Shown: positions 1 through 64,000 of the stretch, one piece after another
Numbering within the stretch: position 1 is the stretch's first letter
Layout: every line of letters starts with the position of its first letter
Made by a program: the position numbers and the translations under genes
Origin: Dastarcus helophoroides
Taxonomy: Eukaryota; Arthropoda; Insecta; Coleoptera; Bothrideridae
Length of the DNA stretch: 64,000 bases
NCBI GenBank assembly: GCA_028583605.1
Contig: CM053328.1
Location: 7,712,836-7,776,835, forward strand
Direction of reading: 5' to 3'
Notes under the pieces: model-generated
What the model saw: the letters and a program-made list of their open reading frames with translations, nothing else
Told to the model about the DNA's origin: nothing
The model's database searches: none

Positions 1-1868
1 AGGTGATTTCGATCGTAAAATGCGCCAAAGGCTTATCAACTGTCCGAAAGGTTCCAGGTCCTTTTGGGGATTTGCAAAGTCGATTGGAAAGAATTTTACA
101 CCTTCAAATTTTCCACCTTTACTCAATGAAAATAGCAATATTGCTGCTACCTCCAAGGAAAAGGCTGACATGTTAGCCTTAATATTTGCTGAAAATTCCA
201 ATCTTGATTCTCGAAACGTAGAACCTCCTATTCTTCCTAAGGTTGGCACTTCGATGCCTGAAGTTGTTTGCAGACAACGCACAATCAGGAAGATTCTCCT
301 TGAGCTCGACACCTCGAAAGCTTCTGGCTTTGATGGTGTTCCCGCCATTGTTCTTAGGAAGTGCGCCCCAGAGTTGACTCCTATGCTAAGCAAATTGTTC
401 ACACTCTCTTACAACAAAGGTGTATTCCCTAACATCTGAAAATCTGCTAGAGTGCAGCCTGTCCCTAAAAAGGAAAAAAGGAACTTGGCTAACAACTATC
501 GCCCTATATCTTTGTTACCCGTTATATCTAAAGTGATGGAAAAGGTAATCAACATCGAGATTTTCAAATATCTGGAGGAAAACAGAATCATCTCCTGACA
601 GGCAATACAGGTTTTAGACAACGTTCCACTGGCGATCTACTGGCATATGTTACTCATATCTGTAACTTAGCTATGGAAAAACATGGTGAGGCTAGGATTG
701 TGGCATTGGATATTCAAAGGCTTTCGACAGCGGCTGGCACCGATCTCTTCTCGCCAAATTAACATCTTATGGTTTTTAAATTTTTTAATTTTCTTGCTGA
801 CAGATCTCTTCAGGTCGTTATCGATGGCATCTCATCCGAGACATTTGCGATTAACGCAGGGGTGCCTCAGGGGTCTGTTCTGTCTTCTACTCTATTTCTG
901 TTACACATAAACGATCTCTTAGCTTCAACTTCCAATCCTATATACAACTACGCAGATGATAGTAACCTTGAGTCATCTTTTTTCTCCGACAAACCATTAT
1001 CTATCGCTGCTATATATCGACTAAGGGAACAGCAGATACAGACGATTAATCGGGATCTCGAGATTATTCTGGAATGGGTTAAGAACAATTTGGTCGACTT
1101 CAACGCTTCAAAAACTCAGTCCGCGGTTTTCTCTAAGAAAACATCAAGGGATAATGCAACAAACATACTAATGGACGGTAAAATTCTTCCAATAGGATCT
1201 AATCTATCTATCCTAGGAGTGAATGCGAGCACTAACTTCTCTTGGGACGATCATGTGCACGCCATTGCCAAATCCGTCTCTCAGAAGCTAGGCGTTCTTT
1301 TTAGAGCTAAAAAGTACTCACATCTCTTCAGATATTAACACTATACAAAGCTCAAGTTAGGCCAACACTAGCGAATACTGTTCTCATGTTTGGAGTTCAG
1401 CCCCAAAGCAAACTTTAGCTCTTTTGGATTCAATTCAAAGAAAAGCGATTCGCCTAATTGATGACGAGAGTTTCACCGATTCTCTCGAAACACTAGAGCA
1501 CAGGCGTATGGTTGGTGACTTGTCTCTTTTCTACAAGTACTATTATGGAAGATGCTCGCAGGAACTAATAGGATTGATCCCCCCAAGGGCAAGATTCTTG
1601 AGGCGTACTAGACAGTCGGAGACAGCAAATTCCTGTGCGGTCCAACTTGACACAGGGAGGACTTTTGTCTACGGAGACTCTTTTTTCTATAGAACTTCCA
1701 AGTTATGTAACTTGTGACCGAAAGGAATTTTCCCCAAAAATTACAACCTATCCTTGTTTAAGAAGGCGGTTCATCGCCATCTATCCTTGTTTCCGCATCC
1801 TACTCGCAGTGCTTTGAAAGCATAATGGGGTTACCCTTTGCGAGTGGATTAAACTTAAAAAAAATAAT
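1..1868 (+). mobile_element. LINE copy 1 (non-LTR retrotransposon, reverse-transcriptase part), decayed, cut by window edge
   Basis: Broken reading frames encode the linker and reverse transcriptase of an APE-type non-LTR retrotransposon. Visible blocks are a GVPQGSVLS motif near 860-890 and the catalytic YADD near 950-960, followed by a thumb-like and C-terminal region up to about 1,820. The same family recurs at 39.7-42.6 kb; base 1 here corresponds to about 40,781 there, so the endonuclease half lies outside the window. An in-frame stop near 437, a TGA near 596, and indels near 715 and 770 break the ORF. The 3' end runs through CCTTTGCGAGTGGATTAAAC into an A-rich AAT-type tail at 1,855-1,875. 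Clade not resolved (Jockey/CR1-like group). Not functional. Confidence 0.88.
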
Positions 1869-1879
1869 AATAACAATTT

Positions 1880-4800
1880 TGAAAAAAGAGGACAAAGCCA
1901 AAGTTTTGCTTTAATTTAGAAATTACGATGTTTACATCGAAATGTGGCGGAAGGTTTTTTTTTAAAACATTTTGAAGTTTGTTCTCGAAATTTCGACATC
2001 ATTTTCAAATTTTAACTTTGAACCAAAAATTTCGAGAAACAGTCTTGTAGAAATTCAAAAGTTTTTTGGATCTTAATCTCTTGAAACAGATCAGTGGCGT
2101 GTTTTCCATGGAAGCTAGGGAAGAACAGCTTCTCTTAAAAAAGAAAAATGTTTTTGCAAACCTCCAGTTTTTTTGGAAATTCCAACTTTTTTCTCAATCT
2201 GGATTTTCAATTAAATATTTTTACTTTTGTAAAACTACAATGTTCCTTTAAAATTTCAGTCATAATACGAAAATTTCAATTTTTCTAGAAATCATGAGGT
2301 TAGAAATCGAAATTTTGGTTTTTATAGAACTTCTCAATTTTCTCAAATGTTCCATGTTACTCTTAAATTTTAAACTTTTTCCATAAATTCCAGTTTAAAT
2401 TCTAAGCTTCCAATTTGAGTTTTTCTTTTAAAACATATTTTTTTACGATGCCAAACTTCTATCAGCAATTTTAACACTTTTCAAACTTTTTCGTGTACAT
2501 TCGTCATTCTTATGTTCCGTAAAATTTCGACATTAAATCGAGAAGTTGATTTTTTTTTCAAAATGCTAATTTTAGCTCGACACTTCAAATTTTTTCAAAG
2601 AATTTGCAGTTTCAAAGATAAAATGTCTGAAAAAAAGTAAAATGTTTTAATAATTTTGGTTAAATCGACATTTTGAAAGTAAGCTAGATATTTAGAGAGT
2701 AAACTTGAACTGGTGTGAGTTTTTTCAAAATCATCCAATATTCCATGTAAAATTGTGTTTTTTTTTTAATATTTCGACTTTAAATCCAAATTGCTAATCT
2801 TTTTTAGAAATTTTTGTGTCAAAATTTCATTTTTTCTAAATATTAATAAATTGCTACTTAAATCTATAAATGTCAATTTTTTTCCCTAAATTTCTATTTC
2901 AAAGTTATTTTATTCGAATTTTTAAGTCAAAACTCATTTTTTTTTTATAGAGATCGAGTTTTTCTCAGAATTTTTACTTTTTTCACAATATTTTTGGCCA
3001 AAACTGAAGACTTCTCATTTCTTTCTGGAAAATTTTGTCGACGATAATAAAAATTCTATTTTAATTTAAATACTTTAGTTTAAAAAGTTTAAATTATGTT
3101 TTTTTGACAATATTTCCGCATCAAAATATAGACTAATTCCGAAAGGTCAATTTTTAACTAGAAATTTACTTTTTTTATTTTAAGTTTTAATTCGAAATCT
3201 TGAGAAAATTTGAAGAAAAAAGCCAACATTTAAAAAGTCCAAATTTCCTGTCAGTCAAAAGTTCGAAAAAAAACTTATTTGCTAATTGAAAATTATCACA
3301 AATTTGACTGTTATCTCTTAATTTTACTTTGTCTGGAAATTTAGAACTTTCGATCATTTTGGACAATTTTTCTGCCTCAAAATTTAGATTTTAATTTCAA
3401 AATTTGATTTTTAACAAGATATCTGTTTCGAGTTTTAATTCGAAATCTCGAGAAAATTTCAAGAAAAAAGGTCAACATTTTTAAAAAAAAGTCCAAATTT
3501 CCAGTCAAAACTTCGAAAATAAAAATTAATTGAAATGTTTCATTTTGACTTAAGTCAAAGAGAGATTGATCTCTCAATTTTACTTTGTCTAGAAATGTTT
3601 AGCTTTCGATCACTTTTGAGAATTTTTTAGCTTTAAAATTTAGACTTTAGTTTAGAAGAAATCCGCTTTTTAACTAGAAATTTATTTTTTTTTTTCGGAT
3701 TTTAATTCGAAATACCGAGGAAAATTTCCAGAAAAAACAGCCAAAATTTTTAAAAATGTCCAAATTTCCAATCAGTCAAACGTTCGAAAATAACAACTTA
3801 AATTACTAATTACAATTTTTTACAAATTTTACTGCAATCTCTCAATTTTACTTTGTTTTAGAATTTGGAACTTTCGAATTTTTTCGTCTCCAAATTTAGA
3901 CCCTAATTTTGAAATTCAATTTTTGACTTGAATTTTTCTTCACTTCGAGTTTCAATTGGAAATCTCGAAGAAATTTTAAAAAGCCAAAATGTTTAGAAAA
4001 AGTCCAAGTTTTTAGGTCGGTCAAAAATTAAAAAAAAAAACTAAATTCATTGATTAATTTTTTTTTCAATTTTGACTTTAATCTCTCAATTTAGCTTTGT
4101 CCAGAAATTTTGAATTTCCGATCAAAAAGTTTTTGTCAAAAGTTCAAACTGTTATTCAAGTTCAAAATTTGGATTTTTGGGAAAAATTCTTCAACTAGAA
4201 ATTTACACTTTGTGCATCTTGAAAAAAAAGCAAATGCTGAAATTTCTAGAAAAGGTCTGAATTTCGTTTGAAGTCGAAATTTTGGAAAAAATATCAAAAC
4301 ATCAAAGGTAACAAAATCGAAAAAAGCTAAATCTGTTAACAAACATTCAAAAATAATTCAACTTTTTTTTACAAAGTTTAGGGTTGGTTCCCTGAGACTT
4401 GGTCAGTTACGTAGGGACTCAAATTTAACACACTAATAACATTTCCAAAAATTCGGGTTTAAATTTAAACCCGAAATTAATCTAATATTTCTAAATTAAA
4501 GTTAAGATTTTAGAAAATTAGAGTTACTTTTTTTTTTAATTTTGAGTGTTATTTTAAATTACCGTTTGCTTAATTTTTTTAAACTTTTTGTTTTAAGTTA
4601 AACGTTTCAGAAAAAAAAGTCGAAATTTTGAGAAATAGCAATTAGAAAAACAAGAAGGCTACATTTTAAAAGATCTTCTTCTTTTTATTCTAGGAGATCT
4701 TGGCGATCTGTTCTCAAATCCGTATTCTATGGTTGAAGAAGAAGAAGAAGATTTTAAAAGATAAACAAAATTATTTAAAAATTTCTCAAATTTTCGACTC

Positions 4801-5390
4801 CAATACCCAAATTTCGATGATTCAATAAGTTTTTGAATTCTGGAAGTTTTCAACTGAAATTATTATCAAAATTCTCGAGTTTCAAATTGATACTTTTAAA
4901 TTCGAAAAGTTCAGAATTTCTTGTAAATTTTCAGTTTCTCTCGAAACAACTCTTCTCAAAATTTTTAATCTCGAAAATATGGCAATTTTTTGTCAGGTCA
5001 AGGTCAAAATTTTGAGCAAAAGAAGATGCAATTTCAAAAAGAAATTTCATTTCTCAAAATTTTGAGTGTACCATCAAAATGTTGGGATGCTTTTCTCGAA
5101 TTAATGACTAAAAATTTCAATTCAATTTTTAAGCTTGGAACGAAATTTCAGATTCTAAAGTCGAAATTTCTAGGAAACAATGTTTAACTTTTAAATCGAA
5201 ACCAGAACAAAGCTGAAAATTTGTCGAGTTGTTAAATTTCTTCTGAAAATGCTATGATTACATTTTTTAATTTTGTTTTCTGAAATCTAGAATTAAATCT
5301 GGAAGCCTGGGTTTTTGAGAATTTTGAGTTGGCTTCTCGATACTTCAACTTGAATGAATAATGTCTTGATTTTTTATGAAATTTCAAAAA
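1880..5390. repeat. AT-rich quasi-repetitive filler, no gene
   Basis: About 3.5 kb of sequence made of loosely repeated blocks resembling TTTCTCAAAATTTCGACTT, spaced very roughly 25-35 bp, with long T runs on the top strand in the left part. No reading frame here has protein-like composition or a recognisable domain; frames such as 4,136-4,342 (-) are shadows of the repeat. A GAA microsatellite lies at 4,735-4,752. The same motif fills many other stretches of the window, including the interiors of the hAT elements. Confidence 0.7.
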
Positions 5391-5394
5391 ACGT

Positions 5395-5470
5395 GAAAGG
5401 GTAATCCCATTTACTCTTTTGAAGCACTGCGAGTATATAGATATAAAGATAGATGGCAATTAGCAGCCCT
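5395..5470 (-). mobile_element. Relic of LINE (copy 1/copy 2 family) 3' end
   Basis: Read on the minus strand, about 75 bp match the last part of the LINE found at 1,745-1,845 (CATCTATC, ACTCGCAGTGCTT, then a degenerate GGGTTACCC-like block). It carries several substitutions and no flanking LINE sequence, so it is an old 5'-truncated insertion inside the filler. Confidence 0.6.
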
Positions 5471-5829
5471 TTTCTCAAAATTTTGTATTGAAACTTGATT
5501 TTTGTATTCCATCTTAAAGTTTTTCTCAAAATCTGGACTTTCCCCAAAAATCCATGTTTGGTTTTTACCGAAAATGTTTAAACGTTCTGAAATATCAATT
5601 TTTTTCTTAAACTTTCCAACCTTTCTAAGATTTCGACTTCAAAATCAAAATTTGGAATTAATTGTATAAATTTGGAGGATTTCTAAATTTGGATAATTTT
5701 AAATAAATTTTGAGTGATTACTCGTATTTTTGAGTTTTGTCTTTAATTTTATTCTTTAATATTTAATCTTTTTTAATATTTTCATATGAAAATCGACTTT
5801 TAGACATTTCTACTTTCATCTTGTGATTT
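5470..5829. other. AT-rich filler, nothing else seen
   Basis: Same degenerate filler as upstream, with no coding signal or recognisable repeat end. Confidence 0.5.
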
Positions 5830-6640
5830 TTTTCACTTTGACATAAAAATTTTAACCAACCGCGATATGAGCCTGCCAAATGTCCTCATTGTTTTTCCCC
5901 ACATTTCGTTTAGTTAATTATGTTATAAATTATAAATTGTATGCCAACATTCAATGTTGTTGAAATTAGTTTTATTATATACTCATATTTAAAATGATGA
6001 TCACAGATTAATTTTGGCAACCGCTCTGGAAATTCAGAAAAGCATCTAAACTCTCTCCATACTCCCAAGAAATCCTCATTAATTAATTTGACGACAGTCA
6101 CATTGATGTATCTCCCAAATTTCTTGCTAAATGGCTTAGTGAACTTTGGCAAGTCGAAGGCAATTTGTTAAATAATTTCTCGCCTGTTAGACAGCGTGTC
6201 TTTGTGCGATAAAAATAAGCAGTGCAAGATGGTTTTTGGCTATTTTTATCTCGAAATCAGCTATAATGTTTTTTACAACAAAGCTAATTCGCTTGGCCAT
6301 TAACTCATTTCCGCAACTACATTAAATTTATATTTGTTAACGTATTATTTCAAGTTTGGTTTCCCAACGTAAGCTTGATTGATGGGCGAAACCTGTGGGT
6401 AATTATATTGTAAATTAATTGAAATGTTTATCGTTGGTTTCCAACAAAAAGCTATCAATAGAAAAGACATAGTCAATAAATAAATTGAAAGTCGAACTAA
6501 AAAAAGTGTCTCTAGTTAACAAAAAATTCCAGACACAGCACAGTGAAAATATTCTTCAAAATTGTAATATTTTTAACCTTCTATCAACTTAAGTGCATGT
6601 TGTGTCAATTTGGAAATACAATTCATTTGTTTGTCATTAT
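5830..6640. promoter_or_regulatory. Non-repetitive, homeodomain-motif-rich block (possible enhancer)
   Basis: Unlike the surrounding filler, this stretch lacks the T-run/TTTCGA pattern. It carries many TAATTA or ATTAATTA cores (near 5,915, 6,078, 6,400 and 6,415) and a TTGATTGATGG sequence near 6,377 of Exd/Hox type. A minus-strand frame at 5,910-6,152 has no recognisable domain and is not called. Regulatory function is only inferred from composition and motif content. Confidence 0.25.
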
Positions 6641-7866
6641 TATTTTTTTATATTTCTGTTTATCAGACTTTTTGAATTATTAACGTTCCACTGACGTAAT
6701 TGAAACAAAAATAAAAAAGAAAAGAGTATACAGAGTGAGTAAAAAGTATGGAACTGTGCAAATAAAATGAAAACTTCTAAATTGGTAAAAAACAATCCTC
6801 GGACAAATCGATTTTGATTTTTAAAAACGCATTTTTCCTGATAGTAGTCCACACTTGATAGTCTTTCGTTTTCAAATTGCTCTTTTAAATTGATATTTTT
6901 GAATCCCATATTTTAATTTTTTGTGAGAATTTTGATTTAAAGTTACGCCTTTTTCTGAAACTTTTTCTTCGATAAAATTAGAAATGTAAACTTGAAACTT
7001 TGATTTTCATTTGAAATTTTGGATTTAAACCTCGTCTTTGTGACTAAATCCAATCCAATTTTTCTTGGAAATTTCTAATTTAAACGAAAAGTTTGCCAAT
7101 TTTTTCAAAATTATCGCTTTTTATGTTAACTTTTAAACGTATTAAACCTTTCGAGAAATGGCAAAACCAATTTTAGAGTTTAATCTTGAAATTTTCGGTT
7201 TACTCTAGATATTTCAACTTTAATCTAAAACTAAAATAATTCTGTTTTCATTTCAAGATTTTAACTTTAATTTAGCAAATTAGCCTTCTAATTCAAAACC
7301 AGGACATTGGTATTTAACATTTTTATTTCAAATTTAGACTTTTCTCGCGCATTATTCTCCAACCTGCGAGGAGGATAAGAAATTTTAATGTAAAAAAAAA
7401 TTGCAAATTTCGACTGCAAATGCGAAATTTGTAATTTTAATTTGTCGGCGTCGATTTCGGTTTAAACCTGTCTTTTTCTAGAAATATCAAATTTGATTTC
7501 TATATTTCGACTTCCGTCGCGAAATTTTCTCTTTCATCTGGCAATTATCTTTATTGTGTTCCAGAAAAAATCGAAATTTTCACCATTTTAGAGTTCAAAT
7601 TAAAAAGAAAACGATTTCTCTCCAGGTGATTTCAAACTATGTCTTTAAATAGAGCACTTTCTAAGGTATTTTTTGCACACAAGTGCAGGTTATAGAAAAC
7701 AGTTCAAAGATAAATTTTAGAAAATGGACATGTTTCGGGTAATTTTATCATCTTACCCACACATCTTTTTTTATTTAGAAATTAAATTAAGACAATTAAG
7801 CAACATGTTTCAATTGTCCTGCATCACAATAGCAGGCAAAACTTAAGGGGGACTTTTCGACTATGG
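6640..7866. repeat. AT-rich filler upstream of Jockey LINE
   Basis: Quasi-repetitive AT-rich sequence (AAATTTCGAC-type motifs, long A or T runs) without protein-like frames. The last ~150 bp before the LINE at 7,945 are less repetitive and include the hairpin at 7,867-7,904. Confidence 0.5.
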
Positions 7867-7904
7867 TCGTATGCAAGTAGAATGCAACCTAGACTTGCAT
7901 ACGA
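7867..7904. repeat. Perfect 12-bp inverted repeat (hairpin)
   Basis: TCGTATGCAAGT at 7,867-7,878 is followed after a 14-nt loop by its exact reverse complement at 7,893-7,904. It lies 40 bp upstream of the apparent 5' end of the Jockey-type LINE and is not in the shorter derivative at 55.7 kb, so it belongs to the flank. Confidence 0.75.
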
Positions 7905-8028
7905 AATTGTTGGCGATGGCCATAATTTCTCTATGGACCAATAGGTGGTAGTACTAAGAGTCACAGGCTTGACGTCCGTGAATTCTTTAGTACTTACTTG
8001 TCGGAACATTTGTTTGCATTTGACGCCA

Positions 8029-9329
8029 ATGCAATCTTCACCGACCGACAGCAATACGGATTTCGAGAGCGAAATCAGTGTAATTAGCGAAGCTCCGAGC
8101 GAAGAATCGAACGGGAAACGCGCTAGGTCATCTACTGAGGAGGAAGAAAACGACTTCCTCCAAGAAGTGAAAAAGAAGAGAGTCCGAAGAAAGAAGGCAG
8201 CTCAGCAGCCTTCGACACAAGGAGAGACGTCAGGAGACGAAACTCCAACACCATCTAATCCAAAAAAGGAGGAAAAGACAAGGGGAACGACAACTCCAAA
8301 GAAGGAGTCACAAACAGCCCCAGCAAAGTCTTGAGGAAAGGAGATTGAGAAAAAAGCCCCCACCGACACCAAAGTTCCACCTGTCATCATCAGGAATGCA
8401 GGTAAGTGGAAACATATTAACTCTATTATGTGTTCCAGGAAAATTGGCTACACAAAAGCCAAGTGCGTTTTCTTTCGAAGGAGTGCGACCGAACCGGCCA
8501 CAGTAACTGACTTTAGGGACCTGACAAGGTTACTAGAGAAAGAAAACGTGCAGTACCACTCTTTTACTCTTCCGGAGGAAATGAGCGACAAGGCAGTGGT
8601 AAGAGGAATTCCGAAGGACATCTCCAAGGAAGATTTCAAGGCTGCTCTAGAAGAAGACGGTTTCAGACCCATCAATGTCAAAAGAATAAGCAATTCATTC
8701 ACCAAGAAGCTTCACAACATAATGTTTGCAGAGCTTCAGCACGGTGAAGAGAAAATTTTCAAACTCGAGAAACTGATGGGTGTGGACACTAAAGTGGAAG
8801 TCCCAAGACCAAGTAAACAAGTAAGGCAGTGCCACAGGTGTCAAAGGTTTAACCACGGACAGAAGAACTGCCATGCTGAAGCAGTTTGCGTTAAGTGTGA
8901 TGGGAAGCACCTTAGCAAAGATTGCAAGTGTCCCAAGGATAAGCCTCGAAAATGTGCCAACTGCGAGGGAAAACATGTAGCAGCTACAGAGGTTGCCCCG
9001 CTTTCCCACCACTGAGAAAGCAACAGTCGGCACCTAAGGAAGCTCAGGAGCCACCCAAGAGTAAAACGACAGCTAAGACGACAGCTGCAACTGCGAAGGT
9101 TTCGCCGAAGCCAGAAGCTTCCAGTGCTAGGGTAAGTGGAAACACAAAATCCTACGCTTCAGCTGTTGCAGGAAACTCCAAGAGGTCCAAAACGCAAATA
9201 AATTCTTCGGAGGAAACTAACCAAGTTGTACTGGACTTGGCGAGAGCAGTCTCCGAAGCTGGAAACAGTCAAGAAGCCATAGTCTCCATAATGATGATGC
9301 TTCCAAAGATCCTCAGCCTTAAGCGTTAA
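8029..9329 (+). pseudogene. Jockey LINE ORF1 (gag-like nucleic-acid chaperone), broken
   Basis: ORF1 proteins of Jockey-type elements bind the element RNA and assist target-primed reverse transcription. Starting at ATG 8,029, the frame has an acidic/basic N-terminus rich in Glu, Lys and Ser, then a TGA stop at about 8,332. It continues in the same frame through a PRE/C2HC-associated region (about 8,480-8,800) into CCHC knuckles from about 8,830: CHRCQRFNHGQKNC, then CVKCDGKHLSKDC, then CANCEGKH. The third knuckle is broken by a 1-nt shift near 8,990; its RGCP half continues in the next frame to a stop at 9,327-9,329. That stop overlaps the ATG of ORF2 (TAATG), a typical stop-restart arrangement. 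Intact length would be about 430 residues. Confidence 0.82.
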
Positions 9330-11953
9330 TGGAGAGACGCCAAGAAAGGAGAGTTAACGAAGGAAACCCTGCTCATCGCCAGCATACCAAAGCAGTTTTC
9401 TGGAATTGCAACGGACTTCAAGGCAACAGGAACAAACTCGAAGTTTTCGCAAAGGAAAACGACCTGGACGTACTGATGTTGAACGAAACAAAGATGACGT
9501 TTAGATCTAAGGATCCCAAAATCCGAGGATATGTTCTTCACCGCAGAGACAGACCAACTGGCCCAGGAGAAGGTACGGCTATCTATGTAAGTAGAAAGCT
9601 AACTCATTTTGCTGCAGGCACTCCGGAGTTGTAAAAGCTGGAAGGAATTGAAGTAACAATTCAAATGACACAGGGACCTCTGACGCTGGTGTCTTGTTAC
9701 TCCAGAACCAACGCCCTCACAGAGATAAATTTGGCACACATCTTCGAAATAAACAATAACAATGTTATTGTATCCGGAGACCTTAATGCCAAAAACGTCG
9801 AGTGGGGCAGCAGAGCCAACAACAAAAACAAGAGGACACTTCAAAGGTTCACAACACAGAACGGAATCAATGTAATAGCTCCAGAAGAACCAACCCATCA
9901 TCATCTCGCTACAGGAATATCTGATGTCCTGGACGTTGCACTGATCAAGGATGTTCGATACACTGTTGAGTTAACGCCAGTTAGTGAGCTTAGCTCGGAC
10001 CACAACCCAGTGAGGATGACCATCAGAGATGATCGTGGACCCAAGCCTTTAGAGACCTGCAAGAAAACAAACTAGGAACAGTTCAGGGAGTATTTAAACT
10101 TGGAAGAGCCTGGAGAGATCAATACAAAAGATGACATCAACGCAGCGGTGGAAAGACTGGAAATCACCATAACAGATTCAATTTTAGCAGCGACCAAAAC
10201 TTTCCGGCGTATAGAAGGAAGGGAACCACTGCCAAATCACTTTGTGGAGCTGATTAGAAGGAAAAATCGTGCCAGGAAGAGAGCAAGACAGACCAATCTG
10301 CCGGAAGTCAACAGGCTCATCCATGAGCTCAGGTATGAGCTCCAAGAGCACAAAATTTCCAAGTTTCAGGAACACCTAACAAGTTGCAATCTCGAAACTC
10401 CTCTAGCGCACAGCCAAAGCTCTAAGAGGAGATAGGAAACCTATCCCACCGATACACGGACCTCAAGGAATGGCTTATTCAGATCAGGATAAGGCCGCAG
10501 CTTTTGCTGAGACCTTTGAACGACACAGTCAAGGCACACTTGAAGAAGTGGACTTAGACTTCGTAGAGAAGGTGGAAGAAAAGGTTCCAGTTCTTCAGGA
10601 GTAAGTGCCAGAAGAAGACGACGTCATTCAACCGACTAACAAGGAGGAAATCCAAAGTGTTCTGCTCAAGCTAAACGTCAAGAAGGCTCCAGGTCCAGAC
10701 AGAATTCCAAACCAAGCTCTGAAGAATTTTCCGGATCAAGCTGTCAAATACTTTGGAGCAATAGTCAATTCCATGTTTAAGTACCGGTATTTTCCCACAA
10801 GGTGGAACTCTGCAAACGTTATCTTCATTCCTAAGCCAGGTAAGGATGGGAAATTTTCTCAAAATTACAAGCCAATGAGCCTCGTATCTAACTTGGGTAA
10901 GGTGGCGGAAAGGATTTTGAGAAAACATTTGCAGATGCAGATCAGCGATCGCGACATCATTCCTAAGGAACAATTTGGGTTCCAACCTATGCACTCTACC
11001 TCAGACCAGCTGCTGAGAGTAGTTGAAACAATAACTCAACGCATGAACTGGAACCAGATAGTTGGAGCTATTTTCTTTGATATCTCCAAGGCATTTGACA
11101 CAGTTGGGCACCAAGGACTAGTCTACAAGATGCACCAGTTTGGAATACCTCTAACGATGGTTCAAATGGTAAGCTCGTTCCTGGAACAGTGCTTATTCTG
11201 AGCCAAGGTGGGACAGGAACTATCAAACCAGTTTAGGCTACAGCATGGGGTGCCTCAAGGTTCTGCCTTGTCACCTCTGCTGTATTCTCTGTTCACAGCG
11301 GATATCCCGAGAACCAATCCAACAATCGACCTCACCTTATTGGCAACTTATGCAGTCGACATAGCTTTGGTGGCGTACTCTTACAGTCCAGAGTTGGTCA
11401 CTAGACGACTTCAGGAGGCAACAGACAGTCCAAGTCAACGCAGACAAGACCCAAGCAGTCTTTTTCACCCGAAGAAGACTCCAACCATATAGACTTGTAA
11501 ATGTTTATGGGCAAAACGTCGACTGGAGACTTCAGGCAAAGTATCTAGGTGTAATTCTTGACAAAAGACTTACTTTCCAGGCACACATCGATTATGCAGT
11601 GTCCAAAGCCAAAATGCTGAAGGGACTGCTGCAAGCAATGATTGGTAGAAATAGGAACCTGTCCATTGGACTTAAAGTGTTACTATACAAATCAATCATA
11701 AGACCAACGATGACCTACGCATCTGTAGCTTGGTCACGTCTTTCTAAGACAAGCCATGGACGCTCCATGGGTTGTGAGAAACAATCAACTCCATAGGGAA
11801 GCTGAATTACCTTTGGTAAGAGATTTTCTTAGGGAAATTAATTCCAGGGCGATGGTGAGAGCGGAAACGCATCTCAACGAACTAGTTCGTCAGGCAGTGG
11901 ATTACGATCCAGACATCCCAACCAGGATTAGGAGACTAAAGGTGGTCCTCTAG
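9329..11953 (+). pseudogene. Jockey LINE ORF2 (APE endonuclease + reverse transcriptase), broken
   Basis: ORF2 nicks target DNA and copies element RNA. The endonuclease is recognisable by FWNCNGL near 9,397, LNETKM near 9,480, SGDLNAKN near 9,775 and SSDHNPV near 10,000. The reverse transcriptase spans about 10,605-11,500: KKAPGPDRIPN, then NYKPMSLVS, FFDISKAFDTVGH near 11,075, and HGVPQGSALSPLLYSLF near 11,240. The catalytic box reads TYAVDIALVAY instead of YADD, so the first catalytic Asp is replaced by Val. Stops occur near 9,632 and 10,073, a frame change lies between 10,435 and 10,605, and further breaks occur at 11,199, 11,490 and near 11,755. The C-terminal part ends at a stop near 11,951. 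The protein is not functional. Confidence 0.85.
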
Positions 11954-12198
11954 GCTGCGTCTTCCATTCTGGAAATTTTTCTGTTTTGTCTGTCTTATGT
12001 TTCAGGCAAAACAGCTTACAATAGTGCTCCAGCACTTTGATACTGTTCAGACGGAGGGATTGGGGGCCAAGGGCCCGGCCCGAAGAAGTAAGGGTTTTTT
12101 AGTCGGTAGTTTAAGCGGAAGTCCTACACTATCTGGGTTATCTTTCCAGATGTCCATAACGGATTTTTCCCCTTTTTTAACAAAAAAAAAACTGTTAG

Positions 12199-12285
12199 CA
12201 TTCGAGTTGGATATAACAAACTGACGATGACGAGATCTAACAAGATCGAAACCGGTATTTGGTTTCCAAACTTCGAGTCGAATAA
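12199..12285 (+). ncRNA. Hammerhead-ribozyme-like motif in Jockey LINE 3' UTR (degraded)
   Basis: The order is an upstream stem I arm ending AACAAA, CTGACGA, an extra TGACGA, stem II GATCT-AACA-AGATC, GAAA, and a stem III segment ACCGGT followed by A and a downstream stem I arm TTTGG. Stem I also extends through ATTCGA (12,199-12,205) against TCGAAT (12,277-12,282). The 6-bp duplication TGACGATGACGA inserts an A in place of core C3 next to stem II, so this copy is probably inactive. The shorter copy at 55,773 has the undisturbed CTGACGA-GATCT junction. Identified by eye. Confidence 0.55.
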
Positions 12286-12310
12286 ATGTTCAAATCTATT
12301 GGTCTATACA

Positions 12311-12647
12311 TATTGCTGCAAGAGATATTTTTGCTCAAATTTTTCAGAAGTGTAAATGTACTGGAGGAAAACCCACTGAAAGGGATAAATAAGCACGAAA
12401 ATTTCTGAAAATTGGTCCAAATCAGAAACGCAAAAAACAGGCAAAATTAAAATTTCGGCAATAACACATAAGAAACGTCAAAAAAGGTGAAAAATTAGGA
12501 TCATAGGATTTTATTTAAAATCCGGTCTAATTAGCCTTGATAATTCTGGAGTTAAAAAAAATATCCAAATTTTAATTAAATATTAACCAACCCAAAAAAT
12601 CGATTTGGTGTAACAATAAATTTTTGCTTTTGTTTGATGACATAAAT
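12311..12647. other. Short intergenic stretch, no gene
   Basis: AT-rich sequence between the Jockey LINE and the hAT element. No coding frame, no repeat end and no RNA gene seen. Confidence 0.4.
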
Positions 12648-15600
12648 CAGGGCTTCGAACCGGAACTGAACCGGAAACCTTAAAAAATCGTTATTTTCGT
12701 CCGAACGAAAACCGGAGCGAAACCGGAAAAAATATCGGTTTATTTCGGTTCGTTGAATTTATGTACTTAAAACAGTTTTTATGTTACCCTTAACTTTGAT
12801 CTCAAAATCAAGTTTACTTTCAGCCTATCATTTCTGTTTAAAAATTATATTAGAAACTAACAATTTCACAGTTTTCTACAAAGTGTTGACTTTATTCTCA
12901 AAATTTGACGCCAAATTCAAATTTTAAGTCTTAACTTGAATTTTTCTTCAAAATTTTCGACATTTTCTTAAAATTTCGATTTTTATCTGGATATTAGTCA
13001 AAATATTTCTTTTCTTCTCTTAAAATTTCGAGTTTAAAATAAAAAAAATATCCTCCATTGTAATTTTAAAATAAAGCAGTAGAGTGTTTTTCATTCAAGA
13101 TAGGAAAAATTAACTTTTCTTACGATTTTATTTGCAAATTCGAGTTTTTCTGGAAATTTGAACTTTTTGTAGAAAACTCCAAATTTACTTCTTTCCCTAA
13201 ATTTCAATTTTTATTTCCTTATTTGATATCTCTACTTTTTGAAGTTATTAGTCAATTTTTTCGATTTTTGGTCTATTTATTCTTTCAAATTCCACTTTTT
13301 TTTAGCATTTAATTTTTTTTCGGAATCTCAAATTTAAATTCTTGTGACTTCCTAAAACTTTCTAAAATTCCAATATATTATTTTTTTCTTAAAATTTTCG
13401 CTAAAATCTCGCTATTTCAAAATTAACCTCGAAATTTTTAAATTTTGAATCAATCAGGGGAAAAATACAATATTATATTCCAATTTAAAGCTGGGTTCTT
13501 GCAATTGACAAAATTGGATCTTTAAATGGTGACATCTTAGAAAATGTCTAATTTAAACTTCCAACGGTTTTGTTTACGCTAAAATAGCAAATTTTATTCC
13601 GAAAACTTTGATTTTTTTTCCCAAGATTTCGACTTTGGCCTCGAAATTGCGATATTTTTTTCAGACTGTTTAGAATTTAGACGTCAAAGTTGTGTGTTTT
13701 TTTAAATTTTAATTGTTTTTGCGAAGCTTCTGGTATAAACTCAAAAGTCAAAAGTTTGTTTATCAATGTAAAATGGAATCTTACGTTTTTCGAGTAATTA
13801 AAGTATAAATTTTAACAAATAGCTCAAAATTGTACATAAAGATAAAAAAAATTTCGAATTGGAGTACTTTTCGTTTTTTTGAATTTTCTTAGAAGATTTA
13901 CCATAGTAATGTATATTTTTTTACACCATAAGAAAGTAGACATTTCAACGAACAAAAAGCCTGCCGAGTTTTTTGAAAAAGCTAAAATTTTAACGTGAGT
14001 TTTTTCGATTGAAAATTGGGTGCTTTTTCGATATTGAGTCAAAATAAGGTAAAAAAAATAAATATTGTAAATCAAAAAAAAACTATAGTGTCTTTGGGAT
14101 ATAAAAAGGTAAGTTTTCACCAAATTTAGTGAAAAATTTTTTTTTTTGTAAAAGATAAAAATATAAAACCATAAACCTGGTTTTTTGAATTTTTCACGTG
14201 AATTTTGAGGTTATGTTAAAAAAGTGTAGATACAAAAGTTGTAGATCTTCTTATTACCTACAACTTTGCTATTTAACTTTTTTCCATAGGATTTGTAGTT
14301 TTGCCAGAAATCGAGATAAACCGTTTTTTACCCTTAAAAACTCACCCCCTACCCCTTCCCGACCTCAGATCACCCGTAATTTATTTTTCCTTTTATTTTT
14401 GTTGCATTATCTTCCTTTTCTAATAGGTTTCATCCTACTATATTTTTTTTTCACTTTTTATCGTTTTTGAAGGCTTCTACCCTGGTCTAAATTGCGAAAC
14501 AGTTGCATAAAGTATCAATATTTGCATAAGAAAGCATTGCTTAATCTACGTTAGGCAGCCCTTCTACTGTCTATTCTTCATATGGTGTTCTCTTATCAAT
14601 CGTCTCCGGTTTTAGTGCCACTTATCGCAACAGTGAGATATAGCGGGTTACATTACCAGTCTTATATTATATCATGCTGCAAGCCATATGTGGCTCGCGA
14701 GCTACGGATCAGGCATCATTAGTTTAGAACGATTGAAACAATAGGAAAACATTGAAATTGTAAACCCAGAATTTTGAGAAAAAAGGTGAAATTGGAGAAA
14801 ATATTCGAAATTTATTTTTACAAAAATTCTACACAATTTTTGTTCAAATGCTAATAGTAAATATCGAAATATTTAAAAATAAACGTCAATATTTTTAGAA
14901 AAATTCCAAATTTTAAATTTAAAGCTGACCTTTATGGGACAAAATAAAAATAAGTTTAAATTTAAAATTTTAATAAAAAAAGTCCAAGTTCCAAAAAGAC
15001 TCGTAATAATCGAGAGAAAATATTGGGCTGTTTTCGAGACTTTCAATGTAAAGTTGGAATTGAAGTGGGGAGGTTTTGTCAACTGTGGACTTTTGAATCT
15101 GCACTGAACCGAAATAAACCGATATTGTCTTTTCGGTTCAGTTCCGGTTTTCGTTCCGACAGAAATAACGGTTTTTTCCGGTTTTAGGTTCAGTTCCGGC
15201 TCGAAGCTCTGTTGAACAATGAAAAATATTTTCCTTAAATTTTAGGCAAAGTCAGAGTAGTTACAAGTAATATTAAAGAAAAAAAAGACAGAACATTTTC
15301 TAAATTATGTTCGACTATCAATTTTTAATTCGAAAAACCTTTGAAGAATCAAAAAAATGAGTCACCTGGAACAGAATCGAAAACTGAAAAAAAAACCGTT
15401 ATTTTTTTCGGAACAAAAAATTTTAAATTTTAAGCTGACCTTTATGGGACAAAATAAAAATAAGTTTAAATTTAAAATTTTAATAAAAAAAGTCCAAGTT
15501 CCAAAAAGACTCGCAATAATCGAGAGAAAATATTGGGCTGTTTTCGAGACTTTCAATGTAAAGTTGGAATTGAAGTGGGGAGGTTTTGTCAACTGTGGAC

Positions 15601-16010
15601 TTTTGAATCTGCACTGAACCGAAATAAACCGATATTGTCTTTTCGGTTCAGTTCCGGTTTTCGTTCCGACAGAAATAACGGTTTTTTCCGGTTTTAGGTT
15701 CAGTTCCGGCTCGAAGCTCTGTTGAACAATGAAAAATATTTTCCTTAAATTTTAGGCAAAGTCAGAGTAGTTACAAGTAATATTAAAGAAAAAAAAAGAC
15801 AGAACATTTTCTAAATTATGTTCGAATATCAATTTTTAATTCGAAAAACTTTTGAAGAATCAAAAAAATGAGTCACCTGGAACTGAATCGAAAACTGACA
15901 AAAAAACCGTTATTTTTGTCGGAACAAAAACCGGAACTGAACCGATATAAATTTTTTGCTGGAACGAAAAGCGAAAATCGGAATGAAAAAAATAACGGTT
16001 CGAGGCCCTG
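12648..16010. mobile_element. Non-autonomous hAT-like element, copy 1 (8-bp TSD)
   Basis: The left end CAGGGCTTCGAACCGG and the right end CGGTTCGAGGCCCTG are inverted repeats. Flanks are ACATAAAT (12,640-12,647) and ATATAAAT (16,011-16,018), a 7/8 match; 8-bp duplications and CAGGG ends are hallmarks of the hAT superfamily. About 130 bp inside each end are arrays of GAACCGGAAC/GAAAACCGG words. The interior is filler without a transposase. The left half has T-run, CTCAAAATTTC-type polarity and the right half carries the complementary A-rich polarity, so the element is a loose palindrome. A distinct non-filler block at 14,120-14,760 lies inside. Mobilisation would need a transposase in trans (inference). 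Confidence 0.8.
14911..15960. repeat. ~510-bp tandem duplication within hAT copy 1
   Basis: The block containing CTGACCTTTATGGGAC occurs ending at 14,940 and again at 15,450, exactly 510 bp apart, and the two units are almost identical through the GAACCGG-rich subterminal region. The first unit therefore contains an internal copy of the element's terminal sequence (around 15,105-15,225 and 15,360-15,415). High identity implies a recent event. Confidence 0.85.
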
Positions 16011-16018
16011 ATATAAAT

Positions 16019-17262
16019 TAGTTTACCTAAAACGTGTGATGCAATTAATATAACAGTAATAGCAGTTATTCTATCAATAGCAAGGATTATATTTTACAAT
16101 AATTGGCGCCTCGTGCACAATTTTATGCTACTGTTTGGAATGCATATATGTCAAAACTGTAACAACTGTTTGTTTTAATTAATCTATAAATAAATTTTAT
16201 TGCTTGTATATTGAAAAATCTCCAAAAATAAAATTAAAACGACAGTACAACATTTTTTTTTTGATTAAAAGTATAAAACTATTTGATTTTGAAGCATTTA
16301 TATATTTACATTATATCAATAAATAGTTGTCAACATTTTAATCCAAGCTATATAGAATTTCGATCTTTGGCACGAATTTATTCAAATAATAAATATTTAA
16401 AAGGAAAGCGTCAAACCAGATATCTAAATAAAGAGAAAATGTTAAAGAACCAAACATATTTCAAACCCCAAAATAATACTACTGAATACTGAAATACAGC
16501 CCTAACAAAATAAAAGAATTATGTAACAATTACCCATTTAATATTGTTAGGAATCTTGTTGCATAATTTAAATAAACTTTGGCAAATTTGAACAAACTTT
16601 GGCAAATTTGAACCCTTCTCCGGTATCTTAAATTATGTCAAAAGTTCAAGAAGCCCGCAATAAATATATAATTAACATGACTAAAATTAAGTTACAAGAA
16701 AATATTTTAAAAAAAGTGAAAACTCTTCTTACCATAGAGATATTTAACGACGAAATTTACCCTGTTATCCCAGCTGTAAGCCATGGCAATATAAACGGAC
16801 TACAACACAATAATAACAATGATCTTAGATAATTTTCGGTTTAAAATGATAGTAACTATGTTTAAAAATGACCGGTGAATAGGATTCTATTTTAGAAATT
16901 CGACGTAAGATTCGGCCGTTGACGCTTGCACACGAACTATAAGACGGTATTTCTTATAACTTTTTCATCTACAAATAAATGTTTCTTCGTTATTAGTTTA
17001 CTCCTCTTCATATCTGCTTTAAATATGAAATAGTGCGCGTTTGTAGAATATTTCATAAAATCATTTAACTTCTATCAAAATTCCCAAAGAAGCTAAGAAA
17101 AAAATTGATTATTTTATTTTGAAATTATCAGCGATGTCCTTTAGAATATTTTATCACAATGTAACTTAAAATAACTAGGCAATATCAGTTTGACTCCAAT
17201 GTTTCGTTGTTATTGGAATACGTCAGTAATAACGTAACGTCATAGAAGAAGTATATGTGTAT
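16019..17262. other. Intergenic, non-filler sequence with one small unassigned frame
   Basis: This stretch is AT-rich but not built of the filler motif. A short direct repeat AACTTTGGCAAATTTGAA is present twice at about 16,573-16,610. A 65-codon frame at 16,635-16,832 (+) starts MSKVQEARNKYIINMTK and is fairly protein-like, but has no recognisable domain, so it is not called as a gene. Nothing else could be identified. Confidence 0.35.
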
Positions 17263-20200
17263 TAGGGCTTCGAACCGGAACTGAACCGAAAACCGAAAAC
17301 TGAAAAAAACCGTTATTTTTGTAGGAACAAAAACCGGAACAGAACCGAAAAAAATAACGGGTTATTTTGGTTCGTTGAATTTGTATGTGTTTAATATAAA
17401 TTTTACTTTACCCTAAAATTTCTGATTTTTTTAAAAATTTTCTTTTCAAAATTTTACACAAATTCGTGCAACTTTCATCTCAAAATTACGAGTTTACTTT
17501 AAATAGCATTTTTTTGAAAGTTCAATTAGAAACTTACAATTTCCACTCTTCAAGGACTTACCGAAGCGGGGATATTGGGGGTGTAACACCCCCCTAAACT
17601 TTCGTTTTTTATAGGTAAAATCAATTTGTATTTCACAGTCGGCAAATTTTTCTAATCGAGTCGGCATTTTTAACTTGACTCACCCCCCCAAAAGCATCAG
17701 GCTTGGTACGCCACTGCCACTCTTTATAAGAAAATGTTGATTTTATTGCCAAAAATTCATGCCAAAATGATTTTTTTTTACAAAACTTAAAATTCAATTT
17801 GGCATGAAATATTTGACATGAAAATTCCAAAATTTTCGACTCTTTTTTGAAATTTCGACTTTTTCTCGAAATATTTCTTTTGTTTTCCTAAAATTTCGAG
17901 TTTAAAATAAAAATGTCATGTACTATTGTAAATATGGACTCAAGTAGTGGAGTCTTTTTCATTGAAGCCCAGTTTCCAGATTCGAATTTTTCCGAGAATT
18001 CTTGAACTTTTTCTTCAGAACAAACACTCAAAATTTCTTTTTTTTTCGAAATTGGATTTTCCCTTTTATAATCAAATACCTCTATTTGTTGAAATTATTA
18101 ATAAAAATTTTGAGTTTTCTTCAATTTTTTCCTTCAAATTTCACTTTAATTTAAATATGTCAATTTTTTCTCGAAATTTTAAATTCTAATGATTTTTTTG
18201 ACAATGCCGACTTCATAAAACTTCCCAAAATTCCTGGATTTGGTTTTTTTTCTTAAAATTTGCAATAAAATCTCGCTATTTGTAATTTTTCTTAGAAATT
18301 AGGAATTTCAGTCAAACTTTCAAGAGAAAAATACAACATTTGTATTCCAATTTAAAGCCGGGATCAGATTGAAGTTAAGGGTAAACTTGAAACGATAACA
18401 TTGTAGAAAATGTTTAATTTAAACTTCCAATTTTTATCTGGTTTTGTTTACGCTATATTTGACTTTTTCTTGCAATTTCGACTTTAGCCTCGAAACTGCT
18501 ATTTTTTTTCGGATTGTTTTAAATTTGGTCAGCTCTGAAATCGAAATTTCGTTAAGTCTTGATTGGTAATTTCAGCAAAATTAAAAAAATTCTGGAACGA
18601 GTGAATTTTGAAAAAATGTCGAAGTTATCACAAAACTTTTGAAAAAAAGAAAATAGAAATTTCGAAAAAAACTTCAAATTTTGAATGAATATATATTTAA
18701 CTTCGAAAGAAGTTCCAATTTTGATGATAAAAAGTAAAAATTTTTAAAAAAGATTAAAATCCTGAAAAAATTGAAATATTTCAAAAAGTTTCAATTTTGA
18801 AAAAAGTGAAAATTTTTGGAAAAAAGTCGGAATTATCAAAAAAAGCAGTTAAAACTTCAAGAAATAGTAAAAAGTTTGACCTAAAGGAGAAATTTAAAAA
18901 AAAAGGTAAAGGTTTTCAAAAAAAATGTTTCAACATAATCATATTATAAACAATTAAAATTTTTTAGTAAAAAGGAAATATTTCATTAAAATCAAATTCT
19001 GAAAAAGTTACAGCTTTGAAAAAAGTCTAAATTTTGACGATAAGAGGTCGAAATTTTCAAAAAAAGTCTAAATTCTGGATAAGCTTCGAAAACATTAAAA
19101 AGTCGAAATTTTGAGAAAAATTTAATTTTTTAAAAAACAAAAATTAAAGGAAAATCTAATTTTTTAAATAAAAGTTCACTTTACTACATATAAGCCGAAA
19201 CCTTGAGAAGAAGTCGAAATTAAAAAAAAAATCCGTTTTCAAAAAAAATTAAAGCTTTGAGAAATTGTCAAAAGTTGAACTAAGGTCAAAAATTAAAAAA
19301 AAACAGTTTAGAACCTTTTAAAGGTCTGTTTTCTCATTATTAAATTAACAGAAAATATCAAAATTTTGGAAAAAATAACAATTTGGAGAAAAGATCGAAA
19401 TGATGTGGAAGATTTTCAAAAAATTCAGAATTTGGAAAATAAATTAAAATCCTAAACAAATGAACTGAAAAAGTCTTGCGATTAATAAAATAAATAAAAA
19501 TTGAAAAAAGTGAGAGCTAAAAAAAATGAACATTTGAATTTCAAAGTGTTCAAAATATAAAGACAAAATGCTTTAAGGAAATTGAAAAATGTTTAACAAT
19601 TTTCAATAAAAATGGAAGGCAGACTTTTCAAAAAGTAATAATTTTTAGAAAGTCAGAATTTTGTGAAAAAGTGAAAATTTAAAAAACAGGGTAGAACCTT
19701 TTAAAGGTCAGTTTTTCAACATTATTAAATTTACAGAAAATATCAAAATTTTGAACAAAAAAATAACAATTTGGAGAAAAGATCGAAATTATGTGTAAGA
19801 TTTTCAAAAAATTCAGAATTTGGCAAAATAAATTAAAATCCTGAACAAATGTCAAACTGAAAAAGTCTTGCTATTAATAAAATAAATAAAAATTGAAAAA
19901 AATGAGAGCTAAAAAAAAGAACATTTGAATTTCAAAGTTTTCAAAATATAAAGACAAAATGCTTTAAGGAAATTAAAAAATGTTTCAAAATTTTCAATAA
20001 AAATCGAAGGCACCATTTTCAAAAAGTAATAATTTTTAGAGTCAGAATTTTGCGAAAAAGTGAAAATTGAAAAAAGTTCAATTAAAAAAACAAACACTCG
20101 AGAGAGTCGATATTTGCAAAAAGTTAAAACTTTGAAAAATTTCTAAAAAGACTTGAAATGTTTTGAATAAATCAAATTTAAAATTAGTTAAATTTGCAAA

Positions 20201-20978
20201 AAAAAAGATAAAATTTCGAGTCTGAAATTTCTGATATTTACAAAAATAAGGTCAAACATTTAAACTTCGAGGTCACTTCCAAATATTAAAAAAAAAATTG
20301 AAATTTTCAAAAAATAAAATATTTAATCAGAACAAAAGTTATAAAAGTAAAATGTTCAAAAAAATCAAAACCAACCAAATAAGACAAAATTTTGAGGAAT
20401 TTCGAATATTTAAAAAATCAAAATTTTGAAAAAAGTCCAAATGGTTTTAAATCAAGGTAAAATTTCGAAAATTTGAAAGTCAAACGAGAAAAGATCGACT
20501 TTATGAAAAAGTGGGTTTTTATTAAATTTTCGAAATAAGTCAAAATTTTCAATAAAAATTGAATACTTCAGAAAAATCGAAACTTTCAAAAAGTATATAA
20601 CCAAAGGTATTAGCTAATTTTTTTTAAGAAAGTTGGAGGTTTTTTTGAAGTTTGGGCTCAAAATGAACCCAGAATCCAGAGTTTTAGCTTAAAATTATCA
20701 AACTCGAAAAATCGAGAAATATTTTCTTCAAACTTTAGGCATTACCAGAGAAGTTATGTGCTGTAATATTTAAAAAAAGAGAGACAGCATTTCCTGAACT
20801 ATGTTAGAAAATCAATTTAAATAAAAACTTTTAAAAATTCAAAAAATGTGTCACCCGGAACTGAACCGAAAACCGGAAAAAACCACTATTTTTGTCGGAA
20901 CGAAAACCGGAAAAGAACCGATATGATTTTTTCCCGGAACGAAAACCGGAACGAAAAAAATAGTGGTTCGATGCCCTG
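17263..20978. mobile_element. Non-autonomous hAT-like element, copy 2
   Basis: The left end TAGGGCTTCGAACCGGAACT and the right end TTCGATGCCCTG match the family of copy 1; the first base is mutated. Subterminal arrays of GAACCGAAAACCG words lie at 17,270-17,390 and 20,855-20,970. The expected 8-bp duplication is not seen (left ATGTGTAT, right GTATAAAA), so one end may have been rearranged. The interior switches from T-run polarity (about 17,400-18,530) to A-run polarity (about 18,560-20,650). A short block at 17,560-17,720 has normal base composition. No transposase ORF. Confidence 0.75.
19298..20070. repeat. ~385-bp tandem duplication within hAT copy 2
   Basis: The block beginning AGAACCTTTTAAAGGT at 19,310 recurs at about 19,693, and the matching sequence continues to the end of each unit (GTGAAAATT at 19,671 and 20,060). 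The offset drifts from 383 to 389 through small indels. Divergence is visibly higher than in the 510-bp duplication of copy 1. Confidence 0.8.
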
Positions 20979-20986
20979 GTATAAAA

Positions 20987-21524
20987 CGGAAACCATCCTG
21001 GAAGAAAAAAATTACTTACATTTAACTGAAGTAAATCTAAATGAAAACTCATTTTTTAATAATAATTTACGATGTTCGTTCTGTAACATCGATGAGAAAA
21101 GTCTAAATTTTAAGATGAAAAAAAAAAATCAAAATTTTCAAATAAATCTCTACAAATTTCGAGAATAAAATTGAAATTACAGAATACCTGAAAATTAAAG
21201 GAAAAAGTCTACTTTGGATCTTTTATCGAAATGATACCATTTATGCTGAAATTTCAAAAAAAACGAATTCCTCCTTATTTTTTAAAAATGTCGAGTTTTT
21301 TTTCTAATTTTAATCACTTTTCATCTTAAATTAAAATACAAATTTTATAAAATTTTGCAGTGTTACATTCACTGACCATGTTCTGTTATATTGTCTTATA
21401 TGTTGTGAAAATTTGACCTTAAATTCCAAGATAATAGTCAAAGTGAAGGATTAATTCTGTTCCTGAAATGTTGAGGTGATTTTTTACCTCAAAATTTCAG
21501 AAAATAATTTGTTATGGTTAAGAT
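20987..21524. other. AT-rich intergenic, no gene
   Basis: Only short shadow frames and filler-type motifs are present. No repeat ends recognised. Confidence 0.4.
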
Positions 21525-21660
21525 AACGAAGGTTTTCACGGCCAGAGTCATATCAGTACAGGATTTATTTCTTCCGGGATTGGATCGTGTCAAAGAACTA
21601 CTAAAAATGTTCGATGTTTCTCTCACCATCGCAGGGGGGCTTCTTCAGAAACAAAGAAAC
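21525..21660 (-). mobile_element. Probable Penelope-like element terminal fragment
   Basis: On the minus strand the segment reads TTTCTGAAGAAGCCCCCCTG, then GAGAGAAACATCG, and later GGCCGTGAAAACCTTCGTTA. The CTGAAGA...GAAAC order at a repeat end resembles terminal repeats of Penelope-like elements, known to carry hammerhead-like motifs. Stem II is weak here, so no ribozyme is claimed. It lies next to Jockey fragments in the same orientation, and a Penelope-like coding fragment lies at 24.2-24.6 kb. Assignment rests on motif recognition only. Confidence 0.4.
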
Positions 21661-21779
21661 AATAAAAAAATACAAGGAAATATTCAAAAATGAAAAATGA
21701 AAAAGGGCCAATTTCAAATCGTCTGAGCACGGTAACTCAGTATGTCCACCATACCACAGGCAAAACTGTTCTGACAGGA

Positions 21780-22128
21780 TTTTTTTTTTGTTAAAGAAGA
21801 GGAAAATTCGTTAAGGACATCTTGGTAAATGACCCAGATAGTGTCGGACTTTCGCTCAAACTGCGGGTCTCGACTAAAAACCTCTACTTTTTCGGGCCGG
21901 GCTCTTGGCCCCCAATCCCTCCGTCTGAACAGTACAAAAGTGCTGGAGCACTATTGTAAGCTGTTTTGCCTGAAACATAAGAGACAAACAAAACAGAAAA
22001 ATTTCCGAAATGAAAGTCGCAGCCTAGAGGACCATCCTTGGTCTCCTAATCCTGGTTGGGATGTCTGGATCGCGTTTTTTTCAATTTATTTAACATTTCT
22101 TCGGCCCAGTTTGGATCGTAATCCACTT
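21780..22128 (-). mobile_element. Jockey LINE 3'-UTR fragment with internal 46-bp insertion
   Basis: On the minus strand this matches 11,905-12,185 of the LINE at 7.9-12.3 kb (TAGGCTGCGACTTTC, GGCAAAACAGCTTAC, GGGCCAAGAGCCCGGCC), stopping at the poly-A-like stretch before the hammerhead end. At 22,073-22,118 a 46-bp segment interrupts the match, bounded by GGATCG on both sides. The inserted TTTATTTAACATTTCTTCGGC resembles sequence inside the hAT family (for example near 63,745). Confidence 0.75.
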
Positions 22129-22129
22129 C

Positions 22130-23384
22130 GATCTAATTTAGAGAGAAAGGTGAACATTTTCAGAACCATAAAACCATTTGATCTAAAAGTCGTAATTTAT
22201 TAAAAAAGACAAATATTCAAGAAAGTGACAAAATTTTGAAATAAATAAACCCTTTTTGAAAAAGCCAAAAGTAGAATTTTGGAAATAAAATCGAAATTTC
22301 GAAAGACAAAATTTGAGGAACAGGCAAAGTTACGGTAAAAGACCATTTAAAAAAAATCGAAATTTTGAAAAAAAAGACGAATGTAGCAGGAAAAAGAAAA
22401 ATTTGTAGAAATATTAAATATCGGATATTGAGATAAAAATCAAGATTTCCTGAAAAAGGTAAACCTTAGGAAACCAGTCAAAATTTCTAAAAAAAATCAG
22501 GAATCTAAAAGATCGAAATTTTTAGCCAAATGTTGAGAAAAATATCGGAATTTGGAGAAAAATTTGAAATAGAAAAACAATTGTCCAAAGAAAGTCAAAT
22601 TTAAAAAAAAATCGAAATTAAAAAAAATAGTCAAAACACTGAGAAAAAGACGATATTGTGAGAGAACTTTTGCAAAAAAGATCTAAATTTTAAGAAAAAG
22701 CGTTTAATCTTAGTAAAATCTCGAAATTTCCCAGAAAGAACAAGTTTTATCGAAATTCAGAAAAAGAGCAAATTTTAAGAAAAAAATCGAATATTTATTT
22801 TCTGTGGACTCCCAGATTCAGAGCAAAACAGGCTTGCTTCAACGGGCGTCAGAAAATGTCAAATATTGTGATAACACATCGAAATTTTGACAAACTTTCA
22901 GAAATTTGGAATAAAAAAGGGCTGACATTTTTGTCCTTCCATAAAAATTTTAAATTTCCAAAAAATATACCTTTCTGTCAGAAGATCGACCAAATTTTGA
23001 GGAAAAGGCAAATTTCAATAAAGAAGCTAAAATTTTCAGAATTAAAAAAACCGAAATTTTCAGAATTAAAAAAAGCCGAAATTTTCAGAAGTCGAATTTC
23101 GAGAAATGGCGACATTCCAAAAAGAAAAGACGAACTTTTAAATTCGAAAATTTTGACAATCATGTTTAATAAAAGAAGTCGAATTTTATGAATAAATGCA
23201 AAATTTTAAAAGAAAAAGACAAATTTTGTACAAAAAATATACGAAATTTCGGAAAAAGGTAGAAATCTCGAAAAAATATTTCAAGGAAAGGATGAATTTT
23301 GAAGAATTGGGAAGTCCCCCAAACATATAAATTTTTAGTTTGCTGCATAAACCAGGAGGTGCTAGCGCCCTAGAATTCATGTTT
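22130..23384. repeat. AT-rich filler, A-run polarity, no gene
   Basis: Quasi-repeats of AAAAAGTCGAAATTTTGAG type. A near-exact tandem pair containing AGAATTAAAAAAACCGAAAT lies at 23,035-23,090. The apparent minus-strand frames at 22,978-23,380 are Phe/Lys-rich repeat shadows. Confidence 0.5.
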
Positions 23385-23459
23385 TTCTCACATGCGGCCC
23401 GCGCAAAATTTTAGCCTTGTAATTGGCCCGCTGTAAAAAAAGGTTGCTCATCCCTGTTC
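23385..23459. mobile_element. Solo end of another hAT-like element
   Basis: The sequence contains GCGGCCCGCGC, then GGCCCGCTGTAAAAAAAGG, and ends TTGCTCATCCCTG, whose reverse complement CAGGGATGAGCAACC is a typical hAT terminus. The opposite end was not found. Confidence 0.45.
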
Positions 23460-23639
23460 TAATGGTGTTTTCATAGTTTATCTTCTTTCCAAATTTTACA
23501 TCCTTAACTAGTCATTTTCCAATAAAAAATTGGGCAGTTATGGGGGCTGCCGACTGAAGTGAAAACTTTAAACTATGATGTAACAAATATCAAGATATTT
23601 CAAAAAAAATTTGTTTCCAAACTTTAGCTTTTTTTAAAG
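23460..23639. other. Short spacer, nothing seen
   Basis: AT-rich sequence between the hAT end and the Jockey fragment. No feature recognised. Confidence 0.3.
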
Positions 23640-24225
23640 TAGGGGAAAATCCGTTAAGGACATCTGGGAAGATACCCAGATACTGTCGGAGTTTCGCTCA
23701 AACTACAGATACCGACTAAAAACCCCATCTTCTTCGGGTCGGGCCCTTGGCCCCCAATCTTTCCGTCGGAACAGTACAATAATGCTGGAGGACTGCCTGA
23801 AGCATAAGAAATAAACAAAACAAAAATTTCCGAAATGGAAGTCGTAGCCTAGAGGACCATCCTTGGTCTCCCAATCCTGGTTGAGATGTTTGGATCGTAA
23901 TCCACTGCCTGTTGAACTAGCTGGTTGGAATGCGTTTCAGCTCTCACCATCGCCCTGGAATTAATTTCCCTAAGAAAATCTTTTACCAAAGGTAGTTCAG
24001 CTTCCCTATGGAGTTGATTGTTTCTCACAAACCATGGAGCGTCCATGACTTGTCTTAGAAAGACGTTCTGGAACAGCTGGAATTTCTTCATCTGATTATC
24101 CGTCACCTGTGACCAAGCTACAGATGCGTAGGTCATCGCTGGTCTTATGATTGATTTGTATAGTAACACTTTAAGTCCAATGGAAAGATTACTATTTCTA
24201 CCAATCATCGCTTGCAGCAGTTCTG
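23640..24225 (-). mobile_element. Jockey LINE 3' fragment (RT C-terminus and 3' UTR)
   Basis: On the minus strand this matches 11,620-12,175 of the LINE at 7.9 kb. The encoded residues include LLQAMIGRNSNLSIGLKVL, SIIRPAMTYASVAWSQV and REINSRAMVRAETHSN, ending RPRMVL and a stop near 23,849. This copy retains a block (DNQMKKFQLFQNVFLRQVMD) that is deleted in the longer copy near 11,745, so the two are independent insertions. It is truncated 3' before the hammerhead region and joined at its 5' side to a Penelope-like segment. Confidence 0.85.
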
Positions 24226-24570
24226 AGAGGAAAAATAGAAAGGAAAACTTTATATACCATTCGTCTGCGCGATCACTTCTGAAGATTTCCGATGGTTGGT
24301 TTCCAGATGGAGGAAGGCATGTAACCGTCGTCTCTCTTGATGATTTTGGGAACTTTTGGATTTCAACGGCTTCGCATATCTTCCTATTACAGTAATTGGG
24401 AATATTGGATATAATTGAAATATTATTAAAGAGAATCTTATGTCCGGTCTTATGTTGATGTTCCGCGATGGCTGACTGCGAAAATAAACCAGACTTAAGA
24501 CATCTTTGGTGCTCGGATATTCGCGTCTTAAATGATCGCCCCGTTTCTTCCGATGTACACTGAACCACAA
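24226..24570 (-). mobile_element. Penelope-like element fragment: GIY-YIG endonuclease C-terminus
   Basis: The minus strand encodes TGRSFKTRISEHQR, then SAIAEHQHKTGHKILFNN and YCNRKICEAVEIQKFP, the usual C-terminal half of the GIY-YIG endonuclease of Penelope-like retroelements (conserved Arg, EH.R, AEH...GH and R.I.EA.EI motifs). The GIY-YIG core tyrosines and the reverse transcriptase are absent. The frame runs without a stop into the Jockey fragment, giving a chance chimeric ORF of 239 codons at 23,849-24,568. Not a functional gene. Confidence 0.75.
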
Positions 24571-24574
24571 GAAC

Positions 24575-25219
24575 AAGAAAAATCGCAATTTTAAGAAGAG
24601 TTGAAATTTTGAAGAAATAAAAATTTCGAAATTAAAAGCTTCTTTTGTCAAAAAAATTCGAGATTTCGAGAAACATCCAAAATTAAAATTTGATTTCTAG
24701 ATTGTATATATTTCTAATTTCAGTTTTAATATAGAACTTCCAACGCAACACTCAAACTTTTAACCTTGTTGCTGCTTTAAGTGAAAAGTGAACATTTTGC
24801 AAGCTAGTTAATGTTTCAAAATTATTATCGACATTTGGAGGAAAAGCTAAAATTTTGAAAATACTCAATTTTTCAAACGAAAATTCAAACTTTCTGGGTT
24901 GAAAACTGCCGTGTGAAAAAGTGTTCCTAGGAAAATATTTGAAATTTGAAAAAATTGAAATTTAAAAAAAAGTTGAAATTTAAAAAATTATTTTCACCCA
25001 TGAGGATTTCTATTAAAAGTAGAAATTTCTGCTTTATTCTAAAAATTCTGAGTTTAATCATATAATCTCTGCAAATTAAAACCTGTGATTTCCAAAAAAA
25101 GGTTAAAATTTTGAGAAAAGTCAAAATTTGGAGAAAAAGTTCAAATTTGTTTTCGAAATTTGCTGTTCTTATAGTTGTTACCCAACATTTCAGATGAAAA
25201 TCAAACTTTCTGGGTTGAA
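24575..25219. repeat. AT-rich filler with local direct repeats
   Basis: CTTTCTGGGTTGAAAACTGC occurs near 24,888 and again near 25,204, with related sequence following each (TTCAAATTTGTT, TTTGCTGTT), so a ~315-bp unit is imperfectly repeated. No coding sequence. Confidence 0.55.
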
Positions 25220-25885
25220 AACTGCCTTGACAAAAAATTTTCCTTGGAAAAAATTTAAGCTTGAAAAACTAAAATTTAAAAGAATTGTCCTTATTCATGT
25301 GGATATCTAGTTAAAGTAGAAATTTCGTCTTCTCAAATTTTTGAATTTAATCTCATAATCTCTCAAATTTAAACCCCGAGCAGAAGATTAATATTAAAAA
25401 AAAATGGTAACATTTCGAGAAAAAGTTCCAATTTGTTCTCGAAATTTGCTGTTTTTAAAGTTGATATTCATTCAACACCTTATTTTTTTTTAATTTCGAC
25501 TTTCTTCTTAATATTTTGTTTTTAATCATGAAATGTTGATATTTCTTCTAATAAAATGTTCATGGATATGTATTTCGAAATGTTTTCTCAATTTTTGCAA
25601 TTGTAGGCCAAAATTACAACCACAAAACATATACCGGGTGTTTTTTTTTAGTTGGGAGGTTACCTTTATATGCAATATCACTTATTATAAGGCAAACTGA
25701 TTTTGTCGATGGAACTAATGGACTAACTACCTTTCAATAAATATTTTCAACTCCCCTCCACTTTTCGGTATGCCGAAAGTAGACATCAACTTTTCTATTT
25801 AATAGCAAACTCCCCAATTTCCATACTTATGGACGTACTGATAAGGTAATTATGTTACAATTATTCTGCATAGTCTTAAGATATA
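25220..25885. repeat. Segmental duplication, copy A (partner at 26,888-27,540)
   Basis: TTTCCTTGGAAAAAATTTAAGC, the following filler and the start of the CCGGGTG element (25,634) are repeated about 1.65 kb downstream with the same flank, including GCAATTGTAGGCCAAAATTA immediately before the element. Because flank and element end are duplicated together, this is a genomic duplication rather than two independent insertions. Confidence 0.8.
25634..25885 (+). mobile_element. Left-end fragment of the CCGGGTG foldback element
   Basis: It begins TA|CCGGGTGTTTTTTTTTAG and matches the first ~250 bp of the element at 27,283-29,050 with substitutions and deletions. The right end is missing; similarity fades after about 25,885. 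Confidence 0.7.
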
Positions 25886-26887
25886 ATTCAGCGAACGCAT
25901 AATTTAGCGCCATTATTTCAAAATTGTATTGTTTTGACTTAATAATCGTATTGTAGAAAAGTAACATGTCCAACGAAAAATGCTTTATGTTGCAAATGAT
26001 TAATATCAATTAAATATTATTTGTCAGTTGGGATTAGTATTAATTTAATAAATGTAGGGGAGACTGGGGTGGACCGTCTTTTTATGTTGGCTAAAAAGTG
26101 GCAAAAAAATATTTTTTTCTGAAAATTTCAAAGCTTGAATTTGTAGTACAACTAATAATCCCTCTTTGGGTCGCAGCAGTTTGGTCAAATTGTATTAAAT
26201 TATACAACTTATAACAGTTGGCGCAAAAATTGCATTTTTGCGATTTTGAAAAATGTCGGGGAATTACGTACCACTTTGTAAATCGATTTAAAATGAGAAA
26301 ATGTAGTAGAAAAATCTTCTTGTTTTTGATTCAGAATGCAGAATGCAGATGCAAAAGATTTATTATGAAAGAGAAACAAAGTGTAGTGGCGTGACAAATG
26401 GCAATGAAAATCAGTTTGAAACGAAGTTATTATTTTACCAAAAAACGATTAGAAATTGCCGAAAAATAATGCTGTGCTGAAAATTTGCATGAATAATCAC
26501 TTATATGCATCAAATACACGAAATTAGCTTGTGAAATGAAAAGAATTGGGTGATCCATGATTCCACGACAAAAGTGGTCCGCAATTCCCCGAACGTCATT
26601 TTTAACAATATTGCAGCATATGAGTAACACAATATAAACTTCATGCCAAACTTCATGTTCCTGTCGAAGACTTAAGGTTCCGCGAATATTATGAGTTGGT
26701 TCTCGAAAAGTGTGGTCTAAATTAAAGAAAATTCTGAAGTGAAAAAAAAAAATTTCGAAGTATCCCAATTCTATTTGGTATCGAAGCTACGTAAGGGTTC
26801 GTGTACACAAGTCGAGTACTGAAGAGAAAATAAGCTTAACATGAGGCGAATGGACGACAGTTATTTGTAGCTATTAACCATTACTGC
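25886..26887. other. Spacer with an imperfect inverted repeat, no gene
   Basis: TCGGGGAATTACGTACCACTTTG at 26,253-26,276 is matched in inverse by CAAAAGTGGTCCGCAATTCC at 26,570-26,592, about 320 bp apart, suggesting a small foldback element. The segment GTAGGGGAGACTGGGGTGG near 26,055 resembles a widespread arthropod repeat start (recall only). Reading frames here are not protein-like. Confidence 0.4.
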
Positions 26888-27282
26888 CTGAAATTTTCCT
26901 TGGAAAAAATTTAAGCTTGAAAAACTAAAATTTAAAAGAATTGTCCTTATTCATGTGGATATCTAGTTTAAAGTAGAAATTTCGTCTTCTCCAATTTTTG
27001 AGTTTTAATCTCATAATCTCTCAAATTCAAACCCCGAGCAGAAGATTAATATTAAAAAAAAATGGTAACATTTCGAAAAAGTTCCAATTTGTTCTCGAAA
27101 TTTGCTGTTTTTAAAGTTGATATTCATTCAACACCTTATTTTTTTTAATTTCGACTTTTTTCTTAACATTTCGTTTTTAATCATGAAATGTTGATATTTC
27201 TTCTAATAAAATGTTCATGTATTTCGAAATGTTTTCTCAATTTTTGCAATTGTAGGCCAAAATTACAACCACAAAACATATA

Positions 27283-29050
27283 CCGGGTGTTTTTTTTTTT
27301 TAGTTGGGAGGTTACCTTTATATGGAGTATCACTTATTATAAAGGCAAACTGATTTTGTCGATGGAACTAATCGGAGCTAAACTACCTTTCAAAAATATT
27401 TTCAACTTCCTCCCACTTCCGGTTATGCCGAAAGTAGACATCAACTTTTTTATTTTAAATAGCAACCCCCAAATTTCATACTTTATTTGGATTTTGCGTA
27501 GAAAAATAAGGTAAGTTTATGTATACAAGTTTATTGCTGTCTTTGATAGTCTTAAAGATATTTTAATTTTTCAAAAAAAATGACAGAAAAGAGGGTTATT
27601 TTGACTCTTTGTATCTTTTTTATTATTTGCAGTAAAGACGTGAAATTTGGGTTGAAGTCATGGAATATTATGGAGACTCTAATAACGTAATCAGGTTTTA
27701 CATTTATTACACAGGGTGATGGAAATTTTATGATCTTTATTGTTTTTGTTTTATTCAAGAAAACTCTGTTTTTTCAAATGAGAACTATGTGTTTTTTAAT
27801 CATTTTTGGATTCCTTACATAAAAAGAAGAAAAAAGGTATGACTATTTTTTAAAATTCTGCACCGTTACAGAGATATAATTCAAAATAAAAAAGAAAAAT
27901 ATATCTTTTTTTTCTCTAATAGCAACTTGGTAGTAGACAACAAAATTTTCAAAAAAAAACATAACCACAAGGCCTAAAAATTTTAGGCTAAATAATATTT
28001 AAAAGATAACCTTACAAGACGAATAATTTTTTGGCTAATAGTTGGAATACTTATTGAAAGATGTTTAGGGAGCCAAATGTTCAAGAAAATTCGTCCTTTA
28101 ACTGTTATGCTGTTAGATTAGAACTCAGGATTTGTAAGCGTTAAATTTCACAATGAAAATCGAAATGGAAATTTCTTAGTGATTTTTTACGACTACTGCA
28201 TGACAAGCATATTAATAGGAACAATCGGATGTGCTTAAAAACGTTACTCAATTCGAAATCTTAAAATATGCTTTTAAATGTATTGAAACAGAAGATCGTC
28301 CTTGTTGCTCTTGATGTAAATTTTTTAACAATTATTTTTTTTTCCTATTAGTTATTATGATTAATTCTTTAGGCTTTTAATGCCTACAGTTAATTTCCTA
28401 CTTGAACAAAAAAGACATGTTTAATTCTTTTTATTTTGAGATTTATGTAAAATACTTCTGTAACGGCACAACATTTTAAAAAATAAGTAATATAACTTTT
28501 TTCTTCTTTTAATGTGAAGAATCCAAAAATAATTAAAAAACATATAGTTTCTATTTAAAAAAAAACGGGGATTTTTTGAATAAAACAAAAACAGCAAAGA
28601 TTATAAAATTTCCATCACCCTGTATAATAAATGTAAAATCTGATTAGGTTATTATAGTCTTTATAATATTCCGTGACTTCAGCCCAAATTTCATGTTTTT
28701 ACAGCAAATAATAAAAAAGATACAAAGAGTCAAAATAACCCTCTTTTCTGTCATTTTTTTTCGAAAAATTGAAATATCTTTAAAACTATCAAATGTAGCA
28801 ATAAATATATATTCATAAACTCACCTTATTTTTTTAGGTAAAATTCAAATAAAATATAAAATTTTGGGGCATTGTCATTTAAAATAAGAAAGTTGATGTC
28901 TACTTCCGGTATAACCTTTATTGGGGGGAAGTTAAAAATATTTTTAGAAAATAGTTTAGCCCCGATTAGCCCCATCGACAAAATCAGTTTGCCTTATAAT
29001 AAGTAGTACTCCATATAAAGGTAACCTCCCAACTAAAAAAAAACACCCGG
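27283..29050. mobile_element. TA-flanked foldback DNA element with ~600-bp inverted arms
   Basis: The left end TA|CCGGGTGTTTTTT and the right end AAACACCCGG|TA are inverted, followed by TTGGGAGGTTACCTTTATATG on each arm. The inverted match continues through CGGTTATGCCGAAAGTAGAC, GACAGAAAAGAGGGTTATT, and CAGGGTGATGGAAATTTTAT, to roughly 27,900 (left) and 28,430 (right). The unpaired centre is about 500 bp. The TA duplication suggests a Tc1/mariner-like or other TA-targeting family; no transposase is encoded. The arms could fold into a long hairpin RNA. Confidence 0.85.
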
Positions 29051-29052
29051 TA

Positions 29053-29408
29053 TTACAATTGTAGATCGATCTCGCAGCAAACCGATAAAAAATCGTTCAT
29101 GTGTGGGTAGCCTTAGACGTAAAACCATCGAGTTAGTAATCTGCTTAATCTTTGTCTATGGTCAATACTATTGAATCTATGATCTATGGTCAATATCAAA
29201 GAACTATGTGTAGTAGTTCATATATCTCATAGTCCAGATTATACACGTTTATGGGCGTTTAGGAAGTTTGGGTGTTCCTGGTTTAGGCCAAACATCTCAT
29301 AACAACAAAAGGAAAACTTAAACAATCCTATTTTTGGAAAACATTCCCAAACAAGTACAACAAAACTCATATCATATATATTTTTTTTAACATTTATACG
29401 TCTAAAAC
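29053..29408. promoter_or_regulatory. Upstream region of the GTSF1-like gene
   Basis: About 350 bp of non-filler sequence between the foldback element and the predicted start codon. CTATGGTCAATACTATTGAA-like words are repeated locally near 29,155-29,195. No TATA box could be placed with confidence. The promoter role is inferred from position. Confidence 0.3.
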
Positions 29409-29814
29409 ATGTACGTGACTACGTAAGTACCTTGGCTTATTTTATAGATAACCTAACAAGTGAAATTTTATTTTAATTAGGCTCAAAAAGGAGAAAGCCG
29501 TAAAATGTCCCTTTAATCCCGAACACGTCGTCTTTGAGAGTGTTTTGCAAAAGCACATTATTAAATGTATGGTCAACTATCCTCATTTCTTAGCGTGCCC
29601 GTATAATGCTTTGCACCGATTAAGAAACAGGAAAGCTCTAATAGATCACATGTTGATCTGCCCATCTAAAATAACGAGGGTTTCTCTGTTCTATGATCAT
29701 GAAAATAACACAGTGGAAGAGTCTGAAGTAGGGTATCATTTAGAAAACACTCGGGAGTTTAATTTGGCCGAAGAAAATTGGGATGAAGAATTAGACAGAG
29801 GGCAACCTGTGTAA
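29409..29814 (+). CDS. GTSF1/Asterix-like CHHC zinc-finger protein, 2 exons, 115 aa
   Basis: GTSF1/Asterix proteins bind PIWI-clade Argonautes and are needed for piRNA-guided transposon silencing; related CHHC proteins also include U11-48K. Exon 1 (29,409-29,422, MYVTT start) is joined by a 58-bp GTAAGT...TTAG intron to exon 2 (29,481-29,814). The protein carries two CHHC fingers: C14-x5-H20-x9-H30-x3-C34 and C44-x5-H50-x10-H61-x3-C65. An acidic tail follows with a Trp in ENWDEELD, resembling the Trp-containing tail that contacts PIWI in GTSF1. The whole protein is shorter than vertebrate GTSF1 (about 167 aa), as in several insect paralogues. The start is chosen because it gives an in-frame splice; exon 1 is tiny and could be wrong. 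A polyadenylation signal follows at 29,976. Which paralogue it is cannot be told. Confidence 0.85.
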
Positions 29815-29975
29815 AGGACTTAATTATGAATAACAAGTACTAATAATGCAAAAATGAAACCCTTTACATACATTGTGTTGTGGTTTTATTATAGAATATT
29901 TTTAAAATAATCTGTTCCATTTTTAAAGTCATGTTTCAATTTTGTAGTTTAGTTTATAAATTTTAGTCAATTAGA

Positions 29976-29981
29976 AATAAA
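29976..29981 (+). terminator. AATAAA polyadenylation signal of the GTSF1-like gene
   Basis: An AATAAA followed by a GTGTGTTTG downstream element, 162 bp after the stop codon at 29,814. Confidence 0.55.
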
Positions 29982-29989
29982 GTGTGTTT

Positions 29990-31713
29990 GTTAATGTTAA
30001 ACTAAATCATGTTTTAAAGTGCACCATTTTGAACTGCCATGGTTTTTTATTAAATCAAAAAATAAATATGAATCTACAGTATAAGCAAAGTTCAAATTTT
30101 GAGAATTTAACTGATAGTTTAAAATTTAGAAAAAAAGGAGAAAATAAAATTTTAAGTCGAAACTTATTTAATTTTAAATAAATAGATTGAACGTTTCAGT
30201 TTTAAATTTAATCTTCAAATATCGAGATTAAAAGTAAAATTTCTAGAAAAAGTTAATTTTTTCAAAAAAGTGTTTCCTCAACTTTTTTTATAATGTACTG
30301 ATGGTAAACTATTGGAAAAATTAACTTTTAAAGTGTATGATTCTAGTATAAATTTAAAGTTTTACTTTTGAACTTTAAATTTATTGAGCAAGGCATAAAT
30401 TTCAGGAAAAAAGTAACATTCAAGTCTAGATAGAAAAGTTGGAAAAAAACAAATCTGAACTAAAAATTCTAATTTTGTAGATGAAATATGATTTGAATTT
30501 AAACATTTGAAGTTCAAACTGGTAATCTTAAGACAAAAGTTCATATTTTGGTTAGAACTTCGAAGTTGAAAACTTCAGTGTGGTATTGGCGAATAAATAT
30601 CAAAAGTTCATTTTTTATCGTAGTTTTCCTGTAGTTTGTTAAACGTGGCAACGTCGTATTTATATCAACAATTTCGCGACCAACCATCGAATGAATCACC
30701 AGTTTATTTTCGTTTTAAGGTTATTTGTCAAACTTTGCAGACTTGCCCGTTAATTAATTTGCTAATTAAAACTTTTGGAGCCTGTTCTCGAACGTTTTTT
30801 AATATAACTCTGTTACTTTTCCAGTAAAATATTTCTTTATTGTAACTAAATAATTTTGACGATGACATTGTTCGGTCATAGAAATGTCTCTTATTTCATT
30901 GCGACGTTGCCTAGTCTAAATACTACGGTAATCAAACGAGACAATGTTTACTTTTGATGTGCTTTTGACCCTAGCAGTATCAACAGTACTAACTTAACAA
31001 TCTAAATTTTAACAAAAAATTCTAATTATTGTGTTTCAAAATTGAAAGATTAAAGTTAAAAATTCGAGTATAAACAGAGAATTTTAAGAATTTCTTTTAT
31101 GCGTAAAATATATTATTTTTTAAAATGTTGAGTTTCTTCTCAAAATTTTAAGTTTAAATTTGCCACCTTTAATTTTTTAAATCTTGCCTTTGTTCTTCAA
31201 AATTGCAAGCTTGATCGCAATTTTTGACGTTTGACTCGAAATTTTGTGTTGACTCGTGTTCTTTTTTATAGAATTTTAAATTTTTATTAAAATATGGTCT
31301 TTTCGTTTAGCTCTTAAACTCCAAATTTCTACTTTTTTTGTTAAGATTGTTAATTTCATCGGAAAAATACCTCTTTTTAAAATGCCTACTTCAAAAGTCG
31401 AGTTAATTTATTTGTTTTATACAATGTATTTATTGCATTTACTATTCTCCAACAATATTTTGCTCGTTTCACCAGTTCGCAACTTATACATAGAGGCCAC
31501 TTTTAAATAAAGACCTGTTTAGGTGCAAATAAATGACAGAAACAGTTTGTTTCTCTATGGACAGAAATGTCAAAATCGTTTGAAAATAGGTTACTCAAAT
31601 GTCAGTTGTGTTTATTTTTATGAATGTATACATTTACGGTGACAAATTTAAAAAACGAAATTTTAAACACCAGTTCTAAGTGTTAAAAAAGTAACTTTAT
31701 TAATCAGTTTATA
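29990..31713. promoter_or_regulatory. Intergenic region upstream of calypso
   Basis: About 1.7 kb without a supported gene. Filler-type sequence occupies about 30,060-30,600 and 31,020-31,400. Between them, 30,630-31,000 is less repetitive and holds GGCAACGTCG (30,647-30,656) and its exact reverse complement CGACGTTGCC (30,902-30,911), similar to RFX X-box half sites. The ~240 bp before the calypso ATG are likely promoter and 5' UTR (inference); no TATA box is evident. Confidence 0.35.
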
Positions 31714-34308
31714 ATGCCAGTGGATATCAAAGAGTTGACGGAGGGTTGGTTGGAGTTAGAGAGCGACCCAGGCCTCTTTACGTTACTTTTGGAGGATTTC
31801 GGGGTCAAAGGTGTCCAAGTAGAAGAAATATACGACCTAAATAAACCCTTAGATAGCCCAGTGTACGGATTTATATTTTTATTCCGTTGGGTGGAAGAGC
31901 GTCGGTCTAGAAGAAAAGTAGTAGAGCAGCAAGAGACATTCGTTAAAGATGAAGAGGCTGTCAACAACATATTCTTCGCACAGCAGATGGTGCCGAATAG
32001 CTGCGCCACACACGCACTTATTTCCATTTTGTTGAATTGCGCCAATATCCATTTAGGCGAGACTCTGGTGCGATTGAAGGCTCATACACAGGGGATGTCC
32101 CCAGAGAATAAAGGCTGGGCAATTGGAAATACACCAGAGCTGGCGTGCGCCCATAATTCCCACGCCATGCCCCAAGCGAAAAGACGCTTGGAGAAAGGTA
32201 GTGGGGTTTCAACTGGTAGGTTCACTGGGGAAGCTTTCCATTTTGTTAGTTTTGTCCCTATCGGTGGTAGATTGTTTGAATTGGATGGTTTAAAACCTTA
32301 TCCTATTGATCACGGACCTTGGGCTGAAGGTACTGAGTGGACGGAGAAATTTAGGAGTGTTATGACTGAACGTTTGGGAATTACTGCTGATGAATATAAC
32401 GAGATCAGGTTCAATTTAATGGCAGTTGTCCCTGATCACAGATTGGCGATTCAACATAAATTGAAAATGCTGAGGACTAACAAGCAAATTGTTCTTGATG
32501 CTTTACAGCAGTTGAAGAAAGTGAGGGCAGCAGAAAAGAAAGAGGAAGATAACGCTGCAGCACCAGTTGTTGCAGCACAAGAAAGTGTGCCGGATGTGCT
32601 TATGAATTCAGGTAATCTAGTTTTTATGCAGGAACAAAACGAATATCTTAAAATTTTCGGTTTAAACTTGAAATTTTGGGAACCGTTTTATTATTTTGAC
32701 AACAGGGTGATATTTCGAGGAGTCCACTTTTCCAAAAAAGCAAAGATTATAAATTTATTGAAAAAATCTTAAGTCGAAACTAAAAAAAAGTAATAATTGA
32801 AAATATATGCTTCAAATCATAAGAAAAAAATTCCAAATGCAAAACAATTTATAAAACAATTCAAGTGTAAGCTTAAATTTAAAAACATATTTAAGTTATG
32901 AAAATGGAGGCATTTTATTTTTTTAATTCGGAATTTTAATGATGGAGAACCTTTCGATAAATAAAAAATTGAGTGTAAACTATTGACTAAAACATCGGAA
33001 ATTTCAGAAAAATTATTATTATACCAAAAGGATTTCTAAAAATATTCAGTTTAAACTCGCTATTTCTTAAAAAAGGTTTGATACCGTTGAAAATTCTCAA
33101 AATAATCGAAATTTATGTAAAAAAAATTGAACTTATGAATTTGTCGCAGTAGCATAAAAAAAAGAGTTATCCGGTTTACAATCAAATTTTTAGGAAAACA
33201 TCAAAAATAGAAATTGAAATTTATGAAAAAAGTTCCAATTCAAAGTCAAATTACAAGAGAAAGGCAAAATTTTGTGAAAGAATGAAATTTTAGTAGTAAT
33301 CTCTAAAAAAAAGTGAAATAACTATGCCAAGGATGAGCATCTTTTATTTTAAGTACCAACTTACAAATTATATAATTACTTAAAATTCTATTTCTTTTTC
33401 ATTTTCGGATCCTTATTGTCTTGAATGACACTAAATTTATTTTAGTTTACAAGCTTGATTAAATTTAGTGTAATTAAAATTCTAATTAAATGTAACTTTT
33501 ATTAAAAGATTAATTTTAACGCAGCTGTTCCAATTGAAAATTCGAGTGAAAAGGTAACCCTCTGCCCCTTGGATTATTCAACACCTCTGACAATTCAAAC
33601 ATCACCAGCTCCGAGCACATCAAGTACAGATACATCATCAGAAGTGGGTTCAGCGTTTAATTCTCCTACTCAGTCGTGGAACTGGTCACAAGGTAGTCCC
33701 GTTCCGAGAGACCTCAAAAGGTATGTCACCCGTATGTTTGTTTTCAGTGGTTCATCATTCAACTTGTTTGCAGATTTGTTGTGATACGAGTGGAAGGAGG
33801 TGAAAAGGAACAAGCAGAAGTGAGTAAAGACGAGAAAAAAGGTCCAATAGCGAGAGTCAAAACCAGTGATGGTGACACAGTTGTCGCAGAGAGAGAAAAG
33901 AAACATCCCGAATATCTAGAACAACACACATTTGCCCCTCAAGACCTCCTGGCCTTATTAAGAAACCTAGAGCACGAAATTTGTGTTTGTGAATTAAATC
34001 TAAAGGATGAAAACGATAAACAGAATAAATACAGGGTAAAATGACGCAAACCAACACTTCTTTTATAAAAGAACTATTTATTTTAGATTGACGACTGTCG
34101 TAGAACGCACAATTATGATGAATTCATCTGTACGTTTCTGTCCATGCTCGCAGAGCAAGGAATGTTGGCAGATCTCGTAGAACAACATCTACAAGTTCCC
34201 AAACGGCCGGGTGGAGCCTTGCCTGTACCGAAAGCCGTTAAAACAGCTAAGAAAGAAAAACATGGCAAAAAGAAAAAGGGAAAAACGAAAGTGAAAAGAA
34301 GACGTTAG
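31714..34308 (+). CDS. caly: calypso/BAP1, Polycomb H2A deubiquitinase (4 exons, 525 aa)
   Basis: The nuclear catalytic subunit of PR-DUB, which with Asx/ASXL removes monoubiquitin from histone H2A. Exons: 31,714-32,611; 33,525-33,720; 33,774-34,035; 34,087-34,308. Introns are GT..AG of 913, 53 and 51 bp, and all phases join in frame. The UCH domain fills residues 1 to about 235 in exon 1, with Gln91, catalytic Cys97 ([10 protein letters not shown]), His176 (GEAFHFVSF) and Asp191 (LFELDG). A coiled coil follows at about 240-275. The ULD lies at about 416-490 ([16 protein letters not shown], then [16 protein letters not shown]). A Lys/Arg-rich tail ([19 protein letters not shown]) matches the nucleosome-binding C-terminus. 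Length lies between fly calypso (about 471) and human BAP1 (729). The first intron contains the AT-rich filler. It is tail to tail with TPRKB, 267 bp between stops. Confidence 0.95.
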
Positions 34309-34478
34309 GCTATGAAGCTATCAGAATGATGATTATTTTCAAATAGTCATAAAATATTTAATGAACGAAAGATAGGTAGACCAAAAAGTATAATTGGTTC
34401 CAAGCTGGAACTAATAGAAATTTGAAAAGAAGTCTTATATTTAAAAGCTTTTTCTTTAGGAACGATTATTTGTTGTAT

Positions 34479-34484
34479 TTTATT
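34479..34484 (-). terminator. Candidate AATAAA polyadenylation signal for TPRKB
   Basis: TTTATT on the plus strand is AATAAA on the minus strand, about 92 bp beyond the TPRKB stop codon. It lies within the calypso 3' side, so transcript ends may overlap. Confidence 0.4.
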
Positions 34485-34575
34485 TTGTGTTTTTACAACA
34501 GTGTATTTATAATATACTTATTTTAAAGCCTGTATTAAAATATGTATAAATTACTTTTTTTTACAATTCAAGCAC

Positions 34576-35089
34576 TTAATAGGATACAAAATCCTTTGTA
34601 ACTATTCTACTTATGACTGAATCTATTATATTATTAGTTTTCAATTCGTTATCGCTTATTTTATAAGTTTTTTTAATAGTATCGATCTCAGATATATCTT
34701 TCAAGGCATCAATATCAAGTTCTTCCCCGCTTACTTCCCTAAATATATGATCAGGAGCTTCACCATCCTTGCACAGAACCAACACTAAAATATTAGTGTC
34801 TTTATCATCAACGCCAAACTTTTGTAAGCTTTGTGTTATATTCTTGGAAATCGACAAGTTAAACAAAATTTCTGTATAAATAGTCCTTGTTGTCAAAGTT
34901 TCTGCCACGGCTGCCTTATTTGCAGCCACCACAAGTTGAAATGGGTCGATTATTAAAAGCGGGTTTCACGATGCAACATTTCAGTTCACCTTTGATCAAT
35001 TTTTGCCGTAGTTGGGGTACATTCTCTACTTTCCCGAAAAGCTTCACAAAAAGAGTCATCCCGGTAATCGGGTCTAGCTTGGCTTCCAT
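34576..35089 (-). CDS. TPRKB: TPRKB / Cgi121, KEOPS subunit, with an apparent 1-nt frameshift
   Basis: TPRKB binds the kinase PRPK/Bud32 in the KEOPS complex that makes the t6A modification of ANN-decoding tRNAs. The minus strand starts at ATG 35,087-35,089 (MEAKLDPITGMTLFVKLF...VPQLRQKLIKGE). It continues into the well-conserved LLIIDPFQLVVAANKA, RTIYTEILFNLS, QKFGVDDKDTNILVLV and ISEIDTIKKTYK, ending TKDFVSY. The two halves are in different frames. A single extra base in CCCGCTTTTAAT near 34,960 explains this, since removing it would restore a length matching the human protein through this loop. No intron signals fit the break. The rest is under clear constraint, so a sequence error, a polymorphism or a young lesion are all possible. 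About 170 aa if continuous. Confidence 0.85.
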
Positions 35090-35788
35090 TGTGATAGTTT
35101 ATATTGCAAGTTTCCACTTTTACGAATTAATTCGTAAAAACAAGAAATAAACAACTGACAACAATATGTAAGGTTAAGTTTTTCTAACCTTAACTCTGTC
35201 CACAGAGCATATAAGAGGGTGTCTTCTTTTGTCCGAAAGGCAACTTAGCTATTTTCAGCATAACCAGCTTGCGATATTAAAGGTCGTCCGACACGTTTAC
35301 ACTTCTCGTACGACAGTGTACCAAGAATTAATATATTATCATCATTGTTATTATGTTATTCACATTAATTCTCAGAGCCCCGTGTAATGCTGTTGGAAAA
35401 ATTAGGCGACAATAAACATATTCTAGAGTTTTCGACTTATTCTTCAGGGTGATGGACTCTTATTGGTCGAAAACATTATGTTTATTGTTAAATAAAATTA
35501 ATAAACGTTTTCGACTTCATTGAAATATTGAAAATAAACGACGATATTTTGACCCCAAAGCCGAAAGCTAAAGTACATTTTTTAGTTTAACTGAAGAAAA
35601 ACTAATGATCAAATCAAAACTTTTAAAAATTCTCCAATTTTTGGGTTTAAAAATTTGAGGTGGTTGTGAGAGAAAAGTCCAAATTTTGCAATTTTTTCTG
35701 AAATGTTTGTTTTTTGTGTGCTAAATCAAATCAACTTTATAAGTTCAATAAAATTTAGTTTGTATTATTGAAAATGAAGAGCAGAGAC
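35090..35788. promoter_or_regulatory. Upstream region of TPRKB, intergenic
   Basis: About 100 bp upstream of TPRKB, and again further on, the sequence is non-repetitive up to about 35,480, with a CATATAAGAGG sequence near 35,209 that resembles a plus-strand TATA box. No coding frame follows it. From about 35,500 the AT-rich filler resumes. Confidence 0.3.
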
Positions 35789-36047
35789 AAGGCAGAATAT
35801 CAGTAAATGGAAAAGAAATGAAAAAAAGAGATTACCAACAGAAGGAAAATTGTACGTAGGACTTGTGTCCTAGAGAAGGCAGAATACCAGTAAATGGAAA
35901 AGAAATGAAAAGAAGAGATTACGAACAGAAGGAAAATTATACGTAGGACTTGTGTCCTATGTAGGACTTGTGCCCTACGGACAATTTTTCTTCTGTTCGT
36001 AATCTCTTCCTTTCATTTTTTTTTTCATTTACTGGTATTCTGCCTTC
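35789..36047. repeat. Two direct copies plus one inverted copy of an ~85-bp unit
   Basis: The unit AAGGCAGAATAYCAGTAAATGG...CAGAAGGAAAATT starts at 35,789 and again at 35,876 (87 bp apart). Its inverted copy runs from about 35,982 to 36,047 (CTTCTGTTCGTAATCTCTTCC, ...TTTACTGGTATTCTGCCTT). Each spacer holds TAGGAC-TTGT-GTCCTA, itself a hairpin. The outer unit and the inverted unit can form a ~70-bp stem. Confidence 0.85.
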
Positions 36048-36119
36048 TCTCTACGTAATGCATCCATGTAAACAGTTAAGAATTGTAGGTGTGTAGGTAC
36101 AAATATAACAAGAAATTTT

Positions 36120-39100
36120 CTGAGATTGATAGACAAGTATAATTTGGAAAACTTAATAAGATACCTAGTTATGATTTACAGACAACGTATTTATCATCTT
36201 GTATTAAAAAAGAAGTTGCTAGAAAGAAGCAAGGATCTCAAAAAGGTCGAAATTTTGCAACAAAAATAATGTTAATGAAGAAACGTGTATGTAAACAGTT
36301 TCTTCTGAAAACGTTTGACATTACTAGTAGATGTTTTACTACAGTGTGTGCAAAAACTGATAGATTAGGTATATGTAAAACTGATAAACGGGAAAAATGC
36401 CGAGTATAAATAAAATTGATGAAAATGTTAGTAACTCTGTTATTTTTCATGTAAAGATGTTTCCAAAATACAAGTCATTATTCTTGAAAAGACAACATCA
36501 ACACAAGATACTTATCCTCAGATCTAAGTGTAGTAAAAATGTACTCGTTGTAGAAAGAGAACTGCAATGTCTGCCATTAAACTACCCGATTATCGAAATA
36601 TTTTTAACCTACGCTTTCGTAAGCCCCACAGCGACACTTGCTCAAAGTGTAACAACTACCAAAATATTATAAATAACTCGGGATACTGAAGAGAGTGTGC
36701 ATGCTGCTAAAGTATCTTTAGAACTACATCAAAGAGAAGCCCAAAAAGCATGTGATTTGAAAAAAATGGATATCGAAAGCAACAGAGACTCCAGGGACAC
36801 TGTAGTTATTTGTTTTGATTTACACCAAACGCTACCTACACCCCTGCTTACTACATCAAGAGTCTGCTTTTTGAGGCAACTTTGGACGTATAATTTTGGC
36901 ATAGATAATTTAATTAGTGGAGAGACCCGTATGTATACATTCATGATGTAACGAATATTCGCATTCACGAATATTCGCAGGGTTTTTAATAGTCGCGTTC
37001 GCATTTGCATTCGCAAGAAATTATGCAAATGTATTTGGCAATAACATGGAAACATATTTCTGAAATATCAATTCAACTGCTAAGGCAGTTGAGGTCCATG
37101 GACCTTTGGGGGATAAACATTTATTAAGATAATAATTAATGCATTAACCCATCCAGTCCCACCTAGTAAAAAGAATTTTTAAATTCCCTTGTTTTCTTTT
37201 CCTAGTAGCTAGCTACAATGACGCAGGGTGGGACACGTGCTCTCCCCTGGTTTATACAGCCAACTAAATATGTACTACTCTCAACTTCGGCAACATTTTC
37301 TATTTCCCATTTTTTTTAAAGTAGCTCTTTCCCTGAAATTTCGAACATTTTCTCGAAATTTCGATTTTTTTAATTCGTCCTTTTTTTTTAAATTTCACTT
37401 TTTTCTTTAAAATTTCCAATTTATTCTAAAATTCGACTTCTCTTTTCAAAATCCGACTTCTCAAAATTTCGAATTTTTTTTTTCTCAAAATTCGCCGCTT
37501 TTTTTTTTCAAAATACTGACATTTCTTAAAATTCGACTTTTTGAAAATTTTGAATGTTTTTCTAATTCGTCTTTCTGCAAGTTTCGACTTGTTTATCAAA
37601 CTTCGCCTTTTTCTCGAAATTGGTGGATCTTTTGATAAAAAAAGTAAAAATTGTTAGAATATTGCTCATCTGCATATTTTTAAAAACATTTTTTGAGAAT
37701 ATTGAATTTTTGTAGAGACCGAAATTCCAGAAAATTCAAATTTTAACTCTGTTCTCAAAGTTTCGAAGACGTTTATCTCAATGGTGGATATTTTCTGATG
37801 TCACAGGATAGCAGGGGCGGGAGGAGCTTGCCCTTTACTAGGTAGTCGTTAAAAAATAAATATAGAGTCATAAAATGTGTTTTTCTTGAAATTTTGACTT
37901 TTTTCAGAAGTTTTCCTCAAAATTCCCCCTTTTCCTAGAAATTTTGATTTGTTTGTGTTTTGGAAACTTTCCATTTTTACCTTGAAAATCGTCTAGTTTC
38001 TTCGAAAATAAGATATTTTTCAAATTTTTTAAAAATGCCAGACTTTTATATTTAATTTTATGTCCTGAAAATTCCGACTTTACCCCGAAACTGTGTTTGT
38101 TTATTATAATTCGTCTTTTTCTAAATTACGACTTTTTACTCTAAATTCTATTGTTTCCTCTCAAAATTTGATTTTATTGGAAATTTTGATTATTTTATAG
38201 CAATTTCGGTCTTTTTCTCGAAATTTTAACTGTCCAGAAATTTCAACCTGCTTTTCAAAATTTGTCTTATTCTTGAAGTTTCAAATTGAGCTTTTTTATA
38301 GAAAATTTGACTTTTACAAAATTCAATTATTTTTCTGAAATGTTAACAAAAGTATAGAAATTTAAAGAATAATATTTTTACGAAATTTAGAGAAAAATAT
38401 TTCTTATAAATTTCGAGAATATGTCAAAATTTAAATGAAAATAAATATTGTCAGGAGAAATATTTTTGAAAACTGGTTTTTTCTTCTCCAAATTCGGTAT
38501 ATTCTGGAAATTGCAACTTTTTTCACAAAATTCTTCCAGTGAATAAGTCAACATTCTCATTCGCATTCGCGAATGTTGGAAATGAATATTCGCTTTCGCG
38601 AATGTGGAAAAACCATCACTCGTTACATCCCTAGTATACATGGGATGATGGCAGAAGGTCACAGCAGATAGGTTCCTGACTAATGCATTTTTTTAAGTTG
38701 TTGCCTATTCCAGTATCACTAAAGTAATTGCCTATAGTGACTGATGTGGGGGACAAAACAAAAATAAGAACATTTCCAAAAAGTTTATGTTTTTAGTAAA
38801 AGCCACCCACCTAAAAGAAGTTCATCATAAATTTCTGGAGCCTGGCTACACATATATAGAGGGCGATAGGGATTTTACTAGAATTCAAAAGTGCAAAAAA
38901 AGAATCTCCAAGTTTTTATTCACGTGAATTAGAGAGAAGTGATTGCTTGTTCCTGCAATAAATTTATTGTGCATAGTATGACCCAAGAAATGTTCTATTC
39001 TTTTGAAAAGTTAAATAAATTAATAAAAGATCCAAAAAAAAAAGATACAGTAGGAAAGACCTATTAAGTTTAGAGAAATAGCCCACTTTAAATATGAGCA

Positions 39101-39160
39101 GGCATTCGAATCGTTTTTAGTTGGATTTAAACCAGTCTTGGGTGATCTTTATCCATTCTT
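36120..39160 (+). pseudogene. Decayed gene of an insect QN[KR]N-motif family, split by a hAT element
   Basis: Fragments in several frames follow the order of a large uncharacterised insect protein family: KKRVCKQFLLKTFDI near 36,278; FHVKMFPKY...LFLKR near 36,440; FNLRFRKPHSDTCSKCN near 36,600; the Ala/Lys-rich AAKVSLELHQREAQKACDLKK near 36,703; VICFDLHQTLPTPLLTT near 36,812; and RQLWTYNFGI near 36,880. The hAT element at 36,941-38,633 interrupts it; WDDGRRSQQIGS then resumes at 38,643, followed by a DKTKIRTF remnant near 38,755 and VHHKFLEPGYTYMEGDRDF near 38,820. Stops and shifts are frequent, for instance near 36,405, 36,672 and 38,684. I recall the family as probably transposon-derived; its function is not known to me. 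Confidence 0.65.
36941..38633. mobile_element. hAT-like non-autonomous element with exact 8-bp TSD
   Basis: GTATACAT flanks both sides (36,933-36,940 and 38,634-38,641). The ends are TCATGATGTAACGA on the left and TCGTTACATCCCTA on the right, whose reverse complement TAGGGATGTAACGA is hAT-like. Inside each end are repeated TTCGCATTCGCGAATATTCG words. The centre is filler (37,290-38,500) plus a short normal-composition block around 37,080-37,260. No transposase ORF. It inserted within a TAT-ACA codon pair of the QN[KR]N-family pseudogene. Confidence 0.88.
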
Positions 39161-39739
39161 GAAATGTATATCTGGATCAAGTTCTACTGGAAGCCCATCT
39201 TATTTGTTTAATAGCACATTTACTTAGTTGCATACAAGTTTAATAGAAAAATAAAAAAATCGACAGAGCTTTTTAGATTATATACCTCCAGTGTACTATT
39301 TATTTTGCACAAACATGAACCATGAGGAAGGCCCCAAAAGTAAAACAACAGGAAGAAAAGTAACATTGAAATCTGAACCCAGCACCATTCGAGAGGATCA
39401 TGAAGAGTCCGACAACGAAATCAACATCGATGACGATGACATAAGTTCTGACCATCCATGATAGTTTGTTATTTTTTTGCGAATAAATATTTTTTGGTAG
39501 AACTGCATGTGTTTTAATAATACAATCATTGAAATTAATAAATATATTTGTGCAAAAAGTGTATAAGTACTTCAAATTTGATTTTTGTACAAAAATATAC
39601 ATTTTTCGAGTTTAATGATTTTACTAATAAAATTATACGTTATCTTTTCATATAATCATGTTACTAAAAACTTGTGCCGTTATTACAAAATTTTTAATAA
39701 AGTAATACACTTTGGGGATCAATTTCTTAAAATTATGTA
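39161..39739. other. Intergenic with one acidic mini-frame
   Basis: A 47-codon plus-strand frame at about 39,317-39,460 begins MNHEEGPKSKTTGRKV and ends with an acidic DNEINIDDDDISSDHP tail. It resembles a C-terminal exon piece, but no splice context or family is recognised. The remainder is AT-rich without features. Confidence 0.25.
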
Positions 39740-42640
39740 GGCCGTACTTATACTCTTTTTGCTCTAACCACTTCTAAACTCAAATCTAAACTAGGTTCAT
39801 CAACACCTTCAAAATGAAAGACCACATGTGCTGTCTCTGACAGAAACCCAAGTCTCCCCATCCATCAATACAGTCCATTTGCTTTGCCCTAACTACGACT
39901 TGCACACAAAATTTTGACACAAGACAAGGATTTGTGCTTTTACGCGAAGCGACCTGTCCTGTCAACGAGAAGAAGCACTGGAATCTGCTGGTCATGATGT
40001 AATTTGGCTGAAAATCTGCTCCAAAAACGAAGTAATATTCATTTATTCACTTTATTTGTCTCCAAACGATCCCTCATACAGACAGCTCTTCTCTTATCTC
40101 TCCGTAACCTTTGATCACCTACAGACGAATTATCCAAAAGCTGAGGTTGTCTTTCTCGGTGACTTCAACGTACACGACATCCCCTGGTTAAGGTTTTCTT
40201 CCCGAACTGACGACGAGGGAAGGGTGGCAGAGGCTTTCGCCATCACTTGTGGACTATCGCAATTAGTTGAGGAACCCACAAGAATTCCTGATGTAGATAC
40301 CCATCAACCTAATCTACTCGACCTTTTCCTTACAAATTCACCAAATTCGTATAAAATCTCTGTGACATCACAGCTTGGAAATTCGGATCACAAGCTTGTA
40401 GCAGCCTCTCGCTCGCTTTATATACCACCTCCTTCCCAGGCGCAGTCTCGTATGGTTTGGCACTTTAACTCTGCAAATTGGGAAGAATTAAGAGACTTCT
40501 TTGCATCTTTCCCATGGCAGGAAATGTGCTTTAACTCAGACAACCTTTCCTTAGTCGCTGAATCCATCATGGAGACTATCCTGATTGGTATGGAATGCTC
40601 AATTCCCCACTCCCAAAAGAAGTCTGCCTCCAGTAAATCCTGGTTTAGTAAAAAATGTACTCGGGCTGTCTCCTGCAAAAATCGCGCATATCGTCGTTGG
40701 CGAAATAATCCCTCAGTCGAGACTCGGACCATATTTGTCGATGCACGAAATTCTTGTAAACAGGTTATTGATGAGGCAAAAGGTGATTTCGATCGTAAAA
40801 TGCGCCAGAGGCTTATCAACTGTCCGAACGGTTCCAGGTCCTTTTGGGGATTTGCAAAGTCGATTGGAAAGAATTTTACACCTTCAAATTTTCCACCTTT
40901 ACTCGATGGAAGTAGTAATATTGCTACAAAGAAAAGGCTGACATGTTAGCCTTAATGTTTACTGAAAATTCCAATCTTGATTCTCGAAACGCAGAACCTC
41001 CTATTCTTCCTAAGGTTGGCACTTCGATGCCTGAAATCGTTTTCAGACAACGCACAATCAGGAAGATTCTCCTTGAGCTCGACACCTCGAAAGCTTCTGG
41101 CCTTGATGGTATTCCCGCTATTGTTCTTAAGAAGTGCACCCCAGAGTTGACTCCTGTCCTAAGCAAATTGTTCACACTCTCTTACAACAAAGTTGCATCT
41201 GGAAATCTGCTAGAGTGCAGCCTGTCCCTAAAAAGGGAAAAAGGAATCTGGCTAACAACTATCGCCCTATATCTTTGTTACCCGTTATATCTAAAGTGAT
41301 GCAAAAGGTTATCAACATCGAAATTCTCAAATATCTGGAGGAAAATAGAATCATCTCTGTCAGGCAATACGGTTTTAGACAACAACGTTCCACTGGCGAT
41401 CTACCGGCATATGTTACTCATATCTGTAACTCAGCTAAGGAAAAACATGATGAGGCTAGGATTGTGGCATTGGATATCTCAAAGGCTTTCGACAGAGTCT
41501 GGCACCGATCTCTTCTCGCCAAATTAACATCTTATGGTCTTCCTCCTGGACTCTGTCCAATTTTCTCGCTGACAGATCTCTTCAGGTCGTCGTCGATGGC
41601 ATCCCATCCGAGACATTTGCGATTAACGCAGGGGTGCCTCAGGGGTCTGTTCTGTCTCCTACTCTATTTCTGTTACACATAAACGATCTCTTAGCTTCAA
41701 CTTCCAATCCTATATATACAGCTACGCAGATGATAGTAACCTTGGGTCATCTTTTTTCTCCGATAAACCATTATCTATCGCTGCTTCAGATCGACTAAGG
41801 GAACAGCAGATGCAGACGATTAATCGGGATCTCGAGGTTATTCTGGAATGGGGTAAGGACAATTTGGTCGACTTTAACGCTTCAAAAACTTAGGCCGCCG
41901 TTTTCTCTAAGAAAACATCAAGGGATAATGCAACAACAACATACTAATGGACGGTAAAATCCTTCTGATGGGATCTAATCTATCTATCCTAGGAGTGAAT
42001 GCGAGCACTAACTTCTCTTGGGACGATCATGTGGGCGCCATTACCAAATCCGCCTCTCAGAAGCTAGGCTTTCTTTTTGGAGCTAAAAAGTACCTCACAT
42101 CTCAGCAGTTATTAACACTATGCAAAGTTCAAGTTAGGCCAGCACTAGAATGCTGTTCTCATATTTGGAGTTCAGCCCCAAAACACACTTTAGCTCTCTT
42201 GGATTCAATTCAAAGAAGAGCGATTCGCCTAATTGATGACGAGAGTCTGACCGATTCTCTCGAAACACTAGAGCACAGGCGTATGGTTGGTGACTTGTCT
42301 CTTTTCGACAAGTACTATCATGGAAGATGCTCGCAGGAACTAATAGGATTGATCCCCCAAGGGCAAGATTCTTGAGGCGTACTAGACAGTCGGAGACAGC
42401 AAATTCCTGTGCGATCGAGCTTGACACATTGAGGACTTCTGTCTACGGACACTCTTTTTCCTATAGAACTTCCAAGTTATGGAACTTGTTACCGAAAGGA
42501 ATTTTCCCCAAAAATTACAACCTATCGTTGTTTAAGAAGACGGTTCATCGTCATCTATTCTTGTTTCCGCATCCTACTCGCAGTACTTTGAAAACATGAT
42601 GGGGTTACCCTTTGCGAGTGGATTAAACTTAAAAAAATTG
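39740..42640 (+). mobile_element. LINE copy 2 (endonuclease + reverse transcriptase), decayed
   Basis: Same family as copy 1, extended 5' into the APE endonuclease. From about 39,830 broken coding is visible, and an open stretch at 40,056-40,949 encodes GDFNVHDIPW (about 40,160), LLDLFLTN and GNSDHKLV (about 40,383), the endonuclease metal-site and His motifs. Reverse transcriptase follows: NNYRPISLLPVISK near 41,255, ALDISKAFDRVWHRSLL near 41,466, an out-of-frame QGSVLSPTLF near 41,640 and SYADDSNL near 41,720. C-terminal LFKKTVHRHLFLFPHPTRS ends about 42,597, with the 3' tail GAGTGGATTAAACTTAAAA. Deletions near 40,925, 41,195 and 41,550 and a TAG near 41,891 destroy the ORF. ORF1 and the true 5' end are missing. 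Confidence 0.88.
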
Positions 42641-43457
42641 TAGGAATATACTGCAAAAATTAAACAATTTGCCTGAATGGACTCAACAACGTTTGCATTT
42701 TGAACCTTATTTTTAACCGATGCGCTAGTAAACGCAGTATTTGGCGTTTTAAGGCCGTTTCCTCTTATTTTTAAACGCACCAGTGATTTCACCATAGGGG
42801 CCGCGATACCTACGTAGTTATATAATTTTATCTGCATACACCTGGTTTATCTTACACCTGGAATATGGCTTTGTCTTTAGCAGGATAACCATGCATGAGG
42901 GCATATACAGTTAACACTTTTTATTTCATTTTTAGGTGCACTTCAAATTGGAGCGCCATGGTTATCACATGTTAAAACTACTAAAAACTTGTTCTAAAAT
43001 TTTAAGAAAAGCAATCCTTTTATTCTGTTACGTCCGTAGAAATTTCAAAATTAACTAAAAGAAGGAGGAAATAACAAAAAACTTAGAAACAAGAAAGAAC
43101 AAAAATTTATCAGTTTTTTTCAGCGTTCGGGTTTGTTCTGGAAATTTCAAGCCTTTTTCTCAAAATTTACGATTTGTAGTTTCAAGTTTTTTGTTCCTTT
43201 CATAATTATTTGCTTAAATCAGAACTTTATTCTTCTAGACATTCTGATACTTTTTCTTATAGCCCAAAGTTCAATTATTTCCCTAAAGTTTGAACTTTTG
43301 GATATCGAACTCCACTATCTTGTTAACAGTTTGATTATCTTTAAACCCTTCAATTTTCATCTAAAAAAACTTTTCTCTTAAAATTTTGAACTAGAAAACT
43401 TTGTTTTTTTTTGACATTTCAAATTAAATCTCTATTTTCTTCTAATTTTTTTTCGAT
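42641..43457. other. Intergenic, no gene
   Basis: A short normal-composition block (about 42,660-43,030) is followed by filler from about 43,100. Nothing recognisable. Confidence 0.4.
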
Positions 43458-43465
43458 ATTTTAAC

Positions 43466-46316
43466 CAGGGCTTTGAACTGAAACTAAACCGGAAACCAAA
43501 AAAAACCGTTATTTTCGTCGGAACGAAAACCGGAGCGAAACCGGGAAAAAATCGGTTTGTTTCGGTTCGTTTAATTTATGTACTTAAAACAGTTTTTATT
43601 TTACCCTTAAATGAGGAATTTATTCTAAGAAATTTCTTTTTCAAAATTTTACTTTCAGTCTATCATTTCTGTTTAAAAATTATATTAGAAACTAACAATT
43701 CCACAGTTTCTAGAAAGTATTGACTTTATTCTCAAAATTTTAAGCCAAATTACAATTTTAAGTTTTAACTTGAATCTTGTTTCAAAATTTTCGACATTTG
43801 CTTTAAATTTCGACTTTTATCCGGATATTAGTTGAAATATTTCTTTTCTTCTCTTAAAATTTCGACTTTAAAATAAAAAAATATCCTCCATTGTAATTTT
43901 AAAATAAAGCATTAGAAGTGTTTTTCATTCAAGATAGGGAAAATCAGCTTTCCTTACGATTTTATTAAGCAAATTCGAGTTTTTCTGTAAATTTGAATTT
44001 TTTGTAGAAAACTTCAAATTTACTTCTTTCCTTAAACTTCGATTTTCATTTCCTAATTTGATATCTCTTATTTCTGAAGGTATTAGTCAATTTTTCGATT
44101 TTTAGTCTATTTATTCTTTCAAATTCCACTTTTTTTAGTATTTAATTTTTTTCGGAATCTCAAATTTAAATTCTTATGACTTCCTAAAACTTCCTAAAAT
44201 TCCAAGATATGATTTTTTTCTTAAAATTTTCACTGAAATCTCGCTATTTCAAAATTAACTTGAAATTTTTAAATTTTGAATGAAAATTTCAGGGAACAAA
44301 TACAACATTATATTCCAATTTATAGCTGGGACCTTGCATTTGGTGAAATTGGATCTTTAAATGGTGACATCTTAGAAAATGTCTAATTTAAACTTCCGAC
44401 GATTTTGTTTACTCTAAAATAGTAAATTTTATTCTGAACACTTTGATTTTTTTTCTCAAGATTTCGACTTTGGCCTCGAATTTTTTTCAGATTGTTTAGA
44501 ATTTAGACGTCAAAGTTGTGTGTTTTTTAAAATATTAATTGTTTTCGCGAAGCTTCTGGAATAAACGCAATAGTTCGGCCGTTTGCTTCTTGAAATTTTG
44601 TGTCAAAAATCGATTCTCAAAATGTTAAATCTCTTCACAAAATTTTTAGCTACAGTTAGAGTTTTGCCTATAATTTTGTCTTTAAAATTGAAATTCGCCT
44701 TTTTTTCCCAGAAAATTTGTCGTTGATTTTGAATTTAAATTTTTCTGTGGAAAATTGAAGTTTACAAATAATTGAAATTGCTTTTTTTGTGAAGTCTTTA
44801 TTTTTACGCTTAAAATATACATTTAAAATAAAAATTTTGAATTTTTGCTAAAATCATTAGCAAAAATTAGATTTTAAATGCAAAAAAGCTAATTTTAATT
44901 TGAATATTTTGTTATTTTTTATTTTGAATCTTAATTCAAAATCTCGAAAAAATATCCAAATTTCAAGTAAAAAATTAACATTATTTTAAACAGTTTAAAT
45001 TTTGAGAAAAAACTAACTAAATTTATGGTTAACAATTTTTCAAAATTAATCTCACAATTTCAAGCCTTGGAAATTTTTGAATTTTTGAGCTAAAACTCGA
45101 AACTTCCAAACTTAAACTTATAGTCCGAGTCTTAACTTCGGGAATTTCGAAAAAAATGTCCAGAATTACAAAAATAAAAGTCAACATGTCGTTAAAAGGG
45201 TTATACTTGCTAGAGAAAGACTAAATTTTATTTAAATTCGAAATTTTAGAGAACAAAAAAATAATAATATAAAGTACATACAAATTTAAATTTGAAACTT
45301 CAAAAGAAAAAAGTTAAAATATAGAAAGAAGGTAAATACACTAACCAAAAATTTCTGAAAAATTTTACATTTTTGTAGAAGTTTTTAAGATTTCAGCAAC
45401 ATTTTCAGAAAAAAAAATCGAATATTTGGATTTAAGGTCAATATTTCTAAATTAAGGTATATATTTTGAAAATTCTTCAGTTAAATTGTGAAGTTCTTTT
45501 TTTGAAATTTTAATTGTTTCATCAAAATCTCAATTTAAAACTTTTCATTTTATATTTTTTGGTCTTTTTCATTTATTTTTTTCGTTTGATCGTTTTAATC
45601 CAAAGTCCAAGAAAACAAAGTTAAAACAGCAAAAATCAATTTCGTTAGAAAACGCGAATCAAAGTAAAAACTTCGCTAGAAAACTAAAATTATGAAAGAA
45701 AAGTCTTTCAAATTTTCGATTTTATTCCCCAGATTTTGTATATACCAGAACTGATTAACTCTTGGGTATATAATTTAAGATTTTTATGAAAATTCCGAGT
45801 TTAAATTTAAATTTAACAATTCTGCGACCCAGTTTGGAAATATTTAACGGAAAAATGTTAAATAAAATCAAAAATGGTAATGTTTCCGATAAACAATAGT
45901 CTACAATTTAAATTTAAAATTTCTAAACCCGAAATTCCGATTTAGTTATTTATAAAGTACAGGTTTTTCTTGAAATTTGAACTTAAATTGAACTCAAAAT
46001 TCAGGGTTACAGCTTGAAATTTTTTAACTTGAAAAATAAAAAATATTTTCCTCAAGTTTTAGCCAAAGTCAGAGTAGTTACACGTTGTAATATTAAAGAA
46101 AAAAAAAGACAACATTTTCTAAATTATGTTCGAATATCAATTTTTAATTCGAATAACTTGAAGAATCAAAAAAATGAGTCACCCGGAACTGAACCGAAAA
46201 CCGAAAAAAAAAACGTTATTTTTGTCGGAACAAAAACCCGAACTGAACTGATATAAATTTTTTGCTGGAACGAAAACCGAAAACCGGAACGAAAAAAATA
46301 ACGGTTCGAAGCCCTG
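43466..46316. mobile_element. Non-autonomous hAT-like element, copy 3 (exact 8-bp TSD)
   Basis: ATTTTAAC lies immediately outside both ends (43,458-43,465 and 46,317-46,324). The ends are CAGGGCTTTGAACTG and CGGTTCGAAGCCCTG. Subterminal GAACCGGAAC/GAAAACCG words occupy about 43,490-43,570 and 46,185-46,300. The interior matches copy 1 on the left (for example AATATCCTCCATTGTAATTT at 43,880 and 13,050) and is filler with a left-T/right-A polarity switch. It encodes nothing. The exact duplication is the best evidence for the superfamily assignment. Confidence 0.88.
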
Positions 46317-46324
46317 ATTTTAAC

Positions 46325-47314
46325 TTTTCTCTTGAATTTCTAGCTCTATATTTAAAGTGATTACTCTTTTCTTTAAATTTCGATTTTAAACCGAAATTCT
46401 TTTCTTTAAATTTCCACTTTCAACCGGAAAAGTTGCGAAACAAAGGAAACGAACAAATGGCAAATGAAAAGTCAGTTTTTCAAAATTCTTCGCAATATTT
46501 AATTTCATGTATTCTCTAAGTTTAACCCTAAACAAAATTAATGATAGAAGTAAAAAAATATTGGGGTGAGAGTAAATTGCACCGGCGTATTTCCGTAATC
46601 ATTCATCCCAAACCGTCGGTCGTAATCGGAAGGGTTCGAAATGGCGCCAGCTACTGCGCGGTACAAATTAAATATATGTTTCTATTTTATTTTCCCTGCA
46701 GTTCCAAGAACCACCTTCTTTCCTTCTGCACGCAGGGGAAATGGATCAAATGTTATTTTATTAAACCGAAAAATTTTCCTCGGTTTTTAAGGAAATAGTG
46801 TTGTGTGGGTGCCTTAAAAAGTGATCCTTCGAACGCATATCCTGTTGATAAGGTATTTTTTTAGTACGTTAAAACAGGATTTAGTAATCCATGGATTTTT
46901 TTTTACTTAACTTAAATAACAATAGCTTAGAAATTATAGCACTTCACCGGCAAAAAGGAAAATTTGATCATAGAAAATACTTCTTGATCCTTGAAAAACT
47001 TAATGAGTATTTTATAAATAAATTAAAAAAACATTTAATAATTATTATTGTGTTTCCGAATAGTTGTTATAAATAAAAACAAATTTCCCAATTGAAAGCA
47101 ATAATCTTCATTGCTTAATCATTTATTTATTTATTTTTTAATTAACAATTTATTTACTTCTCAAGTATATTTTCAAGTATATAGACGTTTTTTAAATTTA
47201 AAAAAAAAACTAAATTTTTATTTAATATACCTTTATTATACCATTCAGTGTTGTTTGTTTTTACCAACATTTAAACTTTACCAACGCTATGTTGCATATT
47301 CATATAAAATATAT
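46325..47314. other. Unique spacer between the two inverted hAT copies
   Basis: At 46,545-46,860 the composition is close to that of normal DNA, with words such as GGCGCCAGCTACTGCGCGG; it lacks filler motifs and could be a conserved non-coding element or exon. The frame at 46,541-46,798 is not protein-like enough to call. The rest is AT-rich. Confidence 0.35.
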
Positions 47315-49331
47315 CAGGGCTTCGAACCGTTATTTTTTTCGTTCCGGTTTTCAGTTTTCGTTCCAGCAAAAAATTTATATCGGTTTAGTTCCGGTTTTTG
47401 TTCCGACTAAAATAACGGGTTTTTCCGGTTTTCGGTTTTCGATTCAGTTCCAGGTATCTCATTTATTCTTCAAAAGTTTTTCGAATTAAACCTTGTTATT
47501 CGAACATAATTTAGAAAATGTTCTGCACTTTTTTTTCTTTAATATTACAACATGCAACTACTCTGATTTTGCCTAAAATTTAAGGAAAATATTTTTCATT
47601 TTTCAAGTTAAAAAATGTCAAGCTGTAACCCTGAATTTTGAGTTCAATTTAAGTTCAAATTTCAAGAAAAACCTGTACTTTATAAATAACTAAATCGGAA
47701 TTTCGGGTTTAGAAATTTTAAATTTAAATTGTAGACTCTTATTGATCGGAAATATTACCATTATTGATTTTATTTAACATTTCTCCGTTAAATATTTCTA
47801 AATTGGGTCGCAGAATGGTTTAAATTTAAACAGGGAATTTTCATAAAAATCTTAAATTATATACCCAAGAGTTAACAAGTTCTACAATATACAAAATTTG
47901 GCGATTAAAATCGAAAATTTGAAAGACTTTTCTTTTTTATTATTTTGATTTTCTAGCGAAGTTTTGACTTTGATTTGCTTTTTCTAACAAAATTGATTTT
48001 TGGTGTTTTGACTTTGTTTTCTTGAACTTTGGATTAAAGAGATCAAATGAAAAAATAAACGGAAATGATAAACACCAAAAAATATAAAATGAAAAGTTTT
48101 AAATTGAGATTTTGATGAAACGGTCAAAATTTCAAAAAAGCAGCTTCACAATTTAACAGAAGAATTTTCAAAATGTATACCTCAATTTAGAAATATCGAC
48201 CTTAAACCCAAACATTGGATTTTTTAAAATTTGTATGTATTTTTTATTATTTTTTTTCTCTAAAATTCTACTTTAAATAAAATTTAGTCTTTCTCTAACA
48301 ATTATAACCCTTTTTATCGACATGTTGACCTTTATTCTTTAATTCTAGACATTTTTATCGCAATTTTGAGTTAAAACTCGGACTATAAGTTTGAATTTGG
48401 AAGTTTCGAGTTTTAGCTCGAAAACTCGAAAATTTCCAGGACTTGAAATTGTGAGATTAATTTAAAAAAACTGTTAATCATAGATTTAGTTAGTTTTTCC
48501 TCAAAATTTAAACTTTTTCCAATAATGTTAATTTTTTTCTTAAAATTTGGATATTCTTTCGAGATTTCGTATTAAGATTCAAAATAAAAAATAAAATATT
48601 CAAACTGAAATTAACATGTTTGCTGTCAATATTTTTAGTAAAAATTCGAAATTTTTATTTTAAATGTATATTTTAAGCGTAAAAATAAAGAATCTACAAA
48701 AAAGGCAATTTCGATTATTTCTAAATTTCAATTTTCTACAGAAAAATTGAAATTTCAAGATCAACGACCAATTTTCTGGAAAAAAAACGCAAGTTTCAAT
48801 TTTAAAGACGAAATTATAGGAAAACTTCTAGCTTTAACTAAAAATGTTGCGAAGAGATTTAATATTTTGAGAATCGATTTTTGACACAAAATTTCAAAGA
48901 GCAAAGGGCCGAACGTTTGAGTTTATATCAGAAGTTTCGCAAAAACATTTAATATTTAAAAAAACACAATTTTGACGTCTAAATTCTAAACAATCTGAAA
49001 AAAATATAGTAGATTTGAGGCTAAAGTCGAAATCTTGAGAAAAATAATCAAAGTTTTCAGAATAAAATTTACTATTTTAGCGTAAACAAAATCGTTGGAA
49101 GTTTAAATTAGATATTTTCCAAGATGTCACCATTTAAAGATCCAATTTCACCATTTGCAAAATCCCAGCTTTAAATTGGAATATAATATTGTATTTTTTT
49201 TCTGAAATTTTGATTCAAAATTTAAAAATTTCAAGATTTATTTTGAAATAGCAAGATTTCAGCAAACATTTTAAGAAAAAAATCATGGAATTTTAGAAAG
49301 TTTTAGGAAGCCATAAGAATTTAAATTTGAT
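47315..49331 (-). mobile_element. Non-autonomous hAT-like element, copy 4, truncated, inverted
   Basis: It starts CAGGGCTTCGAACCGTTATT, which corresponds to the right end of copy 3 read on the other strand. It then follows copy 3 in reverse to about 49,331, where similarity ends abruptly inside the left arm. Left 8-bp flank is AAAATATAT-like; the other terminus is absent, so no duplication can be tested. Non-coding. Confidence 0.82.
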
Positions 49332-49790
49332 AATTCTCTGATTTCTTTATCTACTGGTTGCATAACTAGTAAAATTAGAGAGTTTTTGATAAAGTACCCC
49401 ATATGGATGACCATAAGCTTAATTACTCACACAAAAAAGACAGGTGAAGCATGATGAGGACACTAGTTGAAGCTAAACCTACTCACCCTCTTATATATTA
49501 GCACCTGCTGTTATTCCCACTGGAGGTAATATCGATGTAACAACAAATTACAGTCAATTTACCCGAAGTGACTGGTAATTAATAATCGTGAAGCAAAACG
49601 AGAAGAGCCGTTAAGTGTTTACAGACCTTAATTTCCTGTTGTCAGCTTGGTCATTCTAGTTAGGTTGATCGTGTAACATTACTATAAGGAATAAGAAAAA
49701 AATACATTTTAATTATGCACCTATGCGGAAAAATAATAATTTTAATGTAAAACCCAATTCAATTCTACAAAATATGAATTTTAATCAATA
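49332..49790. other. Short unique intergenic sequence
   Basis: Moderate GC and no repeats or frames recognised. It ends at the TA target of the mariner element. Confidence 0.35.
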
Positions 49791-51060
49791 CGAGGTACGT
49801 TCAAAAAGTAAGGTGACTTTTCAAGTTTCGCAGGCAACGTACATACGATTATCGATTTTTTGTTGTTGTTTTGTTGGTACACATGTCCCGAACATATGTT
49901 CACAGTTTTAAGTACATAGCATACCTAGTTTGTTTTTGAGAGATAAAAAGGTTACACGTATTTTGTTGTGCTCGGCGATTTTCTATTATTATAAAAAATG
50001 GAGCCAAAAATTTGCATCAAATTTTGTGTGAAAAATGGCATGAAGTGCTCTAAAACCCTTGAAATGTTGTCAGTGGCATACGGTGAGTTTGCTCTAAGTC
50101 AAAAAAATGTTTCCGAGTGTTTCCGAAGTTGATGACGAATCTTGCTCTGGACGCCCCAGCACATCAACAACAGAAGATATCGCCGAAGATGTAAAGAAAA
50201 TTGTTTTTGAAAATCGTCGAATTACCATAAGAGAAGTCGCTGAGGATGTCGGCTTGTGTCATGCAATTTTTTCGGATGTTTTGGGCATGAGACGTGTGTC
50301 AGCGAAGTTTATCCCGAAACTTCTGAATTTTGATCAGAAAAACCGTCGCATGAACATCGCTCAGGAGTTCCTAAATGACATCAATGATGATCCTGATTTT
50401 CTCAAAAGGGTCATAGCTGGTGACAAATCATGGGTATATGGTTATGACGTCCAAGCCACAGCCCAATCGTCACCCGGGAGAGCCAAGACCGAAAAAAGCA
50501 TGCCAAGTCCAATCAAATGTCAAAGTTTTGCTCATTTTTTTTTTGACTACCATGGCGTAATACATCAGAAGTTTTTACCTCAAGATCGTACGCTCAATAA
50601 GGAGTATTACCTTGAAGTTATGCGACGTTTGCGAGAAGCAATACGAAAAAAACGTCCGGAATTGTGGAAGAATAATTCATGGCTTTTGCATCACGATAGT
50701 GCACCTGCTCATTCACCGTCGCTTGGCAGAGGTTTTTTGGCCAAAAACAACACGACAATCATGCCTCAGCCACCATACTCACCGGATTTTGCCCCCTGCG
50801 ACTTTTTCCTGTTCCCAAAACTTAAAAGACCTATGAAAGGACGGAGATTTGCAACGATTGAAGAAATAAAAACTGCGTCGCTAGAGGAGCTCAAGGCTAT
50901 ACCAAAAAATGCCTATAAGAAGTGCTTTAAAGATTGGAAAAAGCGTTGCCACAAGTGTATCTGAGGGGGATTACTTTGAAGGGGGCAATATAAATGTTGA
51001 TGAATAAATAAATATTTTTTCATAAAAATATAAAGCCATTTTACTTCTTGAACGACCTCG
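49791..51060 (+). mobile_element. mariner element (TA-flanked, 1,270 bp)
   Basis: TA dinucleotides flank it at 49,789-49,790 and 51,061-51,062. The terminal inverted repeats are CGAGGTACGTTCAAAAAGTA on the left and, read inward from the right, CGAGGTCGTTCAAGAAGTA. It contains one transposase gene in plus orientation. The size and structure are those of a full-length mariner. Confidence 0.92.
49998..50964 (+). pseudogene. mariner transposase, frameshifted
   Basis: Transposase cuts and pastes the element at TA sites. Translation from ATG 49,998 (MEPKICIKFCVKNGMKC) gives the first helix-turn-helix and then hits a TGA just after 50,125. A block is missing and the frame shifts there. The downstream frame to 50,964 carries SGRPSTST (linker), the second HTH, IAGDKSWVYGYD (first Asp), LLHHDSAPAHS (second Asp) and YSPDFAPCDFFLFP (third Asp), with 34 residues between the last two: an intact D,D34D triad. 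The catalytic half is therefore conserved while the DNA-binding half is broken, so the copy is probably inactive and recent. Confidence 0.9.
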
Positions 51061-51062
51061 TA

Positions 51063-52269
51063 TACTGCATATGAGCCTTTTTTTATTAATGCGTGGGAAA
51101 TCAACCCTTCAAAGGTGCGAGCTAAGAAATATTACGTTATTATACTCATTTTAAAGAATTGTCACTGATTTTTTAAATATTTCAGTGATTTTACCTACAA
51201 AATGCGAAAAAAGTTATCAAACTCAAGTTATTCGACACCAGAAGCTTTCGCGGCTCGAATATTTCTAATTTTCGAGGCGGTGTCCTAAATTTGCTAAAAT
51301 TATATTACACTTACAAAGAAAGGTGTCACCCAAACAAAGGGTAACATTAATATCAGATATGAATAACGCTTTATGTGGCAGCTACATCGATTTTATCGAG
51401 CCACATTCCCTAAGAATTCATCATCGCAAATTATTTTGGCCTCCTTCAGACGTTAATCCTGAAAACCTCGGACTTACCGAATATTACCAATATATCCGCC
51501 ACAATGAGTAAATGGCGTTTCACCTGTCGTGGGAAAAAGAAATCAACCACCCCTTCACAGCCGCACACTTGGGGCAGTTTTCCCGCGCAGGATGTTTATT
51601 TGCCGGCCGATTTATTAAATATTCAGGACAAACTGCCTTCATGTATGTGAGGTACGCGATGGCCGCTCTACACAAGTCCAACTTACCCCTAATAGATGTG
51701 GAAATATTGATAAAGCACTTGTCTTTTTGTAGGGGGTGCTTTACCTTGAAAGCGAAATTGCTGCCATTTAAAATCAACGGCCAATAAAAAACTTACACAT
51801 TTCGCTGTGTAACGACTTTTTCAATCTGCGAAAGAGCATAATTTTTTTCTAGATAAAATATAGTGCAACAATGCTTTTCTGTCTTTTAGTGCAACTTGAA
51901 TTTTCTTGATAACACAGAAGCTTCATTACAGCTCGATGATTTTTAAATCGAAGTCTTTTTACTCTCACTTTGTAAAATCTGTAACATTCCTTAGGTTAAC
52001 GAGAGCAACCCAGAGATAAAATAATTATAAATTCTGTTATTATTCCAGTCCATTTATTGTTAATACTGGGTCTGTCACTTGAAAAGGGCGCTGTTTAGAA
52101 ATACAACACGTTTAGTTTCCAAAAATTATGAAGCTTTATTTGAATTTCAAGAAAATAATGTAATGGATAGTTCGACTGAATGATAGTGGGCAAAATTGGC
52201 TCATCAGAACTAATGCTGGATTTGCGAATAGGTCCTATTAGTCCGCGTCCTAGGAATGGCAGCGGTTTA
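51063..52269. other. Unique region with a 155-codon frame interrupted by one stop
   Basis: At 51,323-51,787 two plus-strand frames in the same phase are separated only by TAA at 51,509-51,511. The combined product begins MSPKQRVTLISDMNNALCGSYIDFI and continues after the stop MAFHLSWEKEINHPFTAAHLG. Composition is GC-richer than the surroundings (GGCCGGC, TTCGCGGCTCG), but no domain is recognised. It may be a decayed gene, an exon read past its end, or a conserved non-coding block. The rest, to 52,269, has no features. Confidence 0.3.
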
Positions 52270-53804
52270 GGGGCGGCAAATTTCTATTTTAAACTGGAAA
52301 TATCATAGGACGATAAGCATAGTGAATCGGCCCCAAAAAGATATCTGGATCATTTTTTGAGAATGCTTTGCTACTAATAAGATTTTTTGATCCTGCAAGT
52401 TTCAGATCTCTATCTATTTTAGTTTTTGAATAAATCGAATAAATTCTAAAAAAATCGAAAAATAGAAAAAAACATTCTCAAAAACGACTTAATCGATTTA
52501 AATAAAATTTGAAAACATTATAGAAATATGCATAGGCTATATTCCCAAAAATTGACAGTCTATAATCATTATGTTATTTACGAAAAACGGACATTTTTTT
52601 TCAAAATTGTTTTTTTATGATAACGTTCTAAAACAATTTTAGAACTAATTTCTGTTTATGTCTTTTTTTGATGTAGCATAACCTTGCAAATGCTAAAACT
52701 GATCAAAAAGGTACGCCATATTGAAAAAAATAATAAAAACCGATTTTTTCATTAAAAAATTGATTTATATTTTAATTTCAGGAATATTGGGCTCATCTCA
52801 GAGATTATATTCCTACTAATAGGGTAATTTAACCCTGCAAGTTTCAGGGTTTTATTTATTTATTTTTATGGAAAAATTGGAAAAAACAAAAAATAGGTTT
52901 CAATTAAATTTGAAAATATTAGAAAGGTATATGAATGCTTTACTCAAAAAAAAAATATTAGCTCCTTTATAACCTTAATAATAATTATTAGAGACGTTCT
53001 AGAGCAGTTTTAAAGTTAACTTTCTTAATGCGTTTTTTGATATAGAATAATCTCTGGAATCCTTAAATTAATTAAACATCGATTTATTTCAATGTGATTT
53101 ATATCATTGAAACAACAGAAACAAAATATTCAAAAAAAATTATGAGACTTGTTTTACTAAAATATTATAATAAGTATATTAAAAAAATAATATATGAACT
53201 AGATATATTAAGATCTTGATAATTTTACTTAAAATATTTTTTGCATTTTACAGTACCAATATAAAAAATTATTAATCAATATGCTTGTAAAATGATTTAA
53301 TCAGAAAACTAAACAATTAGAGCGATTCCTTCCAAAATCAATGGGCTTTTATTCTTAGAAAACCATAAAAACATGAATATCAAAAATCAGTCAGAAATTG
53401 CTACCTGTAGCATGATCAGAAACGTACACATAGATCGACGAATGAAAATACGTGATTCAATGGGGAATTTTGGACTTAATAGCCGTTTCAAAATGTAGCA
53501 AATAATAATTTGTTTAGAAAAAACTCTCTTCTATCCAAAATGCTATATTACAACTGATTTGGTAGACATTCAATTATCTAACATGTTAACTATAATTTTA
53601 TGGTGAAAAATCAAGTTTTTGGTATTTATCGATAATAGAGCAACCGACGCAATGGTCATGGTGCAATAAACAGAATTTTCTAAACTGCAATTTTATAGTT
53701 TAAGAAATTAAAATTGATTATGATTGATCTGATCTATTGATGTTTTAAAGTTAAAGCGAAGAAGGATACGTTAAGTAAAATTATTAACATTTAAGACTAT
53801 TTAA

Positions 53805-54035
53805 AAAATTGATACCCAAATCTTGTCCCCTGAAACCAAGAAAGATTAAAAAACACAACAGTTGCTCTAACGCGTTTCAACAGCCAAGCTATCATCTTCA
53901 AAGGGATACTGTACAGTACTGAGTGTCTCTCTGAAGATGATACCTTGGCTATCGAAACGCGTTGGAGCACTGTTGTTGGGTTTTTTTTTAATCTTTCTTC
54001 GTTTCAGGGAACAAGATTTATGTATCAATTTTTAA
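53805..54035. repeat. Palindromic unit of the AAATCTTGTCCCCTGAAAC family, copy 1
   Basis: It begins near TTGATACCCAAATCTTGTCC and ends with the inverted GGAACAAGATTTATGTATCAA; both arms carry CCTGAAACCAAGAAAGATTA and TAACGCGTTTCAACAGCCAAG or their reverse complements. The centre is TACTGTACAGTACTG. The two arms differ at several positions. Similar single-arm units lie at 57.2 and 59.8 kb. Likely related to Penelope-like terminal repeats (inference from the CTGAAGATG...GAAACGCG motif). Confidence 0.75.
53918..53985 (+). ncRNA. Degenerate hammerhead-like motif in the palindromic unit
   Basis: CTCTGAAGATGATACCTTGG, then CTATCGAAACGCGTT. Core CTGAAGA fits CTGANGA; GATA/TATC can form stem II after one unpaired T; GAAA is followed by the palindromic ACGCGT. 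TCTC upstream can pair with GGAG downstream, and GTGA with CACT, as stem I. The extra T next to stem II departs from a strict hammerhead. The opposite arm (53,868-53,905, minus) has TTGAAGA and is weaker. Confidence 0.35.
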
Positions 54036-55703
54036 AGAGAATCGAGGACCAGTCCGTTTTACCAAAATTCAAGTATACTTCTTATTGATTTTTCAATATT
54101 TTGATATTTAAGGTGCAACGGATACATCCGCAGAGATCAATAGTATCAGTGGAACGTGGAACGTCCTTTTTTTAGTCGTCAACAATATTTTGTCACACGA
54201 CGTTTTTTTTAGTCATCAAAAAATATTTTAGAATATTTCTTTTTAGAAACATTTATTTAGTCATAAAAATATTAATAATACAATTTTGTTTATCATCGAT
54301 TTTTTAGAGCTTAGATTTAACAAACGTTGCGGCTTTAAATATGGATTGCTCTTATAACTAAGGAAAATTAAATACTAAACTTTTTTTTAGAAATGTCTTC
54401 ACTTTGAGTTGACAAATAAGCACAGAAAGTTCCCTACCAAGTGCATGTGCGGATTGGCCACCATATTAAGTTAAAGATGGAAAATTTTGTTTTTTGTCAA
54501 CAACTAACACAATTTTAGTCCTAACAAAAATGTTTTACATAAAAGTTAGAAAGCATAAAATTTACTGCAAAGAAGTTATTTGCCATTTTTTCGTAGATCT
54601 AGTCGTTACTGGGAAAATGCCATGCTTTTGAATATTTGCATTGATTTCAACATCACCTAAACAGTATAGCATGTGATGCGTTTTTTTAATTAATTTTGCC
54701 AAGATGCCTAATGTACTTTTCTGTCTTTGGTTAAATTCGTTATTTATTGACATCACTGTTTTTATTGGTCTTGATGTTATGTTCTTCATCTAATAATTTA
54801 CTTTCATGTCGTGATCAAAAAAAAATAATTACGAGAGTATCTACAAAGGTTTCAAGCTTTGTGGTATGTATAAAGGTTTCAACGGTTTCGTATGTCGACC
54901 ACCAACAAATCTACTAGTATTAATTGCCTAGTTAGTAGCTCTCTAAGATACGAGGAATCTCCTGATTACATATTTTTTTACTTTTTTTGTTGTTCGCAAA
55001 ATTAGTGAAAATCTATAGAATACGAACCATCGACCAACTGTCTTTGCAAAAAGTAATCTGATCTCGTTTTAGACATTTATTCATTTAGAACCCGTCAGCG
55101 TGTAAACGACGATAACGATGATGAAGGTGAATGTTAATTAACTCAGAAACGTAACATTCAGACTAACAAAAACAGCCCTTCCGCCAAAAAAATTGCAAAT
55201 TCAATGGAAGAGGTGAAGTAGGTTAGGTCTTCTGAAGATATTGCTTAAAAAGTACAGACCAGAATCTATACATTTTGGGTAGTGCAGAAATGAGTGTGAC
55301 TAGACATTTTCTCAATAACGACTAGCTCTACAAAAAAATGGTTAATAACTTTTTTGTAGAAAATTTAAAGTTCCCCGACATTTATTAAAATCATTTTTTT
55401 GTTAGATCAAGATTGTGGAAATTATTGGCAAAGAAACAAAATGTTCCATCTTCAAATCAATATAGCGGCCGTTCCCCACACGATCTTACTAAGGAACTTT
55501 ATAAATTTATTTGTGAAGCGTAAGTGAAGATATTTCTAAAAAAAAATTTAGTATTTAATTTTTTTGCAACAGGGGTGATTTTTCATCTATTTTTCCTGGA
55601 CTACTTCGGCGTAAATAAAACATGTCTACATTGAGATTTTGCCTTTGTTCGAAATTATTGATAAAAAACACCCGCAAAATGTGGAATCAAAATGCAAATT
55701 GAT
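54036..55703. other. Interior of the foldback element with exon-like traces
   Basis: At 55,406-55,519 (+) a 114-nt block is bounded by TTTTTTGTTAG and GCGTAAGTG, matching splice acceptor and donor, and encodes RLWKLLAKKQNVPSSNQYSG and then RSPHDLTKELYKFICEA without stops. A minus-strand frame at 54,562-54,789 contains MLYCLGDVEINANIQKHGIF. These may be remnants of one or two old element-encoded genes; no family recognised. Confidence 0.3.
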
Positions 55704-55714
55704 TCTGAATTCTG

Positions 55715-55886
55715 GTGGTAGTACGCTTGACGCCTGTGAAGGTTTTAGTACTTACTTGTCGGAACATTTGTTAGTATTCGAGTTGGATATACCAAACTGA
55801 CGAGATCTAACAAGATCGAAACCGCTAGTTGATTTCCAAACTTTGAATCTAATAAATGTTCAAACCTATTGGTCTGTGCATTAGAA
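55715..55886 (+). mobile_element. 172-bp derivative of the Jockey LINE: 5' end joined to 3' end, with HHR
   Basis: It begins GTGGTAGTACGCTTGACG and runs to CGGAACATTTGTT, matching 7,945-8,014 of the LINE with a small deletion. It then jumps at a TGTT microhomology to AGTATTCGAGTTGGATATA and the rest of the LINE 3' end (12,195-12,310). Flanks share TCTGAATTCTG (55,704-55,714 and 55,887-55,897), an 11-bp target-site duplication, so it moved as a unit. It has no coding capacity and must be mobilised in trans, presumably by the Jockey proteins (inference). Confidence 0.82.
55773..55850 (+). ncRNA. Type I hammerhead ribozyme candidate (Jockey-derived element)
   Basis: Stem I upstream arm ATTCGAGTTGGATATACCAAA, then CTGACGA at 55,797-55,803, stem II GATCT-AACA-AGATC, and GAAA. 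The core and stem II are perfect and uninterrupted, unlike the longer LINE copy. The stem III/cleavage segment reads ACCGCTAGTT, where the LINE has ACCGGTATTTGG, so this side has drifted. The LINE copy has the reverse defect; combining the two observations implies an ancestral intact hammerhead. Confidence 0.6.
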
Positions 55887-56749
55887 TCTGAATTCTGATT
55901 AAATTAATATTAAACATATTGATAAATAACTGTATGCACATGTTATATTGATATGTTAAAATGCAAAAGGGTATTTTAACTAAAATTATTGACATCTTTG
56001 CTAATATATACTTTTAATTAATTTTTAAATACTTTAGTATTTTAGTAAAATATTCATATACTTTTTTTGAATGTTTGGTTTCTGTTGTTTCAATGATATA
56101 AAAAACATTGAAATTAATCGATTGTTATTTGCACATTCTCAATCAATCGAGATATTATTTTATATCAAAAAACACATTAAGAAAGTCAGCTTTAAAATTG
56201 TTCTTGAACGTACCACAAAGGAAAAAAAATCGCAAAAGACTAACTCTTTCTAACAATTATTATTAAAATTAAGAGCTAGTATTTTTTTAAGCAAAACATT
56301 TATATATCTCTATAATGTTTCCAAATTTCAGTGAAATCGGTTTTATGCTGTGTTTGAGAAAAAAAAGTTCCTATTTTTTGTTTTTTTCGATTTTTTCAAA
56401 AGTGAAAATAAATAGAATTCTTCTACTTGCAGGATCAAACTATCCCATTAGCAGGAATATACTCTTCAGAGATGACCCCAATATTCCTGAAATTAAAATA
56501 AATTAATTTTTAAATGAAAAAATTGGTTTTTATTTTTTTCAATATGGCGTACCTTTTTGATCAGTTTTAAAATTTGCAAGAATATTTTACATCAAAAATG
56601 ACATAAAAAAAGTTTATGTCAAAATTGTTCTAGAACGTTATCATAAAGAAAAAAAATAATTTCGAAAAAATTGCCCGTTTCTCCTAAATAACATAGACAT
56701 TTTGGGTTATTATTTTTTTTTCATATAACCTTTATGCATATCTATAACA

Positions 56750-56949
56750 AGTCACCCAATGGAGGTTTGCTCTCTTAGATACTTATACGACTGACTAACG
56801 GCTTTGAATTGGAAGTGTGTATAACCACCGTACCATGCTGATGAGGCCAAGGAAGGCCGAAACTAGTCTATGGTTGCGGTTGTACATATTTTTAATTTTA
56901 AGCAGGTTTAACTGTTTAATTACGAACATTTAATTGGTCATTTGTCACC
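56750..56949 (+). mobile_element. 200-bp hammerhead-bearing insertion with 9-bp TSD
   Basis: TCTATAACA flanks the unit (56,741-56,749 and 56,950-56,958). The empty site is visible in the opposite arm of the foldback element, where GCATATTTCTATAATGTTTT (reverse of 52,515-52,535) is uninterrupted, and the 440-bp repeat period on the right is exceeded by 200 bp. The insert starts AGTCACCCAATGGAGG and ends CATTTGTCACC. It encodes no protein and contains a hammerhead ribozyme near its middle. Size and content resemble animal retrozyme-type or Penelope-related non-autonomous units; no partner element is present in the window. Confidence 0.85.
56817..56887 (+). ncRNA. Type I hammerhead ribozyme
   Basis: All core elements are in canonical order: CTGATGA (56,838-56,844), stem II GGCC-AAGGAA-GGCC (56,845-56,858), GAAA (56,859-56,862), stem III AC-TA-GT, and cleavage triplet GTC with predicted scission after C56,868. 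Stem I pairs 56,832-56,837 with 56,869-56,874 (6 bp), then a 6/4-nt internal loop, then 56,817-56,825 with 56,879-56,887 (9 bp with two G-U). An internal loop in stem I that could contact loop II is typical of natural fast hammerheads. The 2-bp stem III, within palindromic ACTAGT, would favour dimeric cleavage, as known for minimal hammerheads in retroelements. Confidence 0.88.
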
Positions 56950-57181
56950 TCTATAACATGTCAAAATTTTATTGAAATCGCTTAAGTAGTTTTTGAGAAA
57001 AAAATATTTTTCAATTTTTCGGTTTTTTTGATTATTTTCAAAAACTAAATTAGATAGAGATCCAAAACTTGCGTAATCAAAATATCTTATTAGTAACAAC
57101 TTACCCTTAAAATATGATCCAGATATCCTTCAGGGGCCGATTCACTATACTATTCGTCCTATGCCCTTTTTCTAAAAACTG

Positions 57182-57330
57182 AAATACAAATCTTGTCCCC
57201 TGAAACCAAGAAAGATTAAAAAACACAACAAAGGTTGCTTTTAATGCGTTTCGATAGCCAAGGTATCATCTTCAGGGAGATACGTAGATAAGATTTGTAT
57301 TTCAATTTTTGAAGATAACCAAGGACCAAA
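57182..57330. repeat. Palindromic unit of the AAATCTTGTCCCCTGAAAC family, copy 2
   Basis: GAAATACAAATCTTGTCCCC at the left is inverted as AAGATTTGTATTTC at about 57,292-57,305. Between them, on the minus strand, lies CTGAAGATGATACC...TATCGAAACGCATT, the hammerhead-like motif with ACGCAT instead of ACGCGT. It interrupts the right end of the 4.9-kb foldback element. Confidence 0.65.
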
Positions 57331-57334
57331 ATAT

Positions 57335-57753
57335 AACTTTTTTTTTTAAATTCAAAGCTTAAAGCTCAAAATTTCGACTCTTTAAATTCCGAATTTCAAT
57401 AAAAAAGTGAGGTTTGATAAATTTAAATTTTCTACTGTTATTTTTCGAATTTTCTCTCGAAATGTCTCGAAAATTAAACTTTAATATAAAAAAATTGACC
57501 AAAATCTGCAGAAATTTCTACTTTTTTAAATATCGAATTTTTATTCGAAAATTCAAGCTCAACCGTAAAATGTTTTTAAAAGATAAACTTTAATCCAAAA
57601 ATTTAGTTCATCTCGTCATTTCGACAAAAAAGTCGAAACTTGAACTCCAAACTCAAAATTTGTAGTTTATTCCACCAATTATGACTTTAAAGTTGAGTTC
57701 AGTCTTGAAAACAGTCGGTTGTTATTTTGAAATTTTTACTCAAAATTCTAAAG
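57335..57753. repeat. AT-rich filler
   Basis: Degenerate filler motif (CTCGAAATGTCTCG, CAAAATTTCG). No gene. Confidence 0.45.
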
Positions 57754-57755
57754 TA

Positions 57756-59027
57756 CCAGGCAACCAAAAAAGTTCGTGCGGTTTTGAAGGTTAAGAAATA
57801 GTAACACATAAAATGGGTTTAACTTAGATTTATTCTTAAAAAGAATCACCCTTAGCAAGTATTACCCTTTCCCATCTAGACACAAGATCATTATATCCCA
57901 TTTTTGTAAAAATCTTGCTTTTGGGAATTGAAGAAGTGTATCACCTCGTGTTTCAAAACCGATTTCCGCATGTGGTTGTCCAAGGCCAAAAACAGGTGGT
58001 AGTCATTTGGAGCAAGGTCTGGTGAGTACGGAGGGTGAGGTAGAACTTCCCATTGTAGTCACGCCATAGTTTTCTGCGTGATTCTTGCTGTGTGTGGTCT
58101 TGCGTTGTCCCTGATGGAAGACAACACCTTTTCTGTTCGCCAAAGCAGGGTGTTTTGACTTAGGGTGACCCCATCTCTGTTAAGCTATGCCGAATAGATT
58201 TCAGCAGTAATGCTTTGTTCACTTGGCAGAAGCTCATAGTGAACTATACTCTGCCTGTGGTCCACCATACACATAGAATCTTTTGTTGGTGAATGTTTGG
58301 TTTAGCAGTCAACGTCAACGGATCTTTACTGGATAGCCAATGTTATAAGCGCTGATTGTTGCAGTACATAATCCATTTTTCATCACACGTCAACATCCGG
58401 TTAAAAAGCGAGCATTAAGTTGTGGTGAGAAAGCAATGATGATTAGATTGTTAAGCGCTGTAACTTGTTCGTTTCACTCAATTCATGTGGTACCCCTTTG
58501 CTTAACTTCCATCGTTTCCCAAGCAGGTGCAAATGTATGCGAATAGTTTCATCACTCACATTGAATCTTAGGGCAAGAGCTTGACATGTCTGACTTGAAT
58601 CCTGCTCGATCGCCAGCTTGATATCGTCGTTGTTGATCGTTGATGGTCTTCCGGAGCGAGGTTCATCTTCCAGATTTTCATCTCCAGAGGCAAATTTCTT
58701 AAACCACTTTTGACCTAGTCCGTTTAGCTTCAGTACCTTCCCCAAAAGCAGCGCATTATCTTACGACAAGCTTCTACAGCTTTGAGTTTGAATTTCATAA
58801 AGTAAACAAGCACGAATTATTGTATTTGACACCGGCCATACTCTAGTAAAGATTTTGCTCTTTAATTCAAAGTAATCTAACTTATCAAATATCCCTGAAT
58901 GACTACTCCTTGACATACGTTTTAATCCTATATTCAAAATTACCCCACCACTACATCCTGTTTACTGAATATAATTCATAAAACTAGACAATAAAGAAAT
59001 ACTGCATGAACTTTATTGGTTTCCTGG
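57756..59027 (-). mobile_element. Second mariner element (different lineage), TA-flanked, decayed
   Basis: TA flanks are at 57,754-57,755 and 59,028-59,029. Terminal inverted repeats are CCAGGCAACCAAAAAAGTTC on the left and CCAGGAAACCAATAAAGTTC reading inward from the right. The length of 1,272 bp is that of a complete mariner. The terminal repeats and protein differ clearly from the element at 49.8 kb. Confidence 0.9.
57860..58795 (-). pseudogene. mariner transposase remnant (SETMAR/cecropia-like lineage)
   Basis: On the minus strand, MKFKLKAVEACRKI near 58,790 is followed after a frame change by QKWFKKFASGDENLEDEPRS, GRPST, an HTH with FNVSDETIRIHLHLLGKRWK, and VPHELSETNK (open from 58,745 to 58,443). 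Catalytic remnants lie in other frames: IRDNARPHTA near 58,100 and HPPYSPDLAPNDYHLF near 58,010, retaining the last two Asp. The region holding the first Asp was not recognised. Multiple stops make it non-functional. The WVPHELTE-type motif places it near the lineage of SETMAR (family knowledge). Confidence 0.85.
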
Positions 59028-59029
59028 TA

Positions 59030-59769
59030 ATAGCTGAATTTTTGACTCAAAAATTTTGACTCAAAATTTTAACGTATGCTCTTTTACTTTATTAGCGAGA
59101 TATAGGTAATTTAATCAAAAGTGGAAGTTTAATTTTGAACTGTTGACTGTTTTCTATCATCTCTACTTTCAATTTCAAAATTCGACTTTAACCTTGCAAC
59201 TTCCTTTTTCCCAAAATTTTTCTTTTTATTAACTGTTTAGGTGACGTCTTTCGATACCACTCATTATTGTCAGGGCCACTCATTTCTTTAATGTGTTAAA
59301 TGAATTGACTTTGTTTTGAATTAAATTTTGAAAAAATTTCGATATTTTCGAAACTTTTGCCTTTTAAATTTAACATTTTCAACCCTTACTTCGTGAAAGT
59401 CTTTAACGAAAACTTGTGAAATTTTGTTACGTCTTTATCGTTAATAAAAATTAATAGTTATGAATTTTTAAATTTGTTTTTTTCAAATTTTCGATTTTCT
59501 TTTCAAAATTTCGACTTCTCAAAATATTAACTTTATTTTGAAAATGTTCACCTTACTAAAAGTTCATTTATTTTATTTACTTAAAAATATAATTTTTTCA
59601 AATCGCGACATTTTTAAAATATTTTTTGAATATTTTGCAAGATTTTGATTTTTTCTGAAAATGTTGCCGTCTTTTTTAATTTTCGAAAATTTTTAAAAAT
59701 TTCTACTCTTTCTTAAATGTCGACATTTTTTCTCTCCAAGTTATACTGCTTCTTTGATAATCTTGAATT
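59030..59769. repeat. AT-rich filler
   Basis: AAATTTCGAC-type quasi-repeats, T-run polarity, with a short non-filler block near 59,230-59,300. No gene. Confidence 0.45.
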
Positions 59770-60010
59770 TGATATATAAATCTTGTCCCCTGAAACTAAG
59801 AAAGATTAAAAGCACAACAACAATAAACCTTCCCTAGAAAGATTGTTATAAAAGATGTTTAAAAAAGAAATAAATCTACCAGTAAAATGTTAGTAAGAAT
59901 TTGCCAACGGCTAATAGCCACGCAGCTGATGCCGTCAAGAAATAAAAAAAAAACACTTGGTCTAACGCGTTTCGATAGCAAAGTTGTCAACTTCAGAGAG
60001 ATACTAGTGG
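59770..60010. repeat. AAATCTTGTCCCCTGAAAC family unit, copy 3
   Basis: It starts ATAAATCTTGTCCCCTGAAA, contains an extra ~110-bp segment not seen in the other copies (about 59,825-59,940), and ends with TAACGCGTTTCGATAGCAAAG then TTCAGAGAGATAC. The minus strand gives CTGAAGTTGACAAC...CTATCGAAACGCGTT, a further degraded hammerhead-like motif. Confidence 0.6.
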
Positions 60011-60899
60011 TATTTCTCTCAAAATTTAGAATTTCCATCTTTCGAAATTTGACAACAATCCAGTTTTCGAAATTTCAATACTTCGAGAAGAAACTGAGAC
60101 TTTCTAAAAAAAATGTTAGAAATGTTGTTATGATTATCTCAAAATTTTAAGTTTAAATTTGGCGAAAGTAAAAATTTCGAGGTTTAATTTAAAATAGCAG
60201 ATTTCGACTTTAAAATCAAAATTTATAGATTGAGAAAAAAAGTTGCAATTTCAACTTTAAACATAAAATATTAATCGCTCTTTTTTAATTTATTGTGAGT
60301 TTAACGTCAAAATTTCTTATAAACTGGACGGATATGACCACGAGGTTGCATTGATCAAAAAGTGATTATTAAAAATTGTTGAATTTAGACAAAAACAACG
60401 GCTCCAACATACGTGCCGGCGGAAGCCAGCCGCTCCCTTCGCTCTCCGCTAGGTACGCCTTCGTTGTAAAAAAAAATTACGAAAAACCTCGAAATTTGAA
60501 AAACAAAGTCAAATTTTTGAGAGGAAACTGAAAATTTCGATTGTGAAATCAGAATTTGGGAAATATTGCAATAAAGTACCAGGTTTAAGTGGAAATTTTG
60601 GAAAAATCGAGGAGATGAATGACGTCACTATTCAATCACAACAGTTTCAAAAAATTTTTATCTTACGCTTAACTTGTGGGTAGACAAAATATGGATCAGT
60701 TTCAGCGAATCATGAAAGATATTTTCATCCACAAAATTATATGTAGTTAATTTTAAACCTAGGACTAATTTTAAACGTTATCTGACGGTAACACTAAAAA
60801 CAGGAGGAACATTTTCAATCAATCAACTAAAAATATTTTCGGTAGCACTAAATTATGGAGCACTTTTAATTTTTAATTATGGCGATACTTTTTAATTTC
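60011..60899. repeat. AT-rich filler with a short GC-rich block
   Basis: Mostly filler. A GC-rich stretch GTGCCGGCGGAAGCCAGCCG at about 60,414-60,434 and CTCCGCTAGGTACGCC near 60,445 stand out, but no tRNA or coding feature could be built from them. Confidence 0.4.
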
Positions 60900-61300
60900 C
60901 TTCAATTCCCATACTATTGATCACATGCTTTTTTCTTGGAAGACGTGCACGAATAGTAAATTGACTGGCTGATCAACAATTTCCCATTTTGATCATCGAC
61001 GTGATTACCCATCGAGATGGCTTTGTCCATTATCGGCGGTATTACGCCCCCTCGCCCTGCTCGGTTCGTGGAAAATTATTGATCGTGGTCATTTAGTGAC
61101 GTCAGGTCGGTCGAATCGACCGATTTTCACATATTCCCTTTTGCAGCCCTTTCGCAGATCAAAATCAGCTCAGCCATGGGTCCCCGGTGGATTCAGTGAT
61201 TTTAATTCGTTTAATTGCGTGCATCGCCTCGTGCTGTTGTGATTTATGCAGGTATGGCTTACATGTGTGGTCGATGATTTTGAAAATGCGTGAAGCGGGG
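60900..61300 (+). promoter_or_regulatory. GC-rich island: candidate promoter and non-coding first exon
   Basis: This block has normal GC in otherwise very AT-rich DNA. It holds a CRE-type TGACGTCA at 61,098-61,105, TCGGTCGAATCGACCGA (a palindrome) just after, and, after about 100 bp, TGTTGTGATTTATGCAG|GTATGG, a good splice donor at about 61,250. Stops interrupt all frames, so the exon would be 5' UTR of a plus-strand gene lying beyond the window. Inferred from composition and motifs only. Confidence 0.4.
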
Positions 61301-61633
61301 AAATTGTACGTGTACTTTTGTGATATTTAACGGCACGGCAGGCTCAGTGTTGACGTTGTTTCAGTCGGAAAAATAGACAAATTCGAAAATTACATGTCTA
61401 AAATTTAAATAACCCAAAAAAAAGCATGCAAGAGAAATTTCAAAAATGTATGTAATAGAATTGTTGAAGAAATTCTTCTAATGTTGGGTTGGATAATAAG
61501 TAATGTTCGTTTTTTGCAAATTTTGGATATTTTATTTTTAACTGTAGAATTATCAATAGGCTAATTAAGGATGTTTTTATCGTCGTTATTTATGATTTCC
61601 CAACGTCTAACAAGTTGCTTCTTCTATATAAAT
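61301..61633. other. Spacer, no gene
   Basis: AT-rich sequence that would be intronic if the preceding first-exon call is right. Confidence 0.3.
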
Positions 61634-64000
61634 CGAGGCTTCGAACCGGAACTGAACCAAAAACCTGAAACCGAAGAAACCCGTTATTTTCGTCAAAACG
61701 AAAACCGGGACCGAACCGAAAAAAAAATATTGGTTTATGTCGGTTCAGTGCAGATTCAAAAGTCCACAGTTAACAAACCCTCCCTCCCTCAATGTCAATT
61801 TTACATTAATAGTTTCAAATTTCAACCCAATATTTTGCTTGCACTATTATTATTGTGTTGTTCGCGAGTTTTTTTAAAACTTCGACTTTTTTTTATTAAA
61901 ATTTCGAATTTGAACTTATTTTTATTTTGTCCCATAAATGTCGGCTTTAAATTTAAAATGTTGAATTTTTCTAGAAATATTGATGTTTATTTTTAAATAT
62001 TCCGACGTGTGTCACCAGCATTTAAATCAAAAATACGTAGAATTTTTGTCAAATAAATTTGGAATATTTTCTTCAATTTCACCTTTTTTTCTAAAAATTC
62101 TGGGTTTACATTTTCAATTTTTTCCTATTATTTCAATTGTTATAAAACATTGGTGCCTCATTCATAATTCCTAAGCCACATTAGGTTTGCAATAACTTTT
62201 GATGTGACTCGCATTGACTATGAAGGAAAAAGGTATCCCATTTTGTTTAATAAATTCCTGTCTTCAAAATAAAGTCAGACATTCTGTAAAAAAATCGAAA
62301 TTTTAATTTTAAAATCAAAAAAAAAATTAAAAATCTAACCACCTTAACGTAAAAAGTTTAAGGCAAAAGTCAAAAATTCTAGAAATTATTCGAAATAAAT
62401 TTATTTAAAAAAAAATTAGTTTTCAAACTTTAAGTTTGAGGCTCGAAATTATCAAAAAAGAGTTAAAGAAAATCTGTAAAATATGTAGGATTTCAAAAAG
62501 TATAATTTTCAACTTTCAATTAAAAATTTTATGCAAAACATTGAAAAGATAAACTCTTATAACAAAACTCTTCTCGAATTTGCAATTCTAAAATTTAAGC
62601 ACAAAATTTTGAGAAATTTTGAAATAAAAAACTAAAATTTATTTACAAGAATTTAGTTCTAACACGAAATTTCGAGAAAATGGTCTAAATTTTGAGTTTA
62701 AAATCGAAATTTCGAGAAAAAATGAGAACTTTGGGATTAAGATAACATTTTGAGATTAAAAGTCAAAATCTCTAAAAAAAGAGTCTAGGTTTCGAGTTTT
62801 ACATCGAAAATTTTGAAAAATAATAACAAGGTTCAAGTTTGAATCCACAATTTTCAGAAGCAACTCTCCTAAGAAAGTCTTAAAATTTCGACCTTATTTT
62901 AGCATTTTGAGATGAAAGTAAAAAATTCGTTGAAATAGCTAAAGCTTCAAATTAAAATTTTGAAGAAACGTTTTTCTTTAATGAATGGAACTTTTTTGGA
63001 AATTGTGACTTTTTTCCTCGAAACTACAGTTTTAACCTTAAAATTTTAAACCTAACCACTTTACTTTGAGAAAAAAGTTTAAATATCCAGAGAAGCTTAA
63101 AATTGATAAAAATATATTTCAGTTAATGAGAAACTATAAGAAAAATTCGAATATTTTAGGAAAAACTAGAAATTCATAATTTTTTTACTATAAACTTTCG
63201 AGTTTGTAAATGTCAAGTTTAAAGTCGGAATTTTGATTTTTTTTAATAAATAATGTTTTTATTTTGATACGAAATTTCTAAGAAACCTTAGTTTTTTTTC
63301 GAAGTTTTGGGGTAAAACGAATTTTTTTATGAATTTGCATTTTACCCACGGCGCTAATAACTTCAAATTTTCAAAATCGAAAATACCAGATCTTTCTTAA
63401 AATCTGTGGTTTTTGTTCAAATTTCGAGTTTTCTGTCAAAATGTTCAACCTAAAATTTACATTTTTACATTTTTCCGAAAATTTCAACTTTAGAATCAAA
63501 ATATTGAATTTATTTCGACTTTTATTTTAAACACTCGGGTTTTCATGAAATTTCGAGTTAGAACCCAAAATTATTTGAAGTTGAAATTTTTTCATTTGAT
63601 CTGAGGTTAAAGCGTCAAAAAATTTCAACTTAATAGGTCTTCATTATTTACGTAATTTGACTTTAATCAGGAAAATTCGAATATAAACTCGCTATTTTAA
63701 CTTGTATATCGAATTTCTGACTTTATTCGTCATGTTTATTAATTTTATTTAACATTTCTGCGACCGAGTTTGGAAATATTTAAATTTTTAATCGCCACAT
63801 TTTGAGAAAAAAAGTTTTTGTAAAAACCCTAAAAATTTATTAAAAATTTTTATCAATTAAAAGTGCTAACTTGGATTTTCGATGAAATTTGGAATTCTCA
63901 ACATTTGCTTAAAAAATCAAAGTTTCTCCAAAAAATGAATATCTCATTGGTTATTAGGTTTAAATTTTGAGAAACAGTTTTTCAATCAAAATATAGGACT
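61634..64000. mobile_element. Non-autonomous hAT-like element, copy 5, runs off the window
   Basis: It begins CGAGGCTTCGAACCGGAACT with GAAAACCGGGACCGAACC-type subterminal words. From about 61,750 it matches the inverse of 14,880-15,110 in copy 1 (CAGTGCAGATTCAAAAGTCC, TTATTTTGTCCCATAAATG). Sequence near 63,745-63,785 (TTTAACATTTCTGCGACC) matches the interiors of copies 3 and 4, so the element probably continues to and past the window end. No coding sequence. Confidence 0.65.

Follow-up and report, generated by a model that had tools for sequence, protein, structure and literature searches.

A 466-bp retrozyme family of Dastarcus helophoroides with two fixed insertion ends, probably inserted by Penelope-type priming on both target strands

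The hammerhead-bearing insert in the 64,000-nucleotide stretch of Dastarcus helophoroides DNA analysed here (the window) is a 5′-truncated monomer of a 466-bp repeat family that, by its layout, is an animal (non-LTR) retrozyme. While elements of this kind are already known, the anatomy of the insertions is new: where the family is inserted as two head-to-head arms, one arm nearly always ends at one fixed site of the unit and the other arm at a second. This anatomy and its pairing rule form the strong part of our case. We think it probable that a Penelope-type enzyme primes reverse transcription on both target strands, each at a site of its own, with a circular RNA as template.

An earlier note on this DNA had described a textbook hammerhead within a non-coding 200-bp insertion, flanked by a 9-bp target duplication and with its empty site preserved in the inverted arm of the host repeat, and had proposed that it might be a new, non-autonomous ribozyme-bearing retroelement. 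Every hammerhead part that it listed is in the sequence (CTGATGA, a GGCC/GGCC stem II, GAAA, a GTC ending at C56868, and a long stem I with an internal loop), as is the duplication, and the empty site is real, since the joined flanks match the inverted arm without the insert (Table 1); a direct partial host copy at 56156–56484 also lacks it (68% over 335 columns). The limits of the insertion stand as far as the duplications go, but family homology begins with an ACA that overlaps the left duplication and stops before a CC that lies outside the family and is perhaps untemplated. What fell was the 200-bp unit: the window copy matches a 466-bp unit at 97% over 202 aligned columns. We number this unit from the first base 3′ of the predicted ribozyme cut, whose position we take from the hammerhead core rule.

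Table 1. Positions in the window of the truncated copy, its ribozyme, its target site and a neighbouring Penelope-like insertion
Feature	Position	Strand	Remarks
5′-truncated monomer of the 466-bp family	56747–56947	+	Unit 345 to 466, then on to 80; BLAST with the 466-bp unit
Target-site duplication, left, TCTATAACA	56741–56749	+	Shares its last 3 bases with the element
Target-site duplication, right, TCTATAACA	56950–56958	+	
CC between family end and right duplication	56948–56949	+	Absent from the family sequence
Type I hammerhead, with outer and inner stem I	56815–56889	+	Sequence, structure evaluation, weak HH9 score
Catalytic core	56838–56862	+	CTGATGA 56838–56844, stem II 56845–56858, GAAA 56859–56862
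Stem II, GGCC-AAGGAA-GGCC	56845–56858	+	
Helix III palindrome ACTAGT	56862–56867	+	Proposed pairing between ribozymes (dimer)
Predicted self-cleavage point, C56868/T56869 (unit 466|1)	56868–56869	+	
3′ end at site A (unit 80)	56947	+	Within apical loop 78–84 when the full unit is folded as a circle (prediction)
Inverted arm of the host repeat, target site unfilled	52304–52818	−	79% over 523 columns against the joined flanks
Family P (Penelope-like), head-to-head, tail on one end only	53801–54040		Hammerhead-like core ending ACGCGT

Fetched loci repeat with a period of 466 bp, many genome matches are spaced by that length, and tandem units number up to about three per arm. A genome search with a 218-bp query gave at least 41 matches at 95–100% (a lower bound, as 40 of 1799 first-look candidates were scored), and matches are spread over 12 numbered contigs. 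The 31-nt core with Y at N7 occurs 1096 times exactly in the 539-Mb assembly and 1931 times at up to two mismatches, against none for the reversed-pattern controls, which bears out the expectation of further copies in the genome; a pattern search of IMG/VR for the core gave nothing. Coding capacity is indeed lacking, the longest stop-to-stop run of the circularised unit being 89 codons. Among the first 100 core places listed (G000:C1), 18 clusters hold at least two cores; in 17 of them, all but the one at L062, every core has the same base at N7 (T or C), and C dominates in clusters.

Regarding the ribozyme, "textbook" holds for the core, which is free of mismatches, but not for the monomeric form, in which helix III has 2 bp and a 2-nt loop; left to fold freely, the RNA pairs some of its core bases in place of helix III. 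A covariance search, which the earlier note had suggested, did find a match, Rfam HH9 scoring the window hammerhead at 25.9 bits (E = 4e-4 in 701 bases), but below the 52-bit cut-off, and at gathering score there was no Rfam match in the 64-kb window. Eight copies in two of the sampled loci, L010 and L011, scored 22.5–22.9 bits (E = 0.13–0.18). Because the helix III sequence ACUAGU is a palindrome, a helix III of 6 bp can form between two ribozymes, and the ribozyme probably acts as a dimer through it; a circle of one unit would then be protected from cutting itself. Dimeric action has been described for the newt hammerhead (PMC6155905) and raised as a possibility for those of Penelope-like elements, or PLEs (PMC7761336). 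In the present genome, palindromes also occupy the helix III place in two PLE-like families and in a coding PLE treated below. In the 32 insertions that we parsed, minor alleles make up 0.73% in the core, N7 left aside, and 1.24% in the remainder of the unit, a difference short of significance (p = 0.21); taken as a whole, the 75-nt ribozyme region varies more, at 1.88%. Genome-wide, the core outnumbers a control stretch of the same unit (positions 346–376) 3.2-fold among exact matches (339 for the control) and 1.9-fold at up to two mismatches (1028), an excess to which 5′ truncation and subfamily divergence contribute and which suggests that the ribozyme has been kept.

The parsed insertions comprise the window copy and those at L009–L038, the surroundings of the best-scoring copies near it, with BLAST clusters under 80 nt, such as weak matches in L014 and L021, dropped before the ends were read. 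Eighteen are two-armed, with the arms head-to-head, and 14 are one-armed. In 16 of the 18, the outer ends lie one at site A and one at site B (aligned unit positions 76–87 and 277–292, respectively), while the remaining two join site A to a second end at unit 258 or 462. One-armed insertions end at A in 11 cases, the window copy included, and at B in three. Seven further loci, which follow one another along chromosome 1 in the core listing with places already used passed over, gave five A-ended insertions, one A/B pair and a one-armed copy ending at 246, so that A is paired with B in 17 of 19 two-armed insertions and neither A/A nor B/B pairs occur among the 19. The rule may reflect strand-specific priming or some selection of products. 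After adjustment for the duplications, and on our reading of the alignment table, the ends fall mostly at 78–84 for A and 275–282 for B, with L021 and L037 beyond the range at B and L027 ambiguous at A. In the predicted circular fold these are apical loops (78–84 and 277–280), a placement that recurs in eight of ten distinct full units for A and nine of ten for B, when apical loops make up 8% of positions.

Target duplications of 9–14 bp flank 19 of the 32 insertions, a count from which a spurious duplication at L018 was left out, and 13 of the 19 are 12–13 bp long. The 5′ ends are variable, 51 of them being spread over the unit. The longest arms measure 1373 nt from A and 1503 nt from B, roughly three units in either case. 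Where two arms meet, their alignments overlap by 2–11 nt in 11 of 18 insertions and not at all in six, BLAST ends perhaps adding a few chance bases to these figures, and by 54 nt in L010, where a palindrome blurs the alignment. The unit positions at which the two arms meet are more than 20 nt apart in 16 of 18, the exceptions being L010 (177/177, again palindrome-blurred) and L024 (107/120). In three of the 18, each arm carries at least 10 nt that are absent from the other.

The two arms of an insertion also tend to share alleles. At six polymorphic sites, copies on the same strand of an insertion agree in 98 of 101 comparisons and those on opposite strands in 100 of 102, compared with 4028 of 7344 (55%) between insertions; none of 2000 permutations reached the opposite-strand figure. 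These comparisons, made after 8-nt segment edges and overlapping columns had been dropped, are non-independent, and most come from the three arrays L010, L011 and L012, in which both arms hold full units and are concordant at every informative site. Inclusion of the seven chromosome 1 loci brought opposite-strand agreement to 100 of 104. Thirteen two-armed insertions are informative, of which ten are fully concordant and three are not; at L062 the arms disagree at both informative sites, indicating that they came from two templates. Overall divergence follows the same order (0.83% on the same strand, 0.85% on opposite strands, 2.26% between insertions). Reverse transcription crossed the ribozyme cut site 60 times; two of the 51 5′ ends fall no more than 3 nt from that site, where 0.66 would be expected. 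Arms and junctions together fit two cDNAs that rolled round a circular RNA and were joined, often, by microhomology. A homogeneous linear multimer, or gene conversion, could also be the source of the allele sharing.

The genome holds a coding PLE that follows the same rule. A 76-aa fragment in the window (24332–24559, minus strand), which we take to be GIY-YIG-like, gave 150 scored matches, the best of 2761 candidates, many of them equal-scoring and some, among the 150 listed, with open frames of up to 900 aa. We name this young element PLE-R. Its frame at L043 matches RVT_1 (E = 3.9e-12), and the first ATG of that frame, which falls within the stem II region, precedes the cut by 17 nt, compared with 26 nt in the Anolis PLE (PMC11167929). 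Eleven head-to-head insertions of PLE-R, the close plus/minus pairs among the 150 matches listed, all pair a short end with a long one, lying 54 and 86 nt after the cut and hence 32 nt apart. Target duplications, computed for six of them, are 12–15 bp, and ACGT is the palindrome at the helix III place. One start site of each kind per head-to-head insertion is thus common to the retrozyme and PLE-R (11 of 11), although one PLE-R copy carries a reverse transcriptase domain and the retrozyme is non-coding; the ends of the two show no significant sequence similarity (p 0.16 to 1).

Two further PLE-like families came to light through a loose hammerhead descriptor, which matched the window 25 times against 11.6 expected, a number reached in 4 of 100 shuffles; alone it would prove little, and no ribozyme is proven by its matches. 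In family P, which is more divergent, the short/long rule holds in all four head-to-head insertions with two full ends, and two further insertions with a very short second arm (57184/57284 in the window, 1928/2025 in L021) look alike. The tail test for this family tolerates four mismatches and makes loose calls on one-armed copies, which were left uncounted. Family P pieces have the core CTGAAGATGATACC..GAAACGCGT and lie in the window at 57173–57310 and 59766–60001 besides the one in Table 1, with more in L012, L018–L021 and L026; several are head-to-head with a tail on a single end. Family Q, a hammerhead-like repeat with the core CTGACGA..GATCTAACAAGATCGAAACCGGT and a palindromic helix III, is found at 12191–12330 and 55769–55881, and relatives occur in L012, L014, L018, L019 and L038.

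Our model for the retrozyme would run as follows. Multimeric transcripts of the 466-nt repeat would be cut by a hammerhead that requires a partner (dimeric helix III, ACUAGU), and the monomers ligated into highly self-paired circles, each of which, since it holds a single ribozyme, would stay intact. A Penelope-like protein would nick both target strands about 9–14 bp apart, and each nick would prime reverse transcription at an RNA loop of its own, A (unit ~80) or B (unit ~278). Either cDNA may run more than once round the circle; the two would meet at scattered positions and be joined, often through a few shared bases, into a head-to-head array flanked by the target duplication. The arms would usually carry the alleles of one template, with at least one insertion having used two. 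A single cDNA joined straight to the target would leave a one-armed, 5′-truncated copy such as that of the window. Self-cleavage, circularity, dimerisation and the identity of the enzyme are the points at which we infer beyond the insertions themselves.

The alternative with the best claim, which we nonetheless hold to be unlikely, is a Penelope-type insertion from linear, uncut multimeric transcripts, the hammerhead being vestigial or serving to trim transcripts and the circle being absent. Ribozyme mutants of the Anolis PLE still insert in vitro, where unprocessed RNA is the dominant template (PMC11167929). The start sites of that enzyme did not differ in vitro between top and bottom strands, which counts against our own model. 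Read-through of the cut site would likewise be expected from uncut RNA, and arms from two templates, as at L062, would not surprise. Against this, the concordance found throughout L010, L011 and L012 would require a linear multimer transcribed from an array that was homogeneous beforehand; the RNA is strongly self-paired (z = −9.8, for the circular fold of one unit against 60 dinucleotide shuffles), as retrozyme circles reportedly are (PMC7229834); and the excess of the core over the control stretch suggests a ribozyme that has been kept, despite the lack of significant core conservation in the 32 insertions.

Fold-back, or self-primed, copying of a single cDNA, proposed for bdelloid PLEs (PMC3846280), would account for allele sharing between head-to-head arms. 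It also predicts nearly equal unit positions at the junction, at odds with all but two of 18 insertions, and is hard to square with sequence private to each arm or with the discordant arms of L062; the fixed site B and the A/B pairing it leaves unexplained, and we regard it as quite improbable. More improbable still is a satellite spread by recombination, of which the 200-bp piece would be a chance deletion product: exactly spaced tandem units are what it would give, whereas dispersal over 12 contigs, target duplications, an empty site and fixed 3′ ends are not. As for a short cut-and-paste element with a chance hammerhead, target duplications and dispersed repeated copies are about all that speaks for it, and with variable 5′ ends, tandem arrays and scattered inversion junctions on the other side we give it hardly any credence. 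Priming by a Penelope-type enzyme at a separate site on each strand of the target, with a circular RNA as template, remains our preferred reading.

A broader proposal, which we put forward tentatively and rate somewhat short of an even chance, is that Penelope-type insertion is at heart target-primed from two ends: either strand of the target would be lengthened by copying RNA, beginning at a start loop peculiar to that strand. The retrozyme would make this plain because its two reactions both roll round circular RNA of small size, in many cases seemingly a single circle. If so, most of a head-to-head insert could be made with no second-strand synthesis on a DNA template, and what has been called an "optional tail" in PLEs would be no more than the sign of the second start site. 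For the completion of a Penelope-like insertion, the Anolis work leaves second-strand synthesis and repair to steps that are still unvalidated (PMC11167929). In the present genome, the many insertions of the 466-nt RNA and of a coding PLE preserve a record of the reaction: two start sites, one per end of the head-to-head insert, and scattered meeting points. Retrozymes are thereby tied to PLEs by a shared anatomy, beyond co-occurrence.

Some of this anatomy has precedents among PLEs. As in the Anolis Poseidon element (PMC11167929), where the start lies about 85–92 nt after the cut (by subtraction from values in PMC11167929), reverse transcription of the 466-bp retrozyme begins internally, in a predicted stem-loop 3′ of the cut. 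Like PLEs as described there and in PMC3846280, the retrozyme has head-to-head copies and target duplications, with a tail possible on one inverted end. The Anolis protein cleaves and extends both strands in vitro and uses two start sites (PMC11167929). The optional tail is 31 bp in a bdelloid element (PMC3846280) and 30–40 bp in general (PMC11167929); the retrozyme start sites are, by comparison, some 195–198 nt apart and unrelated in sequence. An autonomous PLE has a frame for reverse transcriptase and a GIY-YIG endonuclease, unlike the 466-bp unit, which has no long frame and which we do not class as a PLE.

The proposal of a non-autonomous, ribozyme-bearing retroelement with target duplications was thus borne out, but novelty does not extend to its kind, the layout being that of the animal retrozymes. 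With those of Cervera and de la Pena (2020; PMC7229834), as far as their account is drawn on here, the family shares a type I hammerhead with an intact core, small non-coding tandem repeats of GC content below 50% (37% in this unit), target duplications longer than 4 bp and a self-paired RNA; PLEs were proposed there as the driver. At 466 bp it exceeds their range of about 170–400 nt, which we take as observed rather than essential, and its insertions end away from the ribozyme cut, unlike those of PMC7229834, the main text of which, in the parts we draw on, makes no mention of head-to-head arrays with two fixed start sites. In the open-access literature, covered mostly by title listings, we found no description of such two-start-site insertions. 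Plant LTR retrozymes, with type III hammerheads in their LTRs and 4-bp duplications, differ in topology and in duplication length. The pDo500 satellite of Dolichopoda cave crickets has, to judge by its name, a repeat of a few hundred base pairs. By description (PMC6155905), it and the newt satellite resemble the 466-bp family in carrying a type I hammerhead in satellite-like tandem repeats; that account, as far as it is drawn on here, describes neither where their insertions end nor where reverse transcription starts.

Elsewhere in the window, the PLE-R fragment is fused in frame, within 23849–24631 on the minus strand, with a second segment, which is presumably a LINE-like reverse transcriptase tail; a Pfam search with this frame gave no match. 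LINE fragments with Pfam matches are present at 763–1338 and 10605–11201 (RVT_1) and at 39918–40949 (Exo_endo_phos_2), a mariner-like Transposase_1 frame at 50098–50964 (+), and a 391-bp tandem duplication, 91% identical, at 19298–20075. A ubiquitin C-terminal hydrolase frame (Peptidase_C12), which we take to be BAP1/calypso-like, occupies 31687–32772 (+).
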